Below, piece by piece: positions 1-64,000 of a DNA stretch of 64,000 nucleotides. A program made the position numbers and the translations under genes. Below the pieces are notes generated by a model. It made no database searches and was not told where the DNA came from. It saw only the letters and a program-made list of their open reading frames with translations. Source of the DNA: Actinomycetota bacterium. Its GTDB lineage: Bacteria; Actinomycetota; Actinomycetes; Mycobacteriales; JACQDL01. The DNA lies in the NCBI GenBank assembly GCA_016201065.1, contig JACQDL010000031.1:1-64000 (forward strand), given 5' to 3'. The stretch's first letter is position 1. Every line of letters begins with the position of its first letter.

Positions 1-177
1 ATCGCCGAGATCCGCATCGAAGAGGAAGGAATCATCCCCGTGTTCAAGATCCCAACACCGGGCGTCGCCCTCCCTGGCGACGCCCCAACCACTACCCCGA
101 CCACCCACGACACGCGGTTCGCGCAATGCCTCGATCGGTGGGCCTCCAGGGACTCGAACCCTGAACCCGCGGATTAA
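1..177 (+). CDS. Serine recombinase, C-terminal end only (neighbouring element)
   Basis: An open frame enters from the left edge and stops with TAA at 175-177. The translation begins IAEIRIEEEGIIPVFKIP, a tail resembling those of actinobacterial large serine recombinases. The last codons (WASRDSNPEPAD) are read from the tRNA-Lys-derived repeat itself, a pattern common for integrases encoded right beside their attachment site. The gene lies outside the prophage boundary and points at the left repeat. It therefore probably belongs to a different integrated element. Catalytic domains are off the window, so the family call rests on the tail alone. Confidence 0.55.
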   Translation: MAEIRIEEEGIIPVFKIPTPGVALPGDAPTTTPTTHDTRFAQCLDRWASRDSNPEPAD

Positions 178-181
178 AAGT
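138..181. repeat. attL: 44-bp copy of the tRNA-Lys 3' part
   Basis: Identical to 38611-38654. It covers the tRNA from the anticodon loop to the discriminator base, but the 5' half of a tRNA is absent to its right (sequence diverges at 182). It is the distal attachment site of the prophage. It also forms the last codons of the recombinase frame that enters from the left. Confidence 0.93.
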
Positions 182-656
182 ACTGGCGGGCATAACGCCA
201 TGCTAGAGCAGTTCGCGTGCTCAAACGATGGTACGCCATGAGCATAGTCTATGGGTGCAAAACTAGCCATCCTGCGGCGGTCCGCCATCGTCGTCCGCCC
301 GCCTTCTACACTCAGGCCCAGACCGCTGTGGCACGCCATCGCCTCCGGGGTCGGTCGGTTGACGTGCCACAGCGGCGCACCACCCGGCGACCCCCGATGC
401 CGGAGCCTGAACATCCCGCGCGGCAGACGCTACAACCGATCACGGGACGTAGCCTCCCGAATTCGGCGCCGACTCATCCTGCTACGTCACGACTTGTCAT
501 GTGGTGCCGTCATCACAGAGTGAAGTTAGGCCATCCGGGTTACAGCCGATCACTGTGGGATGACCACCGATCGGCGCGCGGGTACCGTCGGTGTGAAGTG
601 GCCCCGCAGCGCTGTGAACGCCCGGGGCCAGGCCGAGACCGCGAGGAGGTCCCGAC
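182..656. other. Intergenic stretch between attL and first prophage gene
   Basis: No convincing coding frame was seen on either strand. The first 80 bases are less GC-rich than the surroundings and include an inverted GGCG/CGCC pair just inside attL (about 185-197), which could be an integrase arm site. The rest presumably carries the promoter of the regulator at 657, but no clear -35/-10 pair stands out. Confidence 0.4.
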
Positions 657-1883
657 ATGGGCCATGGTACCGACCTCACCATCGGCGACCGGATACGGGA
701 ACTACGGACACGCGCCCAGCCACGGATCACCCAGCGGGAACTTGCCGAGCGCGCCGGGGTGTCGATCGACGTGATCCGAAAACTGGAGCAGGGCAGCAAG
801 CACAGCGCCCTGATCGGGACGCTACAACGCATCGCGCACGCCCTGGACGTCGAGATCGCGCTGTTGCTCGGCCAGTCCCGGGGGTTGACAGTCGATGCCA
901 CCGAGACCACCGGGATGGCTGGTGTCTCCGCCATCCGGTATGCGCTAACCGTCCTTCCGGAGTTGGCGGACGTTGACGGGGAAGACACCATGTTGACCGC
1001 CGACGAGCTGCGGCGGCAGGTGACGTACTGCTGGGGCGCGTACTGGGCGGGCGACTACCCTGCGCTCGGCGCGACGCTACCTGGCCTGATCCAGCAGGCG
1101 CGGGCAACGGTCCGACTGGCCACCGACGATCGGGGCGCTGCGTCAGACCTGATCGCGCAGGTCTACCAGATAGCGGGCTGTGTCGTAGCGCACCTGGGGC
1201 ATGGAGATCTCGCGTACATCGCGTTAGATCTGGCCATGCGCGCCGCCAGGGACAGTTCTGACGAACTTCGATCGGCCGCACTGTATGGATCATATGCCTG
1301 GTTGGTGCAGAAGCAGGGCCGGACCGATGAGGCGCATCATGTCGCCGCGATGGCCGCGCAGCGAATCGAGCCAAAGTTCAGCAAGGCCGCACCCGAGGAA
1401 TTGTCGTTGTGGGGAAGTTTGGTGCTCACCAGCGCCACCGCAGCGGCGCGTAGTGGTCGAGTCGTCGAGTCCGGAGACTTGTTGTCTGTCGCGGAAGGTA
1501 TCGCCTCCCGGCTGGGAGTCGACCGCAATGACTACGAGGCGCCGTTCGGCCCGTCGCAGGTGATCATGCAGGCGGTCGATATCGCGGTGGTGACCAATCA
1601 ACCGGGGCATGCCCTGGATCAGGCGCGCCGGATGCCACTGGATACCAGACTGCCACTAGCTGCCCGCTCCCGGCACATGACCGATGTCGCGTTCGCGCAC
1701 GCTGCGCTCGGCCATGATGACGCCGCTCTGGACACGATGCTGCGGGTTGAACGTGCCGCGCCGTCGTGGATCTCCTATCAGGCGTTTCCCCGGGTCGTGG
1801 TGGGCGATCTGCTGCACAACGAACGGCGCCGCAACACGCAACTGCGGGAGCTGGCGGGCCGGCTCGGTGTCAACGATGCCTAG
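657..1883 (+). CDS. HTH (XRE-type) regulator with long helical C-terminal domain
   Basis: 408 residues. An N-terminal helix-turn-helix of the XRE/Cro class occupies about residues 10-70 (GDRIRELR, TQRELAERAGVS, RKLEQG). The remaining 300 residues are alanine-rich and helical, of the TPR-like type often found in actinobacterial one-component regulators. The ATG is preceded by GAGGAGGT at good spacing. It is the outermost gene at the left end of the prophage, followed by a hairpin. Its position beyond the lysis genes suggests an accessory gene expressed in the lysogen. No ligand or target can be named. Confidence 0.85.
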   Translation: MGHGTDLTIGDRIRELRTRAQPRITQRELAERAGVSIDVIRKLEQGSKHSALIGTLQRIAHALDVEIALLLGQSRGLTVDATETTGMAGVSAIRYALTVLPELADVDGEDTMLTADELRRQVTYCWGAYWAGDYPALGATLPGLIQQARATVRLATDDRGAASDLIAQVYQIAGCVVAHLGHGDLAYIALDLAMRAARDSSDELRSAALYGSYAWLVQKQGRTDEAHHVAAMAAQRIEPKFSKAAPEELSLWGSLVLTSATAAARSGRVVESGDLLSVAEGIASRLGVDRNDYEAPFGPSQVIMQAVDIAVVTNQPGHALDQARRMPLDTRLPLAARSRHMTDVAFAHAALGHDDAALDTMLRVERAAPSWISYQAFPRVVVGDLLHNERRRNTQLRELAGRLGVNDA

Positions 1884-1895
1884 CTTGGACGTGGC

Positions 1896-1932
1896 GTCCT
1901 ACCCCCCGGGGTGGTTTCCGCCGAGGTAGGAC
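1896..1932 (+). terminator. Inverted repeat after the 657-1883 regulator
   Basis: GTCCTACC at 1896-1903 pairs perfectly with GGTAGGAC at 1925-1932, and the loop contains a CCCCGGGG palindrome. It starts 12 bases after the stop codon. There is no T-run, which is usual in high-GC actinobacteria. Confidence 0.55.
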
Positions 1933-2014
1933 CTGATGTCCCTCACACCCTGTTGCGACGTCGCCCTACAGTCGGGATGAACCGAACGTAGTTGAGTGAT
2001 CGCTGAGAGGGATC

Positions 2015-2185
2015 ATGGCGCGTACGCGAAACACCGAGTTGCGCGACAGCATCGGATTGTCACCAGAGCAGCAGCAGTTCGCCGACTGGCTCGACGAGTA
2101 CGAACGCTTGGGTGCCGACGACTTCTTCCACGGCGACTATCCCCGCCCCGGACCAGCGGTGATGACCGAGGAACCGAGCCGGTGA
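2015..2185 (+). CDS. Small acidic protein upstream of an HTH gene
   Basis: 56 residues, rich in acidic and aromatic residues (QQFADWLDEYERLGADDFF). The ATG follows GAGAGG at good spacing. Its stop overlaps the GTG of the next gene (GTGA), so the two are probably translated together. No family recognised. A small acidic partner next to a DNA-binding protein could modulate it, but that is inference only. Confidence 0.6.
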   Translation: MARTRNTELRDSIGLSPEQQQFADWLDEYERLGADDFFHGDYPRPGPAVMTEEPSR

Positions 2186-2505
2186 GCGCGGTCCTGAGGC
2201 AGACGACACCACAGCGGCCCCCGGCTGAGGTGTGGGAGCGGCCGGGGATGCGGGCGGCGTTGGCGCGGCAGGACATCGGTGCGGTGTACAGGTTGTTGCA
2301 GGCTGAGGGGTACAGCCAGTACGCGATCGCGGTGTTGGTGGGGCAGTCCCAGCCGCAGGTGTGTGGCGTCATCCATGGTCGGCCGGTGCGGCAGTACGAC
2401 TTGTTGGCGCGGATCGCGGCCGGGTTGGGTGTGCCGCCCGGCTACCTGGGGTTGGCGTGGTGTGAGCACGTCGATTGCCAGCAGTCGGGGTTTGTGGGTC
2501 GGTGA
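2182..2505 (+). CDS. Small HTH DNA-binding protein
   Basis: 107 residues from a GTG that overlaps the preceding stop. The middle (SQYAIAVLVGQSQPQVCGVI, then VRQYDLLARIAAGLGVP) has the spacing of an XRE-type helix-turn-helix. The C-terminus holds a Cys/His pair (WCEHVDCQQ). With the 56-residue protein it forms a two-gene plus-strand unit. A regulatory role is likely from the fold; the target is unknown. Confidence 0.7.
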   Translation: MSAVLRQTTPQRPPAEVWERPGMRAALARQDIGAVYRLLQAEGYSQYAIAVLVGQSQPQVCGVIHGRPVRQYDLLARIAAGLGVPPGYLGLAWCEHVDCQQSGFVGR

Positions 2506-2614
2506 GGGCTCCCCGGCCGGGCGCGCCCGACGCGCGGGTAGACCCGTCCGGCCGGGTCCGAGAGGGGCGTGGTGGTGGTTCCCTCGACTGCTGCCACGCC
2601 CCGTCAACCCCCGG

Positions 2615-2881
2615 CTACGGTGCCGTCTTCGGTGGCCACTCGTCGACGAGTAGTTCGCGTGGGTGGACGTTCAACGCGCGGGCGAGGGAGTACACGAGCA
2701 GCAGTGAGGGGTTGCGCATGCCGCGTTCCAACAACGACAGGTAGGCGCGGTCCATGCCGTCGGCGCGTTCGGCGACTTCTTCTTGGCTCATCCGGTGTCG
2801 TGCCCGCAGTTCCCGTAGCCGGGAGGCGAACACCGACAGCAGGAGGGTTTCCTCCTCGGTGCGGTCGGTTTCGTGTGCCAC
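2615..2881 (-). CDS. XRE-family repressor
   Basis: 88 residues that are almost entirely one HTH_3 domain (RLRELRARHRMSQEEVAERA, then YLSLLERG and LARALNVHPREL). The GTG at 2881 was chosen because the helix-turn-helix begins shortly after it; longer frames upstream look non-coding. It is divergent from the gene pair at 2963-3725 and shares an 81-bp control region with it. It resembles a small phage or plasmid repressor. Its operator is probably the palindromic AT-rich patch at 2932-2946. Confidence 0.82.
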   Translation of the reverse strand: MAHETDRTEEETLLLSVFASRLRELRARHRMSQEEVAERADGMDRAYLSLLERGMRNPSLLLVYSLARALNVHPRELLVDEWPPKTAP

Positions 2882-2962
2882 ACGGCCGACGGTAACCGAC
2901 AACCCACACACAGTCTGTAGGGTGATGTTTATATGGCGCGTATATTGACCTACGGTCCGGGT
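2882..2962. promoter_or_regulatory. Divergent control region with AT-rich palindrome
   Basis: A near-palindrome with ATAT arms (ATATGGCGCGTATAT) lies at about 2932-2946 in otherwise GC-rich DNA. TTTATA at 2928-2933 reads TATAAA on the minus strand, a plausible -10 for the repressor. TATATT at 2941-2946 is a plausible -10 for the plus-strand pair. One bound repressor dimer could therefore block both promoters. Confidence 0.5.
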
Positions 2963-3334
2963 ATGGCTACCACCAAACGGCCGGACGTGACCCGGTCGGC
3001 GGTCGTCCGGGATGTGATCGCGATCCTGCTGGACGCGACCCCTATGGAGGGTCTGGCGGTCAGTCACACCGAGGGCCGCTGGGACCTCATCGACCCGGAC
3101 CAGGATCAGGTCGTCGCCAGCTTCGCCCGCCCCGAGGACCTGGACCTGTTCGCCCGGGCGCCGGCCGCGCTGCGCATCCTCACCACCGCCCTCGCCGAGG
3201 TGCGGTTGGCCCACCGTGGCCCGGCCGGCGGGACGTGCCCGACCGACGGGCAACCGGTGCCATGCTCCACGACCCGGCTACTCGCCGCGCACCTGGACGA
3301 GTTGGAGGCCAGCGGTGACCGACCGGACCGCTGA
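2963..3334 (+). CDS. Uncharacterised prophage protein
   Basis: 123 residues starting MATTKRPDVTRS; the ATG at 2963 is preferred over one at 2933 because the latter lies inside the probable operator. The sequence is soluble and mixed alpha/beta (GRWDLIDPDQDQVVASF), with CPTDGQPVPC near the C-terminus. It overlaps the next gene by 20 bases. No family recognised. Its control by an adjacent XRE repressor suggests an accessory or early gene. Confidence 0.6.
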   Translation: MATTKRPDVTRSAVVRDVIAILLDATPMEGLAVSHTEGRWDLIDPDQDQVVASFARPEDLDLFARAPAALRILTTALAEVRLAHRGPAGGTCPTDGQPVPCSTTRLLAAHLDELEASGDRPDR

Positions 3335-3725
3335 GACCGTCACCCGGCTGCGGGCCACCGCGGGGGTGCTCGACGCGGTCGCCCACGACCGGGCCATGGC
3401 GGCCGATGTCGCCCAGATTCGGGCCGCGGTCACCGACCTGGCCAACCAGATCCGGGCGCTCGTTGATGCGGTCGAAAGGCGCAGCATGCCGCCCGGGTCG
3501 TGCACGATTGGGTGGGGGGTGTGCCCCGACCACGGCGCGACCCTGGTCACCAGCCGGGGGCGGTCCCGCTGCACCGTGTGCGGGACAACCTGGGACTACG
3601 ACCGGGAGAACCAACACTGCCGGGAACCGGCCACGTTCCTGTTCCACACCGCCCCGGTGTGCCGGGCACACGCCGAAGCGGCACCGGACCACTCCCGGAT
3701 CACCCCGATCGAGGGCACCGCCTGA
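3315..3725 (+). CDS. Zinc-ribbon-like prophage protein
   Basis: 136 residues from GTG 3315. The N-terminal third is a helical stretch that could form a coiled coil (AADVAQIRAAVTDLANQIRA). The second half carries paired cysteines and histidines (CPDHGATL, RCTVCGTTWDYD, HCREP, VCRAH), consistent with a structural zinc site. It is the second gene of the repressor-controlled pair and ends convergently with the minus-strand accessory pair. Confidence 0.65.
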   Translation: MTDRTAETVTRLRATAGVLDAVAHDRAMAADVAQIRAAVTDLANQIRALVDAVERRSMPPGSCTIGWGVCPDHGATLVTSRGRSRCTVCGTTWDYDRENQHCREPATFLFHTAPVCRAHAEAAPDHSRITPIEGTA

Positions 3726-3772
3726 TCACGAGCTGATGAGAACACCGCTCACAGCCGAGGTGGGACAGCGGC

Positions 3773-4336
3773 CTAACACCAACTGCGGTAGAGCTTGTGC
3801 GGGCTCTCGGTCGAGGTGAGCCTATCCTCCCAGTTTGGGACGACCGGCGTCGCTCCAAGCCTGATCGCCATGCGGATCACGTCTTCCAAGGTGACCCGGC
3901 CAGTGAGGACATGGGTCTTCCTGCTCAACACGGCGCCCTCGGTGAGCTGGGTGGCTCCGAGGTGGAGGTGTGGCCTCACCTCATCGGACTGTCCCGTCGG
4001 ATGCCAGTGGTAGTCGAGCATGGCTTGGCCACCCGAATCCTGGAGGGAGTAGATGTACGCCTTGGTTGTGACCCGGTAGGGGCCGTAGCTCTCCCGCGAG
4101 TCTTCGATGATCTTGTACCGCATGCGGACCTTCAGGGTGAGCTTCGAGGGACCCCGTAGCTCGATGTAGGTGTCGTTGTTGACGAACAGCTGGTGGTCGG
4201 CAGCGCCGTCAACGGGCAGCACCTCGGCCTTCCCGCCCGCCGAGCACTGAAACTTGACTGTGGCGATGCAGCAGAGGGCCGTCTCCAACGGCGCGACAAA
4301 CGCCTCGAAGGCCTGGTACGGCGTCCTACCAGGCAT
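3773..4336 (-). CDS. Accessory protein with HWHP/PHLHLG motifs
   Basis: 187 residues from ATG 4336, which overlaps the end of the preceding small gene. The second half has a strongly patterned sequence: TTKAYIYSLQD, then MLDYHWHP, then PHLHLGATQL and LTGRVTLEDVIRMAI. The histidine clusters look conserved and could bind metal or form an active site. A gene of this kind paired with a small SGEEF-type protein appears familiar from other actinobacteria, but I cannot name a family. GC content is lower than in the phage structural genes, which fits a cargo gene. Confidence 0.7.
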   Translation of the reverse strand: MPGRTPYQAFEAFVAPLETALCCIATVKFQCSAGGKAEVLPVDGAADHQLFVNNDTYIELRGPSKLTLKVRMRYKIIEDSRESYGPYRVTTKAYIYSLQDSGGQAMLDYHWHPTGQSDEVRPHLHLGATQLTEGAVLSRKTHVLTGRVTLEDVIRMAIRLGATPVVPNWEDRLTSTESPHKLYRSWC

Positions 4337-4538
4337 CGGGAAGCAGTATGGCGAGTTGGGCCACCTTCGGGTCGTCGTGCTCACGGAACTCGCCAGCCAT
4401 CCACCGGGTGCGGAACTCCTCACCGCTGATGTTCAGCACCAACCGCGCCTCGGCATCTAGGCGACGCCACGCTTCCTCGACCGTGATCTCTTCGACGTGC
4501 AGCGCGCCTGTACCCGCCTCGTAGCTGTTCTGCGTCAC
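4326..4538 (-). CDS. Small partner of the HWHP protein
   Basis: 70 residues from GTG 4538 after a GGGGG ribosome-binding site. It contains TVEEAWRRLDAEARLVLNISGEEFRTRW. Its last codons overlap the start of the 187-residue gene, so the two are translationally coupled. Small-then-large gene order with overlap resembles a toxin-antitoxin pair, but no known family is recognised. Located between the antirepressor and the left control region. Confidence 0.65.
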   Translation of the reverse strand: MTQNSYEAGTGALHVEEITVEEAWRRLDAEARLVLNISGEEFRTRWMAGEFREHDDPKVAQLAILLPDAW

Positions 4539-4707
4539 CGTCAGCCCCCAGTCCGTCCCCCATGGTTACGACAACATCGTCCAGCAGTAACTCATCTCCT
4601 ACTGACAATCCTGGAAAACGCTCGCCATCTCAACAGGCGACCGGGTGAACCGGGAAGGCCAGGGTGGTGGATGCCGCCTACACGGCTTTTGTTCGCGACG
4701 CGCCGAA

Positions 4708-4742
4708 GCGGCCCCGCACTCCGCGAGGAAGGACGGGGCCGC
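4708..4742. terminator. Strong hairpin after the antirepressor
   Basis: GCGGCCCCG (4708-4716) pairs perfectly with CGGGGCCGC (4734-4742) around a 17-base loop. It lies 34 bases beyond the antirepressor stop on the minus strand, as expected for its terminator. Confidence 0.6.
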
Positions 4743-4775
4743 GTGTCGCTATGGCCTGCGCACGGGCCAGCGGTG

Positions 4776-5603
4776 TCAGGTCAGGGCGGGCAGGGTGTCC
4801 TGCTGCGCGGGTGGTCGTGGTTGGGTGACGTAGCCGGCCCGGTACAGCCGGGACCAGATCAGGGCCTCACCGCGCGGGGTCACGTAGGTGGTGCCACGTT
4901 CAACGGGCGCCCGGTCGGGGTCAACCTCGACGAGGTGGACCTTCACCTCGAACCAGCCGGCCGCCACCGCCTCGGCGTAGGGCTCGTTGCGGCGGGTCCC
5001 GGTGCGGATCAGCAGGTGCTCGGCGTACAGGAACTCCCGAAGGGCTCTTTCCCGCAGGCCCCAGCGTTTCGCGACGGTGCCGACCAGCACCAGCCCCTCA
5101 GCGTCCATCGTCCTTCGGGCGCGGGCCGCGTCGGGCTCCAGCTCGGCGACGTGCGCGGCCAGGCGCTCGCGTTCCTCCTCGGCGGCGATGACCATCCGGG
5201 CCAGATCGGCGCGGGTCAACTGGGTCGCCGTCTGGTAGCCACCGGTCCGGATCGCGGGCAGCACGTCGTGGGTGACCCAGCGGCGAAACGCCCTCGCGCC
5301 CGGGGCGTTGCTGCGCAAGGCCAAGACATAGAGGCCGGCTTCGGTGACGAACCACGCCTCGGCGTTTCCGGTTCTGGGTACGTCGAAGTTTAGGGCGGTC
5401 TGACCTGCGGGGATGGTCCGCATATCGATCAACTGACGCTCGTCGTCATCAAGCATCCGCACCGCGACCGAGGGGTTGGTGTGCCGGAGGATGCGGCAGG
5501 CGTCACTGTGGTGGAACAGCGGACGGTCGGGATCACCGATGACACGCACCTGCTGGCCGGTGGTGGGGAACGTGAACGGTTGGAGTTGGGTAGGCTTGGT
5601 CAT
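4776..5603 (-). CDS. Phage antirepressor (BRO-N plus KilAC-like)
   Basis: 275 residues; ATG 5603 follows GGAAGG. An N-terminal BRO/Ant domain spans about residues 5-110: QVRVIGDPDRPLFHHSDACR, SVAVRMLDDDE, WFVTEAGLYVLALRSNAPGARAFRRWV. A helical linker leads to a KilAC-type domain (GTVAKRWGLRERALREFLYAEHLL). Antirepressors of this type antagonise phage repressors and help induction. It lies downstream of the lysis genes behind a hairpin and has its own ribosome-binding site, so it is probably expressed separately from the late operon. Confidence 0.9.
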   Translation of the reverse strand: MTKPTQLQPFTFPTTGQQVRVIGDPDRPLFHHSDACRILRHTNPSVAVRMLDDDERQLIDMRTIPAGQTALNFDVPRTGNAEAWFVTEAGLYVLALRSNAPGARAFRRWVTHDVLPAIRTGGYQTATQLTRADLARMVIAAEEERERLAAHVAELEPDAARARRTMDAEGLVLVGTVAKRWGLRERALREFLYAEHLLIRTGTRRNEPYAEAVAAGWFEVKVHLVEVDPDRAPVERGTTYVTPRGEALIWSRLYRAGYVTQPRPPAQQDTLPALT

Positions 5604-5630
5604 GTCAACCTTCCGTCGAGGGGTTGGCCA

Positions 5631-5660
5631 GCCCCGGACCCGTGTGTTGGGTGCCGGGGC
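5631..5660 (-). terminator. Probable late-operon terminator
   Basis: GCCCCGGACCC and GGGTGCCGGGGC form a stem of 11 pairs with one bulged G and a 7-base loop (5631-5660). It sits between the holin stop (5743) and the antirepressor start (5603), where the long minus-strand late transcript should end. Confidence 0.55.
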
Positions 5661-5742
5661 GCTTTCGTGGCCGGGGTATGCGTCAGCCCCCGCACTCGGC
5701 GAGGGCTGTAGGTCGTGCTGTGGGGACTGGTCGGGGCTGGTC

Positions 5743-6021
5743 TCAGCCGGTTGGTGCCGTGGGTTGCCTACCCGGGTAGGTGGGTTGCGCCGACACGCCG
5801 AGCAGGACCCCAAGTCGCGGCCACCGCTGTTCGCACGTGCGGACCGCGAGGTACCAGACCCAGCCGAGGAGCACGGTGACCGCGCCGCCGATGACCTCGG
5901 CCGCCCGGTCGCCCTCGACACCGACGATGCGCAGCAGCAGGGGTGCGACGGGGAGGGACAGCAGCCAGCCGGCGAGCATCGGAGACCAGGTCCGGATCAC
6001 CGACGTGACCAGCGGGGGCAT
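5743..6021 (-). CDS. Putative holin / lysis membrane protein
   Basis: 92 residues. Two hydrophobic segments (around residues 13-33, LAGWLLSLPVAPLLLRIV, and 40-60, VIGGAVTVLLGWVWYLAV) are followed by a basic tail, as in small holins. The ATG at 6021 overlaps the lysozyme stop (TGATG). Position directly after the endolysin and at the end of the late operon supports a holin; the 103-residue membrane protein upstream of the lysozyme is an alternative candidate. Confidence 0.7.
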   Translation of the reverse strand: MPPLVTSVIRTWSPMLAGWLLSLPVAPLLLRIVGVEGDRAAEVIGGAVTVLLGWVWYLAVRTCEQRWPRLGVLLGVSAQPTYPGRQPTAPTG

Positions 6022-6890
6022 CACTGCGCCATCCGTGCGGCGAGCTTGTCCGCGACCGCCTCGGCCAGCGCGTCAACGTCAACCGTCCCGCCACTGGCCG
6101 CCAGCCCGCCGACCTTGGCCGCCAGGTCGGCGAGGTCCTTCCGGACACGCTGGATGTTGTCGGGGTGGGTACCGATGTCTTTCGTGTCGTCGCGGTCATC
6201 GCCCCAGATGATGAGGGCGAGGCCGTTCTGTACGTCGGCGAACTTGCGGTCGAAGTACTGCTGATCCAGTGCCATGATCGGGTCCTTTCCTAGCCAGTCG
6301 ATGAGGGTGCGGTTGGCGTCGGCCGGGCCGGTGATGCCGGGCAGGGTCGCGGTGCTGGTGTACTGCCGGGCGATGACCTGGTTTCGGGTCCACCCGTCCG
6401 GGAGTGGGATCTGCCCGTCCGGTGCGGGGCCGTAGTCGGAGATCCACAACCGGCGCCAGCCCGGAGCGAGATCATCAGGTTGGAGGTTCGCCGGGTTGGC
6501 GTACCACCGGCCGGTGTACAGGCACCCGGAGGGGTACCCGCGCGCCACTGCCCGGGCGGTGAACTCCCGCGCGTGGTCGTCGGCACGGCTCACACCCGCC
6601 GGGTCCTCGGAGTCCAGGCACAGCAGGTCCCGCGGTCCCACACCGCCAGCGGCGTGGACGGTGCCGATGAAGTGGTCGAAGTCGTCCGCCCCGCGGTTGG
6701 CCGCGGTGGCGAAGTGGTAGGCGAGGCGGGCCAGGCCGAGCTGGCCGGCCAGCCGCCACCGGTAGGCGAACGTCGGGTCCACATACCCGCTGCCCTCGGT
6801 GGCCTTGCACGCGATCCGGTCGTGGCCGGCCGCCGCGTAGGCCCGCAGGTCGATCATCTGCCAGTGGGACACATCAGCCCAGGTGGTCAT
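6021..6890 (-). CDS. Endolysin, GH25 family lysozyme
   Basis: 289 residues. The glycoside hydrolase 25 domain covers about residues 1-190: ADVSHWQ with the first catalytic-region Asp, CKATEGSGYVDP, LLCLDSEDP (the D-x-E active-site motif), CLYTGRWY and RLWISDYG. It should cleave the glycan strands of peptidoglycan to release virions. The C-terminal 90 residues (from about MALDQQYFDRKFADV) are helical and end in a possible coiled coil, perhaps a wall-binding or multimerisation part. No signal peptide, so it needs a holin. Confidence 0.92.
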   Translation of the reverse strand: MTTWADVSHWQMIDLRAYAAAGHDRIACKATEGSGYVDPTFAYRWRLAGQLGLARLAYHFATAANRGADDFDHFIGTVHAAGGVGPRDLLCLDSEDPAGVSRADDHAREFTARAVARGYPSGCLYTGRWYANPANLQPDDLAPGWRRLWISDYGPAPDGQIPLPDGWTRNQVIARQYTSTATLPGITGPADANRTLIDWLGKDPIMALDQQYFDRKFADVQNGLALIIWGDDRDDTKDIGTHPDNIQRVRKDLADLAAKVGGLAASGGTVDVDALAEAVADKLAARMAQ

Positions 6891-7185
6891 CGGTACCTCC
6901 AGTGATCAGCGCGACCTCGTGACGCAGCACCTGGACCTCACCGGCGGTGGCCACGACGAGGTCCTTGAGGCTGGTGCCGCCGTTGGGGTACAGCTCGGCC
7001 TCGATCGACGCCAGCCGCACCATCACCCCGGGGCGGGCGGGCACACCGGGCCGGGGTGGTTCGCCGTGCCAATCGTCCAACAGCAGCCACAGACGGCGCA
7101 GCCGCCGCCAGGTGACGGTCGCGAAGAACAGCACCGCGGCGGCGCCGACGGAGCCGGCGATGTCGAAGAGAACCTGAAGGTGCAT
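6874..7185 (-). CDS. Small membrane protein before the endolysin
   Basis: 103 residues with one N-terminal membrane segment (VLFDIAGSVGAAAVLFFATV) followed by basic residues, a proline-rich linker and a helical tail (LIASIEAEL-type pattern). Its end overlaps the lysozyme start by 17 bases. Lysis cassettes often hold two membrane proteins; this may be a second holin, an antiholin or a spanin-like factor. Confidence 0.65.
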   Translation of the reverse strand: MHLQVLFDIAGSVGAAAVLFFATVTWRRLRRLWLLLDDWHGEPPRPGVPARPGVMVRLASIEAELYPNGGTSLKDLVVATAGEVQVLRHEVALITGGTDDHLG

Positions 7186-7204
7186 GAGGTGTCCCGTCCC
7201 CGGC

Positions 7205-7912
7205 TCAGGTGAACGACGGATTGCCGTCGGTAGTGGCGGTGGGGATGAGGTACAGGCTGCTCAGTTCGGCGATCCTCGGGGTGTAGACGGTCACGTTGCC
7301 GGTGCCGGTGACGCGGCGGGCGTGGACGTCGACGCCGAGGCTGCCCAGTCGGGCGGGCCGGGTGTCGTACAGGCCGCACTTCGCCGGGTGCAGCCACTCG
7401 AACCGGGCGTACCCGGCCGCGGCGGCGGGGATCGACGCGGCAGCGGTGGTGGTGCCGGTGTAGGCGTCAGCGAGTCGGACCTCGCCGGTGGTGGCCGCGT
7501 CGGTGATCACATACATCTGCACCGAGACCACCTCCAGGTGCGGTTTCTGGATTCCCGACTCGTACACGCCCACGAAGGTCGCGCTGGTGACGATGGTGGG
7601 TGCGGGTGCGTGGATCGGGATGGGGCTGGTGGGGTAGAGCTGACCGCGGCCACCCTCACGGGCCGCGGCGATCACCGTTCCCCCGTCCCCGTAGGTGAAC
7701 ACGCCGTAGGCATCGGTGAGGCCACCGACAGTGCCGTCGAACTTCGCGTTGCCGAGCACGAACCGGGGATTGCCGAGCGAGTCGAGGAACCGGAACGTGC
7801 CGCCCCGGATGGAGGAGCTGGGTAGTCGGGGGGAGCGTTCCAGGGCGTCCAGCCGCCGCCGCAGGTCGGCCAGTTCGGCGGCGAGCGAGGGCGGCAGGGT
7901 CGGGTCGCTCAT
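7205..7912 (-). CDS. Minor structural protein, tail tip region
   Basis: 235 residues. A short N-terminal coiled coil (LAAELADLRRRLDALERS) is followed by a beta-rich, Gly/Thr-rich body (GGTFRFLDSLGNPRFVLG, TGEVRLADAYTGTTTAAA). Coiled coil plus beta-rich body is typical of phage tail fibre or baseplate proteins. It lies between the Gp37-like tail protein and the lysis cassette. Receptor binding is plausible but unproven. Confidence 0.7.
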   Translation of the reverse strand: MSDPTLPPSLAAELADLRRRLDALERSPRLPSSSIRGGTFRFLDSLGNPRFVLGNAKFDGTVGGLTDAYGVFTYGDGGTVIAAAREGGRGQLYPTSPIPIHAPAPTIVTSATFVGVYESGIQKPHLEVVSVQMYVITDAATTGEVRLADAYTGTTTAAASIPAAAAGYARFEWLHPAKCGLYDTRPARLGSLGVDVHARRVTGTGNVTVYTPRIAELSSLYLIPTATTDGNPSFT

Positions 7913-8994
7913 CAGACCTCCTGGAACGCGTCGAGGGTCGCGGTCGCTAGCTGGGCGACCTCACCACCAGCGGCGTCGATGCTCATGCCGACACCGACGA
8001 GCCGGTACCGCCCGTCGAGGGTGGCCAGGCCGGCCCCGCCCCGGATCGTCACCACGTCACCGACGGAGTAGGAGCCAAAGGTCGGCTCCGCCTCGGGTGC
8101 CACACTCAGGCGGGGCAGGGTGATGGGTGCCGAACCGCGGGCCAGCCGGTGCCGGGCCTTCGCGTCCAGTGTGGCGAACACGCTGACGTCGCCCGCGCTG
8201 ATCACGTCGTCGAGGACCGGCCACCCGGCGGCGAGCATTCCGGGGTTGGCGACACTCGCCAGCAGCCCCAGGTCGCCCTCGCCGGCACCCACCGCGTCAA
8301 CGTGCGTGGCCAGCGCGGTACCGTCGCAGCCCAGGGCCGCTGAGGTGACCTGTGTGCCGATCTCGAACACGAGATTCGTGGAGCGGCCGGTGTTCGGGTA
8401 GGAGGTGAGGAACCGGGTGACGATGGCGCCGGCCGACCACGCCGAGTCGAACCGGAAGTCGAACCCGTTCTCCACGGCCGCCAGGTCCTCGATGAGGCGC
8501 CCGATCCAGGGGCGCTCGTACGCCTGCCAGGTGCGGTCCCGCGGCACCCCGGTCGCACCCACCGCGGTGGTGTCGATCGGTGGGGATGGGCCGTAGGCGA
8601 GGGCCCAGTCGATGAGGTTCTTCGCGATCTCCGTCGTCTGGTCGACCTGCGTGTACACCTTGGTCGCGCGCAGCACCCGCCGCCGGAGGTAGGACAGCCA
8701 GCCCTCGCCCCGGATCGTCATCGTGCCGGCGTCCAGGTCGGGGTCGGATGTCCAGGGGATACCACCCCAGACGATCACGCCGTCGCGTTCGACGTAGAGC
8801 GCGAGACGCCCCAGCAGGTGCGGAAACAACGGGGCGAGTACCAGGTGCAGCGCGGGGGGCTGCTTCAGTGCCAGTGTCCCCTCGAAGTTGCCGGGAGCGT
8901 TGAGGACATGCTCGAAGCTCGCGGAGGTGAACGGCACCTCGGCGAGGGTTTGCCCGCCCAGCAGGTCCGCGAGCAGGTACCGGTAGGCGGCCAT
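7912..8994 (-). CDS. Minor tail protein (Gp37-like)
   Basis: 360 residues from ATG 8994, which overlaps the preceding TAA (TAATG). It looks like the baseplate hub/minor tail family of actinophages (ReqiPepy6 Gp37-like): PFTSASFEHVLNAPGNFEGTL near the start, LALYVERDGVIVWGGIPW, MTIRGEGWLSYLRRR and GDVVTIRG near the end. Position after the distal tail protein and before tail fibre genes agrees. Confidence 0.8.
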   Translation of the reverse strand: MAAYRYLLADLLGGQTLAEVPFTSASFEHVLNAPGNFEGTLALKQPPALHLVLAPLFPHLLGRLALYVERDGVIVWGGIPWTSDPDLDAGTMTIRGEGWLSYLRRRVLRATKVYTQVDQTTEIAKNLIDWALAYGPSPPIDTTAVGATGVPRDRTWQAYERPWIGRLIEDLAAVENGFDFRFDSAWSAGAIVTRFLTSYPNTGRSTNLVFEIGTQVTSAALGCDGTALATHVDAVGAGEGDLGLLASVANPGMLAAGWPVLDDVISAGDVSVFATLDAKARHRLARGSAPITLPRLSVAPEAEPTFGSYSVGDVVTIRGGAGLATLDGRYRLVGVGMSIDAAGGEVAQLATATLDAFQEV

Positions 8995-9893
8995 TACGAC
9001 AGGCACAGGTAGTAGCCGGTGACCGCGGTCGCGACGGTGATGCTGCCGACGCGGATCCGGAACGTCGTCGAGGTGATGGTGTCCACACCCAATAGCGCGC
9101 CGGGACCACCGCCGGTGATTCCCGATATCGCGAGTACCACGGTGGGGGTGAAACCGGCCCCGTGGGTGATGGTGAGGTAGCCGGAGGCGTCGGTGGTGCC
9201 GCTGTAGGTGCCCCAGTGCATCCGGTTCGACCCGGACGTGGTTTTCGTCAGCGCCTGGACGAGCGACGCCCAGGTGGCTCCGGTGCTCACCCGGGGCAGA
9301 CCCGTGTCGGTCTCGAAGATCGCGAGCCCGGCCGAGTGGTTGGGTGCGTTGGTCGAGGGCACCGGGATGATCCCACCGAGCGCGGCCGCCCGGCCCTTCT
9401 GGCTCGACTGGGTGGTGCGCCGGTCGGCGATCTGGCTGTTGGTGACCGCGGTGTCCAGTGCCGGGATGTCGATCATCGCCAGCACCCAGGAGTTCGCGGG
9501 TGCGGCCGGCTCGGTGGGTGTCGCCGCGGGGGTCCCGGTCACCATGACGATGGACGCGGCGTTCGTCGCGCCCGAGTACGCGGCATCGGCGACCTTCGCG
9601 ACGATGAGATCCTTGCGGGGGTTCGTGGGGTCACTCGCGGCGAGCGCCACGTTCAACGTGCCCCGGTTCTCCACGAGGTAGATGCCCTGGTAGGTGCCCT
9701 CCGTGCCGGGGATGAGCACCTGACCGCTTCCCACGTTGACGCTCATGTTCGGGGTGCCGTTCTCGGTCACCGCCAGGTCGGCGGCACCGATGATCCCGCC
9801 CCGTCCACCCACCAGCGCGGCGATGGCGCGACGCGCCGACTCTGCGGTTTCCCCGCCGGCCTGGATGAAGATCGGGGTGGTGGTGACTGACAT
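8994..9893 (-). CDS. Tail fibre / baseplate upper protein
   Basis: 299 residues, rich in Ala, Thr and Gly. The N-terminal half resembles a baseplate-attachment region (GQVLIPGTEGTYQGIYLVENRG, PRKDLIVAKVAD, WVLAMIDIPA). The C-terminal part is beta-rich with tandem short strands (HWGTYSGTTDASGYLTITHG). This layout is usual in actinophage tail fibre proteins. It probably contributes to receptor recognition. Confidence 0.72.
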   Translation of the reverse strand: MSVTTTPIFIQAGGETAESARRAIAALVGGRGGIIGAADLAVTENGTPNMSVNVGSGQVLIPGTEGTYQGIYLVENRGTLNVALAASDPTNPRKDLIVAKVADAAYSGATNAASIVMVTGTPAATPTEPAAPANSWVLAMIDIPALDTAVTNSQIADRRTTQSSQKGRAAALGGIIPVPSTNAPNHSAGLAIFETDTGLPRVSTGATWASLVQALTKTTSGSNRMHWGTYSGTTDASGYLTITHGAGFTPTVVLAISGITGGGPGALLGVDTITSTTFRIRVGSITVATAVTGYYLCLS

Positions 9894-9905
9894 CGGCGAC
9901 TCCTC

Positions 9906-10778
9906 TTAGATCCAGGCCGAACGGAACGACACGGCGAGCTGGGGGCTGCCTGAAGTGGTGCCGAGGAACCGCAGTGTGGTCGCGCCCGGTGGCAGGTCCC
10001 ACCAGGAGGAGTTCGCGGTCAGCTTCGAGTAGCGGCTGGCGGTTCCACCCAGGAGGACGGTGCGGGTGGTGGAGTCCATCTCGACGTACTCGCCGAGGCC
10101 GAGGACCAGGCCGGCGTCACCGGCCAGCGACAACACCTGGCCGGTGCTCATGTTCTCGATGCCGGGATTCGTCACCGGCCCGTCGATGCGAGCGGCCCAC
10201 GGTGTGGCGAACGTCCCCGCATTCGACGCGGCGACCGCGTTGCCCATGCTCGCCCCACCCCAGTTGAGGTTCCACGTCAGCGACCACGCCAGGCCGGGAG
10301 GCGAGGCGGCGAGCCCGGTGGTCAGGGTCGTCACCGTCTCGTCGTAGATTCGCGGATCCGTGGCGTCGAAGGCGACGGTCGCGGTCGCAAGGCGGAAGTA
10401 GTGCTCGGTGTCGATGGGCAACGCCAGCTTGCGGGGCCGGGCGTTGATCCGCCGCACCCCACCGCCGGCGACGCCGGGAATCTGGAACACCAGCGGTGTC
10501 TCAAGGCCGGCCGGGGCGAGCGCGGCCTTCATCACCGCGATCGCATTCGACAGTGCGGTGTCGGACGTGGCGCCGATCTCCAGGCGCAGCGTCACGCTCC
10601 GACCGTCAAGGAAGTCGTCACCGGGCAGCAGTCCGTGGGCGCGCAGCCGCACCGCATCGGATGTGCGCACCTCGGGGTGGTCGGAGATGCCCTCGATGGG
10701 CGCGACGAGTTCGTACGGCGTGTCCGGGCCCATCGCCAGCCCCGCGTACTCCACCTGCCAGTTTCCGGTGACCGCCAT
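9906..10778 (-). CDS. Distal tail protein
   Basis: 290 residues from ATG 10778, overlapping the tape-measure stop (TGATG). Beta-rich, with the pattern of the siphovirus Dit-type tail domain: YELVAPIEGISDHPEVRTSD at the start, the RSVTLRLEIGATS strand and a long insertion with TNPGIENMSTG. Position immediately after the tape measure gene is the standard place for Dit. Confidence 0.8.
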   Translation of the reverse strand: MAVTGNWQVEYAGLAMGPDTPYELVAPIEGISDHPEVRTSDAVRLRAHGLLPGDDFLDGRSVTLRLEIGATSDTALSNAIAVMKAALAPAGLETPLVFQIPGVAGGGVRRINARPRKLALPIDTEHYFRLATATVAFDATDPRIYDETVTTLTTGLAASPPGLAWSLTWNLNWGGASMGNAVAASNAGTFATPWAARIDGPVTNPGIENMSTGQVLSLAGDAGLVLGLGEYVEMDSTTRTVLLGGTASRYSKLTANSSWWDLPPGATTLRFLGTTSGSPQLAVSFRSAWI

Positions 10779-12265
10779 CAGCGCCCCGAGGTTTTCAGGA
10801 CCCACGCCAGCTCGCGCATGATCTCGCGGGGATCAGCGCGGTTGAGCATGTTGATCGTCACACCCGGCCAGCCACCACCGGCACCCGCCATGGCCGGGAC
10901 CGCGCCGGAGCGGACCCTGCGCGCGCTGGATTCCGCGTCGAGGATCTGCGTGCCCGCCGGCAGCCTGAGAAGTTCGGCGCCGCGTTCACCCACCCAGCTC
11001 CAGCCACCCCGGAACCAGGACGTCCCGGAGGCTTGCGCCATGGCCAGGCCCTTGCGCCGCTGTCCGCTGGTGTCGATGTAGTACCCGGCCATCCGCTGCT
11101 GGACCGTGATCGTGACCGTCTTGCTCTTGATGGCGCGCAGCTTGCGTTCCATCTCATCGAGCGCCGCGATCGCGTTGTCGTGGATCGACCGCCCCATCCG
11201 CTCGGCGTCCCCGGCGAGCTTGTTCATCCCGTCGGCCTTCTTCCACAGGCTGTTGCCGAGAGTGATGTTCCCGGTGGCGAAGGCGGCCGCCGCGGCGGCC
11301 TTCAGCAGGGCGGAACCCACCCGCAGACCCGCGGCGGCCACGCTGAACATCGGGGAGATGATGATCGTGGCGGCGCGGGCGACGCTCAACAAACCCAGGG
11401 CGAGGTCCGGCCAGTGCGTCTCGAACCAGGTGAACGCGGTCGTCAGCCATGGCGTCACCTTGACGATGAGGGCGTCCCGCAGCTCCCCGAGCTTGGACTT
11501 CGACGCGGCGAGCTTCGCCGCCAGCGTCCCCTGAGATGAGGAGTAGGCGTTCTGCGCGTCGGTGGACTTCGCCATGATCAGGTCCAGGGTCGCCTGCGCC
11601 TGCGCCTGTTCGTCGGTGGCGAAGACCAGGCCCTTCTTCGCGTTCGCCAGCACCTGGGCGTCGACCTGCGCCTGGGAGATCCCGATACCCAGACCCTGTA
11701 GCGCGTCCCGCTCACCCAGCAGCGCGGCGGAGAGGATGTCACCGACCTCGCTCGCGGAGCGGGTGCCACCCGACCACTCCGACAGGGCACCGGACAGGCC
11801 GGCCAGCTGCCGGGTCATCGCCTGCGCCCGGTCCCGGGTGAACCCCATCGGCACCAGCAGGTCCTGCATCCCTGATGCCATCCGCAGGACCTCCCGGGAG
11901 GTGAGCCCCATCCGGGAGCCGACCTTCTTCGCCCACGACTCCATCGCCGGGAACCCCTTACCGAAGACGATCTTCGCCTTGCGGTCCATCAACTCCATGT
12001 TCGCGGCGGTCCTCAGCATCGTCGAGCCCAGCATGCCGACACCCACCACGGCACCGAGAACACCCACACCGACCGCGCCGGCGCCCTTGCCGAATGACGC
12101 GAGCTTGCCGCCGGTCCTGCCGATCGCCGAGCCGGCCCTGCCGATACGACCCGAGGCCCTCTCGGCGTCCTTGGCGCTCCTGTCGAACGCCTTACCGACA
12201 CCCGTGATCGTGCGGGCGGCGCCGTGGTCGGTCGCGAAGATCCCAAACTCGATCTTCTTACCCAT
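10778..12265 (-). CDS. Tape measure protein
   Basis: 495 residues; ATG 12265 follows AAGGCGG. It is alanine/glycine-rich and helical with a central hydrophobic region (GKGAGAVGVGVLGAVVGVGM near residue 55 and LGLLSVARAATIIISPMF around 290). These traits, and its position between the tail chaperones and the distal tail protein, identify the ruler of tail length. It is short for the class, implying a relatively short siphovirus tail. Confidence 0.9.
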   Translation of the reverse strand: MGKKIEFGIFATDHGAARTITGVGKAFDRSAKDAERASGRIGRAGSAIGRTGGKLASFGKGAGAVGVGVLGAVVGVGMLGSTMLRTAANMELMDRKAKIVFGKGFPAMESWAKKVGSRMGLTSREVLRMASGMQDLLVPMGFTRDRAQAMTRQLAGLSGALSEWSGGTRSASEVGDILSAALLGERDALQGLGIGISQAQVDAQVLANAKKGLVFATDEQAQAQATLDLIMAKSTDAQNAYSSSQGTLAAKLAASKSKLGELRDALIVKVTPWLTTAFTWFETHWPDLALGLLSVARAATIIISPMFSVAAAGLRVGSALLKAAAAAAFATGNITLGNSLWKKADGMNKLAGDAERMGRSIHDNAIAALDEMERKLRAIKSKTVTITVQQRMAGYYIDTSGQRRKGLAMAQASGTSWFRGGWSWVGERGAELLRLPAGTQILDAESSARRVRSGAVPAMAGAGGGWPGVTINMLNRADPREIMRELAWVLKTSGR

Positions 12266-12757
12266 GGCCACCGCCTTTCATCAATTGCCTGGCCGCAGCC
12301 TCGTAGGTGAGGAACCCCATGTAGGTGAGGCGGGCCATCTCCCACTCGCGGATACCGAAGTACAGGGCGAAGGGGGCCACCATCTCACCGGTGCGGCGCT
12401 CTAGGTCGCCGGCTCCGGCCCGGCCGGTATGGTAGGGTCCGCGCCCTCCTCCGGCTCCGTGCTCTCGTCCGCACCAGCCGGGTGGCTGATCACGGTGCCG
12501 TCGTCGTCGAGCTGGTCCAGGTCGAAAGTGACGCCCATGTCGAACTCGACATCGGAGAACCGCAGGTCGCTCTCCCCGGCACGGCGGCGGGCCAGCCACA
12601 CCAGCACCGTCAACGCGACCGGATCGAACTCCGAGATTCCATGCAGGAACTCGTCAACGGTCAGGCCGGAGACCTTCCGCAGCGCGATGGCCTCGGTGTT
12701 CAACAGGCGGTTGTCGTCGAAGTCGAGGACCTTCTCGCCGAGCGTGATCCGCAGCAC
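12258..12757 (-). CDS. Tail assembly chaperone G-T, -1 frameshift product
   Basis: The 118-residue frame that starts at 12757 and stops at 12401 is followed in the -1 frame by a conserved-looking stretch, MVAPFALYFGIREWEMAR then MGFLTYEAAARQLMKGG, ending at 12258 and overlapping the tape measure start. This is the usual G/GT arrangement in siphoviruses. Both frames stay open over 12401-12599, the window for slippage. I did not find a canonical X-XXY-YYZ heptamer; slippage near the CCGGGCCGG run about 12420 is possible. An independent start at 12383 would be the alternative. Confidence 0.6.
12401..12757 (-). CDS. Tail assembly chaperone G
   Basis: 118 residues from GTG 12757, which lies one base after the preceding TGA with GGGAG upstream. 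Contains LRITLGEKVLDFDDNRLLNT, AIALRKVSGLTVDEFL, DPVALTVLVWLARRRAGE and a very acidic end (DDDGTVISHPAGADESTEPE), as in phage tail chaperones that bind the tape measure. It is the unshifted product of the G/GT pair. Confidence 0.82.
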   Translation of the reverse strand: MLRITLGEKVLDFDDNRLLNTEAIALRKVSGLTVDEFLHGISEFDPVALTVLVWLARRRAGESDLRFSDVEFDMGVTFDLDQLDDDGTVISHPAGADESTEPEEGADPTIPAGPEPAT

Positions 12758-12758
12758 G

Positions 12759-13211
12759 TCAACTCCCGATCTTGCGGGCCACGGCGTCGATGGCGGCCAG
12801 CAGCTCAGCCTGGACATGGTCGATGTCCCGGTCGATCGCCCCGGTGAACCAGTGCGGGCGCACCTCCTGCTGGTACCAGTGCTCGCGATCGCCGAACAGC
12901 GGGTGCCGCAACCGGCCCCGGTCCAGCGACCCGATGTCGATCTTCCCGGTGGCGACGATCGTGACACCCGGACTGCGGCCCGTGCGGGTCTTCGTCGTGA
13001 GCCGGGATCGGGACACCATCCGGGCCAGCCCACCCCGGTTCGGAAGCACCCGCAGCGCCTCGGCCTTCACCTCTGCCTTCAGCGGTTTCGTGGCCCGCTG
13101 GATGCTGCGGAACAGCTCCCTGCGCAGATCCCTGTTGCCGGCGTCCTTCAGTGACTTCGCCACCGTGGCGAGCTGGTCGGCCCCGGTGATCCGCACGTCG
13201 AAGCCAGCCAT
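12759..13211 (-). CDS. HK97 gp10-like tail component
   Basis: 150 residues from ATG 13211 overlapping the tail tube stop. The opening [16 protein letters not shown] and the following basic helix ([19 protein letters not shown]) match the HK97 gp10 / minor tail group, which helps complete the head-tail joint. A position after the tail tube gene and before the chaperones is a little unusual but occurs in actinophages. Confidence 0.75.
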
Positions 13212-14254
13212 CACAGGGTCGTGTCCGTGCTCACGAGCTTCACCTGGAGCACCGGGTTCGTCCCGTCGTCGAACGCCTTGAACGCGACCTCCTGCCCCAG
13301 CAGGTCACCCCCGTCAACGTCGATGGTCGTCTCGGTGATCTTCACGGCGGGGAGGATGAACGACAGGAGGTACGGGTTGCCGCCCCCAGCGTCGCCATGG
13401 CTGAAGTCCAGTTGCAGCGGCATGGGCGTACCGGCCCTGAACACGTCGTAGATCTCGACCCGGTTGGTGAACTCGCCCTTCAGCTGGCCGGTGATCGTCG
13501 GGACGGCGTTCTCCAGCTGCTCCTTCTTCACCCCACCACCACCCAGGCCGTAGCGGTCGACCTTCATCCCGGTCTCGCCCTTGATCGTCAGCTCGGAGAA
13601 CACGGTGCCCAACGCGAGGCCACCGCTGATCGTGGTCTCCCCGGCGGTGGTGGTCGCGGTGCCACCGAGCTTGAATGTCGCCGCGTCAACGAACGTGAAC
13701 AGCTGCGCGGCCGGGGCGTAGGACGCCACCGCCAGAGCCGTGGCGGTGTTCTCCTGCCAGGCGTCGATGTTCAGCGTCAGCTCCGCGCCCCGCTCACTGC
13801 CGGCCGAGACCGTGAACTCCCACTCGGGGACCTTCACCCCACGGTAGGTGAACGGCCGCACCGTGCCGTCGGTCTGCGGCCGGCCCAGCTGCACCGTCAA
13901 CCCCAGCCCCGCCTTCGGGCCGGGGGTGTGGACCTGCTTGTAGGCGGTGCTCGCGGCGATCTGCGTCGGGACGGTGATCGCCGAACCGAGCGCGTGCCTC
14001 CACAGCAACCCCATGTGGCCACGGTCGGTGTACTCCAGGCTGATCTCACCATCGACGGTGAGGACACCCTGCGACACCCTGGCGGCACGCTCGTACGCCT
14101 GCCCGGCCCGCAGGCCCTGCCCGGTGATCCACGTCGGTTTGAACGTCGGCGACGCGCTGGTGAACTCGTAGAAGGTGTCGACGACCACCTCGGTACCGAC
14201 GACCGTCTCCGCCTTGACGCCCAACTGCGCGGCCAAGCCGCTGCCATAGGCCAT
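13211..14254 (-). CDS. Major tail (tube) protein
   Basis: 347 residues. Starts [17 protein letters not shown], then [33 protein letters not shown] and a repeating beta pattern ([22 protein letters not shown]). The features and length match the actinophage tail tube proteins with a C-terminal added domain. Position just before the tail chaperones supports the call. Confidence 0.85.
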
Positions 14255-14430
14255 CAGCGCCTACCACCCTTCGTGCTCACAGGTTCGGTCTCCACCCGCC
14301 AGGTCGTGGGTGGCCACACATGCCCCTGCAGGAGCATGTCGTCGATCTCGACCAGCTCGTCCGGTTCGACCACACGACCCAGCAGGGGCACGTGCAGCGC
14401 CTCGTGGGTGATGTTGCGGATCTGCACCAT
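14254..14430 (-). CDS. Small head-tail region protein
   Basis: 58 residues, MVQIRNITHEALHVPLLGRV, from ATG 14430 with GAGAGGGG upstream. Its stop overlaps the tail tube start (TGATG). The acidic centre PDELVEIDDMLLQGHVW is typical of small proteins of unknown function found before phage tube genes. No function can be assigned. Confidence 0.65.
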   Translation of the reverse strand: MVQIRNITHEALHVPLLGRVVEPDELVEIDDMLLQGHVWPPTTWRVETEPVSTKGGRR

Positions 14431-14441
14431 CGGGTCCCCTC

Positions 14442-14906
14442 TCAGCTCGACAGTCGGGTGCGGACGTCCACCCCGACGGTGACGTGGGCCTCGACCCCAC
14501 GGTCGGTCGCGTTCTGTCGCAGCCGCACCGCGCCAAGGCCGCACCACAGCGCGATGCCACCGAGGGTCGGGTCGGCGACGATCGTGGCCTCCAGCTGCGC
14601 GACGATCCCGTAGGCGGCATCCCGGACCGGCTTCAGCGCGTCGTCGCCGGACCAGCACACGCACGTGCACCACACGGTGAACTCCTCATCACGGGAACGC
14701 CTGCCCAACCCCGCCCATGACTGGGAGCCCTCCACGGCCGTCGGCGCGCCGGTGGAGTCGGGGTCGTCGTCGCCGACGAACAGCCACGCCCGTGCCGAGT
14801 CGTCAGTGATCCCCGGACCGTCGAGGACCCGCACGGCCGGCAGGGCGGCGGTGAGGACCACCACCAGGGCGTCAACGACCGCCGGCTGCTGGGAGACACC
14901 TCCCAT
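14442..14906 (-). CDS. Head-tail joining / tail terminator protein
   Basis: 154 residues from ATG 14906 overlapping the connector stop. Alternating strands and helices (VVDALVVVLTAALPAVRVLDGP, SQSWAGLGRRSRDEEFTVWC) match the profile of siphovirus tail terminator or minor capsid proteins. Position between the connector and the tail tube supports a role in closing the tail. Confidence 0.7.
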   Translation of the reverse strand: MGGVSQQPAVVDALVVVLTAALPAVRVLDGPGITDDSARAWLFVGDDDPDSTGAPTAVEGSQSWAGLGRRSRDEEFTVWCTCVCWSGDDALKPVRDAAYGIVAQLEATIVADPTLGGIALWCGLGAVRLRQNATDRGVEAHVTVGVDVRTRLSS

Positions 14907-15463
14907 CAGGCCACCCCGAACTGCTGGTGATTGGCCAACAATTCCACCGCACGGCGCGGGACCGCGAAGCCCATGACGAGGAACTGCGGGTCGAGGTTGT
15001 CCCCACCCATGCCGGGGCGGCGGGAGCCGCCCCGCTGGGTTTCCCACAGGTGTTGCAGGATGATCCGGGCGGCGAGGTTGATGCTGGACGGGGCGGTTGC
15101 GCCCCGGCCGGCGACGTAGGTGAGCGTCCACGCCGGGGCGTACCCGCCGACGGCCAGGGGAAGACCGTCCCGGCGGCGGATGATGCCGGCGCCAGCATCC
15201 TTCACGTACAGCCCGCCCACGTCGTAGGTGGTGCCGTCGGAGACCGAGGTCAGCGAGGTGAGCGAGGTCACTGGCCGGGTTGCGACCAATAGTCCGTAGC
15301 CGGCCAGCTCGACCACCTCGCTCACGGTCCGGTCGAGGACCGCGCCGACGTGGGTTTCGATCGCGTCGTCGATCGCGCCGATGTAGTCACCCAGCTCGAC
15401 GTCATTCGCCGTCGATGTGATGTTCAACTGGGCCTTGGCGTCGGCCAGCGACAGGATCGGCAT
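14906..15463 (-). CDS. Head-tail connector protein (gp6-like)
   Basis: 185 residues, starting MPILSLADAKAQLNITST, the standard opening of HK97 gp6-like head-tail adaptors, followed by DVELGDYIGAIDDAIETHVG. The C-terminal half contains AARIILQHLWETQ. Forms the ring under the portal that receives the tail. Confidence 0.85.
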   Translation of the reverse strand: MPILSLADAKAQLNITSTANDVELGDYIGAIDDAIETHVGAVLDRTVSEVVELAGYGLLVATRPVTSLTSLTSVSDGTTYDVGGLYVKDAGAGIIRRRDGLPLAVGGYAPAWTLTYVAGRGATAPSSINLAARIILQHLWETQRGGSRRPGMGGDNLDPQFLVMGFAVPRRAVELLANHQQFGVA

Positions 15464-15465
15464 GG

Positions 15466-15696
15466 TCAGGTCGACCCAGCGGGTCCGGTGCTGGCCTTGC
15501 TGGTGGTGCGGCGCCGGGCCTTGTCTGCGGGACGGTGGATGGCCTCGCCGACCTCGGCGTCGGTGACCAGCAGCGCGTCGGCCTCCGGCAGCTCGTCGCC
15601 GGCCGCGTAGGCGAGGTGGCGGGCGTCGGGGTGTCCGTCGTTGACGAGACCGCCGGTCGCGGTGCGCCACAGCCGCCGGTCAGCGCGTGTGGTCAC
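15466..15696 (-). CDS. Small capsid-region protein
   Basis: 76 residues, MTTRADRRLWRTATGGLVND and an acidic centre (DELPEADALLVTDAEVGE), basic tail. GTG 15696 overlaps the preceding stop. Its place just before the connector gene is where actinophages encode a short head-related protein. No further function is evident. Confidence 0.6.
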   Translation of the reverse strand: MTTRADRRLWRTATGGLVNDGHPDARHLAYAAGDELPEADALLVTDAEVGEAIHRPADKARRRTTSKASTGPAGST

Positions 15697-16103
15697 CGGT
15701 AGAACACCACCACACGGAACCGGCCGGCCGTCAGGGCAGCCGTGGCGATGCTGATCGCCAACGACCGCCGCGCCGTGGTCTTGACGGTGCTCGCCCCGGT
15801 GAACACCGGCAGGAGCGACTGGCGGCCGGGCGCCGACCAGGGCACGCCGCCGATCGCCGCCGCAGCGAGCAGATCCCCGACGCCGTCGGCATTGGCGGCG
15901 ACCGTCGCGAGCCCACCGGAGGTGAGGGCGGCCTCCACCTCGATGTAGCCGCCCTCGATGACCGCGCCCCGCGGAATGTCGTTGCCGAGCGTGTCGTCGG
16001 CGGAAGCGCGCAGGGTCAGGGTGCCGATCGCACCACCGTCAACGACGACGTCGTACTCGCCCTTCGCCTCCTTCAGGCGGCGGGTGTTCTCGATGGTGGG
16101 CAT
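15693..16103 (-). CDS. Capsid decoration-like protein
   Basis: 136 residues, small and beta-rich (YDVVVDGGAIGTLTLRA, GAVIEGGYIEVEAALTS, RFRVVVFYR). This pattern resembles DUF2190-like or head decoration proteins encoded after the capsid. ATG 16103 overlaps the preceding stop. The role as a decoration protein is inferred from fold pattern and place. Confidence 0.6.
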   Translation of the reverse strand: MPTIENTRRLKEAKGEYDVVVDGGAIGTLTLRASADDTLGNDIPRGAVIEGGYIEVEAALTSGGLATVAANADGVGDLLAAAAIGGVPWSAPGRQSLLPVFTGASTVKTTARRSLAISIATAALTAGRFRVVVFYR

Positions 16104-16378
16104 CAGGCTCCAATCCTCAACACGTCGACGACGACATCTGCGGCGTCGGTGCGGATGGCGTACAACCGCTCTCCAGCAGGGAGGGGGATGGTCTTCTCCG
16201 CGCCAGCCAGCAGGCGGAAACCGATCAGGGTGGTGACGTCGGCACCGCCGAGCGCCACCCTGTTGACCGCATCGGTGTTCCTCACGATCAGCGTCATGCC
16301 GGAAACCGTGTCCGTGTCGGTGGCATTGAGCGGCACCGCCACGACGCCGATCGTGACCTGTCCCGAGGTGAGCGCCAC
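16103..16378 (-). CDS. Small beta-rich head protein
   Basis: 91 residues beginning MALTSGQVTIGVVAVPLNAT, all beta-strand-like, including TLIVRNTDAVNRVALGG. Directly after the major capsid gene. Proteins of this pattern are seen beside capsid genes in many actinophages and may decorate the shell or the fibre base. Confidence 0.6.
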   Translation of the reverse strand: MALTSGQVTIGVVAVPLNATDTDTVSGMTLIVRNTDAVNRVALGGADVTTLIGFRLLAGAEKTIPLPAGERLYAIRTDAADVVVDVLRIGA

Positions 16379-16390
16379 TGTCGGCGCTCC

Positions 16391-17632
16391 TCAGATTCCG
16401 GTGACGGTGACGAACGCCGCCGGCCGGTAGACGACCAGCGCGACCCGCACGTCGGCCCGCACCGCCTGCTTGCCCTCGACGAAGTACGTCGAGTGGCTGT
16501 TGCTGACCTGCACGTCCACACCGCGACGGGTGACCAGCTCACTGAAGTTCGCGAAGTCGCCCACCAGCCCGGTGTTCAGGGTGATGGCGTCGGACTGTGC
16601 GACCGGCAGGCCCCACAGCCGGGCCGGGCCGGCCTCCGAGGGCGAACCCCAGATGTAGATCCCGTCGGCGGTGCGCAGCAGCCGCACGTCCTGCCAGTCC
16701 AGCGGGTGCATCACGACCGCGTTCGGCATCGAGCGTCCGTTGACCTGGGCGAGGACCATCGCCTTGTACACCGCGTCCGGGGTCGGGTCGGTGCCCTTGG
16801 CCTGGGTCTGGATGCCGACGGTGTTGAGGATGCCCCGCAGGTTCGGCGCGATCCCGGTGCCGACAAGGATCTGCGCATCCAGTCGCTGCTTGAGCATGAA
16901 CGGCAGCCGGTTGTTCAGGTACCCGCGGGCCTGCTGCTCGTCCTCCAGCTGCTCGTCGGTGACTGGGATGAACGTGGCGATCTTCCGGACCGGGCTGTTC
17001 TGCTCGGTCAGCTGGAGTGCCGACTCCGCGTACACGCCGCCCTCGGCGGTCTCCGCCGCCGCGTTGGTGAACAGTGTCTCCTCCATGTACACGATCGCCG
17101 CCTGGCTGGTCGTGTTGCCGGGGATCAGGTCCAGGACCTGAATCGGCCGGGTGGCGAAGTCGACGACCCGACCGGTGCGGGTGGTTTCCGGCAGCCACCC
17201 GGTGGTGGTGGAGAACAGCGCCTTGACGTCGACGTCCAGGCGCGCCTCGGGGCCGTTCTGTCCCTGCCGGCCCTTGTATGCAGCTGAGTCGGTGAACAGT
17301 TCCCCGAACGACTTCTCCTCGACCTGCCGGGCCAGCGACCCGGCCGTGCCCGGCTCGGCACCCGGCTCGACCCGGCCAGGCCCGGCCTGGCGCCACTTCC
17401 GGGCGGCGTCTGCGACGGTGTTGACGGCCTTGAGGTCCTCGACGTCCTTCGCCAGGGCGTCGATCTCGTCGTTACGCTTGCGGATCTCGGCGACCTTCAC
17501 CGCGGAGTCCCCGTCGAGGGACTTGATCAGCGACATGTCGAGGTCCGGACCGGCCTCCTCGAAGATCCCGAACAGTTCCTGGCGTTTGGCCTCCAGGCGT
17601 GCGGTGGCCTCCTCCAGCGCGGGAAATGGCAT
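16391..17632 (-). CDS. Major capsid protein, HK97 fold
   Basis: 413 residues. The N-terminal 105 residues are charged and helical (ARLEAKRQELFGIFEEAG, IRKRNDEIDALAKDVEDL), the delta/scaffold domain removed on maturation. The shell domain follows, with PGNTTSQAAIVYMEETL, ARGYLNNRLPFMLKQRLDAQ, VGTGIAPNLRGILNT and HPLDWQDVRLLRT, all typical of HK97-type capsids. Neighbouring protease and portal genes agree. Confidence 0.92.
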   Translation of the reverse strand: MPFPALEEATARLEAKRQELFGIFEEAGPDLDMSLIKSLDGDSAVKVAEIRKRNDEIDALAKDVEDLKAVNTVADAARKWRQAGPGRVEPGAEPGTAGSLARQVEEKSFGELFTDSAAYKGRQGQNGPEARLDVDVKALFSTTTGWLPETTRTGRVVDFATRPIQVLDLIPGNTTSQAAIVYMEETLFTNAAAETAEGGVYAESALQLTEQNSPVRKIATFIPVTDEQLEDEQQARGYLNNRLPFMLKQRLDAQILVGTGIAPNLRGILNTVGIQTQAKGTDPTPDAVYKAMVLAQVNGRSMPNAVVMHPLDWQDVRLLRTADGIYIWGSPSEAGPARLWGLPVAQSDAITLNTGLVGDFANFSELVTRRGVDVQVSNSHSTYFVEGKQAVRADVRVALVVYRPAAFVTVTGI

Positions 17633-17659
17633 AGCGGTGCTCCTCTTGGCGAATTGATC

Positions 17660-18370
17660 TCAGGTGAGGCGGGAGGACGCGGCACGCATCCACTCCCGCG
17701 TGAACTGCGTGCGCAGTTCCTCGTGCACGTCAGGGACCTCGGCCAGCAGGCCAGACAGGCGCGTCAGCTCCACCTCGACGCGACCCAGCAGCGTGGAGGA
17801 ATCCACGCCGAGCCCCTTGCCCTTCTCCTGCCGCTTCGCCAAGACATCCACGGCACGATCAACCAGAGAGGTCACAGCGGCCAGGACCGCCTCCGCCTCC
17901 CCGGCGAATGTCGCACCCTTGGTGGACAGGGTGCGGGTGTTGACCCCGGCGCCGAGCAGCACCGGGGAGACCTCGTAGACGGCCAGCTGCTCCAGGAACC
18001 GGACCTGCTGGCCGTCGAACTCCCCGTAGGACCATTTGACCGGCTTATAGCCGTACGACCACTCCTGGAGGTCACCCATCTGGCGGACCACCGCGAAGGT
18101 GTCGGCGCCCGCTGCGGTATCCAGGAAGAACTGGCCGTCCAGGACCGCCTCGGTGCGGGTGCTGCGCATGACGCCCTTGCCGACCGGCAGCAACCCGTCC
18201 CAGGACCCGTGCCCATAGGCGGAGATCCGCACCTCGGCGCCGTCGGTGAACGCCCCCGGCCGGGTCACGTCCCCATCGGAGTCGATGGCGTCGAAGGTCG
18301 CGAAGACGGCGGTGACCTCACCCTTGGCCGCGTCCTTGATCCGTACACGCGGCAGGTGCTTGGTGTCCAT
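17660..18370 (-). CDS. Prohead protease, S78 family
   Basis: 236 residues. ATG 18370 overlaps the portal stop. The Asp-rich start (FATFDAIDSDGDVTRPGAF), the histidine in AYGHGS and the serine in EWSYGYKP fit the catalytic set of the HK97 gp4-like S78 protease. It removes the capsid scaffold domain after assembly. The C-terminal 70 residues are helical and may be processed. Confidence 0.9.
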   Translation of the reverse strand: MDTKHLPRVRIKDAAKGEVTAVFATFDAIDSDGDVTRPGAFTDGAEVRISAYGHGSWDGLLPVGKGVMRSTRTEAVLDGQFFLDTAAGADTFAVVRQMGDLQEWSYGYKPVKWSYGEFDGQQVRFLEQLAVYEVSPVLLGAGVNTRTLSTKGATFAGEAEAVLAAVTSLVDRAVDVLAKRQEKGKGLGVDSSTLLGRVEVELTRLSGLLAEVPDVHEELRTQFTREWMRAASSRLT

Positions 18371-19728
18371 CAGCCCCCCTGGGCGGGTGTGGTCGGTCCG
18401 GCTGGTTGCAGTTGGACGGAGAACAGACCGGAGTGCGCCCCGGACAGGCGACGCAGGTCACCGGACAGGACCGCGTCAACGACCGTGTCCGGGTCGTAGC
18501 CGGCGTCCAGCAACTCCCGGATCGTGCGGGCGCGGGTGGCCTGGATCTCGGCCTCGTCACGGGCGTCCTGCCGCAGGAACGGGATGTCCCGGTCGTCGTA
18601 CCAGAGCACCGCACCGGGCCGTGGCGGCGTCACGAGGGTCTGGAAACTCGCGGCGGCGGTCTGCCACAACCACCGCATCGTCCCGTCAACGAAGCCGCGT
18701 TTCGCCGAGTCGTAGTTGCCGGCGTTCAACGCGGAACCGGCGAGGCCCTCGCTCAGGCCGACGATGACCGGGTGAACGCCTGCCGCGGCGGCGACCCGTG
18801 TTTCGCCGGCACCCTGGGTGTTCTTGAAGTCCAGTTGCTGGAAGTCATGCGACAGTGGCACCGGGTCGGCACCACCACCGAGGAACAGCGTCTCGTAGGC
18901 GGCGTCGACACCCCGGTGGGATTCCTGGAACCGCTTCACGAAGGCGTCGAAGGCCGTCGGGGACACGTCCTTGTCGAACTTCACCGCGAGGTTCGGGGTG
19001 GCTCCGTTGACGAAGAACTTCAGCTTGTGCGTGGTGGCGGCCTTGTCCGCCCGGATCTCGGTGAGGACCGGCGTCAGCCACGACATACCCCGCCAACGGG
19101 CCGCAGGGTCCGGGACCGGCGAGTAGTGGCACACCTCCTCCGGCAGCAGGATCTCTGGCTCCCGGCGAGCCCCGACCTGCGGCTCGTAGGAGAACGCGAC
19201 CACCTTCGCGTCCAAGCCGTTCGGGTCACCTGAGGGCGCGTCAACGATGAGGGTCGTCCAGTCCGGACGCATCCGGGTGATCCGCCGACCAGGGCCGGTG
19301 GCGGCCCGCCCGATCCGGCCGGCGTCGTCGGCGGTCGTGGCGTAGAAGTTTCCCGCCAGGGAGGCGTCTGCCTCGGCGAGCGCGAGCAGGTTGCCGGTCG
19401 TGCCGGTCGGCCACGGAGCCTCCAACAGGCCCAGTTCCGGTGAGCCGAACAGATTCCCGGGCCGACCCGCGGTGAACTCCCGCCACTGGAACCGGGCCTG
19501 GGCGAAGACCCGCATCCGCGCCAGGATGCACGCGAACACCACCCCGGAGGACTTGTAGGCGCCCTGGACGTAGCCGGCGAAGTCGTTCTCGATCCGCTCC
19601 TTGTCCTCGGTCAGGAACGCCGAGGTGAGCAGCGGGTACCGCAGAGCGTCGCCTGCCCAGAACGGCGGCTCCGAGAACGCCTTCGTGCCCCGCCGCGCCG
19701 AGGAGATCCGCTCCAGCAGCGACGCCAC
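18370..19728 (-). CDS. Portal protein
   Basis: 452 residues from GTG 19728 overlapping a TAG. Motifs include ENDFAGYVQGAYKSSGVVFA, FARMRVFAQARFQW-type helix, EICHYSPVPDPAARWRG-like LPEEVCHYSPVP, GMSWLTPVLTEIRADKAATT and FQQLDFKNTQGAGETR, the HK97/phage portal pattern. It forms the twelve-fold channel for DNA at one capsid vertex. Confidence 0.9.
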   Translation of the reverse strand: MASLLERISSARRGTKAFSEPPFWAGDALRYPLLTSAFLTEDKERIENDFAGYVQGAYKSSGVVFACILARMRVFAQARFQWREFTAGRPGNLFGSPELGLLEAPWPTGTTGNLLALAEADASLAGNFYATTADDAGRIGRAATGPGRRITRMRPDWTTLIVDAPSGDPNGLDAKVVAFSYEPQVGARREPEILLPEEVCHYSPVPDPAARWRGMSWLTPVLTEIRADKAATTHKLKFFVNGATPNLAVKFDKDVSPTAFDAFVKRFQESHRGVDAAYETLFLGGGADPVPLSHDFQQLDFKNTQGAGETRVAAAAGVHPVIVGLSEGLAGSALNAGNYDSAKRGFVDGTMRWLWQTAAASFQTLVTPPRPGAVLWYDDRDIPFLRQDARDEAEIQATRARTIRELLDAGYDPDTVVDAVLSGDLRRLSGAHSGLFSVQLQPAGPTTPAQGG

Positions 19729-19949
19729 TACCCGCCGCCCCGACCCGGATCACGAACGCCACGCCGGCCGTCGGAGTACCCGACCCGCACCGCCGAGCCT
19801 CCCCAGGCCACCGCGAACACCATCCGACCGATGATCCAGCCGAGGCCGTAGAAGATCGCCGCGAGTACCGTCAGCAGCACCCGACCTACGTCAACGGTGC
19901 GCGTCCGCTGCGAGATCGCCTCCAGCGGGATCGCGTCCAGCACGCTCAT
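19728..19949 (-). CDS. Small membrane protein between terminase and portal
   Basis: 73 residues with a single hydrophobic segment (VLLTVLAAIFYGLGWIIGRM) and a basic Gly/Arg tail. Its stop overlaps the portal start (TAGTG). Small membrane proteins here are common in actinophages; function unknown. Confidence 0.65.
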   Translation of the reverse strand: MSVLDAIPLEAISQRTRTVDVGRVLLTVLAAIFYGLGWIIGRMVFAVAWGGSAVRVGYSDGRRGVRDPGRGGG

Positions 19950-19952
19950 GCG

Positions 19953-21425
19953 TCACCCTCTCGCGAACAGCGGAACCAGTTCGGCCCGCGCACTGTTGAC
20001 GTGCCCCCAGGCGGCCAACGTCACCGCCACCAGCGGGCTGATATCCACGCCACCGCGACGCGACCACGCCCAGGCATCCCCCAGGGGGCGCCGCACCGCA
20101 CCGGCCAGCGCGGTGGCCAGTTCGGCCTGGCCGCGATGGCGCAGCACCGGCCGGTCGCCGGTCGCCGCGTCGAAGATCCACCCGCACGCCTGCGCGACGT
20201 CCCGCGCCGACGTCGTCACCACCTCAATGCCGGCGGCGGCCAGGTCGGCTATCAACGACCCTGCCGGGCCGGCGGGGTCGACCACCACCGCGCACGGCGA
20301 CCACCGGTCCGTCAGCGCGACCATCCGGTCCACCATCCAGCCGGTGCCCGGACGGTGGTCGGTCACCTCAACGTGCAACGCGCCATCACCGCGCCGACCT
20401 GCCACACCGATCGAGCCCGCGCTGCGGTCCGGTGTCACGTCCAGCGCGAACGCCACCGGGTCCAACACGGTCGAATCCGGGTCGGCCAGGACCTCCCACG
20501 CCGGGCGGGAGATCACCGCCCACCCGTTGTGGATCTCGTCCGGCCACTGGTTGAGGTACGCCCGACGGAACAGGCCCAGACCCTGCTCGGGGTCGGCGAG
20601 CATCGTGTCCAGCTCGGCGCGGATCGCCGCCTCGGTGATCGTGTACCCCAGCGCCGGCATGCACGAGCGCCAGGTCGCCGGGTCAAGAGGGTCCGCGTCC
20701 TCGGGCGCCGACCACTCGAAGTACGCCGTCGTACCACTGGCGCCGGCCGCGACCGCGGCCCGGCCCGCACGTACCTTCGCCCGCAAATACGTCGAACGCC
20801 GATCACCGGCCGTGGAGACCACCCATAGCTGCGGCTGCGGCCGGGTGATCATCGCCGGCCGGAACGCCTGCTCCAACCGGTCATCTTCATGCGCGAACGC
20901 CTCATCGATGATCCCGAGGTCCAGAGTCGGCCCGTGCCCGGACTTCTTCGTCGCCGACACCAGGCCGTGCCGGGAGCCGTTGCGCCACAGGAACGCCTCG
21001 TTCCCGGTGGTCTTCCGGACCCGGACCAGCGACCCGAATGGGGAGTCCCGCAGCAACGGAATGTGCTCGTCCTCCCATTTCTTGCGGGCGTCGATCCTGG
21101 TCTGCGCCGTGTAGAGGATGTTCTGCCGGCCGCCGAATCCCAGCGCCCGGTGCACCGCGACCCCGAGGATCAGCGTCGTCTTGCCCTCCTGGCGCGGGAT
21201 CGTGAGCACGACATCCCGGTAGACCAGCAGCCCGGTGTCCGGGTTGACCTCGCCCGCCACGTCGGCGACCAGCCGCTGCCACGGCATGAACGGCGCACCC
21301 AGCTCGGCGGAAACCTCCGCGACCTTCGGGCCGAGCGTCGGTCGGTCAGGTCGGCGGGGTGTCGCGAACCGGGGCGGACAGTCGAGCGAGGAGATCGGCC
21401 ATGGTGTCGTCGCCACCATCGTCAC
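19953..21425 (-). CDS. Terminase large subunit
   Basis: 490 residues. Walker A region LTIPRQEGKTTLILG near residue 75, Walker B LDLGIIDEAFAH, the coupling motif LWVVSTAGDRR, and a C-terminal nuclease domain with aspartates in ALDVTPDRS and VVVDPAGPAG. It packages DNA through the portal. The start overlaps the small gene upstream by 80 bases; ATG 21425 is the earliest, a later start at 21419 is possible. Confidence 0.92.
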   Translation of the reverse strand: MTMVATTPWPISSLDCPPRFATPRRPDRPTLGPKVAEVSAELGAPFMPWQRLVADVAGEVNPDTGLLVYRDVVLTIPRQEGKTTLILGVAVHRALGFGGRQNILYTAQTRIDARKKWEDEHIPLLRDSPFGSLVRVRKTTGNEAFLWRNGSRHGLVSATKKSGHGPTLDLGIIDEAFAHEDDRLEQAFRPAMITRPQPQLWVVSTAGDRRSTYLRAKVRAGRAAVAAGASGTTAYFEWSAPEDADPLDPATWRSCMPALGYTITEAAIRAELDTMLADPEQGLGLFRRAYLNQWPDEIHNGWAVISRPAWEVLADPDSTVLDPVAFALDVTPDRSAGSIGVAGRRGDGALHVEVTDHRPGTGWMVDRMVALTDRWSPCAVVVDPAGPAGSLIADLAAAGIEVVTTSARDVAQACGWIFDAATGDRPVLRHRGQAELATALAGAVRRPLGDAWAWSRRGGVDISPLVAVTLAAWGHVNSARAELVPLFARG

Positions 21426-21627
21426 CGTCCCTCGTCAGCGCCTCCACCGTGGCCCGCAGTTCCCGGGCGACGGCCGCCGTCGACAGGCCGGCACCCTCGT
21501 CCAGAGTCCGGGCCAGGACTGCGGCCGAGGCGGCCAGGGCGCCAGCACCGTGCGCCGCAAGGTCGAGATCCCGCAGCATCCGCCCGACAGCCACTTCCAC
21601 CGGGCCGCGCCGCCGCCGCTCTGCCAT
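21346..21627 (-). CDS. Terminase small subunit (putative)
   Basis: 93 residues, basic N-terminus then helical (MAERRRRGPVEVAVGRML, LAARTLDEGAGLSTAAVARELRATVE-like helices) and an acidic tail (DGDDGGDDTMADLLARL). The size and position directly before the large subunit match actinophage small terminases. The call is by place and pattern rather than a strong motif. Confidence 0.65.
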   Translation of the reverse strand: MAERRRRGPVEVAVGRMLRDLDLAAHGAGALAASAAVLARTLDEGAGLSTAAVARELRATVEALTRDGDDGGDDTMADLLARLSAPVRDTPPT

Positions 21628-21751
21628 GCCACCTCCAACCGACTACGGTGCGCGGTCCCCCCTCACTCTCCGCACACAAAAATGATCGACTGGGAGCGGG
21701 GTCGGTCGAATGTCCGATTTGCGCGAAGTGGGCGCCCCCCACCCTGTGCCG
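21628..21751. other. Noncoding gap before terminase, possible cos/pac region
   Basis: 124 bases without a plausible gene between the HNH endonuclease and the small terminase. It holds a C-run (CCCCCC about 21657) and a locally AT-rich patch (ACACAAAAATGATCGACT, 21674-21691). Packaging sites commonly lie here in cos-type actinophages, often next to an HNH gene. No overhang sequence can be fixed from this sequence alone. Confidence 0.35.
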
Positions 21752-22048
21752 TCACCAGTCCCGCGACGGAGGCGTGCTCGCGGCGCGACGGACAGCCGCA
21801 CGCCGGTTCCTGGTCCTCGCTCCGGCCGACCGGTTGCACGAGGCGTGCTCCAGCCGTTCGGCCACGCCACCCATCGAGGCCGGCACCGAGTGCCCCGCGT
21901 CCAACCTCTGCCACGGCCACATCGGCTTGCCGCACCGAACACACGGCTGGCCCGGCCGCTCCCGCAGTTCCCACAGCAGCCGCTCCCGGATCGCCTCATG
22001 CTCCGCGCCGTACCCCCGAGCGGCGCTACTGCCCCCGACGACCGGCAT
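21752..22048 (-). CDS. HNH endonuclease next to terminase
   Basis: 98 residues from ATG 22048, with a GAGGTG ribosome-binding site. Contains PCVRCGKPMW, then RLDAGHSVPASMGG and ERLEHASCNRSAGAR: the two zinc-binding CxxC/CxxN corners and the central H of the HNH fold. HNH proteins beside terminase help specific cleavage at cos in many phages. The position fits that role. Confidence 0.85.
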   Translation of the reverse strand: MPVVGGSSAARGYGAEHEAIRERLLWELRERPGQPCVRCGKPMWPWQRLDAGHSVPASMGGVAERLEHASCNRSAGARTRNRRAAVRRAASTPPSRDW

Positions 22049-22058
22049 GCGGGTCACC

Positions 22059-22796
22059 TCATCCGGCCGGGTCGGCCCGTACGGTCTCGTTGATCCGTCG
22101 CGTCGCGATGTCGGCGTAGTGCTCGGACAACTCCACGCCGAGGAATCCGCGGTCTTCGAGGACCGAGGCGACCCCGGTGGTGCCGGAACCGGCGAACGGG
22201 TCAAGGACCCGGCCACCGGGTGGGCAGATCCGCACCAAGTCCCGCATCACCTCCAGCGGCTTCTGGGTGATGTGCATCCGCAGGCCGCCCTTGGGTTGTG
22301 AACCCACATAGAACCCAGGCAGGTAGACCGGGTTCCGGTCGGCGAGGACCGGGCCGTTCGTGCCCCACAGCATGAACTCGCACTCCTGCCGGAACCGTCC
22401 CCGCTGCGGCCGGTTGATCGGCTTGCGCAACGCGAGCGCGCCGCGCCACGTCCAGCCGGCGACCTGCAACGCGTCGGAGGTGGCCGGCAGTTGCCGCCAG
22501 TCGGTGAACACCACCAGCGGTGCGCCTGTACTGGCCGCCGCGAGGGCGTGGGCAAGGATTTGCGCGAGCCACGCACTGTAGGAGCGCTGATCGCGGGAGT
22601 CGCCGACGAAGTCCTCCAAGGCGTGCTGCGCGTCGCTGGACACGTACTTGCGGCGGATTGTCGTCGTCGTCCGCTCCGTTGGTGTGCGACCACCCGAGTT
22701 GTACGGCGGGTCGGTGATGACCGCGTCGATGAAACCCTGTGGAAGAGTCGGAAGGTAGGTCAACGAATCGGCATGCACCATGGCGACGTCGCGCAT
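22059..22796 (-). CDS. DNA methyltransferase (N4/N6 type)
   Basis: 245 residues. DPPY at residues 29-32 precedes the SAM-binding FAGSGTTG near residue 199, giving the beta-class order of amino-methyltransferases (N6-adenine or N4-cytosine). KPLEVMRDLVRICPPGG and GVELSEHYADIA are also typical. No restriction partner is nearby, so it probably protects phage DNA or marks it. ATG 22796 or 22781 could start it. About 166 bases upstream hold no confident gene. Confidence 0.9.
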   Translation of the reverse strand: MRDVAMVHADSLTYLPTLPQGFIDAVITDPPYNSGGRTPTERTTTTIRRKYVSSDAQHALEDFVGDSRDQRSYSAWLAQILAHALAAASTGAPLVVFTDWRQLPATSDALQVAGWTWRGALALRKPINRPQRGRFRQECEFMLWGTNGPVLADRNPVYLPGFYVGSQPKGGLRMHITQKPLEVMRDLVRICPPGGRVLDPFAGSGTTGVASVLEDRGFLGVELSEHYADIATRRINETVRADPAG

Positions 22797-22962
22797 CGAA
22801 TACCCGTCTGTGGAACTGGGCCGGCTGCGCCATGGCGTCTCTGTCGCGGTGGCCCGACACCGAGGTCGAGGGCTCTACCGCTGGCCTTCGCAGCCCGGAG
22901 GGTGACGCCCGCTGCCACCTCACCTAGCCTGACCACAGTTTGCGACACATGATCGTCTTGTG

Positions 22963-23772
22963 TCAACGCGCTGCCACGGCGCCGGTGACGCTGCGGAGGG
23001 CGGCACTGGCCGCGTAGGCCGGCGGGTAGCCGCCCAGGCGCGGCCAGCCGTCACGCTCGGCCCACCGCTGCACCGTACGCACGGTCACGTCAAGCAGAGC
23101 GGCGAGCTGGACCGCGGTCAGCCACTGCTCACGCTCCGGTGCCAGCGACCGGCCGAGCGCCGCCCACTGGCGTGGCGCCCAGGCCGACGCGCACACGGTG
23201 CAGGCCACGACCGCAGGCAGCAGCTCCTCGGTCGCACCGACCATGGCCACGATCCGGCCCGGACAGCGTGCCCCGACATCGTCAGGTTGTGGACAGCCGC
23301 CAATGTCAACCCGGGTCCGCCGCCTCGGGTAGGCATGCGACCACGCGGCGGCGTGCAGGTCGGTGACGTCCTGGGCGTAGTCGTCAACCCATGGCTGGCC
23401 CACGGTCCAGTCGTGGTGGCCGAGCAGCCACGCGACGATCGCCGGCACGGTGTCGGTGGGCGTACCCAGGCCACGCTCCTCGGCGATCATCAGCACCCAG
23501 CTCGCGAGCTTCTGCCGGATCGCGGCCCGCAGCTCGATCAGGCCCGCCGACATGGGTGCCCGGTCGGTGGGTGTGCCACTCACCCGCGGCCCGCCTCCAG
23601 TGCCGACGGCCGGCTCACCGAGGACAACCCACAGGGGTGCCAGTGCGGCCAGCAGGCCCCGCAGCCGGGCGTGGTGGCCGGCACACACGTACGCGCCGTC
23701 AACGGCCCGCCGGGGCCGCTCCGGGTCGGTGTGGTGCGCCAGAACGCATCGGGCCGGCTCGACGGCGGCCAT
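22963..23772 (-). CDS. Helicase-linked protein with HTH end
   Basis: 269 residues from ATG 23772, overlapping the helicase stop (TGATG). It begins with a Cys/His-containing stretch (RCVLAHHTD, YVCAGHHARLRG), has a second Cys group (GGCPQPDDVGARCPG, CTVCASAWAPRQW), and ends with a MerR/excisionase-like helix-turn-helix (WLTAVQLAALLDVTVRTVQR). Likely a DNA-binding replication accessory; helicase loading is one possibility. Confidence 0.7.
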   Translation of the reverse strand: MAAVEPARCVLAHHTDPERPRRAVDGAYVCAGHHARLRGLLAALAPLWVVLGEPAVGTGGGPRVSGTPTDRAPMSAGLIELRAAIRQKLASWVLMIAEERGLGTPTDTVPAIVAWLLGHHDWTVGQPWVDDYAQDVTDLHAAAWSHAYPRRRTRVDIGGCPQPDDVGARCPGRIVAMVGATEELLPAVVACTVCASAWAPRQWAALGRSLAPEREQWLTAVQLAALLDVTVRTVQRWAERDGWPRLGGYPPAYAASAALRSVTGAVAAR

Positions 23773-25076
23773 CACGCCACCCCCGGGATCGGCCGCACCT
23801 TCGCCATCGACTCCAGCCGGCAGTGCTGGCCGGCGAACCGCAACGGGAACCCGCCGCGCTCACCCTGCCGGTTCTTCGCCACCGCGACAGCCACCCGCGA
23901 CGGGTCGTCGTCAGCGTCCCGGTGCAGCAACGCCACCATGTCCGCGTTCTGCTCGATCTCGCCGGACTCCCGCAGATCCGCCATCGACGGTTTCTTGTCA
24001 GCCCGGATCTCGCTGGCACGGTTGAGTTGGGAGAGCACCAGCACCGCCACACCCAGCTCCTTGGCCAGCAGCTTCAGCGCCCGGGAGAACTCCCCGACGA
24101 TCTCGTGCCGGGCCGTGCGACCCGATCCGGCCGGTGCCGCCAGCAGCTGGAGGTAGTCCACCACCACCAGCCGGATCGGGTGGGTGCGGGCCAGGCCACG
24201 CACCCGTGAGCGGATGTCGTGCACACGCAACGGCACCTGGTCGTCGACCCACAGCGGCAGGTCGGACAGGCGGTTGACCGCCTCGGCGATCCGCCGCCAC
24301 TCGCCGTCACCGAGCTGGCGGCGTTCCAGCAGCGCGTAGTCCACCCGGCCGACCGACGACACCAGCCGGGCGTCAATCTCCGCCCGACCCATCTCCAGGC
24401 TGAACACGCACGCGCCGATCCCGTGGCGGGCCACGTCGGCGGCGGCCTGAACCCCGAAGATCGACTTGCCGACGCCGGGTCGGGCCGCGACCACGTACAT
24501 CCGGCCCGGCGCCCACCCATTGATCAACCGGTTGAGGTCCGGCCACGCGGTCGGGGTGAACTCCGCTGCCCGCTCCCACTCGTCCAGTGACGCGGCGATG
24601 GACTCCCCGACCGTCACCCACGGGCCACTGCGGGAGGTGGTGGCGGCTGCGTCGATCTCGACCCGGGCACGGTCGCACAGCTCCGCGGCCGAACCGGGGG
24701 CGTCGTCGGCACCGTGGGCCATCTGCTGCACCCGCATACCGGCGGCGATGAGCCGGCGCCGGACCGCGGTGTCGGCCACGATCCGTGCGTACCAGCTCGC
24801 GTTGCCCACGGTCGGCACGTCGGCGGCCAGGCCCTGGAGGTCGTGCGGGGCCAGGCCGGGGATCGGGTCGGTGAGCAGCCGCCCGCCGACGGTGCCCAGG
24901 TCGACGGGTTGCCCGCTCTCGCGCATCGCACGGATCAGCGCCAGCAGCGCGCCGTGCCGGTGGTCGTAGAAGTCGCCCGGGTCGAGGTGGTCGACGTCAT
25001 CGGCGGCGGAGGCGGCGAGCATCGCGGCACCCAGGACGGCCCGTTCGGCAGCGAGGTCGTGCGGCAGGTCGGTCAT
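23772..25076 (-). CDS. Replicative DNA helicase (DnaB-like)
   Basis: 434 residues from ATG 25076 (MTDLPHDLAAERAVLGAAM). The N-terminal DnaB primase-interaction domain is followed by the RecA-like core: Walker A AARPGVGKSIFG, Walker B LVVVDYLQLL, the DnaB motif VLVLSQLNRASE and QNADMVALLHRD. It unwinds phage DNA at the fork. It lies beside the initiator gene and the candidate origin. Confidence 0.92.
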   Translation of the reverse strand: MTDLPHDLAAERAVLGAAMLAASAADDVDHLDPGDFYDHRHGALLALIRAMRESGQPVDLGTVGGRLLTDPIPGLAPHDLQGLAADVPTVGNASWYARIVADTAVRRRLIAAGMRVQQMAHGADDAPGSAAELCDRARVEIDAAATTSRSGPWVTVGESIAASLDEWERAAEFTPTAWPDLNRLINGWAPGRMYVVAARPGVGKSIFGVQAAADVARHGIGACVFSLEMGRAEIDARLVSSVGRVDYALLERRQLGDGEWRRIAEAVNRLSDLPLWVDDQVPLRVHDIRSRVRGLARTHPIRLVVVDYLQLLAAPAGSGRTARHEIVGEFSRALKLLAKELGVAVLVLSQLNRASEIRADKKPSMADLRESGEIEQNADMVALLHRDADDDPSRVAVAVAKNRQGERGGFPLRFAGQHCRLESMAKVRPIPGVA

Positions 25077-25945
25077 GCGCGTCCTCGTTCGGCTTGAGCC
25101 CACAGGGTGGCGTGCGGGGTCGGCGCGGCCGGCGCAGCCCGTGGCGGTGGTTGCCCGACCTCGCTCCATCGACGCACCAGCGCCGAGGGGGTGAGGGTGA
25201 CGCCGGGCCAGTGCTCCCGGAACGCCTCGGCGTGGCGGGCGATCTCGCCAGGACTGGCACCGATCTTGCGGAGTTCGGCGACGGCCCTGTTGCAGGCCCC
25301 CCGAGCTGGCCCGGTCATCGAGGTCGTGTCGACGTGGCAGGCGTCAACGATCGCGTCCCAGAGGTCGTCGCGGGGTCGTCGGCGCTCGCGCTCGCCGGAG
25401 GCGGGCGCCAGTAGTTGTTCTTTATTACTCCCCTCCCCTCCCCTCCTGTGGTGAGTTCCGGAGAGTTTCGGAGAGTCTGGGAGAGGTTCGGAGAGTTCCG
25501 GGGAGGTAGCGGGAGATGTGGAGAGTTCCGGAGAGTCTGGGAGAGGTACCGGCGGATCGGATTGCGACCCCTCAGCCTCGGGTGAGGTCGCCCCGGATGG
25601 ACCGTCCACCACCCCCACAGTGCAGACCGGGCACCTGGCGGCCCACCGTTTGTCGGTCTTCTGGTGATCGGGCAACCGGTGCGCGTGCAGGTAACGCCGT
25701 CCGTCCCTGGCCGTGATCCGCCGCAGCTTTCCGGCGGCGACCAACTCCTCGACCAGCGCCTGGGCGTCAACATCATCGGCCGGCAGGATCTGGAGTCTCA
25801 ACGAGAACGGGTCGTCAGGCAGGTGGCCCTGGTCGCACAGGGCGAAGTTCCAGCAGCCCATGTACAGCAGCCGCGCGAACGGGCTGAGCTTCACGATGCC
25901 GGCGTCGGTCCAGAACTCCGGCTTGAGGTACCGCATCCGGGCCAT
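25073..25945 (-). CDS. Replication initiator-like protein
   Basis: 290 residues starting MARMRYLKPEFWTDAGIVKL, the usual opening of phage replication proteins with an N-terminal winged-helix (FARLLYMGCWNFALCDQG, LRRITARDGRRYLHAHRLPD). A low-complexity centre (SPELSTSPATSPELSEP) links to a C-terminal domain (RRPRDDLWDAIVDACHVD). Neighbour of the DnaB-like helicase. The linker is encoded by DNA repeats that look like an origin, as in the lambda O gene. Confidence 0.82.
   Translation of the reverse strand: MARMRYLKPEFWTDAGIVKLSPFARLLYMGCWNFALCDQGHLPDDPFSLRLQILPADDVDAQALVEELVAAGKLRRITARDGRRYLHAHRLPDHQKTDKRWAARCPVCTVGVVDGPSGATSPEAEGSQSDPPVPLPDSPELSTSPATSPELSEPLPDSPKLSGTHHRRGGEGSNKEQLLAPASGERERRRPRDDLWDAIVDACHVDTTSMTGPARGACNRAVAELRKIGASPGEIARHAEAFREHWPGVTLTPSALVRRWSEVGQPPPRAAPAAPTPHATLWAQAERGRA
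25412..25551 (-). other. Candidate phage replication origin inside the initiator gene
   Basis: Repeats of a GTTCCGGAGAG/TCTGGGAGAGGT unit fill about 25450-25551 (at least four GGAGAG-type units; a 25-bp block recurs with a 10-bp insertion). Next to them at 25415-25430 lies TTGTTCTTTATTACT, a rare AT-rich stretch, and then a CCCCT-repeat run (GGGGA on the coding strand, G-quadruplex-like). Iterons plus AT-rich DNA in the initiator gene is a known phage origin plan. Confidence 0.6.
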
Positions 25946-26146
25946 CTACTCCTCCGTCCCCCGCCTACGGCGGGCGATGTCCTCCATCGGCACCCCACCC
26001 AGCGCCTCGGCAACATCGTCGGCATGTGGCCGACACTCCACGCACCAGTGCCGGTGGGCGAGGATCGAACGTGCCAGCAGGTTCCGGTCTGTCACCGCAG
26101 CCCTGGATGGCCGCGGCAGCGGGACCACGGTGTCGTCGGCGGTCAT
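25946..26146 (-). CDS. Small protein between WhiB and initiator
   Basis: 66 residues (MTADDTVVPLPRPSRAAVTD, RNLLARSILAHRHWCVECRP). Ends directly before the initiator start and overlaps the WhiB stop with ATGA. One CxxC pair is visible. No family recognised. Confidence 0.6.
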   Translation of the reverse strand: MTADDTVVPLPRPSRAAVTDRNLLARSILAHRHWCVECRPHADDVAEALGGVPMEDIARRRRGTEE

Positions 26147-26595
26147 TGGCTCCTCACCTTCGGTCCCCGTTTCCGGGCGGCGCCGGCAAGCCGGCGAACC
26201 CGCTCAGGCACCGGGTCGCTGTGGCGCTGGGCGTTGCGCTGAATCGCCGCGGCCCGCTGCGGCGTGAGCACGTCGGGCAGGTCCGCGTCGGTGACCACCC
26301 AGTGCCGGGCGTCACGCGATCTGGCTCTGTCCTCACGTCGCCTGGATCGCTCCTGCTCCTCCATGTCCATCCCACCCCAGATGCCGTGCCGGATGCCGTT
26401 CGTGAGTGCCCAGGTCAGGCAGTACGCCTCGACCGGGCACCGGTCACAGACCGCTTTGGCGTCGACGATCTGCCGCACCGCCGGCCCGGTGTCCCCGATC
26501 GGGAAGAACAGCTCCGGGTCCTCGTTCCGGCACGCCGCGCGGCTGCGCCACACCACGTCCGCGGACGTGTGGACGGGATCTCGTGCCGTGGTCAC
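26143..26595 (-). CDS. WhiB-family iron-sulfur regulator
   Basis: 150 residues from GTG 26595. Four cysteines at 22, 50, 53 and 59 (AACRNEDPELFFP, AVCDRCPVEAYC) have the Wbl spacing for a 4Fe-4S cluster, followed by the GIRHGIWGGMD turn. A basic C-terminal region (ARKRGPKVRSQ) suits DNA contact. Phage-encoded Wbl proteins such as that of TM4 can compete with host WhiB proteins and alter division or superinfection. Here it sits among early/replication genes. Confidence 0.93.
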   Translation of the reverse strand: MTTARDPVHTSADVVWRSRAACRNEDPELFFPIGDTGPAVRQIVDAKAVCDRCPVEAYCLTWALTNGIRHGIWGGMDMEEQERSRRREDRARSRDARHWVVTDADLPDVLTPQRAAAIQRNAQRHSDPVPERVRRLAGAARKRGPKVRSQ

Positions 26596-26933
26596 AGTGA
26601 CCCCGCCCGGTGCGTGCTCATGCCGGTACGGCGCCGTCGTGCCGCGTTCCGCCAGCTACGACGCCGAACCGCCAGCCGGCACTCCTCGCAGTACGGGGAC
26701 CGCCCCACGCATGGCGCCTCGCGGCACCGCGCGCACGCGCCGAGCGGCCGGCTGCGCTGCCACCAGGTGTTGATAGGCCGGTCGATGTCGATGAGCGCCG
26801 CGGCGACGACGAGCGCCGAGGTTGGGTCGTCAACGGCCGCCAGGGCCGGGGCGACGGCGTCGGGTTCCTCCCGCAGCAGGACCGCGACGGTGAGGACCTG
26901 GTCGATGAGTTCGCCAGCCCGGTCGTCATCCAT
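26592..26933 (-). CDS. Zinc-ribbon prophage protein
   Basis: 113 residues from MDDDRAGELIDQVLTVAVLL. The helical N-terminal half contains DDPTSALVVAAALIDIDRP. The C-terminal half has CARCREAPCVGRSPYCEECR, a four- to six-cysteine zinc site, and a basic tail. It is coupled to the WhiB gene by GTGA. DNA or protein binding is plausible. Confidence 0.65.
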   Translation of the reverse strand: MDDDRAGELIDQVLTVAVLLREEPDAVAPALAAVDDPTSALVVAAALIDIDRPINTWWQRSRPLGACARCREAPCVGRSPYCEECRLAVRRRSWRNAARRRRTGMSTHRAGSL

Positions 26934-27360
26934 CGGCCGTCGTCCTTCCAAGCAGCGCGCCCGAGCGGTGTGTTCGCAGCGCCGGCAGTCGTACGGGAAC
27001 CGGCACGCATGAGATCCACCAGTGCGCGGGCAGGCAACCGGCTTCCACCTCGGCGCGGACCCGCCGGGTGATGTCGGTGCGGCTGCGCACCCACCGGGTC
27101 CAGGGCACGACGGTGGTGGTGTCGGCGGCGGTGAACCGCCACGTGGTGCGGTCGCAGTGCAGCGCGCGCCGGTCCAGGCCGAGGGCACGGGGATGGGGCA
27201 TGTCCAGGTCGGTCAGCCAGATGATGTGCAGCATCCAGTCCAGTCCGGGAGCCAGCTCGCGCATGCCGTGGTGGTCGGCCATGGTCCGCAGCCTGCCGTC
27301 GGCGATGATGCCCTGCGCGCTGTGGACACAGGTGTAGTGGTGGAGCATGGGCGTGGTCAC
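26926..27360 (-). CDS. Uncharacterised early protein with HYTC start motif
   Basis: 144 residues from GTG 27360, overlapping the preceding stop. It opens LHHYTCVHSAQGIIADGRLR, then DWMLHIIWLTDLDMPHPRALG and TWRFTAADTTTVVPWTRW. The HYT...GII..GRLR start and the IWLTDL strand resemble ADP-ribosyltransferase-fold proteins such as DarT/Tpt1-like enzymes, but catalytic residues cannot be confirmed. May be a host-modifying early protein. Confidence 0.6.
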   Translation of the reverse strand: MTTPMLHHYTCVHSAQGIIADGRLRTMADHHGMRELAPGLDWMLHIIWLTDLDMPHPRALGLDRRALHCDRTTWRFTAADTTTVVPWTRWVRSRTDITRRVRAEVEAGCLPAHWWISCVPVPVRLPALRTHRSGALLGRTTADG

Positions 27361-27599
27361 GACTCGCCGCCCGTCTCGCCGTCGAGCAACCCGGCGGGTG
27401 CGTTGTAGCGGGCCTGGAGTTCGGCCCATACGTCCGGCCACATTGCGCGTAGCGCCCGGGCGTTGTCGGTGTCGGCCTTGCGCATGCACGCCATGAGCAG
27501 GGCGTAGAAGTCGTCGTATGCGGCAGCGATCTGCCCGGAGAGACGGTAGGAGTGATAGCGGTGACCGCCAGTCGGGCGGTTGACGTCGGGTGTGGTCAT
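27357..27599 (-). CDS. Small helical early protein
   Basis: 80 residues: MTTPDVNRPTGGHRYHSYRL then AYDDFYALLMACMRKADTDN and MWPDVWAELQARYNAPAG. Starts with an ATGA overlap and ends with a GTGA overlap. Helical, no family recognised. Confidence 0.6.
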   Translation of the reverse strand: MTTPDVNRPTGGHRYHSYRLSGQIAAAYDDFYALLMACMRKADTDNARALRAMWPDVWAELQARYNAPAGLLDGETGGES

Positions 27600-27946
27600 G
27601 GCCGGATCTCCCCGGTGTCGGGGTCCACGCCCTGCCCGAACACCGCGCGCAGCTCGTCCTCTAGCGCCAGCGGGAGCACGGCCTTGCCGGTGCGGGTCTC
27701 GTAGGCCCGCCGCAGCAGGGAGATCAGCCGCTGCCCGTCGGTCGGGTCGGAGATGACCTCGATGCGGCGGACCCGCGCGGTCGGCACCACCTCCCCGGTG
27801 TCGTTGTCGGTGGTGGTGCGTTTGCAGTCGACGAGGGCAACGACGACATGCAGGTCGTGCGGCGCGCCGATGAGGTGCTCCACGATGGCCAACAGGCCAT
27901 TCGCGTCTCCGGATGGCAAGCCGCTGGCGAGTTTCGCGGTGGGCAT
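27596..27946 (-). CDS. Early protein, replication/recombination block
   Basis: 116 residues from MPTAKLASGLPSGDANGLLA. Contains DLHVVVALVDCKRTTTDND, then RVRRIEVISDPTDGQRLISL and TGKAVLPLALEDELRAVFG. A beta-sheet plus helix layout appears throughout actinophage early regions. Function unknown; overlaps both neighbours by TGATG/ATGA. Confidence 0.6.
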   Translation of the reverse strand: MPTAKLASGLPSGDANGLLAIVEHLIGAPHDLHVVVALVDCKRTTTDNDTGEVVPTARVRRIEVISDPTDGQRLISLLRRAYETRTGKAVLPLALEDELRAVFGQGVDPDTGEIRP

Positions 27947-28449
27947 CAGGTGCTCCTCCTGGTCCTGCTCGATCTGGTGGGCGCCCACGTCGCCAGGGCG
28001 GCTCGCGCGATCGCGAGCACGCACGCCGGCGTGTATCCGGTGTGTCCGTGGCAGTGGCCGCGCTCACGGCAGGCGTCGGGATGGTCCCGGCCGGTCCGGC
28101 GGTCGACACTGGTGCGCCACGTCCACCCCGGCGGCCGGTAGCCGAACACCTTCCTGGCGGACCAGCACGCGGGCAGGGCGCAGCTGCAGCCAGGGATCGC
28201 TGCCCGCCAGGTCGGTGCCTGGCCGATCCGCCCACCAGTGAGGTGGTACACGGTGCGGCCGTCGGCGCGGACCTCACGGGCGATCGTGACGTGGGCGTGC
28301 CTCGACTCGACGCGCCGTGGTGTGGTCACCCATTCCAGGTCGTGGCGCGTCACGACGGGCTCCGGCCGGCAGACCGGGACGCCAGCGGCGAGGAGATCAT
28401 CGACCATGGTCACGGCGATCTCCTCACCCATGATCCGCAGGCCGGCCAC
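27946..28449 (-). CDS. Cys-rich early protein
   Basis: 167 residues (MAGLRIMGEEIAVTMVDDLL; a second ATG seven codons in). Contains EVRADGRTVYHLTGGR, then AIPGCSCALPACWSARKVFG, CRERGHCHGHTGYTPAC and a basic tail. Several Cys/His groups suggest zinc binding. Overlaps the next gene upstream by 40 bases. No family recognised. Confidence 0.6.
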   Translation of the reverse strand: MAGLRIMGEEIAVTMVDDLLAAGVPVCRPEPVVTRHDLEWVTTPRRVESRHAHVTIAREVRADGRTVYHLTGGRIGQAPTWRAAIPGCSCALPACWSARKVFGYRPPGWTWRTSVDRRTGRDHPDACRERGHCHGHTGYTPACVLAIARAALATWAPTRSSRTRRST

Positions 28450-28748
28450 CAGGTGCGCACGTCGGTCGCCGGACCGTGGCTGGCGTAGGGCGCCTCATCC
28501 AGCGGCCGGCCCACCCCGATGCCCTGGTCGCATTTGGGATAGGTGCGGCGGTGCCAGCGGACCAGGACCCGGTGTGCGCAGGTGCCGCAGGTGCCCAGCT
28601 CGGGCCGGGAGCGGTCGCGGGTGAGTGGGTGCCAGCCGGCCTCGACCTCGGCGCGCTGCCGCTGGGTGCGGCGCCGGCCCGCCGACAAGCGCCCGACCGG
28701 CTCCGGCTCGACCCGCGCCGGCTCCGGGAACAGGCCCGCCGCACTCAC
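28410..28748 (-). CDS. Zinc-binding early protein
   Basis: 112 residues from GTG 28748. CGTCAHRVLVRWHRRTYPKC is a compact four-Cys-type site, and the tail has RTWWPACGSW. The N-terminal part is proline/arginine-rich. The pattern recalls phage proteins that accompany replication genes. Coupled to the preceding gene by GTGA. Confidence 0.62.
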   Translation of the reverse strand: MSAAGLFPEPARVEPEPVGRLSAGRRRTQRQRAEVEAGWHPLTRDRSRPELGTCGTCAHRVLVRWHRRTYPKCDQGIGVGRPLDEAPYASHGPATDVRTWWPACGSWVRRSP

Positions 28749-28954
28749 GATCCCTCCAGCGGATGCTCGATGTACCAGCGCCGGCCGGCGACCATCGCGT
28801 GCATGTGAGCGCCACCGAACCGGCCCGGCCGGTGGCTGGCGTTGATCTCCCGCCGCAGCTCGACGGGCAGCCGGCGCCAGCAGCCCGGGCACGCGAAGTG
28901 CTTGCGGGGCACTGGCTGGCCGCAGCCGCCGGGGCAGCCGTGGGTGTCAGGCAT
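28745..28954 (-). CDS. Small zinc-ribbon protein
   Basis: 69 residues, MPDTHGCPGGCGQPVPRKHF then ACPGCWRRLPVELRREINAS. Two CxxC-type pairs form a zinc ribbon; the rest is basic. Common in actinophage early regions; function unknown. Confidence 0.65.
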   Translation of the reverse strand: MPDTHGCPGGCGQPVPRKHFACPGCWRRLPVELRREINASHRPGRFGGAHMHAMVAGRRWYIEHPLEGS

Positions 28955-29435
28955 CGGCGGTCACCTCGGTCCAGTCCGTGCCGTAGCCGGCCCACCGCAG
29001 CAGCAGGGAGGCGTCGGCGACGGTCAGGCGTAGTGGTGGGTTGGGTGCGTCGGCGACAGCGGTCGGCCAGGACAGGTCCACCAGGGCGGCGGCGGTGCGG
29101 GCCGGTAGCCAAGCGAACCACTCGCCCACGTCGGCGGTTCCGGGGCGGCGCACGATCAATAGGCCGATCGCGGCGCCGGCCACGACGCGCTGCCGCTCGG
29201 TTTCGGCCATCCATTCGGGCACGGCCCGCTCGGCGCGGGCGGGTGGTTGCAGGGACTTAACCTGGGCGATGACGCCGGGGCACAGGTCGAGGTCGCCGGC
29301 ATCCTCGGCCGAGCGGTCGCGGGTGCGCCACCCGGTGCGGATGATGCGCTCCGCACCAGGGAACCCGTGGGTGCGCCACCACGCGGCGACGGCCCGCTCG
29401 GTCGCCTTCCCGAGCCGGGCGTGGGCGGCGGTCAC
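28947..29435 (-). CDS. Nuclease-fold protein (Holliday-junction resolvase/VRR type)
   Basis: 162 residues from GTG 29435 (VTAAHARLGKATERAVAAWW). The centre GDLDLCPGVIAQVKSLQPP has the D-(x)n-hydrophobic-x-QVK pattern of PD-(D/E)xK nucleases, and the first helix carries the usual Glu. Likely processes recombination or replication intermediates together with the Sak4-like ATPase nearby. Whether it is a resolvase or another nuclease cannot be decided here. Confidence 0.68.
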   Translation of the reverse strand: MTAAHARLGKATERAVAAWWRTHGFPGAERIIRTGWRTRDRSAEDAGDLDLCPGVIAQVKSLQPPARAERAVPEWMAETERQRVVAGAAIGLLIVRRPGTADVGEWFAWLPARTAAALVDLSWPTAVADAPNPPLRLTVADASLLLRWAGYGTDWTEVTADA

Positions 29436-29626
29436 CGCTGCCGTCCCTCGGTCGGGTCGTAGTCGCCGGCCCACTCGGGCCAGTCGCCCCGCGGCGTCGT
29501 GTTGGGCCTGCTCGACCTGATGATCGTCACAAGACCGACGATCGTCGCCTCGATCAGCACGAAGGCGAGCAGACCCAGACCCAACCCGATCAGTACCAGA
29601 CTCGACGTACCCAGCCAGGTGATCAC
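29432..29626 (-). CDS. Small membrane protein
   Basis: 64 residues from GTG 29626 overlapping the preceding stop. One long hydrophobic stretch (LVLIGLGLGLLAFVLIEATI) followed by a soluble tail (RGDWPEWAGDYDPTEGRQR). No family recognised. Confidence 0.65.
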   Translation of the reverse strand: MITWLGTSSLVLIGLGLGLLAFVLIEATIVGLVTIIRSSRPNTTPRGDWPEWAGDYDPTEGRQR

Positions 29627-29820
29627 GCCAGCCACCCCCCGCCGTCCCAGACGGCCTCGTGGCGCAGGTAGACGTGGTCGGCCAGCGCGGCCGTGGCCTG
29701 CCTCGGGTCGTAGTAGGGGCCGACGACCCGCCGGCAGCCGGGGCGGTCGCACGTGGCCGTCTGGGTTGGTGGGCCGCCGCACAGCTCGTCCAGGCGTGTG
29801 GTGTCGGTGGTGGTGGTCAT
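29623..29820 (-). CDS. Small zinc-containing early protein
   Basis: 65 residues, MTTTTDTTRLDELCGGPPTQ, with TCDRPGCRRVVGPYYDPRQA and HVYLRHEAVWDG. Cys and His spacing (CDRPGC...H...H) resembles a C2H2-type site. Function unknown. ATG overlaps the preceding stop. Confidence 0.6.
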   Translation of the reverse strand: MTTTTDTTRLDELCGGPPTQTATCDRPGCRRVVGPYYDPRQATAALADHVYLRHEAVWDGGGWLA

Positions 29821-30089
29821 GAGGTCCACCACCCGGCGGGGGTGTCGGTGTGGGGGTTGTCGGTTCGCTGTGGCCGGTCTCGCTGGGCGAGCGCGGTGAT
29901 CCACCCGGCTGGTGAGGTGATCCGGGTGCCGTCCCGCCAGTGGGTGCGGGCTCCGTCGGGGGCACGGTGCCGGCCGGCGTCCGGTGCTAGCTGTGGGATG
30001 ACGACGGTGGCGTCGGGGTCGGTCGGGGTGACGGGCCAGACGAGTGCTGCCGCGAGCATGAGGCCCGCCAACAGTCCAAGCGTGATCAT
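29817..30089 (-). CDS. Small membrane-anchored protein
   Basis: 90 residues from ATG 30089 behind GGGAG. The first 20 residues (MITLGLLAGLMLAAALVWPV) are an anchor or signal, followed by a soluble tail (RTHWRDGTRITSPAGWITAL). Small early membrane proteins often affect superinfection or host processes; no specific evidence here. Confidence 0.6.
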   Translation of the reverse strand: MITLGLLAGLMLAAALVWPVTPTDPDATVVIPQLAPDAGRHRAPDGARTHWRDGTRITSPAGWITALAQRDRPQRTDNPHTDTPAGWWTS

Positions 30090-30151
30090 GATGCTCCCCT
30101 GGTTGGGGGTCGCGCGGGCGCGCTCCTTTCCCGCACGCCCGCGCGGCCAGC

Positions 30152-30688
30152 TCATGCGGTCGGTGGATTCGGGTCGGCCGGCTCGGCGTCGACAGCCGGA
30201 ACGGGGTCGGTGGGCAGCACCGATGCGGGCACCGCCAGGCGGCCGGCACGGAACTCCTCGTCGATCAGCGCCGCGCACCCCTTGGCGGGCACTACCCGCA
30301 CCGATGGGGGGCCGGTATCTACGACGATGCCGGGCACACCCGGTTCCCCGGTGGCCGGATCAACGGACTCCCCGGCTGCTTTCGCGGCCTCCAGTAACAC
30401 CGTGAGGTAGGAGGCACGGATCGTCGGCTCGGCCACGATCTCGTCGGGACGGTGCGTACGCACCCAGGCCATCAGCGCACGCGGGTCGGACACCCGGGCG
30501 CGCACCGACCCGGCGACCTGCTGCACCACACCAACCTGGGTGCGGTCAGGCCCGACCGCCCACACCGACCGGTCCCCGGCGTCAGTGGCCTCGGCGTAGC
30601 GTTGCCGGACCACGATGTCGGCGGCCTTGACCCGCTTGGCCAGCTCGGCGAGCACCAGCAGGTCCCGCGCCGCGTTCTTGGCGGTCAC
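30152..30688 (-). CDS. Partner of Sak4-like ATPase
   Basis: 178 residues from GTG 30688 overlapping the ATPase stop. The N-terminal helix (AARDLLVLAELAKRVKAADI) and VWAVGPDRTQVGVVQQVAGS strands are of a type often encoded directly after phage RecA/Sak4-like genes. Acidic, proline-rich end. A recombination or single-strand-binding accessory is possible. Confidence 0.6.
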   Translation of the reverse strand: MTAKNAARDLLVLAELAKRVKAADIVVRQRYAEATDAGDRSVWAVGPDRTQVGVVQQVAGSVRARVSDPRALMAWVRTHRPDEIVAEPTIRASYLTVLLEAAKAAGESVDPATGEPGVPGIVVDTGPPSVRVVPAKGCAALIDEEFRAGRLAVPASVLPTDPVPAVDAEPADPNPPTA

Positions 30689-31590
30689 AGGGCCTCACCG
30701 GCCTCCCGCACCCGGGCGGCGTTGCCGGCCACGATCAGCAGCTCACGCAGGGTCGTGGCGGTGCCGTCGGCGTCGACGACCGCCGCGTTGAGCAGGTTGC
30801 GGTTGCTGGCGTCGCCGTAGATTCCCCGCAGCGCCTCGGCGGTCACACCCTCGGCGAGGATCCTGGCGCGCAGTTCCACCGCGCCGGCTGGCGCGGGTTT
30901 CCCATCACCGAGCCACGCCAGCACCTGCTCGGCGAGGTCCTGCCCGGGCCGGTTGATGACCGCCCCCGACAGTGCCCGGCAGCGGCTCTTGGTGACGACG
31001 AGGGTGTTTTCCAGGTCCAGGTCGCCGACGATGTCGAACTCGTATTCGATGCCGTCGCGTTGCTCTGGCTTCAACCCGACCTTGCGGGGCACCTTCTTCC
31101 CGCGTGCGTCTTCCTCGACGACGTACTCGGTCTTGGTGCGCATGGTGACGATGACGTGGCCGTCGTAGGCGAGCAGCGCGTCGATCATCCGGCGTTCGTG
31201 GGGTCGGGCTTCCTTCCACCCGCCGAAGGAGTTCCCTCCGGCGGAGCGTTTCGCGGCGGCGTCGACCAGCTCCAGCATGCCGCCGGCACCCATCCAGAAG
31301 TGCGACATCGAATCGACGACGGTGCACCCGTATCCGCCGGCCTGCGCGGCGGCGAGCGCTTGGATGAGGTCCCGGGGGTCGAACTTCGTCATCCGGAGGG
31401 TGTCGAAGTTGAACTCGTCGGCGTACTTGCTGGCCGATCCGCGTTCGGTGTCGATGACCGCGAACCGTTCCGCGAAGTGGCTGGCGAGGGTGAGCGCGGT
31501 GTAGGTCTTGCCGGACCCGGAGGGTCCCGCGAGCGCCACACGCGCCTTCGCTTGTTCCTTCGTGGCGGGTGCGAACACGAACTCGGTCAT
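30685..31590 (-). CDS. Sak4-like RecA-fold ATPase
   Basis: 301 residues from ATG 31590 (MTEFVFAPATKEQAKARVAL). Walker A GPSGSGKTYTAL at 22-29, Walker B region CTVVDSMSHFW, HVIVTMRTKTEYV and a short C-terminal tail. This is the AAA_24/Sak4 single-strand annealing group used by phages for recombination with a paired SSB. Overlap of ATGA with the gene upstream shows coupling. Confidence 0.87.
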   Translation of the reverse strand: MTEFVFAPATKEQAKARVALAGPSGSGKTYTALTLASHFAERFAVIDTERGSASKYADEFNFDTLRMTKFDPRDLIQALAAAQAGGYGCTVVDSMSHFWMGAGGMLELVDAAAKRSAGGNSFGGWKEARPHERRMIDALLAYDGHVIVTMRTKTEYVVEEDARGKKVPRKVGLKPEQRDGIEYEFDIVGDLDLENTLVVTKSRCRALSGAVINRPGQDLAEQVLAWLGDGKPAPAGAVELRARILAEGVTAEALRGIYGDASNRNLLNAAVVDADGTATTLRELLIVAGNAARVREAGEAL

Positions 31591-32039
31591 GACGCACCAC
31601 CGGGCGCGTCGGCGAGCAGCGGGTGGCAGTCCCACCGGACCTGCTCGACCACGCGGGTCACCTCGACCGTGGGTGCGGCGGCCACGTAGTTGGGGTCCGG
31701 TACCTGTTCGACGACCGTCTCGGTGCCGGTGACGACCCGTTCGCAGACGGTGTCCCGGAGGGTTCCGATCGTGATGCGCAGACCTTCGGGGCCGCCGAGA
31801 CGGCCGGTCAGGTCCAGGTACTTCTCGTCGTATCCCGACCCGGACCCCGGGTCGTTGCGGTGCATCGGCACGCCGAGCATCCGGCGGATCTCCGCCATCC
31901 GCGGTCCAGGGTCATTGCCCCAGAGGCTGATCGACATGGCGCTGTCGCTTCCCTGGTAGGGCAGCGGCAGGTCGGGATGCTGCTCCAGCCGGTCGGCGAG
32001 CATCCGGAGGCCCCTCACATATTCGCTTCTACTATTCAC
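31587..32039 (-). CDS. Early phage protein
   Basis: 150 residues from GTG 32039 overlapping the HNH stop. Contains YVRGLRMLADRLEQHPDLPL, MSISLWGNDPGPRMAEIRRM, DLTGRLGGPEGLRITIGTLR and a C-terminal TVEVTRVVEQVRWDCHPLL. Alpha/beta protein of unknown function commonly found beside Sak4 ATPases in actinophages, by recollection of gene order rather than motif. Confidence 0.6.
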   Translation of the reverse strand: MNSRSEYVRGLRMLADRLEQHPDLPLPYQGSDSAMSISLWGNDPGPRMAEIRRMLGVPMHRNDPGSGSGYDEKYLDLTGRLGGPEGLRITIGTLRDTVCERVVTGTETVVEQVPDPNYVAAAPTVEVTRVVEQVRWDCHPLLADAPGGAS

Positions 32040-32539
32040 GTCGCACTCCTCATTGCCAGCCGCCGACGGCGCTGATACTCGCGGCAATGGATTCGACGGC
32101 ATTCCTTGCAATACCGCTTGCCGCGATTGACGTAAGTGTTGATCTCGTCGAATGGGTGACCGGCGACGCATTCGCTGGAGAGGATGTTTCGAGCTACCTG
32201 ATTCGTGCCGCGCAGGGTGTTCTCGCGACTGGTAACAACCTCAAGGTGATCAGGGTTCACACATCTGGTGTTGCGGCAGAGGTGGTCGAGGTGCATTCCC
32301 GCGGCGATCGGTCCTCGATGGAGCAACCAGGAGAGTCGGTGCGTCAATCGCCGATGCCCGCCAATGGTCATCTGTCCATAGCCGGAGCCGCTCATCGCAC
32401 CGTTCCACGACCAGCAACCCGGTCCCACTTCAACGTGCTTCCAGAATCGCCTCTCCCAGCCGGGTCGACCGTTCGTCGTGTACGACTCCAACGTCGTTGT
32501 ACCGGCGATGTATCCGGCCCGCTCCTGCTCGGCGCTCAC
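32036..32539 (-). CDS. HNH homing endonuclease
   Basis: 167 residues from GTG 32539. FWKHVEVGPGCWSWNGAMSG, GYGQMTIGGHRRLTHRLSWL, HLDHLCRNTRCVNPDHLEVV and ENTLRGTN mark the HNH_3 homing group, with a C-terminal zinc/NUMOD-like end (CKECRRIHCREY). GC content and codon use are visibly lower than neighbours, as for a mobile gene. It sits between two coupled early genes, joined by GTGA on both sides. Confidence 0.93.
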   Translation of the reverse strand: MSAEQERAGYIAGTTTLESYTTNGRPGWERRFWKHVEVGPGCWSWNGAMSGSGYGQMTIGGHRRLTHRLSWLLHRGPIAAGMHLDHLCRNTRCVNPDHLEVVTSRENTLRGTNQVARNILSSECVAGHPFDEINTYVNRGKRYCKECRRIHCREYQRRRRLAMRSAT

Positions 32540-33324
32540 GAGGTCACCCCCAGCCCCGCCGCGGGGTGCGGCTCCCGTGCCGCGACCAGCAGCGCCTCGT
32601 CCAACCAGACCTCGAAGCTCCGGGTCGCCAGATCACCGTCGCCGCCGAAGGAATGGACCCGCGACCAGTGCCGCAGCAACCGGACCTGATCGAGGATCCG
32701 GTGCCAGTTCCGGTGCCGCTGCACCCGACTGGAGTGCGCCGGCATCAGCTCCACCAACACGGGGTCGAGCAGGTGCTGCGGGACCTCGACGAGGGTCGCG
32801 TCGCCGTAGAGGAGGTCATCGGCGTGTTCGGCCAGCAGCCGCAGTGCCAGCCTCCGCTCGGCGACGGCGCCACCCAGCGCCGTGGCAACCACGTACGCGG
32901 TGGCCTCGGTGACCCATCCGGCCTCCCGCAGCGCCTGCACCGTGGCCGGTAGCGGTTCGGGCCGGCCCAGGGGGTCGGCCCCGGTTAGGGCGAGCAGAGC
33001 GGCCCGGCGCAGCGCAGGCGAGTGCTCGTCGATGCCCCGGCACAGCGTCGCCCACGCCGGCATGACTGCCCGGCCGGCGGCCAGGATGGTGACGACCTGC
33101 CCGATCTCCCCGTCCAGGCAGGGCTTCCCGTTGACGTCCGGTTCCCATGCGCTCCGGTCGGCCGCCAGCAGGTGCAGGGCGATCGCCCGCATCGCCGGCG
33201 CCAGCGCCTCGTCGGTGACCCGGACGGCGACGGCGATCGCGACCCGGGTCGCCTCACTGATCCGGCCCATCCGCTCCGCGTGGTTGGTCAGCGTCTCAAC
33301 GCACGAGTCCTCGGCACTGGTCAC
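32536..33324 (-). CDS. Early protein, paralogue of the upstream gene
   Basis: 262 residues from GTG 33324. The block WEPDVNGKPCLDGEIGQVV, then MPAWATLCRGIDEHSPALR, recurs in the next gene upstream (33321-34181). Mostly helical (ATRVAIAVAVRVTDEALAPA). It lies in the early array before the HNH gene. No family name known to me. Confidence 0.7.
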   Translation of the reverse strand: MTSAEDSCVETLTNHAERMGRISEATRVAIAVAVRVTDEALAPAMRAIALHLLAADRSAWEPDVNGKPCLDGEIGQVVTILAAGRAVMPAWATLCRGIDEHSPALRRAALLALTGADPLGRPEPLPATVQALREAGWVTEATAYVVATALGGAVAERRLALRLLAEHADDLLYGDATLVEVPQHLLDPVLVELMPAHSSRVQRHRNWHRILDQVRLLRHWSRVHSFGGDGDLATRSFEVWLDEALLVAAREPHPAAGLGVTS

Positions 33325-34181
33325 CGGGTCACCCCCGCCGCGTCGTCGAGGGCACCGGCCAGGTCGGTGCGGGCCATGCCGAGGATGTCGGTGGCCTCCC
33401 GCATCGAGGTGATCTGACCCAGCAGCTCCACCTCGGCGGCGTGCCGGGTGATCCGTCGCCACCGCACGTCCCGAGTCGCGTCATCCGTGGCGGGCATCAG
33501 GCCGGCGAGGATCGGGTGCAGCAGATCGACGGGGATGCCGTCCAGGTTCAGTCCGTCGGTCAGGCAGTGCCGCTCGGCCATGGCCAGTGTCCGGAGCCCG
33601 CGCACCCGCGTCGCCGGGGTGCCTTCCTCCAGGCAGCGGGCGATGATCGCCCCGTCGCTGGGGGTCAGCCACCCGCACGCCTGGGCGTCCAGGACCGCGA
33701 CCCGCGCCGGGTCGGTCGGTGTCTGGGTCACCGCGGTGATATCCAGGCCGGTGCCGGGGTCCGGCTGGGGTCCGACCAGGTCGGTCAGTGCGCGGGTGAT
33801 CGCCTGTGGTGAGTCGACGTCAACGGCCCGGCACAGGGCACGCCACGCGGGCGCGGACATGCCGCTCGTCGACAGCAGCCGCACGACCTGGCCAATCTCA
33901 CCGTCGAGGCGAGGTATCCCGAGGGTGTCGGGCTCCCACCCGGACCGGGCGTGGGCGAGCTGGAGCAGGCCGTCCGCGCGGATACCCAGCGACTGCGGGT
34001 CGGTATCCCGGTGCAGACCAGCAGCGGCACGCAGCACCACGGCGGTCGTGGCGGTGATCAGGTGGTGCTCCTCGGCGGAGTTGACCAGCGCGACGACGGC
34101 GCCATGCAGCGGGTGCGTGGTGGTGGGAGGGACGTGGAGTGCCCACGTCCCCGACCCCGTCATCCCCGTCATCCCGGTCAT
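33321..34181 (-). CDS. Early protein, paralogue of the downstream gene
   Basis: 286 residues from ATG 34181. The start encodes a three-fold MTG repeat (9-bp DNA repeat at 34155-34181). WEPDTLGIPRLDGEIGQVV and APAWRALCRAVDVDSPQAI align with the downstream paralogue. The remainder is helical (CLEEGTPATRVRGLRTLAM). A tandem duplication followed by divergence is the likely origin. Confidence 0.7.
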   Translation of the reverse strand: MTGMTGMTGSGTWALHVPPTTTHPLHGAVVALVNSAEEHHLITATTAVVLRAAAGLHRDTDPQSLGIRADGLLQLAHARSGWEPDTLGIPRLDGEIGQVVRLLSTSGMSAPAWRALCRAVDVDSPQAITRALTDLVGPQPDPGTGLDITAVTQTPTDPARVAVLDAQACGWLTPSDGAIIARCLEEGTPATRVRGLRTLAMAERHCLTDGLNLDGIPVDLLHPILAGLMPATDDATRDVRWRRITRHAAEVELLGQITSMREATDILGMARTDLAGALDDAAGVTR

Positions 34182-35428
34182 GCCGGCACCACCGTCAGCG
34201 CGCGCAGCGCGGCCGACTCGACCGCGAACGCCTTGTCGGCGTCGTCGATGGTCTGCGCGAAGGAGGTGATCGCGTTGACCAGGCCACCGGCGGTCGCCTG
34301 TCCGCCCCGTACGAAGTGGGCGAGGATGCCGTCCCGGGTCGCCTCGTCGAACATCAGCTTCTTCGCGACGAGTTGGACGGTCTTCTCCGGCTGCCGGACC
34401 TGTCGGCCGGCGTCCTCCTCGATCTGGCCGACGATCCGCTCCAGGTAGCTGCGGTCGAGGAACGTCGCCACGGCGTCGCGGGCCTGCGCGGTGATCAGCT
34501 CCAGGTTCTTGCGCTGGGTGTCGGCCGACCACCGGACCACACCGTCGTCGAGCCGGCTACCCAGGTGAACCCGCCGCATCGCGTCACGGGTGATCGTCAG
34601 CCCGTTGCGGCACACCTGCACCGTGATCCGGGGGGTGATCGAGAACGCGCCGTCGCCGGTCTCGGAGTTGGACAGCACCCAGCCGGCGAACACGATCGGC
34701 TCGGCGCCGGGATCGTGACCCAGGCCCTCCCGTCCGGCGGCGGCCCGCGCCTGCTCCAGCGTCCATCCGCCGTTGCGCTGGGCCTCGATCTCCGGGTCGT
34801 CGAACGGGTTGCGGTAGCCGGCCAGCAGCGTCGGCGCCATGGCCGTCACCTGCGGGGACACGACCCGCACGTACATCCGGCGGTCGGTCAGGTCGCAGCC
34901 CTCGATCTGGACGTTGACGTCGGCGGCCCGGATACCGGCGAGCGCGGCGGTGAGCACATCGAGGTTGTCAACGATGCCGTACCGGTCGGACAGCACCGCG
35001 CGGGCGACACCTTCCTCGCCCTCATCCCCCCGGAAGCAGCGGACGAGGAACGACCGGCTGTCGGGCTCGTGCGTCATGTCGCTGCTGCCGTCGGCCCGAC
35101 GCCGGCTCCGGCCGTGCAGTAGACCGTTGACGTTGCCGTCGTAGAGGTCGGGCCGCTGCGTACGCAGCCGACGCAGGTAGGCGATCGGGATGCCCAGCTT
35201 CTCGGCGATCCCCTCATCGGCGATCGCGGTCGGCCGGTAGCGGCCGGCGGTCATGGTGACGCCGTCCTCACCCAGTTGCGGCTCGGTGTCGGCGATGTGC
35301 AGGACACCGTCGCGGGACCGGATCGACGTCGCGGGCGCGACCACGTCGAGTGCGCGGGCCTGCTGGTCCTTGAGGATCGCGACCAGATCGTCCAGGGTCG
35401 CGTTGCGGGTGGCTACAGTGGTGGACAC
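34178..35428 (-). CDS. DUF932-like phage protein
   Basis: 416 residues; ATG start. The first 60 residues are followed by GRYRPTAIADEGIAEKLGIP, RSFLVRCFRGDEGEEGVARA, VLSDRYGIVDNLDVLTAALA and ITPRITVQVCRNGLTITRDA, the DUF932 pattern (VLSDRY..., then a large central sheet). DUF932 proteins are common early phage and plasmid genes of unsettled function. Largest gene of the early block. Confidence 0.75.
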   Translation of the reverse strand: MSTTVATRNATLDDLVAILKDQQARALDVVAPATSIRSRDGVLHIADTEPQLGEDGVTMTAGRYRPTAIADEGIAEKLGIPIAYLRRLRTQRPDLYDGNVNGLLHGRSRRRADGSSDMTHEPDSRSFLVRCFRGDEGEEGVARAVLSDRYGIVDNLDVLTAALAGIRAADVNVQIEGCDLTDRRMYVRVVSPQVTAMAPTLLAGYRNPFDDPEIEAQRNGGWTLEQARAAAGREGLGHDPGAEPIVFAGWVLSNSETGDGAFSITPRITVQVCRNGLTITRDAMRRVHLGSRLDDGVVRWSADTQRKNLELITAQARDAVATFLDRSYLERIVGQIEEDAGRQVRQPEKTVQLVAKKLMFDEATRDGILAHFVRGGQATAGGLVNAITSFAQTIDDADKAFAVESAALRALTVVPA

Positions 35429-35504
35429 GGAGTGCCCCTTTCTCAGGTTGGTGGTGCTCGGTAGGCCCCTGGAGCGGTGGCAGCCGCGACGGGGGCCGCT
35501 TCTT

Positions 35505-35747
35505 CTAGGTGTTGCGCTCGTTGCGGCAGCGCTTGAGCCGCAGCCGGGACATGTGCGCTCTGCGGGCGTTGAGTGCCCGCTTCCGTCGCTCCTCGGGGTC
35601 GAGGAGCCCGTCGGGGTCGACCTGCCGCTCGAAGTTCCGCAAGACGGCCTCGACTGCCGGCGCGACGCGGGCGGACCGGTCCGGGGTTCGCGCCCAGGAC
35701 TCGTTGGCGGCGATCCGGGCGCGCAGCGTGCGCTCGGTCGGGGTCAC
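35505..35747 (-). CDS. Small basic early protein
   Basis: 80 residues from GTG overlapping the upstream stop (GTGA). Helical and very basic (MTPTERTLRARIAANESWAR, EERRKRALNARRAHMSRLRL). May bind nucleic acid. It is the second gene after the early promoter. Confidence 0.65.
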   Translation of the reverse strand: MTPTERTLRARIAANESWARTPDRSARVAPAVEAVLRNFERQVDPDGLLDPEERRKRALNARRAHMSRLRLKRCRNERNT

Positions 35748-35983
35748 GAGACGGCCTCGTCGGGCACGTAGGTCTCGATGGCGGTCACCGGAGCGTGCAG
35801 CACCTGAGCGATCACGTTCCGGAGTCCTGGACTTGCGTGACGTCTGCCGCTCTCGACGTCGCCGATGTGCTGCTTGCTCACGGGGACACCGGCCTCGGTG
35901 ACGAGGCGAGCAAGATCGGCCTTGGTGAGACCCGCCTTCTCTCGGATCGCCGCGATGGCGGCGCCGTTGCTCTGAACTGGCAT
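35744..35983 (-). CDS. Cro-like XRE regulator
   Basis: 79 residues from ATG 35983. A complete HTH_3 domain (AAIREKAGLTKADLARLVTE, SKQHIGDVESGRRHASPGLR, VIAQVLHAPVTAIETYV). First gene of the minus-strand early operon and divergent from the repressor-like gene at 36094. It has no Shine-Dalgarno; TACATT lies six bases before the ATG, indicating a leaderless message. Role analogous to lambda Cro inferred from place. Confidence 0.85.
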   Translation of the reverse strand: MPVQSNGAAIAAIREKAGLTKADLARLVTEAGVPVSKQHIGDVESGRRHASPGLRNVIAQVLHAPVTAIETYVPDEAVS

Positions 35984-36093
35984 ACGTTCAATGTACCGCG
36001 TACTACTGCGTACTGCCAAGTAGTTTGCAGCTACTGCCCGAAGAGGCGGGCCTGGATGCTTGACGCCCAGTTCGAACTCGTCAAACTAGGGTA
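35984..36093. promoter_or_regulatory. Lysis-lysogeny switch region
   Basis: Leftward: TTGGCA (36014-36019), 18-bp spacer, TACATT (35990-35995), six bases to ATG 35983. Rightward: TTGACG (36060-36065), 16-bp spacer, CAAACT (36082-36087), six bases to GTG 36094. Both would give leaderless messages. Three TACTGC repeats (36004, 36011, 36032) overlap the leftward -35. The rightward spacer holds AGTTCGAACT, a perfect 10-bp palindrome, inside TTGACG/CGTCAA arms. Confidence 0.65.
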
Positions 36094-36558
36094 GTGAGTC
36101 AGCAGAAGTCAGCAGCGTGGAAGCGCGCCCACCGAGCGGCCGACGTCATCGACGAGGCCCGCCAACTGGCTGTCCCTCGCGTCAGCATCAGGCAGGCCGC
36201 GAAGTTGGCGGGGATGAGTGACGCCTGGTGGGCGGCGTCCGTCCGGGGCGAACGGAAGATCGCGCCTGGGCAGAGCATTGACGTCGTTCCTCCGGACGAC
36301 ACGCTCGTCCGCATGGCCCGCGCGGTCGGCGTCGAGCAGCAAGTCCGCGAGCTGCTCGACATGCCTGCGGCTTCCAACGAGTCGCAAGCGCCAGCGGCCA
36401 ATCCGCGCGTGGCCGCGCTGGTGGCCGAGCTGGAGGATCTGCTGGAACGGCTGCGTGCCGAAGTGGGACCACCGCCCGGGCGGTCTATCAACGCCGCCAT
36501 AGCGGAGGCAATCATCACGGACGGCGAACAGGAACGGCGGAGCCGCAACGCGGGCTAG
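36094..36558 (+). CDS. Prophage repressor candidate (HTH)
   Basis: 154 residues from a leaderless GTG. The N-terminal helix-turn-helix (ARQLAVPRVSIRQAAKLAGM, SDAWWAASVRGERKI) is followed by VRMARAVGVEQQVRELL and a long helix (AALVAELEDLLERLRAEV) suited to dimerisation. Divergent from the Cro-like gene. No peptidase-type (LexA/CI) cleavage domain is visible, so induction may use the antirepressor at 4776. Confidence 0.78.
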   Translation: MSQQKSAAWKRAHRAADVIDEARQLAVPRVSIRQAAKLAGMSDAWWAASVRGERKIAPGQSIDVVPPDDTLVRMARAVGVEQQVRELLDMPAASNESQAPAANPRVAALVAELEDLLERLRAEVGPPPGRSINAAIAEAIITDGEQERRSRNAG

Positions 36559-36628
36559 CATCCCCCGACCGGGTGGAGATCGCCGACCAACGTGCACCCT
36601 CCTGAGGAGAGGACGACACTGCGGGGTC

Positions 36629-37156
36629 ATGCGTACCCACACGCTGCCCACAGTCCTACTGCTCGCGACACTCACCACGGCCGGCTGCTCGTCAACGGAG
36701 CCGGCCGCACAGCAGCCAGTCGGCGCCGCGAGCACCAGCACGACGACCACCGCGGTCCCCTCGCCGACGCCGACGACGCTGAGCCGGAAGGAAGCCGCCG
36801 CGGCCTACCTCAAACTGGTCGCGCCATCGAACCGGGTGGCCAGCACCCTCAACCACGTGATGCTGGCCGACACCATCGACCTGGACGCGGCGCGTAAGGC
36901 CGCCGCCGCCTACGCCACGTCGCTGCGGGAGTTCTCCCTCGGGCTCCAAAAGACCCCTTGGCCAGCGGACGTGCAGCCGATCGTCAACGAGTTTGTCGAC
37001 GAGCTGGCCACGACAATCGTCGACATACGCGCCCTCTCCCGGGCCAGATCGGTCGAGGAAGCCATCACGATCTGGAACGAGGCCAGTCGGAAGGCGAACT
37101 CCAAGGCGGAGCTGATCCGGCAGAAACTCGGACTCGCCGAGGCTCCGGCGGGCTGA
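36629..37156 (+). CDS. Prophage lipoprotein
   Basis: 175 residues. Signal peptide MRTHTLPTVLLLATLTTAGC with a lipobox ending in Cys 20, then a Ser/Thr-rich linker and a helical domain (AAAYLKLVAPSNRVASTLNH, TTIVDIRALSRARSVEEA). Preceded by GAGGAGAGG. Located beside the repressor on the same strand, where lysogenic conversion genes lie. Cell-surface lipoproteins here can block superinfection; that is inference. Confidence 0.8.
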   Translation: MRTHTLPTVLLLATLTTAGCSSTEPAAQQPVGAASTSTTTTAVPSPTPTTLSRKEAAAAYLKLVAPSNRVASTLNHVMLADTIDLDAARKAAAAYATSLREFSLGLQKTPWPADVQPIVNEFVDELATTIVDIRALSRARSVEEAITIWNEASRKANSKAELIRQKLGLAEAPAG

Positions 37157-37294
37157 TCCGGTGCGGGGCCGGGCATCCTGCCCCCGATTGGCTGCATCAC
37201 AGTGGGTATGGCGATCATTGCCGCTACGTGATCGACAGTGGCTAGACTCGATGTTCCATCGCTCCCCGGGGTCGCGGGCGATAGGAGGGGCGCA

Positions 37295-37555
37295 GTGGTG
37301 CGCACCATCATCGGAATCCTCGCTGCGGTGTTAGTCACGGCGGACACCACACTGCAAGTGACCCGGCAGGCCCTGCTGCCGCCGCAGATGCACGGCACCC
37401 TGGTCGGCGCGCTCATCGTGAGCGTGGTCGTCGAGGTGCTCGGCCGGCGGATCGACCGGGCCGTCGCCGAGGCGACCAGGGCGGGGGTCGAGCTCGGCTA
37501 CCGCACTCGGATCGCCGAGGAGCACAGCGTGACGGATCTCCACCCGCGCGTGTAG
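37295..37555 (+). CDS. Small membrane protein beside integrase
   Basis: 86 residues from GTG 37295 with AGGAGG upstream. Two hydrophobic stretches (RTIIGILAAVLVTADTTLQV and GTLVGALIVSVVVEVLG) precede a charged tail (RRIDRAVAEATRAGVELGY). It ends one base from the convergent integrase stop. Expressed with the repressor side; role unknown. Confidence 0.65.
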   Translation: MVRTIIGILAAVLVTADTTLQVTRQALLPPQMHGTLVGALIVSVVVEVLGRRIDRAVAEATRAGVELGYRTRIAEEHSVTDLHPRV

Positions 37556-37556
37556 G

Positions 37557-38525
37557 TCAACCCTGTCGGCGTCGGCCCCGGGTCCGTGTGGCCGTCTCGC
37601 CGAGAAGCCGATCCGCCGGGCCGTAACGGGTGTGCGCCGCTGCGGCCCGGCGGGCCGCCGCTGCGGCGGTGTAGCGGCCGGCCATCTGCAACGTCTCCCA
37701 CCCCATGATCGCCTGGAGGTCCAGCTCGTTGCCGCCGTGGATCATCCACTCGGTGGCCATCGTGTGCCGCCAGCGGTGCGCCCGCGCCGAGGAGATCCCG
37801 GCCCTCTCGGACCGGCGTTCCAGCATCTGGCGAATGCCGTCGGCGGTAAGACCCGTTGACGTGCGCTCGGCCAGCCACCACGCGACCGACGAGGCTCCAC
37901 GGCGGGTCGCCCGGGCGCGCCGGTACCGGTCCAGGGCCAGCGCCGTGATCTGGCCGAACGGAGCGGCCCGTTCCTTGTCGCCTTTGCCGATCACCGTCAC
38001 GGTCTGCCGGCGCATGTCGACGTCCTCGACCTCCAGGCCGGCCATCTCCGCACGCCGCAGTCCGGTGTCGAGGAACAGCAGGATTATCGCGCGGTCCCGT
38101 AGGTCCGCGAACGACGCGCCGCCGCAAGTGCGCAGGATCGCTTTGATGTCGTCCTCGTCGATGGCCGGCACGAGCCGCTTGGGCACGTGCGGGTGACGCA
38201 TCCCGTGCATCGGGGACAACTCGTAGATGTCGGTGTCCTCCACGAGCCACCGGAACCACTGCTGCAAGTGCCGGAACCGGTTGCCGATCGTGACAGGTGC
38301 CATCGGCACGCCACGTTTGGTGGGGGTGTCCTGGAGGTACGCGAGGTAGGCGGTGATGTGCGCGCGGGTCACCTCGCCGGGGCCGGTGCCGGGGTGGGCG
38401 ACGTCCAGCCAGGTCCGGAAGTAGGTGAGCGTGCTCTGGTAGTCCCGGCGGGTCGATTCGGCCACCCCGCCGACCCGGAGGGTCAACATCCAGGACTCGG
38501 CAAGATCCTCCCATGTGTTCGGCAT
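37557..38525 (-). CDS. Tyrosine integrase
   Basis: 322 residues. The N-terminal SAM-like DNA-binding domain covers about 1-110 (RRDYQSTLTYFRTWLDVAHP). Catalytic domain: Arg in LDTGLRRAEMAGLEVEDVDM, HRWRHTMATEWMIHGG, and Tyr in AGRYTAAAAARRAAAAHTR. It recombines attP with the tRNA-Lys site 90 bp away. TAGACT lies six bases before the ATG, so its message may be leaderless. No excisionase gene was identified. Confidence 0.95.
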   Translation of the reverse strand: MPNTWEDLAESWMLTLRVGGVAESTRRDYQSTLTYFRTWLDVAHPGTGPGEVTRAHITAYLAYLQDTPTKRGVPMAPVTIGNRFRHLQQWFRWLVEDTDIYELSPMHGMRHPHVPKRLVPAIDEDDIKAILRTCGGASFADLRDRAIILLFLDTGLRRAEMAGLEVEDVDMRRQTVTVIGKGDKERAAPFGQITALALDRYRRARATRRGASSVAWWLAERTSTGLTADGIRQMLERRSERAGISSARAHRWRHTMATEWMIHGGNELDLQAIMGWETLQMAGRYTAAAAARRAAAAHTRYGPADRLLGETATRTRGRRRQG

Positions 38526-38559
38526 TGTCTTAGTCTAGAGGTTCAACGTACGACGTGCT

Positions 38560-38597
38560 ACCGGCAAGTGATCGAGACGGATGGTGAACTTGCCGGT
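38560..38597. promoter_or_regulatory. Inverted repeat between integrase and attR
   Basis: ACCGGCAAGT at 38560-38569 is mirrored exactly by ACTTGCCGGT at 38588-38597 with 18 bases between. It lies between the integrase start and attR. It could be an arm site for integrase or a directionality factor, or an operator for the integrase promoter. Confidence 0.5.
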
Positions 38598-38610
38598 CAA
38601 ACGGCATTTT

Positions 38611-38654
38611 GTGGGCCTCCAGGGACTCGAACCCTGAACCCGCGGATTAAAAGT
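38611..38654. repeat. attR: 44-bp repeat within tRNA-Lys
   Basis: Identical to 138-181. It spans the tRNA from the anticodon loop to the discriminator base. Integration kept the tRNA functional here. Confidence 0.95.
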
Positions 38655-38684
38655 CCGCTGCTCTGCCAGTTGAGCTAGAAGCCC
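38612..38684 (-). tRNA. tRNA-Lys (UUU)
   Basis: 73 nt. Acceptor GGGCTTC pairs with GAGGCCC, D arm GCTC/GAGC, anticodon loop CTTTTAA giving UUU, T arm CAGGG/CCCTG, discriminator A. CCA is not encoded. Serves as the integration site of the prophage. Confidence 0.97.
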
Positions 38685-38737
38685 CATCCACCTGAACCAC
38701 CCATGTCACTGTAGGGCCAGCAACCCCGGCACGCTGC

Positions 38738-38767
38738 GACGATGGGCCGTTGCACTATGCCATCGTT
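38738..38767 (-). terminator. Hairpin after the MFS gene
   Basis: ACGATGG (38739-38745) pairs with CCATCGT (38760-38766), extended by a wobble. About 50 bases past the MFS exporter stop on the minus strand. Confidence 0.45.
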
Positions 38768-38814
38768 GGGCACCCCGACCTGGGCTGGGGGACCCAACGG
38801 CACAAGCGCCCAGG

Positions 38815-40362
38815 CTAGACCGGCACGCCGGTCATTGTCCCCTCAACAACCTCCTGGCGCCCCGTCCTGATCCCGACCAGCGTGGCCACGAGGGCGAGGA
38901 CTGCGAAGAGAGCGCCGACCTCGAAAGCCATCGACACCCCATGGGCCAGCACGGCGCGCGCCACCTCGGGCGGAGGCTGGAGCGCCCCGGCCGCGAACGC
39001 CTGCCGCTGCGCGGGCGTGGCCTGGGCCATCAGCCGGGCAGTCTGGCTCACCTGCTCGTGCCGGCTGGCCGTACCGAAGACGGTCACCAGGATCGACAAC
39101 CCGAGCGACCCGCCGACCTGCTGCATGACGTTGAGCATGCCGGATGCGGCGCCCGAGTCCCGCCGCTCGACCCCGGAGACCGCGATGGTCGTCAAGGGAA
39201 CGAACATCAAGCCCATCCCGGAGGCAAACAGCACGATCGGGCCGAGGATGCCACCGAGGTAGCTGCTGGTCTCAGCGATCCGGGACAGCAGCGCCAACCC
39301 GCTCGCGGCCAGCAACGCGCCGAGCGTCATCAACGGCCTTGGGCCGACCCGGGCGAGGTTCCTGGACGCCAGTTGCGCCATCACGATGATCGCGACGCTG
39401 ACCGGCAGGAACGCGATCCCGGCGCGAAGCGGGCTGTATCCGAGCACCTGCTGCACGAACAGGGTGAGGAAAAAGAAGATGCTGAAGATCGATGCGGCCA
39501 GCGACAGCATCACCACGTACCCGGCGGCGCGGTTGCGGTTGGCGAACAGCCGCAGCGGCATCACCGGCTGCGGGTGGCTGCGCTCGATCAGGACGAACGT
39601 GGCGAGCAGCGCCGCCGCGGCGCCGAAGGACCCGATGGTCCAGGTGTCCCGCCAGCCGTGCTGCGCGGCCCGGATGAACCCGTACACCAACGAGCTCATT
39701 CCGGCGGTCGATGCCAGCGCGCCGCCGACGTCGAACCGGCCCGGGTTGCGCTCCGACTCGGCTATGTACAGCGGCGCCAGCAGCACCAGCAGCACGCCGA
39801 TGGGAACGTTGACGAAGAACACCCACCGCCACGACAGCCAGGAGGTGAGCATGCCGCCGGCAAGCAGCCCGATCGCCGCGCCCGACCCGGAGACCGCCGC
39901 GAACACGCCGAACGCCCTGTTGCGTTCATGCCCCTCCGCGAAGTTCGTGGCGATCAGGCTCATCGCGGTGGGCGAGGCAATGGCACCGCCCACGCCCTGC
40001 AACGCACGCGCGGCGAGCAGCCACGCCGGTGAGGTGGCGAGCCCGCCCAGCAGCGAGGCGAGGCTGAACAGCGCGATTCCGGTCATGAAGACCCGACGCC
40101 GGCCGAGAATATCGCCGGCCCGCCCGCCGAGCAGTAGCATCCCGCCGAAGGTCAGCGCGTAGGCGTTGAGGACCCAGGACAGGCCGGTCGTGGAGAGCTT
40201 GAGCGCGGACTGCATGTGCGGCAGCGCGATGTTCACAATCGTCGCGTCAAGGACGACCATGAGCTGCGTGCTCGCGATGACGGTCAACGCCAGGCCAGGA
40301 TGGTGACCGCGACTCGCCACTCCCGGCGTCTCTCTGACCCTCGTGGCTACCGGAGCGGTCAT
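38815..40362 (-). CDS. MFS multidrug exporter, DHA2 (14-TM) type
   Basis: 515 residues from ATG 40362, preceded by GGGGGAAGG. Contains motif A-type GGRAGDILGRRRVFMTGIAL, the family C stretch GSGAAIGLLAGGMLTSWLSW and about 14 membrane segments. STQLMVVLDATIVNIALPHM near the start is the DHA2/EmrB hallmark. Uses proton motive force to export drugs. Divergent TetR gene and operator upstream suggest inducible control. Confidence 0.93.
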   Translation of the reverse strand: MTAPVATRVRETPGVASRGHHPGLALTVIASTQLMVVLDATIVNIALPHMQSALKLSTTGLSWVLNAYALTFGGMLLLGGRAGDILGRRRVFMTGIALFSLASLLGGLATSPAWLLAARALQGVGGAIASPTAMSLIATNFAEGHERNRAFGVFAAVSGSGAAIGLLAGGMLTSWLSWRWVFFVNVPIGVLLVLLAPLYIAESERNPGRFDVGGALASTAGMSSLVYGFIRAAQHGWRDTWTIGSFGAAAALLATFVLIERSHPQPVMPLRLFANRNRAAGYVVMLSLAASIFSIFFFLTLFVQQVLGYSPLRAGIAFLPVSVAIIVMAQLASRNLARVGPRPLMTLGALLAASGLALLSRIAETSSYLGGILGPIVLFASGMGLMFVPLTTIAVSGVERRDSGAASGMLNVMQQVGGSLGLSILVTVFGTASRHEQVSQTARLMAQATPAQRQAFAAGALQPPPEVARAVLAHGVSMAFEVGALFAVLALVATLVGIRTGRQEVVEGTMTGVPV

Positions 40363-40400
40363 GCCTTCCCCCATCACATTAGATACGATTGAGTTCACTA

Positions 40401-40418
40401 CGGCGTGACCCTACGCCG
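40401..40418. promoter_or_regulatory. TetR-type operator between exporter and regulator
   Basis: CGGCGT and ACGCCG form a perfect inverted repeat around six bases (40401-40418) in the divergent spacer. AGATACG also appears twice, at 40381 and 40428, flanking it. Placed to control both genes. Confidence 0.6.
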
Positions 40419-40473
40419 GGGGAAATAAGATACGCAAGTGTTCATTGCACGCCGAGACCCCACGGAGACCTCG

Positions 40474-41130
40474 ATGCCGGCTCCCCCACCCGGTGAACCC
40501 GGCCAGGGCAGTCCCGCCACCCGGCGACGCGGCGAAGGGCTGCTGCGCGCCATCTACACGGCGACGATCGACCAACTTGCCGCGTGTGGCTACTCCGGCC
40601 TGACCATGGAGGGTGTCGCCGCGAGTGCCGGTACCGGCAAGGCGTCGCTGTACCGGCGATGGGCCAGCAAGGACGACCTCATCATCGAGGCCGTCAACCA
40701 TGTGCTGCTGGGCGCCGCCGACCTGCCGGACACCGGATCGGTCCGCGACGACCTGCTCGACCTGCTCCGCCGGACCACGGAGGTGGTCGCCAGCCCCACC
40801 GGGTGCGCCTTCTACGCGCTGATGCGCGGCAACCCGAGCGAGCGGGACTTCGCCATGCTCGCCAAGAAGCGGCTCATGCAGCCTCGCCACGCGCTCGTCC
40901 TCGAGCTCCTACAACGTGGCGTGGAACGCGGCGAGGTGCGCCCGGAGGCGGTGACGCCCCTCATCGGGCATGTCGGGATCGCCATGGTCAGTCACCTGAT
41001 CATGCTTAACGACGGTCAGGTGACCCCGGATGACCTGGTCCTGATCGTCGACGACATCCTGATGCCGATCGTGCGGGTCCGCGACGATCAGCCGTCGAAG
41101 TCGAGCACCACCCGCTCGCTGTCCGGCTGA
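40474..41130 (+). CDS. TetR-family regulator of the exporter
   Basis: 218 residues; ATG 40474 follows GGAG. N-terminal TetR helix-turn-helix (YTATIDQLAACGYSGLTMEG, ASAGTGKASLYRRWASKDDL), then a helical ligand domain. Divergent from the MFS gene with an operator between them, so probably its ligand-released repressor. The 3' end overlaps the convergent paaE stop by 43 bases. Confidence 0.9.
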   Translation: MPAPPPGEPGQGSPATRRRGEGLLRAIYTATIDQLAACGYSGLTMEGVAASAGTGKASLYRRWASKDDLIIEAVNHVLLGAADLPDTGSVRDDLLDLLRRTTEVVASPTGCAFYALMRGNPSERDFAMLAKKRLMQPRHALVLELLQRGVERGEVRPEAVTPLIGHVGIAMVSHLIMLNDGQVTPDDLVLIVDDILMPIVRVRDDQPSKSSTTRSLSG

Positions 41131-42185
41131 GCCTGGCAGGCCAGCACCACCCCGGCGGCGATCTCGTCGGCCTCCAACGCGAAGTTGCGCACCATCTCGA
41201 CCCGGCCTTCCCGCAGCCGCGCCCGGCAGGTCCCGCACACCCCGCTCCGGCAGGAGTACGGCGCATCCGGGCGCCACCGCAGCGCGACGTCAAGGATGCG
41301 CTCACCACGACGTTCCATCGGGAACGTCGACGCCCGGCCGTCCAGCACCACCGTGACGTCGCACTCCGACCCGTCATCGGCCACCGCCGTGGCAGCGGGG
41401 CGGGGCGGCTCGTCGCCGACGTGGAACAGCTCGAAATGCACACGCGCGGGGTCGACACCAGCGGACGACAGCACGGCCCGGGCATCCTGCACCATCTCGA
41501 ACGGTCCGCACAGCAGCCACTCGTCCACCGTCGTCGGCTCGACCAACGCGTCGAGAAGCAAGGGCAGCTTCACCCGGTCCAGCCGGCCGGCCAGCAGCTC
41601 GACCTCGGGCTGCTCGCGGGAGAGCACGTGCACCAGCTGCAACCGGGTCGGGTACCGATCCTTGAGGTCGGCCAGCTCCTCCAGGAACATCACCGACGAC
41701 GTGCTGCGGTTCCCGTACAGCAGGGTGCACCGGCTGCCCGGCTCCTCGGCCAGCACGGTGGCCAGGATCGACAGCACCGGCGTGATCCCGCTTCCGGCCG
41801 CCACCGCCGCGTAGTGCTTGGCATGCGTCGGATCGATCGGCACGGTGAAGGTCCCGGTCGGGGTCATCACATCGAGCCGGTCACCGGCCACCAGCCGGTC
41901 GTGCGCGTACGCCGAGAACGCACCGCCCGGCAGCCGTTTGACCGCCACCCGCAACGGCGCCCCACTCGCCGGCGAGCAGATCGAGTAGGTCCGGCGCACC
42001 TCCGCACCGTCCAGCTCGCACCGCAGCGCCAGGTGCTGTCCGGGCAGGAACCGGTAGTCCTCGCGCAGCTCGGCCGGCACAGCGAAGGTCAGCACCACCG
42101 AGTCGTCGGTGAGCGGCTGCACGCCGGCCACCGTCAGCGGGTGGAAGACCGCCCGCCGGTGGCCGGCCGACACCACGGCCGGCAT
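41088..42185 (-). CDS. paaE: Phenylacetyl-CoA epoxidase reductase
   Basis: 365 residues. FAD domain with RRTYSICSPASGAPLRVAVK, NAD(P)-binding AAGSGITPVLSILATVL and YGNRSTSSVMFLEEL, and a C-terminal plant-type 2Fe-2S ferredoxin (YSCRSGVCGTCRARL, ending with VVLACQA). Passes electrons to the PaaABC epoxidase. Follows paaD through a tandem-repeat junction. ATG 42185 has no good ribosome site of its own, consistent with coupled re-initiation. Confidence 0.94.
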   Translation of the reverse strand: MPAVVSAGHRRAVFHPLTVAGVQPLTDDSVVLTFAVPAELREDYRFLPGQHLALRCELDGAEVRRTYSICSPASGAPLRVAVKRLPGGAFSAYAHDRLVAGDRLDVMTPTGTFTVPIDPTHAKHYAAVAAGSGITPVLSILATVLAEEPGSRCTLLYGNRSTSSVMFLEELADLKDRYPTRLQLVHVLSREQPEVELLAGRLDRVKLPLLLDALVEPTTVDEWLLCGPFEMVQDARAVLSSAGVDPARVHFELFHVGDEPPRPAATAVADDGSECDVTVVLDGRASTFPMERRGERILDVALRWRPDAPYSCRSGVCGTCRARLREGRVEMVRNFALEADEIAAGVVLACQAQPDSERVVLDFDG

Positions 42186-42250
42186 CAGCGCGCCCCGAAC
42201 ATCAGTGCGCCCCGACCATCAGCGCGCCCCGAACATCAGCGCGCCCCGAA
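42183..42250 (-). repeat. 17-bp tandem repeat with four mini-ORFs, paaD-paaE junction
   Basis: Four 17-bp units lie end to end. On the minus strand each reads ATG-TTC-GGG-GCG-CGC-TGA (one unit reads MVGAH), and each TGA overlaps the next ATG (TGATG). The chain joins the paaD stop to the paaE start. It looks like repeated duplication of a stop-start junction. Confidence 0.85.
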
Positions 42251-42252
42251 CA

Positions 42253-42783
42253 TCAGTGCACCCGGAAGTAGTCGAACGGCTCCAGGCACGCCGTGCACCG
42301 ATACTGCGCCTTGCACGCGGTGGAGCCCCACCGACTCACCACGAGCGTGTCGAACGATCCGCAACGCGGGCACCGCACCGCCAGCTCGACCGGTACGGGC
42401 ACCCGGCCTGGGCCTGGGCCCTGGGCCGGGCCTGGCGCCGGGCCCAGGGCCGGCCGGGCAGGGTGGGCGGGTGGCGCGATCCCGAACTCGGCGAGCTTGC
42501 GCCGACCGCTCTCGCTCATCCAGTCCGTCGTCCAGGCCGGCGCGAGCACGGTCCGCACGGACACGTCGTCGATCCCGTGCCGGCGCAGCGAGGTCTCGAT
42601 GTCCGCCCGGATCGCCTCCATCGCCGGGCACCCCGTGTACGTCGGTGTGATCGTCACCTCGACGCGCCCCGAGTCGCCGACGTCGACGGTGCGCAGCACC
42701 CCGAGATCGCCGATGGTCAGCACGGGGATCTCGGGGTCCGGGACGGCCGCTACCAGCTCCCGGACCTCCTCCGCGGTCACCAC
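42253..42783 (-). CDS. paaD: Phenylacetate epoxidase assembly protein
   Basis: 176 residues. MIP18/DUF59 domain: VPDPEIPVLTIGDLGVLR, VTITPTYTGCPAMEAIRADI and VLAPAWTTDWMSESGRRKLA. C-terminal zinc ribbon CPRCGSFDT, STACKAQYRCTACLEPFDYF. A proline/glycine linker joins them. Needed for iron-sulfur maturation of the complex. GTG 42783 or 42780 may start it, both overlapping paaC. Confidence 0.92.
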   Translation of the reverse strand: MVTAEEVRELVAAVPDPEIPVLTIGDLGVLRTVDVGDSGRVEVTITPTYTGCPAMEAIRADIETSLRRHGIDDVSVRTVLAPAWTTDWMSESGRRKLAEFGIAPPAHPARPALGPAPGPAQGPGPGRVPVPVELAVRCPRCGSFDTLVVSRWGSTACKAQYRCTACLEPFDYFRVH

Positions 42784-43523
42784 TCAGTGTCCTCGGGGTA
42801 GGAACGGCGCAGGTACTGCATCTCGGCCAGCAGGTACCCCATGTGCTCGGTGTGAATGCCCCGCCGGCCACCGGTCACCCGCGCCGGCAGGACCGGGACG
42901 GTGAGGGTGGCCTCCTTGAGTATCCCGTCCACGAAGGAGGCCCACTGCGGGCTGAACGTGCCCGGGTCCACGCCGACGCCCGCCGCGGCAACCTCACGGG
43001 TCAGCGCGTCGGACTCGAACAGCTCCGCCGTGTACGGCCAGCAGGCCTCCAGCGCGGCCTGCATCCGCACGTGCGACTCGTCGGTGCCGTCGCCGAGCCG
43101 GAGCGTCCACTGCACGGCATGATCCCGGTGGTAGGCAACCTCCTTGACGGCCCGGGCCGCGACCGCCGCGAGCGTCGGATCGGCCGAGCCGGACAGCCGG
43201 TCGTAGAGCAGGTACTGGTAGGCCGAGAAGAACAGCATCCGGGCGATCGTCATCCCGAAGTCACCGTTGGGCAGCTCGACGAACTGCACGTTGCAGAACT
43301 CCCGCTCGTCCCGCAGGTAGGCGAGATCGTCCTCGCTGCGGCCGTCGAAGCTGCCGGCGTAGGTGAGCAACGACCTGGCCTGCCCGAGCAGGTCGAGGGC
43401 GATGTTCGCCAGCGCGAGATCCTCCTCCAGCTCGGGCGCGCGGGAGATCCAACCGGCCAGCCGTTGCGCCGCGACCAGGGCGTCATCGCCGAGCCGGAGC
43501 GTGTAGGTGGCGACGGCGCTCAT
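42777..43523 (-). CDS. paaC: Phenylacetyl-CoA epoxidase structural subunit
   Basis: 248 residues from ATG 43523 overlapping the paaB stop. Ferritin-like helices: YTLRLGDDALVAAQRLAGWI, LANIALDLLGQARSLLTYAG, ADPTLAAVAARAVKEVAYHR and GRRGIHTEHMGYLLAEMQYL. Forms the heterodimer core with PaaA but lacks its full iron ligand set in this family. Second-last of the translationally coupled paa run before paaD. Confidence 0.93.
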   Translation of the reverse strand: MSAVATYTLRLGDDALVAAQRLAGWISRAPELEEDLALANIALDLLGQARSLLTYAGSFDGRSEDDLAYLRDEREFCNVQFVELPNGDFGMTIARMLFFSAYQYLLYDRLSGSADPTLAAVAARAVKEVAYHRDHAVQWTLRLGDGTDESHVRMQAALEACWPYTAELFESDALTREVAAAGVGVDPGTFSPQWASFVDGILKEATLTVPVLPARVTGGRRGIHTEHMGYLLAEMQYLRRSYPEDTEW

Positions 43524-43849
43524 AGCTGCCGCACCCCGTCGGGCACGTCGTAGAACGTCGGGTGCCGGTACGCCTTGTCCCCCGCCGGGGCGAAGAACGG
43601 GTCCTTCTCGTCCGGCGAGGACGCCGTGATGGCAGACGCGGGCACCACCCACACCGACACGCCTTCCTGCCGCCGGGTGTACACGTCGCGGGCGTTGCGC
43701 AGCGCCAGGGTCGCGTCGGGGGCGTGCAGCGAACCGACGTGTACGTGCGACAGGCCGCGCCTGGCCCGCACGAACACCTCCCACAGCGGCCAGTCCCGCC
43801 GCTCGCCCGGGCCGGGCCGGGCCACCCTGCCGGGGTCCGGTGTGCTCAC
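43520..43849 (-). CDS. paaB: Phenylacetyl-CoA epoxidase subunit B
   Basis: 109 residues from GTG 43849 overlapping paaA by [42 protein letters not shown] and [15 protein letters not shown] are the PaaB signature. Small bridging subunit of the epoxidase. The N-terminal 18 residues are a less conserved extension. Confidence 0.93.
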
Positions 43850-44793
43850 GCGACGCTCACCGCCTCGACCGATCGTTTCGCCGCGTACGCCACGGCCGCG
43901 TCACGGACCCACGCACCCTCGGCGTGTGCGCGACGCTTGTGCTCCATCCGCGCGGCGTTGCACGGACCGTGGCCGCGCAGCACCCGGGTGAACTCCTCCC
44001 AGTCGATCGGCCCGTGGTCGTAGTGGCCTCGCTCGGCGTTCCAGGTGAGCTGCGGATCGGGCAGGGTCAGCCCGAGCGCCTCGGCCTGCGGGACGATCAT
44101 GTCGACGAACCGTTGCCGCAGCTCGTCGTTGGACAACCGCTTGATCCGCCACGCCATCGAGCGGGCCGAGTGGGTGGACTCGGCGTCCGGCGGTCCGAAC
44201 ATCATCAGCGACGGCCAGTACCAGCGGTCCAGCGCGTCCTGCGCCATCGCCTTCTGCCGTGACGAGCCGTGGGAGAGGGTGTACAGGATCTCGTAGCCCT
44301 GCCGCTGGTGGAAGGACTCCTCCTTGCAGACCCGGACCATGGCCCGGGCGTACGGGCCGTATGAGCACCGGCACAGCGGGATCTGGTTGGTGATCGCCGC
44401 ACCATCCACCAACCAACCGATCGCGCCGACATCGGCCCAGGTCAGCGTCGGGTAGTTGAAGATCGATGAGTACTTCTGCTGACCGTCGTGCAGCAGATCC
44501 GTCAGCTCGGCCCGGCTCACGCCGAGGGTCTCCGCGGCGGAGTACAGGTACAGCCCGTGCCCGGCCTCGTCCTGCACCTTGGCGACGAGGATGGCCTTGC
44601 GTTTCAACGACGGAGCCCGGCTGATCCAGTTGCCCTCGGGCTGCATCCCGATGACCTCGGAATGCGCGTGCTGGGCGATCTGCCTGATCAACGTGGTGCG
44701 GTACCCCTCCGGCATCCAGTCCCGGGGTTCGATCCGTTGGTCGGCGGCGAGCGTCGCCTCGAACCGCTCCGCCAACTCCGCGGTCTCCGGCAT
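43846..44793 (-). CDS. paaA: Phenylacetyl-CoA epoxidase catalytic subunit
   Basis: 315 residues; ATG 44793 after GGGAGG. Di-iron ferritin-like fold with [20 protein letters not shown] and [20 protein letters not shown] (the two E-x2-H iron ligand pairs). Epoxidises phenylacetyl-CoA as the first ring step of the aerobic phenylacetate pathway. First gene of paaABCDE; promoter region holds a palindromic operator. Later pathway genes are not in the window. Confidence 0.95.
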
Positions 44794-44802
44794 CCACGCC
44801 TC

Positions 44803-44814
44803 CCGAACGTTCGG
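44803..44814. promoter_or_regulatory. Palindromic operator upstream of paaA
   Basis: CCGAACGTTCGG is a perfect 12-bp palindrome ten bases before the paaA start, followed by TCGGTCGG. Position and symmetry fit the TetR-type regulator encoded divergently at 44905. Confidence 0.6.
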
Positions 44815-44904
44815 TCGGTTCAGCGTAAGGTCGATTTCGCCGGGCTGGCAAGGATGTCAGGAATCCCGTCCGCCGCCACACCTCCGGTCACCCCGGTCCC
44901 TACC

Positions 44905-45510
44905 ATGCTCGCCATGTGTGCCCGCATTGCACCTGATGACCAGCGCAAACGGCATTCTCCCGACTCGCTGCTGCGGATCGCCGTCGAGGTCTTCACGCTG
45001 CGCGGGTACGACGGCACCAGCATGGAGCACATCGCCGCCGCCAGTGGGATCACCAAGTCGTCGATCTACCACCACGTGCGCGGCAAGGAGGAGTTGTTAA
45101 GGCTCGCCCTGCGGCGCGCGCTCGACGGGCTGTCCGCGGTGCTCGACGAGCCGGAGGCCCGCTCCGGCAAGGCCGTGGACCGGCTGGAATGCGTGATCCG
45201 GCGATCGGTGGAGGTGCTGGCAGCCGAGCGACCGTACGTCACCTTGCTCCTTCGGGTACGGGGCAACACGCCGACCGAGGTGTGGGCACTGGAGCAGCGG
45301 CGGGCCTTCGACCGGGCGGTGGCCGGCCTGGTCGAGCGCGCCGTGGCGGACGGTGACCTGCGCGCCGGCCTTGATCCCCGGCTGGCCACCCGACTCGTCT
45401 TCGGTCTCGTCAACTCGCTCACCGAATGGTGGCAGCCCGACCGCGGCGATCCGGAGCGGATGGCCGACGCGGTCGTGGCACTGGTCTTCGGCGGCCTGCT
45501 CCGCCGGTGA
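44905..45510 (+). CDS. TetR-family regulator of paa genes
   Basis: 201 residues from ATG 44905 (a second ATG at 44914). Helix-turn-helix EVFTLRGYDGTSMEHIAAAS, GITKSSIYHHVRGKEELLRL. Divergent from paaA with a palindrome between. Actinobacterial PaaR-type regulators of this class respond to phenylacetyl-CoA; identity as PaaR is inferred from context. Confidence 0.88.
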   Translation: MLAMCARIAPDDQRKRHSPDSLLRIAVEVFTLRGYDGTSMEHIAAASGITKSSIYHHVRGKEELLRLALRRALDGLSAVLDEPEARSGKAVDRLECVIRRSVEVLAAERPYVTLLLRVRGNTPTEVWALEQRRAFDRAVAGLVERAVADGDLRAGLDPRLATRLVFGLVNSLTEWWQPDRGDPERMADAVVALVFGGLLRR

Positions 45511-45618
45511 GTTCGTGCCACCGGAGTCGCGGGACTATCGCGTAGTACGGCATCGTTTGGCGACTTTGCCATGTCATGCTGCCGGATGCGGTTGACCGGA
45601 CGGTTTGGAGGCACGCCT

Positions 45619-46434
45619 GTGACACAGCTCAGGTACCCCCCACCAGGAGTTGCGGCCATGGTCGCCGCGGTCATGCTGGCCGCCGTACCCGGGGCAGTGC
45701 TCGCTCCCCGGGCGCAGGGCGGCCCGCCGCGCGTGGCGGAGCGCGCCCACGCAGCGGTCAGCCGGACGGCCGCGCCCGGTGCGGAGGACCGGTCGCCAGC
45801 CTCCCGGTCCGCGACGGCCGCACGTCGAGCGCCCGCACCACCCCGCCGGCCCATCACGAACCTGCCAGCACCCGGACGCACGGTCGTCCTGACCTTCGAC
45901 GACGGCCCTGACCCGCGCTGGACACCGACCGTGCTCGACCTGCTCCGCCAGTACCACGCCCGAGCCGTGTTCTGCCTGGTCGGGGTGCATGTGGCGGAAC
46001 AGCCGGCGCTGGTCCGCCGGATCGTGCGGGAGGGTCACCTGCTGTGCGATCACACCTGGACCCACGACGAGCGCCTGCCACACCGCAGCCTCGCCGTGAT
46101 CGAGAGCGAGATCGGCCGCACCGCCACCGAACTGGCGACGCTGACCGGCCGCCGGCCACGCTACTTCCGCGCCCCTGGTGGCAACTGGGCTCCCAACGTC
46201 ATCGCCGTGGCCCGGTCCGGGGGGATGGCTCCGCTCGGCTGGTCGGTCGACCCCACCGACTGGGCGCGCCCGGGCAGTTCCGTCATCGCCACCAGGGTGC
46301 TGGCCGCCGTGCACCCTGGCGCGGTAGTCCTGATGCATGACGGATACGGCCGACGGGAGCAGAGCGTCGCCGCGTTGCGGACGATCCTGCGGGTGCTGGC
46401 GGCGCGCGGATATCGCTTCGCCGTACCGGACTGA
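45619..46434 (+). CDS. Secreted polysaccharide deacetylase
   Basis: 271 residues from GTG 45619 behind GGAGG. An N-terminal hydrophobic segment (VAAMVAAVMLAAVPGAVLAP) acts as signal or anchor, then an Ala/Pro linker. NodB domain from about residue 95: VVLTFDDGPDPRWTP (metal Asp), CDHTWTHDERLP (H-x3-H), YFRAPGGNWAPN and VVLMHDGYGRREQ. Likely removes N-acetyl groups from cell-wall glycan or another polysaccharide. Confidence 0.9.
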   Translation: MTQLRYPPPGVAAMVAAVMLAAVPGAVLAPRAQGGPPRVAERAHAAVSRTAAPGAEDRSPASRSATAARRAPAPPRRPITNLPAPGRTVVLTFDDGPDPRWTPTVLDLLRQYHARAVFCLVGVHVAEQPALVRRIVREGHLLCDHTWTHDERLPHRSLAVIESEIGRTATELATLTGRRPRYFRAPGGNWAPNVIAVARSGGMAPLGWSVDPTDWARPGSSVIATRVLAAVHPGAVVLMHDGYGRREQSVAALRTILRVLAARGYRFAVPD

Positions 46435-46613
46435 TCCCGGGTGATCCACCGGAGCCCGCGTGGGACCGGGGCGAGGGCTGTTGGACCTTGCGAGACCGTT
46501 CGCGTATGCTGGCCCGGCGCCCAACGGAGGCAGTGGGTGCGCAACGGATCGAATCCGGTCAACGTGGTCGCCACAGCCTGTGCGATCATCAGGCAGGTCA
46601 TGGTCCGGACCGC

Positions 46614-46686
46614 GCCCCCATCGTCTAGAGGCCCAGGACGCCGCCCTTTCAAGGCGGTAGCACGGGTTCGAATCCCGTTGGGGGCA
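46614..46686 (+). tRNA. tRNA-Glu (UUC)
   Basis: 73 nt. Acceptor GCCCCCA pairs with TGGGGGC, anticodon loop CTTTCAA (UUC), T arm CGGG/CCCG with TTCGAAT. First of a three-tRNA cluster. Confidence 0.97.
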
Positions 46687-46691
46687 CGCAA

Positions 46692-46765
46692 GGCCCCGTA
46701 GCGCAGTTGGTTAGCGCGCCGCCCTGTCACGGCGGAGGTCGCGGGTTCGAGTCCCGTCGGGGTCG
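46692..46765 (+). tRNA. tRNA-Asp (GUC)
   Basis: 74 nt. Acceptor GGCCCCG pairs with CGGGGTC (one G-U), anticodon loop CTGTCAC (GUC), T loop TTCGAGT. CCA follows directly at 46766-46768. Five bases after tRNA-Glu. Confidence 0.97.
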
Positions 46766-46797
46766 CCAACGTTGTGTCGGCGCCAGAGGCCGGCTAC

Positions 46798-46871
46798 GGC
46801 CAGGTAGCTCAGTTGGTACGAGCGTCCGCCTGAAAAGCGGAAGGTCGGCGGTTCGACCCCGCCCCTTGCCA
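46798..46871 (+). tRNA. tRNA-Phe (GAA)
   Basis: 74 nt. Acceptor GGCCAGG with CCTTGCC, anticodon loop CTGAAAA (GAA), T arm GGCGG/CCGCC, discriminator A. Third tRNA of the cluster. Confidence 0.95.
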
Positions 46872-47095
46872 CCCATCGTGACCAGCGCTCTTCGCGGCGC
46901 GTAGTCGCCGGCCCGGCCCTGGCCTGCAATAACGTGGCAGTGCGTTGACCACTCCGGCCGAGACCGCCTTCCGATCGAGTCGAACTGCTCACGGATTGCT
47001 CAGCGGGCACGACTCGTCGAGTGTCCTGGTGCCAGGTCGCTCTCGCGCGGGGAGGCCCTGATGGGTGATACTAAGTACAGGGAGATAGACGGTTA

Positions 47096-47115
47096 CTGTC
47101 TACTACGCTAGACAG
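47096..47115. promoter_or_regulatory. HicAB operator/promoter
   Basis: CTGTCTA and TAGACAG form a perfect inverted repeat around CTACGC. TAGACA at 47109-47114 is a -10-like hexamer exactly six bases before the hicA ATG, suggesting a leaderless message with its operator over the -10. Confidence 0.6.
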
Positions 47116-47120
47116 TTGGG

Positions 47121-47339
47121 ATGAAGTGGCAGGAGCTGATGCGGCGGCTGGCGGACTTGGCGAATGCTCGCGGTGTCGAGATGACCACCGTCGAAGGTGG
47201 TAGCCACACGAAGATCACGATCGGATCGGCGCGCACCACCGTGCCGCGGCACGCTGAGGTCAACGAACTCACGGCCAGGGGCATCCTGCGCCACGTCGAG
47301 ACTGCGCTGGCAGGGACCGAATCCGGGAACGCCGAGTAG
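47121..47339 (+). CDS. hicA: HicA toxin (mRNA interferase)
   Basis: 72 residues. ELMRRLADLANARGVEMTTV then EGGSHTKITIGSARTTVPRH: the dsRBD-like fold with active-site His 29, followed by LTARGILRHVETAL. Cleaves mRNA when free. Precedes the antitoxin by 12 bases, the normal hicAB order. Located just downstream of a tRNA cluster, a usual landing spot for accessory genes. Confidence 0.87.
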   Translation: MKWQELMRRLADLANARGVEMTTVEGGSHTKITIGSARTTVPRHAEVNELTARGILRHVETALAGTESGNAE

Positions 47340-47351
47340 AAGGAAACCGGG

Positions 47352-47777
47352 GTGAGCGCGGTGGGTCGACGGTACGTGGCGGTGGCCGAGCGGACTGGCC
47401 AGTGGTGGGCGATCACGGTGCCCGAAGTGCCCGGTGTGTTCACGCAGGCGCGACGCCTGGACGGGCCGAGCGGAGCCGGTGCGATGGTGCGTGACGCCCT
47501 AGCGCTGATGCTCGACATCCCGGCCGACCAGATTGACATCGAGGTGAGGCCGCAACTGCCCGAAGACCTGGATCGGGTCGCCGCGCAGGTCCGCGAGGCA
47601 CGCGCCGAGGCCGACGTCGTGGCAGCCGCGGCAACCCGAGCAGCGGCCGATCTGGCCCGCCGGTTGACGGCGGCTGGGATCTCCGTGCGGGACGCCGGTG
47701 CCGTGATGGGACTGTCCCCGCAGCGTGTCTCGCAGCTGGCACAGCGACCCGCAGACGAACAGCGAGCCGCTTCGTAA
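47352..47777 (+). CDS. hicB: HicB antitoxin
   Basis: 141 residues from GTG. N-terminal HicB domain (RYVAVAERTGQWWAITVPEV, PGVFTQARRLDGPSGAGAMV, RDALALMLDIPADQIDIEV). The C-terminal half has a helix (REARAEADVVAAAATRAAAD) and a helix-turn-helix (AGISVRDAGAVMGLSPQRVS) that should bind the operator. Neutralises HicA and represses the operon. Confidence 0.88.
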   Translation: MSAVGRRYVAVAERTGQWWAITVPEVPGVFTQARRLDGPSGAGAMVRDALALMLDIPADQIDIEVRPQLPEDLDRVAAQVREARAEADVVAAAATRAAADLARRLTAAGISVRDAGAVMGLSPQRVSQLAQRPADEQRAAS

Positions 47778-47789
47778 CCGTACTCACGG

Positions 47790-47953
47790 CGGGCCGCACG
47801 GGACCCGCTCCGCCACCGCCGGTACGGCGCGAGCCGCCCGTCCACGTCCTGCAACGGACGCGCGTTGATCCGGCAGGTGCGCTGCTGCGCCACCGTACGG
47901 CAGGAGACGAAGCCGGCCTGTCGCAAGACCGCCAGGCCGCGGCATATACCCAT
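47790..47953 (-). pseudogene. ArsR-family regulator remnant
   Basis: On the minus strand the frame reads LAVLRQAGFVSCRTVAQQRT, then INARPLQDVDGRLAPYRR, which matches the recognition helix to C-terminal part of ArsR regulators. The N-terminal half is missing and the frame loses homology after about 47815. No start or ribosome site fits. It lies between hicB and a 2H phosphoesterase gene and looks like a decayed fragment. Confidence 0.6.
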
Positions 47954-48021
47954 TGAGGACTAGAACGATGCAATGCTGCCGAACCTGCAGGGCAGGTTCT
48001 GGGTTGGCAAGATGAGCACTT

Positions 48022-48546
48022 GTGGCAGATGCGATCGAGATGTTCCTGGATGCCGACACCGACCACGCCGTTCGCGCGATCTGGGAACGGCTCCACGACG
48101 CAGGGATACCGAGCGTCACCGGCCAGGCGCCGGGCCGCCGGCCGCACGTCACCCTCGCCGTGACCGAGCGCCTCGCGGCCCAGGAGATCGCCGCGCTGCG
48201 CACCGCCATCGCCTCGACGCCCCTCCCCGGCCTGCACCTGGGGCACCTTGGCGCCTTCACGTCCCAGCGTGGCGTGCTGTTCCTCGGGGTCAGCGTGAGC
48301 CGTGCGCTGCTGGCCCTGCACGCCGCGGTGCATGCGGCGATCCCGGCGCAGAAGACGAGTTCGTGGCCCCAGTGCCGTCCTGGCGTGTGGATCCCACACT
48401 GCACGCTGGCAGGCCGGCTGGATGCCGCGGACCTCGGTGCGGCGGTGGCCGCCCTCGTGCCGCTCCAACCGCTCGACGCGCAGGTCATCGGGGTCGGTGC
48501 GGTCGAGATCGGCACCGGCAAGACTGTCGCCCTCATCGCGCCCTAG
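48022..48546 (+). CDS. 2H phosphoesterase (2'-5' RNA ligase-like)
   Basis: 174 residues from GTG. Two HxT motifs, RRPHVTLAVTER and WIPHCTLAGR, at about 46 and 129 define the 2H superfamily. The family includes cyclic phosphodiesterases and RNA-end processing enzymes; no finer call is possible. Stands alone. Confidence 0.85.
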   Translation: MADAIEMFLDADTDHAVRAIWERLHDAGIPSVTGQAPGRRPHVTLAVTERLAAQEIAALRTAIASTPLPGLHLGHLGAFTSQRGVLFLGVSVSRALLALHAAVHAAIPAQKTSSWPQCRPGVWIPHCTLAGRLDAADLGAAVAALVPLQPLDAQVIGVGAVEIGTGKTVALIAP

Positions 48547-48649
48547 CGGGTTCTCCGGGCACCCGCTTGCGAATATAGATGACCGTCTGATTGTATTGCT
48601 GTCATTGGTTGATGGCAAGACTACTTGTGGCTCGGGTCCCGGAGGATCA

Positions 48650-49435
48650 ATGGCGCAGGTCAAGATCGTTTCTATCCCCGTGTTGGGCGCGCGTGCGATC
48701 AACACGTACCTGCTGGTGGGTCGCCGGCCGGTCATCGTCGACGCCGGAACTCCGGGGAGCGGCAAGAAGATCCGCGACGCGGTCGCCGCTCACGGCGTGG
48801 ACCCGAGGGACATCGCGCTGATCGTGCTGACCCACGGGCACATCGATCACTTCGGTTCGGCGGCCGAGCTTCACCGGCTCACCGGTGCGCCGATCGTGGG
48901 TCATGCGGCCGATCTCACGCCGTACCGGGCCGGTAAGGTCCAGGAGCCCTACCGGCCGACGGGGCTGCTGGGCCGGCTGCTCGCCAGCCGCGACGCCGTT
49001 CACGCCCGCACCGAGTCGATCGAGCCGGCGATCGTCGTACGGGGACCACTGGACCTTGCCGAGCACGGCGTCGACGCCCGGATCATGCCGACACCGGGCC
49101 ACACCGCCGGTTCGATCTCGGTGCTCACCGACCACGGCGACCTCGTCGCGGGCGACCTGGTGGCCAGCTCCTTTATGGGGCTTGTCGCCGGGAAGCCGGC
49201 CAACCCGCCGTTCCACGATGACCCCGTGGGCAACCTGGCCAGCCTGCGCGCCATGCTCGCCCTCCACCCGACAAGGCTGCACGTCGGGCACGGTGGCCCG
49301 CTTGATCCCGCGCGGGTGGCGCGGTGGGCCGATCGGGAACAGCGACGGCTCACGCGGTTGGCGGCCCGAGGTCGCCTCCCACGCCGCCTTGAGTCGCGCA
49401 TCGAGCCACCGGCAACCCCGCTGCCGGAGTCGTGA
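48650..49435 (+). CDS. Metallo-beta-lactamase-fold hydrolase
   Basis: 261 residues from ATG 48650 with GGAGG five bases upstream; longer frames were rejected. Metal motifs THGHIDHFG, MPTPGHTAGS, DLVAGDLVAS and LHVGHGGPL. PVIVDAGTPGSGKKI near the start is typical. Hydrolase of unknown substrate, possibly a thioesterase or lactonase. Convergent with the MarR gene. Confidence 0.88.
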   Translation: MAQVKIVSIPVLGARAINTYLLVGRRPVIVDAGTPGSGKKIRDAVAAHGVDPRDIALIVLTHGHIDHFGSAAELHRLTGAPIVGHAADLTPYRAGKVQEPYRPTGLLGRLLASRDAVHARTESIEPAIVVRGPLDLAEHGVDARIMPTPGHTAGSISVLTDHGDLVAGDLVASSFMGLVAGKPANPPFHDDPVGNLASLRAMLALHPTRLHVGHGGPLDPARVARWADREQRRLTRLAARGRLPRRLESRIEPPATPLPES

Positions 49436-49474
49436 GTGCCCACACCACCGTTCGCCTGCCGGCCTGAAACGGCC

Positions 49475-49945
49475 CTATCTGGCCGCCGGGAAGAGGAGCT
49501 TCGTCAGCAGCACCACGAGCTGGGCACGCTCGCCCGCCGTGAGCGGCTCGAAGAACGCCTCCTCCAACGCGCCGGCTTCCGACTCCACGGCCTTCAACGC
49601 TGCCCGGCCAGAGTCGGTGATGGTGATGATGTAGGCGCGGCGATCCGTGGGATTGCGCTCCCGCACGACGAGGCCGGCCCGTTCCAGGGCGTCCACCGTG
49701 CCGACCATCGTCGTGCGGTCGGTCCGGACCCCCTCACTCAACTCCTGCTGGGAGCCCGGACCGGCCCCAGCGAGCATGCCGAGCACGAGGAACTGGGTCA
49801 GCCCGAGCCCGTGCGCCGCCGCCGCCGTCTCGCCCATCCGTGTGGCGGCGGCACCCGCCCGGCACAACCCGACGATCTGCCGGTGCTCGACGAGCGTGCG
49901 GAAGTACTCCTCTGCCCGGGAGAACCGTGCCCCGCTGCCCTCCAT
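49475..49945 (-). CDS. MarR-family regulator
   Basis: 156 residues from ATG 49945 behind GGAAGG. Winged helix: GLTQFLVLGMLAGAGPGSQQ, ELSEGVRTDRTTMVGTVDAL, and the wing VVRERNPTDRRAYIITITDS. Probable repressor responding to small molecules; may act on its own promoter. Its position next to asd is probably incidental. Confidence 0.88.
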   Translation of the reverse strand: MEGSGARFSRAEEYFRTLVEHRQIVGLCRAGAAATRMGETAAAAHGLGLTQFLVLGMLAGAGPGSQQELSEGVRTDRTTMVGTVDALERAGLVVRERNPTDRRAYIITITDSGRAALKAVESEAGALEEAFFEPLTAGERAQLVVLLTKLLFPAAR

Positions 49946-50000
49946 GATGACCTTCCGTCCGCCCAACCCCGCCAACCGGACGGTGCCGGCAACCGGATGC

Positions 50001-51086
50001 TCAGGCACAGGCGAGCTCGGCGGCGACCAGCTCGGCGATCTCCGCGGTGTTCAGCGCCGCGCCCTTGCGCAGGTTGTCGCCGACCACGAACAACTCCAGC
50101 GTCCGCGGGAAGTCCAGCGCCTGCCGGATCCTGCCGACGTAGGTCGGATCGGTGCCGACGACATCCGCCGGCGTGGGGAACACACCCGCCGCCGGGTCGT
50201 CGAGGACCACCACCGTCGGTGCCTCGGCCAACACCGCGCGCGCGGCCGGCACGGTGACCGCGCCGGCGAACGTCGCGTGGACCGCCAGCGAGTGCGTGGT
50301 CACCACCGGCACCCGGACGCACGTCGCCGATACCGGCAGGTCCGGGATGCCGAGGATCTTGCGGGACTCGTTGCGGACCTTCAGCTCCTCGCTGGACCAG
50401 CCGTCATCCTTCAACGACCCGGCCCACGGCACCACGTTGAGTGCCAGCGGAGCCGGGAACGGCGACGGCACGCCACCGAGAGAACCGTCAACCGCCTTGC
50501 GGACATCACCGGCCACGGTCCCCAGCGTCCGGTCGCCGGCCACCGCCGCGATCTCGTCGTACAGCCGCTCCGAGCCGACCAGCCCCATCCCGGACACCGC
50601 CTGGTAGGACGCGACCACCAGGGCGGTCAGCCGCCACTGCCGGTGCAGCGCGCCGAGCGCGGCCATCATGGTCATGGTCGTGCAGTTGGGGTTCGCGATG
50701 ATCCCGCGCGGCCGGTTGGCGATCTGCTCGGGGTTGACCTCCGGCACCACCAGCGGCACGTCGGGGTCCATCCGGAAGGCCCCTGAGTTGTCCACCACGA
50801 CCGCACCGTGCCCGACGGCGATCGGCGCCCACCGCGCCGACACCTCGTCCGGCACGTCGAACATGGCGATGTCCACGCCGTCGAACGCCTCCGGGCTCAA
50901 CTCGCGCACCGTGACCTGCTCGCCGCGCACGTCCAGCAGCCGACCCGCGGAGCGGGCCGAGGCGATCAGCCGGACCTCCCCCCACGGGTTGCGCCCGGCC
51001 GCCGCCCAGTCGGTGAGGATCGACCGCATCACAGTGCCGACGGCACCGGTCGCGCCGACGACGGCGAGGGTCGGTCGGCGGCTCAT
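50001..51086 (-). CDS. asd: Aspartate-semialdehyde dehydrogenase
   Basis: 361 residues from ATG 51086 overlapping the ask stop (ATGA). [16 protein letters not shown] is the NADP loop, [12 protein letters not shown] holds the catalytic Cys, and [17 protein letters not shown] holds the catalytic His region. Makes aspartate semialdehyde for lysine, threonine, methionine and diaminopimelate. Second gene of the ask-asd operon. Confidence 0.95.
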
Positions 51087-52348
51087 CGCCCGGTCCCTGC
51101 GTACACGACTGCCTCCTCCTCGCCACCGAGGTCGAACGCCGCGTGCAGCGCCCGCACGGCGACATCCACATCGGTGTCCCGGCACACCACCGAGATCCGG
51201 ATCTCCGACGTCGAGATCATCTCCACGTTCACCCCTGACTCCGCCAGCGCCCGGAAGAAGGTCGCCGAGACCCCCGGGTGGGATCGCATCCCGGCGCCGA
51301 CCAGCGACACCTTGCCCACGTGATCGTCGTAGAGGAGATCCTCGAAACCAACCGCACCCCGCACCTTCCGCAGGGCCGCCATCGCGCCGGCGCCCTCGCT
51401 CATCGGCAAGGTGAAGGAGATGTCGGTCCTCGCGGTGCTGTGGGTCGAGATGTTCTGCACGATCATGTCGATGTTGACCTCGGCATGGGCCACCGCCTCG
51501 AAGAGGGTCGCCGCCTGGCCAGGCTTGTCCGGAACCCCGACCACCGTGATCTTGCCTTCGCTCCGGTCGTGCGCGACGCCGGTGATGATCGCCTGTTCCA
51601 CGGGGATGTCCTCCATCGCGCCGGACACCATCGTGCCCGGGTTGGCCGAGAAGGTGGAGCGGACCCGGATCGGGAGCCCGTACCGCCGGGCGTACTCCAC
51701 GCTGCGCAGGTGCAGCACCTTCGCGCCGCACGCCGCCATCTCCAGCATCTCCTCGTAGCTGATCCGGTCGAGGTGGCGCGCGTTGGGCACGATCCGTGGG
51801 TCCGCCGAGAAGACGCCGTCCACATCGGTGTAGATCTCGCACATGTCGGCACCCAGGGCCACCGCCAGCGCGACCGCAGTGGTGTCGGTCCCGCCCCGGC
51901 CGAGGGTGGTGATGTCCTTGGTGTCCTGCGAGACGCCCTGGAAGCCGGCCACGATCGCGATCGCGTCGGCGTCGAGCGCGTGCTGGATCCGGCCCGGGGT
52001 CACCTCGATGATCCGCGCCTTGCCGTGCACCGCGGTCGTGATCACTCCGGCCTGCGACCCGGTGAAGGACTGCGCCTGGTAGCCCAGCGAGCTGATCGCC
52101 ATGGCAAGCAGCGACATCGAGATGCGCTCGCCGGCCGTGAGCAGCATGTCCAGCTCGCGGGGCGGCGGCAGCGGCGAGACCTGGCGGGCCAGATCGAGCA
52201 GCTCGTCGGTGGTGTCGCCCATCGCGGAGACGGCAACGACGACCCGGTGACCGGCCCGACGGGTTGCCACGATCCGTTCGGCCACGCGCTTGATCTTGAC
52301 AGCGTCCGCGACCGAGGATCCGCCGTACTTCTGAACGACGACCCCCAC
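51083..52348 (-). CDS. ask: Aspartokinase
   Basis: 421 residues from GTG 52348 with GGAGGG upstream. [20 protein letters not shown] is the kinase opening, [20 protein letters not shown] the substrate loop, and two ACT domains follow residue 260 ([40 protein letters not shown]) for lysine/threonine feedback. An internal start near residue 250 (AMEDIPVEQ) may give a separate beta subunit as in related actinobacteria. Confidence 0.96.
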
Positions 52349-52518
52349 GGTCGACCCTCCTACCCTGTGGTATCCGGGGCCAGCGTGTATCCGGGGCCAG
52401 CGTACAGACCGGACCTTCCCCGGCGGCCCGCAGCACGACGCCATCCGATATCGTTGCCCGAAATGGGGCGATCGGCCACGTCGCCGAGGCGGCCACAGAG
52501 TGACGGGGAGACAAGAGG

Positions 52519-52543
52519 GTGACAAAATCTCTATCTTTGTCAC
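52519..52543. promoter_or_regulatory. Inverted repeat upstream of the nitroreductase
   Basis: GTGACAAA (52519-52526) and TTTGTCAC (52536-52543) are perfectly inverted with a 9-bp spacer. It is AT-rich in a GC-rich region and lies about 56 bases before the nitroreductase start. A dimeric regulator site is likely. Confidence 0.55.
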
Positions 52544-52598
52544 GCTGACCCGCAACGCTGACCTTCGGCCCTTACCGACCAGTGGAGGAATGCAGGCC

Positions 52599-53195
52599 GT
52601 GAGCCGATCCTGCCCCAGCGACGTCCCGCTACACCCGCTGATCGCCGAGCGGTGGAGTCCGCGGGCCCTGCAACCCGATCGTGACGTCACCGACGGCCAG
52701 CTCGTCGCCGTCCTGGAGGCGGCCCGGTGGGCTCCTTCGTCGGGCAACCGGCAGCCGTGGCGGTTCCTCGTCGGCCGTCGGGGTGACGAGACCTTCACCG
52801 GCATCTACACCACCCTCTTCGATGGCAACCAGCTGTGGGCCGGCAACGCGTCCGCCCTTCTGCTCGCCTGCGCCATCACGCACGCCCCGGACGGAACGGC
52901 AATGCCCACAGCGCCGTACGAGCTCGGCATGGCGACCGCACAGCTGTGCCTCCAGGCCCAGGACGAGGGTTTGGTGGCGCACCAGATGGGTGGTTTCGAC
53001 GCCGAGAAGGCAGCGCTGGTCTTCACCATCCCCGACCACGTTCGGCCCTACGCGGTGATCGCGCTCGGCTACCTGGCCGACCCGTCGACCCTGCCGGCTC
53101 ACCTGAGGACCCGGGAACAGGCCAGGCGCGAGCGGCGCCGGGTGCGCGAGCTCGCGTTCTCGAAGCGATACGGCGAGGCGATGTACCTCCGTTGA
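52599..53195 (+). CDS. Nitroreductase-family oxidoreductase
   Basis: 198 residues from GTG 52599; ATG 52590 lies too close to the [45 protein letters not shown] (FMN site) and [19 protein letters not shown] are typical. NAD(P)H-dependent FMN enzyme for nitro or quinone substrates. Divergent from ask with a palindromic site between. Confidence 0.88.
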
Positions 53196-53277
53196 GGAGT
53201 GCCCGTCGCCACGTCGCGGCGATCCGGACGCCGGACGCGCCGGTCCCACAGAGACCCGTTGGTCGGGGTTACTGTCA

Positions 53278-53475
53278 CTAGGTCGGGTCGTACTCGCCGA
53301 TGAGTTGCGCCATGGCGCGCGCGGCGTGGGATCTTCTTGACAGCGCCAGTAGCCTTCGGGCCACGGGGACGAAGTGGGCTGCCGCGCTCGTGGTGCCTGT
53401 CCCTGGCGCCCGAACGTGACGTCCCCCTCTCGGTCCTGTTCCCACGGGCGTTGAGCGTGCCGGATCGCCTGCCAA
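53278..53475 (-). CDS. Possible small protein, low confidence
   Basis: A 65-residue frame ending in RSHAARAMAQLIGEYDPT, which looks protein-like, with HFVPVARRLLALSRR before it. The start is unclear and no ribosome site is obvious. Could be a short real gene or a leftover end of one. The rest of 53196-53495 shows nothing else. Confidence 0.3.
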   Translation of the reverse strand: MAGDPARSTPVGTGPRGGRHVRAPGTGTTSAAAHFVPVARRLLALSRRSHAARAMAQLIGEYDPT

Positions 53476-53495
53476 GCTAGAGAGGGCAACTCACA

Positions 53496-54482
53496 GTGGA
53501 CGACATGGTCTCCCCGGGACCCGTTGGCTTCGACAAGATGCGCCAGATGCTCGCGAGAGCCGCCGAACTCCGCGATCGTGAGCAGCGTCAGTTCTACGAC
53601 TCGCTGGAGGACGTCCGTTCGCGCCTGCGGACGATCGAGACATTCGCCGCGGACAGTACCACGCAGTTCCCCCAGATCCAGGACCACATGAGCGGCGTGC
53701 AGGATCGCCTGCACAACCTGCCCGACCGCACCGAGATCAGCGTGATCGCCGAGCGGGTCGACGAGGCTCTGGTCCGCATCGACGCCCAGGACCAGGTGCT
53801 GGCACAGGTCGCCAACACCCTCGCCGGGCTGGTTGACCGGATGTCTCGCCCGATCGAGCAGCTCGACGCTCGGCTCGACGGGGTGTCGGGTCGGTTCGAG
53901 GGGGTCTCGGGCCGGCTCGACGGCCTGGACGACAGGCTCGGCCACCTGCACAGCCGGTTGGACGACGTGGACTCGTCGGTCTCACGCCAGGCCAGCCAGA
54001 TCGACGCGCTACCCGAGGTGCTGGACGTGCCGGCCCTGCACCGCCGGTTCGACGATCTCGGTGGCGGCATGCAGGCGCGCTTCGACGAGCTGCTCGCGCA
54101 GCCCGGCCTCGACCCGACCGACCGGCTGGACGACCTCGCCGCCCGGCTGGAGAAGCTCGCCCAGCGGCTGGAGTCGGTCACGGTGCGGCTGGACACCATC
54201 GAGGACAGCGTCAAGGCCGAGGTGACAACGCTCTCCGGCGTGGTCGAGCAGGGGATCGAGAAGATCGAGGGCAGCGTCGTCGCGCGACCCGATCGGGAAG
54301 AGATCTCCACCACGATGCGCGCCGCCAACGGCGAGTCCGAGCAGCGGATCACCAGCCAGCTCGACGAAGCCCTCGCCGCACTCGCCGAAATCATGCTTGG
54401 ACGCTCCCCGAAAGTGCCTAATGCCAGGGGGCGTAAAAGTAGTAGCGACGACGAGTTTGAGACCATGGACGCCGAGGTCTGA
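53496..54482 (+). CDS. Long coiled-coil protein
   Basis: 328 residues. Starts MDDMVSPGPVGFDKMRQMLA, then almost continuous heptads (LDARLDGVSGRFEGVSGRLD, LDDLAARLEKLAQRLESVTV). The frame ends DDEFETMDAEV. The last 28 codons (from SPKVPNARGRK) use AT-ending codons unlike the rest. A following frame continues with a Lys/Ala tail, so the original protein may have been longer. Structural or chromosome-associated roles are possible. Confidence 0.75.
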   Translation: MDDMVSPGPVGFDKMRQMLARAAELRDREQRQFYDSLEDVRSRLRTIETFAADSTTQFPQIQDHMSGVQDRLHNLPDRTEISVIAERVDEALVRIDAQDQVLAQVANTLAGLVDRMSRPIEQLDARLDGVSGRFEGVSGRLDGLDDRLGHLHSRLDDVDSSVSRQASQIDALPEVLDVPALHRRFDDLGGGMQARFDELLAQPGLDPTDRLDDLAARLEKLAQRLESVTVRLDTIEDSVKAEVTTLSGVVEQGIEKIEGSVVARPDREEISTTMRAANGESEQRITSQLDEALAALAEIMLGRSPKVPNARGRKSSSDDEFETMDAEV

Positions 54483-54918
54483 GGAGACCGAGGACCAGGG
54501 CGAGTCGGCGCCAGTCAACGTCGATCCGCCCGAACCGGCCGCCCACGTCGACGTGCCGGACCAGCCGGCCGGGATCGAGGACGGAGCTGCCGCGGACGGC
54601 CCGGTTGCGGCCGAGGTCGTGGTGGTACCGGTCAGGGTGACCGAACCGGTGCGCAGCGCCGCAGCCCCCAGGGCGGGCAGACGCCCAGCGGGAACTGCCG
54701 CTGCCAAGGCGGCCGCGGCCAAGACGGCCGGCACCAAGGCAGCGCCCCGCACCAAGGCAGCGCCCCGCACCAAGGCAGCACCCCGTACCAAGGCTGCGGC
54801 CGCGGTCACGGCGGAGGCTCGCGGTACGACCGGAGCCGTGCCGGCCAAACGTGCGGCCAGGAAGGCCCCCGCGGCCGGCACCAAGGCGACGCCGAAGGCC
54901 ACGCGGCGCCGTACGTGA
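54483..54918 (+). pseudogene. Lys/Ala-rich tail, probably shifted out of frame
   Basis: A frame shifted relative to the coiled-coil gene runs open from before 54400 to 54918 and reads SEETEDQGESAPVNVDPPEP, then a low-complexity tail of TKAAPR repeats (18-bp DNA repeats about 54729-54790) ending KATPKATRRR. No start with a ribosome site is visible. The tail resembles histone H1-like DNA-binding ends. Best read as the end of the upstream protein separated by a frameshift, real or a sequencing error. Confidence 0.55.
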
Positions 54919-55012
54919 TCGATGCACGTCACGGATCCCCGGCCGGTCTCGCCCGCCGGGGATCTGCGACGTCCGCGACCCGGTCTGGAGCGTCCGCTAG
55001 AATCATGCCGCG

Positions 55013-56856
<1,844 letters not shown>

Positions 56857-56858
56857 CT

Positions 56859-56904
56859 CGATCTGGTCTGCGGGCCCACCGTCCTGGGTCCGCAGACCAG
56901 ATCG
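56859..56904. terminator. Bidirectional terminator, leuA / recR
   Basis: A perfect 15-bp inverted repeat: CGATCTGGTCTGCGG (56859-56873) and CCGCAGACCAGATCG (56890-56904). It lies between convergent leuA and recR. Confidence 0.85.
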
Positions 56905-56938
56905 GACCCCCAAGTCGGACTTCCGGTCCTATCCTCGG

Positions 56939-57538
56939 TCAGATCTCCAGCGAGCGGCGCCCGGAGAACGCCCGGCCGAGGGTTACCTCATCGGCGTACT
57001 CCAGGTCACCGCCGACGGGCAGGCCGCTGGCCAGCCTGGTGACCTTCAGTCCCATGGGCTTCACCAGGCGGGCGAGGTAGGTCGCGGTGGCCTCACCCTC
57101 CAGGTTCGGGTCGGTGGCCAGGACGAGCTCGGTGACCACACCGTCGGCGAGCCGGGTCATCAGCTCCGTCACCCGCAGGTTGTCCGGACCGATCCCGTCA
57201 ATCGGGCTGATGGCCCCACCCAACACGTGGTACCGGCCGCGGAACTCGCGGGTCTTCTCGATCGCGACGACGTCCTTGGGCTCCTCGACCACGCAGAGGA
57301 TGGTGAGGTCGCGCCGCGCGTCGCGGCAGATGCGGCACTCCTCCGCCTCCGCGACGTTCCCGCACACCCGACAGAAGCGCACCTCGTCCCTGACCCGGCC
57401 GAGGGCGGTGATCAGCCTGGTGACATCCGCGGGCTCGGCGCTCAGCAGGTGGAAGGCGATGCGCTGAGCGCTCTTCGGCCCGATCCCCGGCAACCTGCCG
57501 AGCTCGTCGATAAGGTCCTGGACGACGCCCTCGTACAC
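56939..57538 (-). CDS. recR: Recombination mediator RecR
   Basis: 199 residues. [13 protein letters not shown] helix-hairpin-helix, zinc site [18 protein letters not shown], Toprim motif [16 protein letters not shown] and the Walker-like [19 protein letters not shown] end. Loads RecA with RecFO. Follows ybaB on the same strand as usual. Confidence 0.97.
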
Positions 57539-57559
57539 GATGAGGTCAGCCCGCCGGAA

Positions 57560-57892
57560 TCAGAACGGTAGGCCGGGCATGCCGCCGAGCCCCTCGGCGA
57601 GCGGACCCATCTTCTCCGCCGCCAGCTCGCTGGCCTGCCGGTCGGCATCCCGCACGGCGGCGACCACCAGATCCTGCAATGTCTCCAGATCGTCCGGGTC
57701 GACCACCTTCGGGTCGATCCTGATCGACATCAGCTCGCCGGACCCGGATACCGTGGCAGTAACCAGGCCGCCTCCGGCGTGCCCGGTCACCTCGACCTCG
57801 CTGAGCTCCGCCTGTGCGGCGAGCATCTGCGCCTGCATCTTCTGCGCCTGCTTCATGAGCTGCTGCAGGTTCGGCTGGCCACCGGGTCGCAT
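57560..57892 (-). CDS. YbaB/EbfC nucleoid-associated protein
   Basis: 110 residues from ATG 57892 ([20 protein letters not shown]). [20 protein letters not shown] and [20 protein letters not shown] match the YbaB family. Dimeric DNA-binding protein, typically encoded with recR. Confidence 0.95.
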
Positions 57893-57960
57893 GGTCGTCT
57901 CCCTCGCGTTGCCTCGCGGTCGAGCTGAGCCTAGCGGTCTCACATGGCACTCTGTACGGC

Positions 57961-58809
57961 ATGCGCATGCCCGCCGCCGTCGTGCTCGCCGTCATCGCGG
58001 CGGCGGGCTGTACGCCAGCGGCCGGCTCCAGCTCAGCTCGGCTCGGCACCATGACCCAGCCGCCGGCCTCCAACGCGGAGCCGGAGGCCGCCCCGCTCGC
58101 GGGCCCGGCGCACGGGTCCACCGCGCTGGCCCCCCCGACGTCGCCCGGACCGAGGACGTCCGCGGTCGTGGTCCTGGACCCCGGTCACAACGGTGCGAAC
58201 GGCGACCACCCCGAGATCATCAACAGCCTTGTGCCGGCCGGGTTTGGCGCCTCCAAGCCGTGCAACACCACGGGCACGGCCAGCCCGGACGGCTACTCCG
58301 AGCACGCGTTCAGCTTCGATGTCGCGCTACGGGTGAAACGGCTGCTCACCGTTCGCGGCGTCACCGTGCTGCTGACCCGGGAGGACGACAGCGGTGTGGG
58401 TCCGTGCGTCGACAGGCGGGCCGCCTTCGGCAACGCGCACCAGGCCGATGCCGTCGTCTCAATCCACGCCGACGGGCATCCGGGTGGCCGCGGCTTCCAC
58501 GTGATCGAGGCGGCTCGGCCACCCGCCGGCAAGGCGTCGGCCACGGCGTCGCACCGGTTGGCCGTCGCCGTGCACGACCGGTTCGCTGCCGAGTCGGGCT
58601 TCGCCACCTCCACCTATGTCGGTTCGGGCGGCTATGCTCCCCGCGCGGACCTGGCCGGGCTCAACCTCTCGACCCAACCGGCGATCTTCATCGAGTGCGG
58701 CAACATGTGGGACGCCGAGGACGCGGCCCGGATGGCGGCGGCCAGCGGCCGGGAGCGGATGGCCGGTGGTATCGCCACCGGCATTCTCGACTTCCTCGCC
58801 GGCAGCTGA
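57961..58809 (+). CDS. Lipoprotein N-acetylmuramoyl-L-alanine amidase
   Basis: 282 residues. Lipobox in [15 protein letters not shown]. Amidase_3 domain from residue 70: [14 protein letters not shown] (zinc His), [13 protein letters not shown] (second His) and [17 protein letters not shown] (zinc/catalytic Glu). Cuts the lactyl-amide bond in peptidoglycan. Divergent from ybaB. Confidence 0.92.
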
Positions 58810-58870
58810 GCCCCCGATTCGATCACCTGCTCCCCGCGACCCGACCGGTACTGGCTCGAGCGCCCGTGGC

Positions 58871-60244
58871 TCAGGCAACCGACGTTGCCAGCACATCGTC
58901 CAGCTCACGAACCGGTCGCTCGCGCCGCCACGGTTCGAGCCGCCGCCGAAGCTCACGGGCGGCGGCGAGGCTACGGGGTGAACGCCCGCGCTGGGCCAGC
59001 GTCACCCCTTCGGCGGCCGTGGCGCACCCGGCCTCCATCTCGCCCATCGCGACCTGCGCGCTGGCCAGCCGAATGTGGTAGATCGCGCGGTCGCGCACGT
59101 ACGCCGGATCCTGCCGTCGCAGCGCATCGTCGAGATACCGTACGGCGTCCGGTGGGCTGCGCAGCTCCAGCCAGCAGGCACCCGCCTGGGCCGCCAGCTC
59201 GGCGCCGTCGAAGTAGTAGATCCAACCCGGGTCCGGGTCACCTGGCGCGGCCCGATCCAGGGCACCGTGAGCCCGGGTCAACGCGGCCGCGCACGCCGCC
59301 TGGTCGCCGAGCGCGGCCTGGGCCCGAGCCTCGCGTGTCGCCAGCATGGCCTGCACGCGGGGGGTGGCTACCCCGCCGGCGCCCTCGACCGAGGCCTGGG
59401 CCAGGGCCAGCCCATCGCCCGGCTCTCCCATGGTGGTGGACTGCAGGCTCATCCCGGCGAGCACGCTCGCTCCCAACAACCGGTCACCGGCCTGCTGCGC
59501 CGCATGCAGCGCGGCGACATAGTAGCGCTGCGCAGCAGCGTGCAGCCCGACGTCGAACGACACCCACCCACCGAGCTGCGCCACTTCGGCCGAGGCCCGG
59601 CACAGGCGGCCGGTCAGTGCCGAACCCAGGCCGCCACTGGCCAGCAACCCGACGACCAGGCGGAGCTCCGCGTCGACAAGATGGCGCAGTCGGGTGCCGC
59701 CCAACCGGTCATCCATCCGGCGCAGCATCGAGACCCTCGCCTCGATCCAGTCGAGAATCTCCGAGTCAGCGCGGTCGCGGCCGGTCACGACCGCCTCCAC
59801 CTTGGCCGGCTCCACACTCAACCACTGCCCGACGAGGCCGCCGAGCGGGGTATCGGCAAGCACGAGGAAACCCCGCCGATCGTCGACGGCGCACTCCAGC
59901 GTCTCGCCGAGCGTGGCGAGGTTGCCCGCCGTGGTCCACGGGTGGTCGGCACGGATCCGATCGCCGGCGGGCAACCACCGCGGCCACGGGCAGCGGTCCA
60001 GCTCGGATCGGGGCACCCCCAGCAGCGCGGCGAGGGCGAGCTGGGTACCTCGGTCCGGCACCACACCCCAATGTTCCCAGCGCCATGCCTTCTCGCGGCG
60101 CGCGGCCATGTTGCCGATCTCAGGCATGCGAGCCGCCTGCCGGGCGATCTCGTCGACCAAGCCCTGATAGGACCAGCCCATCGTGTGCCGGACCAGCGCC
60201 AACGGATGACCGAACTGTGCGGATCGCTGGTTTGCGGTGACCAT
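58871..60244 (-). CDS. HTH regulator with TPR-like region
   Basis: 457 residues from ATG 60244 behind GGAGGAG. N-terminal HTH (LALVRHTMGWSYQGLVDEIA, RREKAWRWEHWGVVPDRGTQ, LALAALLGVPRSELDR). The rest is Ala/Leu helical repeats (AAQRYYVAALHAAQQAGDRL, YLDDALRRQDPAYVRDRAI), the common actinobacterial design of developmental regulators. A 20-bp palindrome lies about 120 bases upstream. Confidence 0.85.
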   Translation of the reverse strand: MVTANQRSAQFGHPLALVRHTMGWSYQGLVDEIARQAARMPEIGNMAARREKAWRWEHWGVVPDRGTQLALAALLGVPRSELDRCPWPRWLPAGDRIRADHPWTTAGNLATLGETLECAVDDRRGFLVLADTPLGGLVGQWLSVEPAKVEAVVTGRDRADSEILDWIEARVSMLRRMDDRLGGTRLRHLVDAELRLVVGLLASGGLGSALTGRLCRASAEVAQLGGWVSFDVGLHAAAQRYYVAALHAAQQAGDRLLGASVLAGMSLQSTTMGEPGDGLALAQASVEGAGGVATPRVQAMLATREARAQAALGDQAACAAALTRAHGALDRAAPGDPDPGWIYYFDGAELAAQAGACWLELRSPPDAVRYLDDALRRQDPAYVRDRAIYHIRLASAQVAMGEMEAGCATAAEGVTLAQRGRSPRSLAAARELRRRLEPWRRERPVRELDDVLATSVA

Positions 60245-60980
60245 TCCAGCTCCTCCCCCCGAAAGGACGCCAAGCAGGACCGAACCAGAGCCGAGGCGGT
60301 GAGCTCGAACGGCCAGTGGTGGCTGACATCGTGGACGATTCGACACCACTGCATGCATCCTGTAGTCGATGGACTACAGTGAGACAACATATCGTGCCGC
60401 GTCCGCCGAGGACCAGATCCAGTTCTCCATGTTGTCCCGCACCGCGATCCACCTGACGCGGACGTGGGGCTTGCGCGAAACGCAGCACGGTGGCGGCGGT
60501 CCAACTCCGGACGGCTCCCCGGGGGTAGCACGTCGGCGTTCCGCAACCATGACTGCCCCGGCCGGACGCGTACCGCGATCCGCCGCAGGGCGCCCTTGGG
60601 GTCGGGCGTAGCCCGGCCCGCCCGGGACACGGCAGACATCGGTCGCCGTGCCTCGGCAGGTGTCGATGACGCAGGTCGCGGCGACGTGACCCAGCGGACA
60701 TCGGCGCGGTGTCACAGCGGGTGGAGCGCCACCTGCGGCGACGCCCTACACGGTGGTGCGGGGCCCGGCAGGAGTGTCGGAGCCCCGCACCATCCGCGAA
60801 CCGGAGCCCCGGCGCGGCACATGCCTGGCGGCCCATGCGCGGGTGCCACCAACGGTCGCTCGACCGGGCGGGTGACAGTCCATCCCATTCACATCGAATA
60901 GGGTGCGGCGGTGAGCAACTTGCGATGTGATCGGGGCAACCCGAGGCCAGCGCGGGTGTGACGCTAGGAGGCAGTCCCGC
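60245..60980. other. Long intergenic region upstream of the HTH regulator
   Basis: Apart from the palindrome at 60360-60379, no certain gene is seen. A minus-strand frame at 60374-60715 (MTPRRCPLGHVAATCVIDTC...) starts with good codon bias but loses it, so it is only a weak candidate. The plus-strand end (60930-60980) supplies AGGAGG for the next gene. Confidence 0.4.
60360..60379. promoter_or_regulatory. 20-bp palindrome CTGTAGTC/GACTACAG
   Basis: Perfect 8-bp arms around GATG. Located in the 5' region of the HTH regulator gene and less GC-rich than its surroundings. It probably binds a dimer, perhaps the regulator itself. Confidence 0.55.
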
Positions 60981-61565
60981 ATGAGTTCGCCCATTCCAGG
61001 CTTCTTTGATCCGTCGGACGAGACCGTGAGCATCCCGACCGGCCAGTTGCCTGGTCCGCTGGGGTACGCGGAACCGGCGCCGGAGTACCTGGAGGCCCTG
61101 AATCACCGGGGCGGACCTCGCCATGCCGGTAGCCAGCGACCGCCCGATCCGCGAGACCACGCGACGCCGCCGTGGGCTGCCTCGCAGCCACGCAGCCGGT
61201 CCGCCGGCCGGGCACGACGCGAGGGCGTGCCGCTGGCCCAGGTGCTCGCGGTGCTCGCCATGATCGCGCTGCCGCTCGGCCTGTTCCTGCCGGACAACGG
61301 ACGGAGCTTCTGGTCCGGGGCCCAGGCGTGGTCGCTGTTCGCCATCGCCTGCGGACTGGTGCAGCTCGTCCCGCTGGCTGGCACGGCGCTCGGTCTGGCT
61401 GATCAACGCGCCTGGCGCCTCGCCGTGGCCAGCGCCGGCGGCCTGCTCGTCTTCTGGGTGCTACTCGTGCTGCCGTCGATCGAGAGCAATGCGGCGTTCG
61501 CGCTCACGGTCGCGACCGGATCGGCCATCGGCGGGGTGTGGCTGTCCCCGGGTCGGCACCGCTGA
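60981..61565 (+). CDS. Membrane protein of unknown function
   Basis: 194 residues from ATG 60981 with AGGAGG. The first 95 residues are proline-rich and disordered; then four or so membrane segments (VLAVLAMIALPLGLFLPDNG, LFAIACGLVQLVPLAGTALG, AVASAGGLLVFWVLLVLPSI). Resembles small actinobacterial membrane proteins of unknown role. Confidence 0.72.
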   Translation: MSSPIPGFFDPSDETVSIPTGQLPGPLGYAEPAPEYLEALNHRGGPRHAGSQRPPDPRDHATPPWAASQPRSRSAGRARREGVPLAQVLAVLAMIALPLGLFLPDNGRSFWSGAQAWSLFAIACGLVQLVPLAGTALGLADQRAWRLAVASAGGLLVFWVLLVLPSIESNAAFALTVATGSAIGGVWLSPGRHR

Positions 61566-61663
61566 CCGAGATCCGAGCCAGGGCCACGAACGGCGCGCGG
61601 GCACTCGCCGGACGGGGACCGCGCCGGGAACGGCCCAGTGGCAACACGAGTCGACGTCGCCGA

Positions 61664-63559
61664 TCACTTTGCATCACCGACGGTGCGCGCGCCGAGTGTC
61701 GCCTTGAGCAGGGAGATCGCGGTCTCCTCAGGGTCCCGGCGGACCGGCTGGGCGGCCAGACCCGGCGCGCTGACGTCGGCACGCAGCTCCTCCATGTCAT
61801 CCTCGTCGAGGCCGTCGCGGGTGACGCTGCCGGGGCGGTCCTCGACCACCCGGCTCAGGGCGGGCGCGCCAGGCTGCCCCGACCCGGCGACAGCCTCACG
61901 ACCCTCCGCCTCACCAGCCTGAACCCGCACCGTCCACTGCACCCCGAGCACCTGTGCCAATGCCGCTCGGAGGTGAGCCAGGTTCGTCTCGTCGGACTGG
62001 AGCACCCTGGCCAGCGGCGGGGTGGACATGGTCAACAGCAGCGCGTCTCCGTCGACGGCTGAGGCGGTCGCGTTCATCAGGATCGCGTAGGTCCGCCGGC
62101 TCCGGCTCTTCACCGCGTCGAGCACCTCAGGCCATACCCGCCGGACACCGGCGCCGTCGAGAGTGCCACCGGTCGAGGTGGTCGGGGCCGGGGCCGGGGC
62201 CGGGGCCGCCACTGAACTCTGCTCCACCGCCGGACTCGGGCTCTCGCGCGAGACCTGCTTCGGTGTTGACGGCGGCTGCTGGGACAGCGGAGCCGGCGAG
62301 GACGAACGTTGCCGCAGCGTCTCTCGCACCAGGTCCGCGGTGTCGGCGGACCCATCCCCGGCTGTCGGTGGTCCCGCTGTCGGCGGTACGGCGGCGCTGA
62401 TCTCCGCACGCCGCTCGAGCCGTTCCAACCGCTGAAGGAGAGCCGCGCCGTCGGCAGCCACCGACGGCAACAGCATCCGGGCACTGACGAGCTCAAGCAC
62501 CAGTCGGGGCGACGTCGTACCCCGCATCTCGACCAGACCACCGTGCACCACGCCGGCCAGCCGCGACAGCGTGGCCATGCCGAGCCGGCGCGCTTGCTCG
62601 ACCATCCGGTCGAGCTGGTCGGCCGGGTGTTCGAGCAAGCCCTTGCTCACCGCGTCGGGCACCGCATTGAGCACCATCAGATCGCGCAACCGCTCCAGCA
62701 GGTCACCGGCGAACCGTCGTGGATCGTGGCCCGCCTCGACGACGCTGTCCACTGTCTGGAACACCGCCGCGCCGTCGCCGGCGGCGAGCGCGTCGAGCAT
62801 CTCGTCCAGCAACGCGGCGTCCGTCACCCCGAGCAACGACACCGCGAGCCGGTAGGTCACCCCATCCGGCCCGCAGCCCGCCAAGAGCTGGTCGAGCACG
62901 GACAGCGAGTCCCGGGCGGACCCATTGCCGGCCCGCACCACCAGCGGCAGCACCGACGGCTCGACCGTCACCCCCTCGTCGGCGCAGATCCGTTCAAGGA
63001 GCGGGCGCAGGGTGCCGGGCGGGATCAACCGGAACGGATAGTGATGGGTGCGCGACCTGATCGTCGGCAGTACCTTCTCCGGCTCGGTGGTGGCGAACAC
63101 GAAGACGAGGAACTCCGGCGGTTCCTCGACGAGCTTCAGCAGGGCGTTGAAGCCCTGCGAACTCACCATGTGCGCCTCGTCGATGATGTAGACCTTGTAC
63201 CGAGAGCTGACCGGGGCAAAAAAGGCCCGCTCGCGGAGATCCCGGGCATCATCGACGCCGCCGTGCGAGGCGGCATCGATCTCGATCACGTCGAGGCTGC
63301 CCGGTCCCGCTGGTGCCAGCGCCACACAGGAACCGCAGGCCCCGCAGGGCGTCGCGGTCGGCCCAGCCTCGCAGTTCAGCGACCGAGCCAAGATCCGTGC
63401 CGAGGACGTCTTGCCGCAGCCGCGCGGACCGGAGAAGAGGTATGCGTGATTGATCCGGCCGTTGGACAGCGCGCGCGCCAACGGCTCGGTCACATGCTCC
63501 TGACCGACCACCTCGGCGAACGTCGCCGGCCGGTACTTGCGGTACAGCGCCAACGCCAC
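61664..63559 (-). CDS. dnaX: DNA polymerase III gamma/tau subunit
   Basis: 631 residues from GTG 63559. MALALYRKYRPATFAEVVGQ, Walker A GPRGCGKTSSARI, zinc site PTATPCGACGSC, VYIIDEAHMVSSQGFNALLK and EFLVFVFATTEPEKVLPTI. The long C-terminal tail has APAPAP repeats. Clamp loader that ties the replisome. Lies beside the SRP RNA, as in related genomes. Confidence 0.96.
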   Translation of the reverse strand: MALALYRKYRPATFAEVVGQEHVTEPLARALSNGRINHAYLFSGPRGCGKTSSARILARSLNCEAGPTATPCGACGSCVALAPAGPGSLDVIEIDAASHGGVDDARDLRERAFFAPVSSRYKVYIIDEAHMVSSQGFNALLKLVEEPPEFLVFVFATTEPEKVLPTIRSRTHHYPFRLIPPGTLRPLLERICADEGVTVEPSVLPLVVRAGNGSARDSLSVLDQLLAGCGPDGVTYRLAVSLLGVTDAALLDEMLDALAAGDGAAVFQTVDSVVEAGHDPRRFAGDLLERLRDLMVLNAVPDAVSKGLLEHPADQLDRMVEQARRLGMATLSRLAGVVHGGLVEMRGTTSPRLVLELVSARMLLPSVAADGAALLQRLERLERRAEISAAVPPTAGPPTAGDGSADTADLVRETLRQRSSSPAPLSQQPPSTPKQVSRESPSPAVEQSSVAAPAPAPAPTTSTGGTLDGAGVRRVWPEVLDAVKSRSRRTYAILMNATASAVDGDALLLTMSTPPLARVLQSDETNLAHLRAALAQVLGVQWTVRVQAGEAEGREAVAGSGQPGAPALSRVVEDRPGSVTRDGLDEDDMEELRADVSAPGLAAQPVRRDPEETAISLLKATLGARTVGDAK

Positions 63560-63624
63560 GAGACGACCCTAGGCCATGAGGCGGACCATCCGTGGGTCAC
63601 CCGAGGAGTCAGCCCCGCCGAGGT

Positions 63625-63720
63625 GCGAGGACCCCTCGCGCACCCGTCAGAGCCTGGGTACCCTTGCTGCCTTCCGGCCCTGGGGGAGTTGACAGGATGA
63701 ACGCCGCACGAGGGGCTGCC
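63625..63720 (-). ncRNA. ffs: Small SRP RNA (4.5S)
   Basis: The minus strand reads the conserved apical region GGGCCGGAAGGCAGCAAGGG with GGAA tetraloop-type core, within closing arms CCCCTCG (63709-63715, complement) and CGAGGGG (63632-63638, complement). Adjacent to dnaX. Exact ends are estimated. Confidence 0.92.
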
Positions 63721-63817
63721 GGCAGTCTAGCCGCAGCCGCGGGTAGCAGCCCAGCGGTCCGGTGTGCCCGACCGGACGGCGGAGCCGACCACGGCGTATC
63801 CTCTGTCCGGCACGTCT

Positions 63818-63902
63818 GGAGGATTCGCCTAGTGGCCTAGGGCGCACGCTTGGAAAGCGTGTTGGGGGCAACCCCTCAAGAGTTCGAATCTCTTATCCTC
63901 CG
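63818..63902 (+). tRNA. tRNA-Ser (GGA)
   Basis: 85 nt with a long variable arm. Acceptor GGAGGAT pairs with ATCCTCC, anticodon loop CTTGGAAAG region gives GGA, T loop TTCGAAT. Discriminator G. Confidence 0.96.
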
Positions 63903-64000
63903 CCCGCCTGAGCAGCACGAACGCCGGTCCGCACCCACCCCGTGGTCCACCCAGCGGGCGGGCGCAGCGGTCAATCGTGTTCTGGTGCACCGGTCAGGTG

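Follow-up and report, generated by a model that had tools for sequence, protein, structure and literature searches.

A candidate replication origin of 10-bp iterons and a purine-rich block within the initiator gene of an actinobacterial prophage

The window analysed here, a stretch of 64,000 nucleotides from an Actinomycetota bacterium (contig JACQDL010000031.1), contains a prophage with integrase, terminase, portal, capsid and endolysin genes. Its ends are marked by an exact 44-bp direct repeat of the tRNA-Lys 3′ end, which we identify as attL and attR, and the 38.5-kb prophage is therefore apparently complete. The features referred to below are as follows.

138..38654, no strand assigned: whole prophage, between the two 44-bp att copies
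138-181 and 38611-38654: the att copies, within the tRNA-Lys 3′ end
38611-38684: tRNA-Lys
37557-38525, minus strand: integrase
23772..25076, minus strand: DnaB-like replicative helicase gene (PF03796, E 9e-72; PF00772, E 3e-15)
25073..25945, minus strand: replication initiator gene, 290 aa (PHROG 1408, E 6e-19; PHROG 16167, E 1e-18)
25616..25945, minus strand: part of the initiator gene coding for the N-terminal domain, aa 1-110, presumed to bind the iterons (AlphaFold2 and Foldseek)
25451..25549, minus strand: iteron array, ten 10-bp units with CTC[TCA]C cores (exact chain and synonymous-shuffle test)
25428..25446, minus strand: purine/G-rich block, GGAGGGGAGGGGAGGGGAG on the coding strand (unique asymmetry; 10-bp register with the iterons)
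25410..25429, no strand assigned: AT-rich block (5/20 GC), a candidate duplex-opening site

The helicase is the gene next to the initiator, as a sequence-only reading of this DNA had proposed, and its ATG overlaps the initiator stop codon (ATGA). Both profile matches of the initiator are significant and place it with the phage initiators of PHROG 1408 and 16167, while Pfam and PDB sequence searches returned no significant domain or relative. The AlphaFold2 model has an N-terminal winged-helix-like domain (pLDDT 90 or more at aa 11-90), a linker and a helical C-terminal domain; the low model confidence of the linker indicates that it is probably disordered. The top PDB matches of the model in Foldseek are 4pt7, 4pql and 5kbj, all weak (E 0.016-0.19, target TM 0.41-0.44; E 0.016 and target TM 0.42 for the best), with the entry titles 'Structure of initiator', 'N-Terminal domain of DNA binding protein' and 'Structure of Rep-DNA complex'. 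We take these three to be RepA_N plasmid initiator proteins. Neither the RepA_N domain (PF06970) nor the lambda O N-terminal domain of Pfam was matched by the window initiator or by the other 17 members of the alignment.

There are ten consecutive CTC[TCA]C cores on the coding (minus) strand of the initiator gene, starting at 25545, 25535 and so on to 25455 with a spacing of exactly 10 bp, in a 10-bp repeat unit of the form NNN(A/C)CTC(T/C/A)C. Units 1 to 5 read CCTCTCCCAG ACTCTCCGGA ACTCTCCACA TCTCCCGCTA CCTCCCCGGA and units 6 to 10 read ACTCTCCGAA CCTCTCCCAG ACTCTCCGAA ACTCTCCGGA ACTCACCACA, followed downstream by GGAGGGGAGGGGAGGGGAG and then TAATAAAGAACAACTACT. The repeat units of 11 or 12 nt described in the sequence-only reading are phases of this one 10-bp period. 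Other parts of the window, and 200 shuffled versions of the prophage, contain 10-bp chains of at most 2 cores, as compared to 10 here. Since 10 is not divisible by three, the cores run through all three codon frames. The array has a lag-10 identity of 0.64, and synonymous-codon shuffles that hold the protein fixed predict 0.345 (z 7.6, with 0/20,000 reaching the observed value); this shuffling rules out repeats in the encoded protein as the cause of the DNA period. The array codes for about aa 130-165, mostly inside the low-confidence stretch of the model, in agreement with the earlier proposal that the repeats encode the linker. Helically spaced direct repeats within the initiator gene, the mark of an in-gene iteron origin, are thus found in the window and, as described below, family-wide.

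The purine block reads CTCCCCTCCCCTCCCCTCC on the plus strand, which is the GGGGA run noted previously; the direct repeats, the AT-rich block and this run do lie together within the initiator gene where they had been reported. The block region is the only site in the prophage with at least 22/24 pyrimidines (or purines) on the plus strand, and it is the most extreme such tract. In the window and its closest relatives the offsets from iteron to purine block are 10, 20, 30 ... bp, with a few offsets of 2 bp. The AT-rich block had been proposed as a melting site. No other 20-mer in the 38.5-kb prophage has so little GC, but the AT-rich flank is not enriched family-wide among homologs. G-quadruplex potential had also been proposed; the canonical form (four runs of at least 3 G, loops 1-7) is absent from 25380-25600 on both strands, and the G run yields only a 2-tetrad motif. 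Canonical motifs are enriched on the coding strand across the family, where 63/133 genes have one, as compared to 22 expected and to 13 genes with one on the template strand.

The window protein had no relative among genome contigs and one weak locus among viral contigs, and relatives were therefore gathered via phage homologs. We collected 228 genes and cut them to 133 that are non-redundant (below 70% identity); many come from metagenomic contigs whose hosts are not known. Among these 133 genes, which are not phylogenetically independent, 113 contain repeats of non-codon period at P<0.05 by same-gene synonymous shuffles (69 at the floor of 0.002) and 20 have no significant repeat. The repeats nearly always lie just past the N-terminal domain, in the same linker. 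Neighbour genes are at chance level: P<0.05 is reached by 8/145, and the floor of that test by none.

The iteron word varies by group (ACTCTCC, CTCACTGA, TCGCGA, TCGTCGA and GATTCC), and the step from one copy to the next is mostly 10, 11, 20 or 22 bp. Of 149 core spacings, 131 match a whole number of helical turns to within 1 bp and only 14 are divisible by three. Purines on the coding strand mark the second block, which consists of (GGGAA)n, (GGGGAACA)n or a variant. At least 28 purines occur within some 30-nt window of 76/133 genes, and the matching pyrimidine window is found in 0/133, the common direction of the tract being fixed by that of the gene. The last iteron precedes the purine block by a preferred 9, 20, 31 or 42 bp in the CTCACTGA class and most often by 19 bp in the TCGCGA class. 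Initiators with similar N-terminal domains tend to share an iteron class (partial Mantel r 0.39, P 0.001), and the corresponding value for the C-terminal domain is only 0.065. Inside the element 15% of codons are synonymously changed vs 29% elsewhere in the gene, and the fraction is lower inside in 39/43 pairs of relatives, some of which are close to one another so that the pairs, like the 133 genes, are incompletely independent.

The nearest named phage is Arthrobacter phage Hum25, whose initiator is about 50% identical over aa 1-144. Hum25 has ACTC cores 20, 30, 40, 60 and 80 bp before GGAAGGGAAGGGATGGGAAGGGAAAGTAAAAAG and a different linker peptide. The initiator of L121, an IMG/VR phage with 42% identity over the N-terminal part, carries AAACTCTCCCAAACTCTCCGACACTCTCC and AGGAGGGGATAGGAGAGGAGAGGAGAGTAAAGAACA. 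Core, order, strand and helical register thus recur among proteins that are 40-50% identical. The sequence-only reading had made repeat conservation in related phages a check on its proposal, and the repeats are indeed kept as DNA though the linker peptide is not. For Arthrobacter phages ArV2, Prairie, Coral, Andrew and others, the similarity of the initiator to that of Hum25 is confined to the C-terminal domain, which suggests that the N-terminal domain and the origin are exchanged as a module. In the homolog L120 (IMGVR_UViG_2734481943_000001, initiator from 1501) the frame stops just past the purine block and the homology goes on downstream, which could come from a frameshift, from a split gene or from an error in sequencing.

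Cumulative GC skew was the other proposed check that can be computed. Net GC skew over the circularised prophage is almost zero; the cumulative curve has its minimum at 24,621, which is 0.9 kb from the in-gene element, and peaks at 10,728 (block permutation P <= 0.002). Both extremes keep their positions within the 4.8-35.4 kb block, where the predicted genes run almost all one way. The picture is mixed in nine other phages, with the element close to the skew minimum in only some of them, and we therefore regard the skew as supporting rather than decisive.

We propose that the 140-bp stretch is very probably the replication origin of the phage, lying where the phage's own initiator gene codes for the linker. 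The best reading of the sequence is an in-gene element resembling the origins of lambda O and of the RepA_N plasmid pSK41, and the lambda O-like interpretation offered earlier has come through both the skew and the conservation checks. From the layout we infer iteron binding, melting, helicase loading and fork direction. The N-terminal winged helix of the initiator would bind adjacent iterons along the same face of the DNA, in steps of 10-11 bp, and the resulting oligomer would stand in helical register with the adjacent purine-rich block. The duplex would open at that block, helped in this phage by the AT-rich block, and the purine strand may be captured in single-stranded form. The DnaB-like helicase from the adjacent gene would then take over the opened origin from the C-terminal domain, allowing the circularised phage genome to replicate, with the linker peptide acting chiefly as a tether between the two domains. 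Binding by the N-terminal domain, opening of the block and recruitment of the helicase are proposed by analogy with pSK41.

Three other explanations were considered. The repeats could be products of slippage or duplication that are tolerated in the linker and have no role as DNA. Tandem duplication can yield any repeat period without selection, and the encoded stretch is predicted to be disordered. Against this, synonymous sites are more conserved in the element than in the rest of the gene (39/43 pairs), such repeats are missing from neighbour genes, the iteron type follows the N-terminal domain, and core, order, strand and register recur in proteins of 40-50% identity that have other linker peptides. 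We consider slippage very unlikely. An operator through which the initiator or another regulator controls the replication operon, with the origin elsewhere, would also be suited to phased repeats, which cooperative repressors can use, and initiators often control their own genes. A site in mid-gene, about 400 nt past the start codon and beside a block of the melting type, better fits an origin, the GC-skew minimum is nearby, and in pSK41 the in-gene sites with such a layout are origins (PMC5703833); an operator here seems to us equally improbable.

The purine block also holds a GGAGG-like sequence, and the early stop of L120 just past the block could be taken as a sign of a second protein product made from an internal ribosome-binding site or by frameshifting. 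Start codons after the block are not enriched in the frame of the gene (9 in frame 0 vs 16 and 3 in the other frames, 123 genes), however, and either signal would leave the iterons and their register unexplained. We give such a product almost no credence, and an origin in the initiator gene is the interpretation compared with known systems below.

Origins within initiator genes are already known from lambda O and from the well-studied pSK41. The lambda origin has four longer iterons (about 18-bp) and an A/T-rich segment. As in lambda O, the iterons and the candidate melting region of the prophage lie inside the initiator gene and adjoin helicase-loading functions, and one homolog, HK639 gp54, adjoins a P-like helicase loader. 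Unlike lambda O, the phage initiator has no match to the lambda O Pfam domain, its units are of 10 bp, its second block is G/A-rich, and the phage has its own DnaB. The pSK41 rep gene is similar in that the binding sites are central in the gene and encode the linker: the N-terminal winged helix of Rep binds these boxes, the origin-encoded linker is dispensable, and the C-terminal domain recruits replication proteins, the partner shown being the DnaG primase (PMC5703833). The N-terminal domain and origin of RepA_N plasmids, e.g. pPR9, are exchangeable as a module (PMC5703833). In contrast to the DnaG partner of pSK41, the adjacent phage gene encodes DnaB, and whereas the pSK41 origin has four Rep boxes with A+T-rich tracts (PMC5703833), the phage has ten 10-bp iterons and a G/A-rich repeat. 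The phage protein also differs in having no RepA_N Pfam match and weak structural similarity. Mycobacteriophages Miko, Rachaly and Jeeves, which are RepA replicons, have a lambda-like origin proposed just upstream of or within repA, and no repeats were found in that study (mBio 2020, PMC7157519). Their RepA is likewise an actinophage initiator but apparently belongs to another family (the helix-turn-helix of Miko is at residues 95-132; PMC7157519). The layout can further be likened to the DnaA boxes and DnaA-trios of oriC, double-strand sites beside a strand-specific repeat that guides opening. This would be an analogy of function only, as the initiator is a different one and the trinucleotide repeats of oriC are replaced by GGGAA or GGGGAACA.

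The sequence-only reading knew of no described case in this phage type. In-gene origins are a known kind, as above, but the combination of iterons and purine repeat was not found described in the open-access literature, an absence that is not proof; no earlier description thus appears to exist of the conserved second block with its strand-specific purine repeat, which keeps helical register with the iterons. Nor did we find a mapping of the origins of most actinobacteriophages in the literature. A conserved G/A-rich repeat is a surprise at the place where AT-rich melting DNA would be expected. It is possible, though we lean somewhat against it, that tailed-phage initiators from actinobacterial, proteobacterial and other phages form a large family with a common origin layout, in which family-specific iterons at 10-11 bp steps are locked in helical register to a strand-specific GGGAA, GGGGAACA or GGGGA repeat that serves as a sequence-specific platform for unwinding or helicase loading and replaces the AT-rich melting region. 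Such a platform would perhaps be like the DnaA-trios but G-rich, and might act through an R-loop or a captured single strand. The two-part pattern could permit prediction of origins from sequence in many phage genomes, and it points to joint movement of the DNA-binding domain and its origin as one recombining module.

A homologous initiator is also encoded by the Streptomonospora litoralis plasmid phiM2 (NZ_CP036456.1; L285:8980-10032), which is circular, phage-named and 90 kb long, and the linker of this initiator encodes GEQGNRG, the peptide typical of the GGGGAACA block. Plasmid records were rejected as evidence for autonomous replication: a 29.7-kb E. coli record with int, cIII and kil resembles an excised lambdoid prophage, and the phiM2 homolog was likewise not counted. 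Two tandem repeats of longer period lie in the window outside the prophage, CATCAGCGCGCCCCGAA in five 17-bp copies (42183-42267) and GCACCAAGGCAGCGCCCC in nearly four 18-bp copies (54731-54798).
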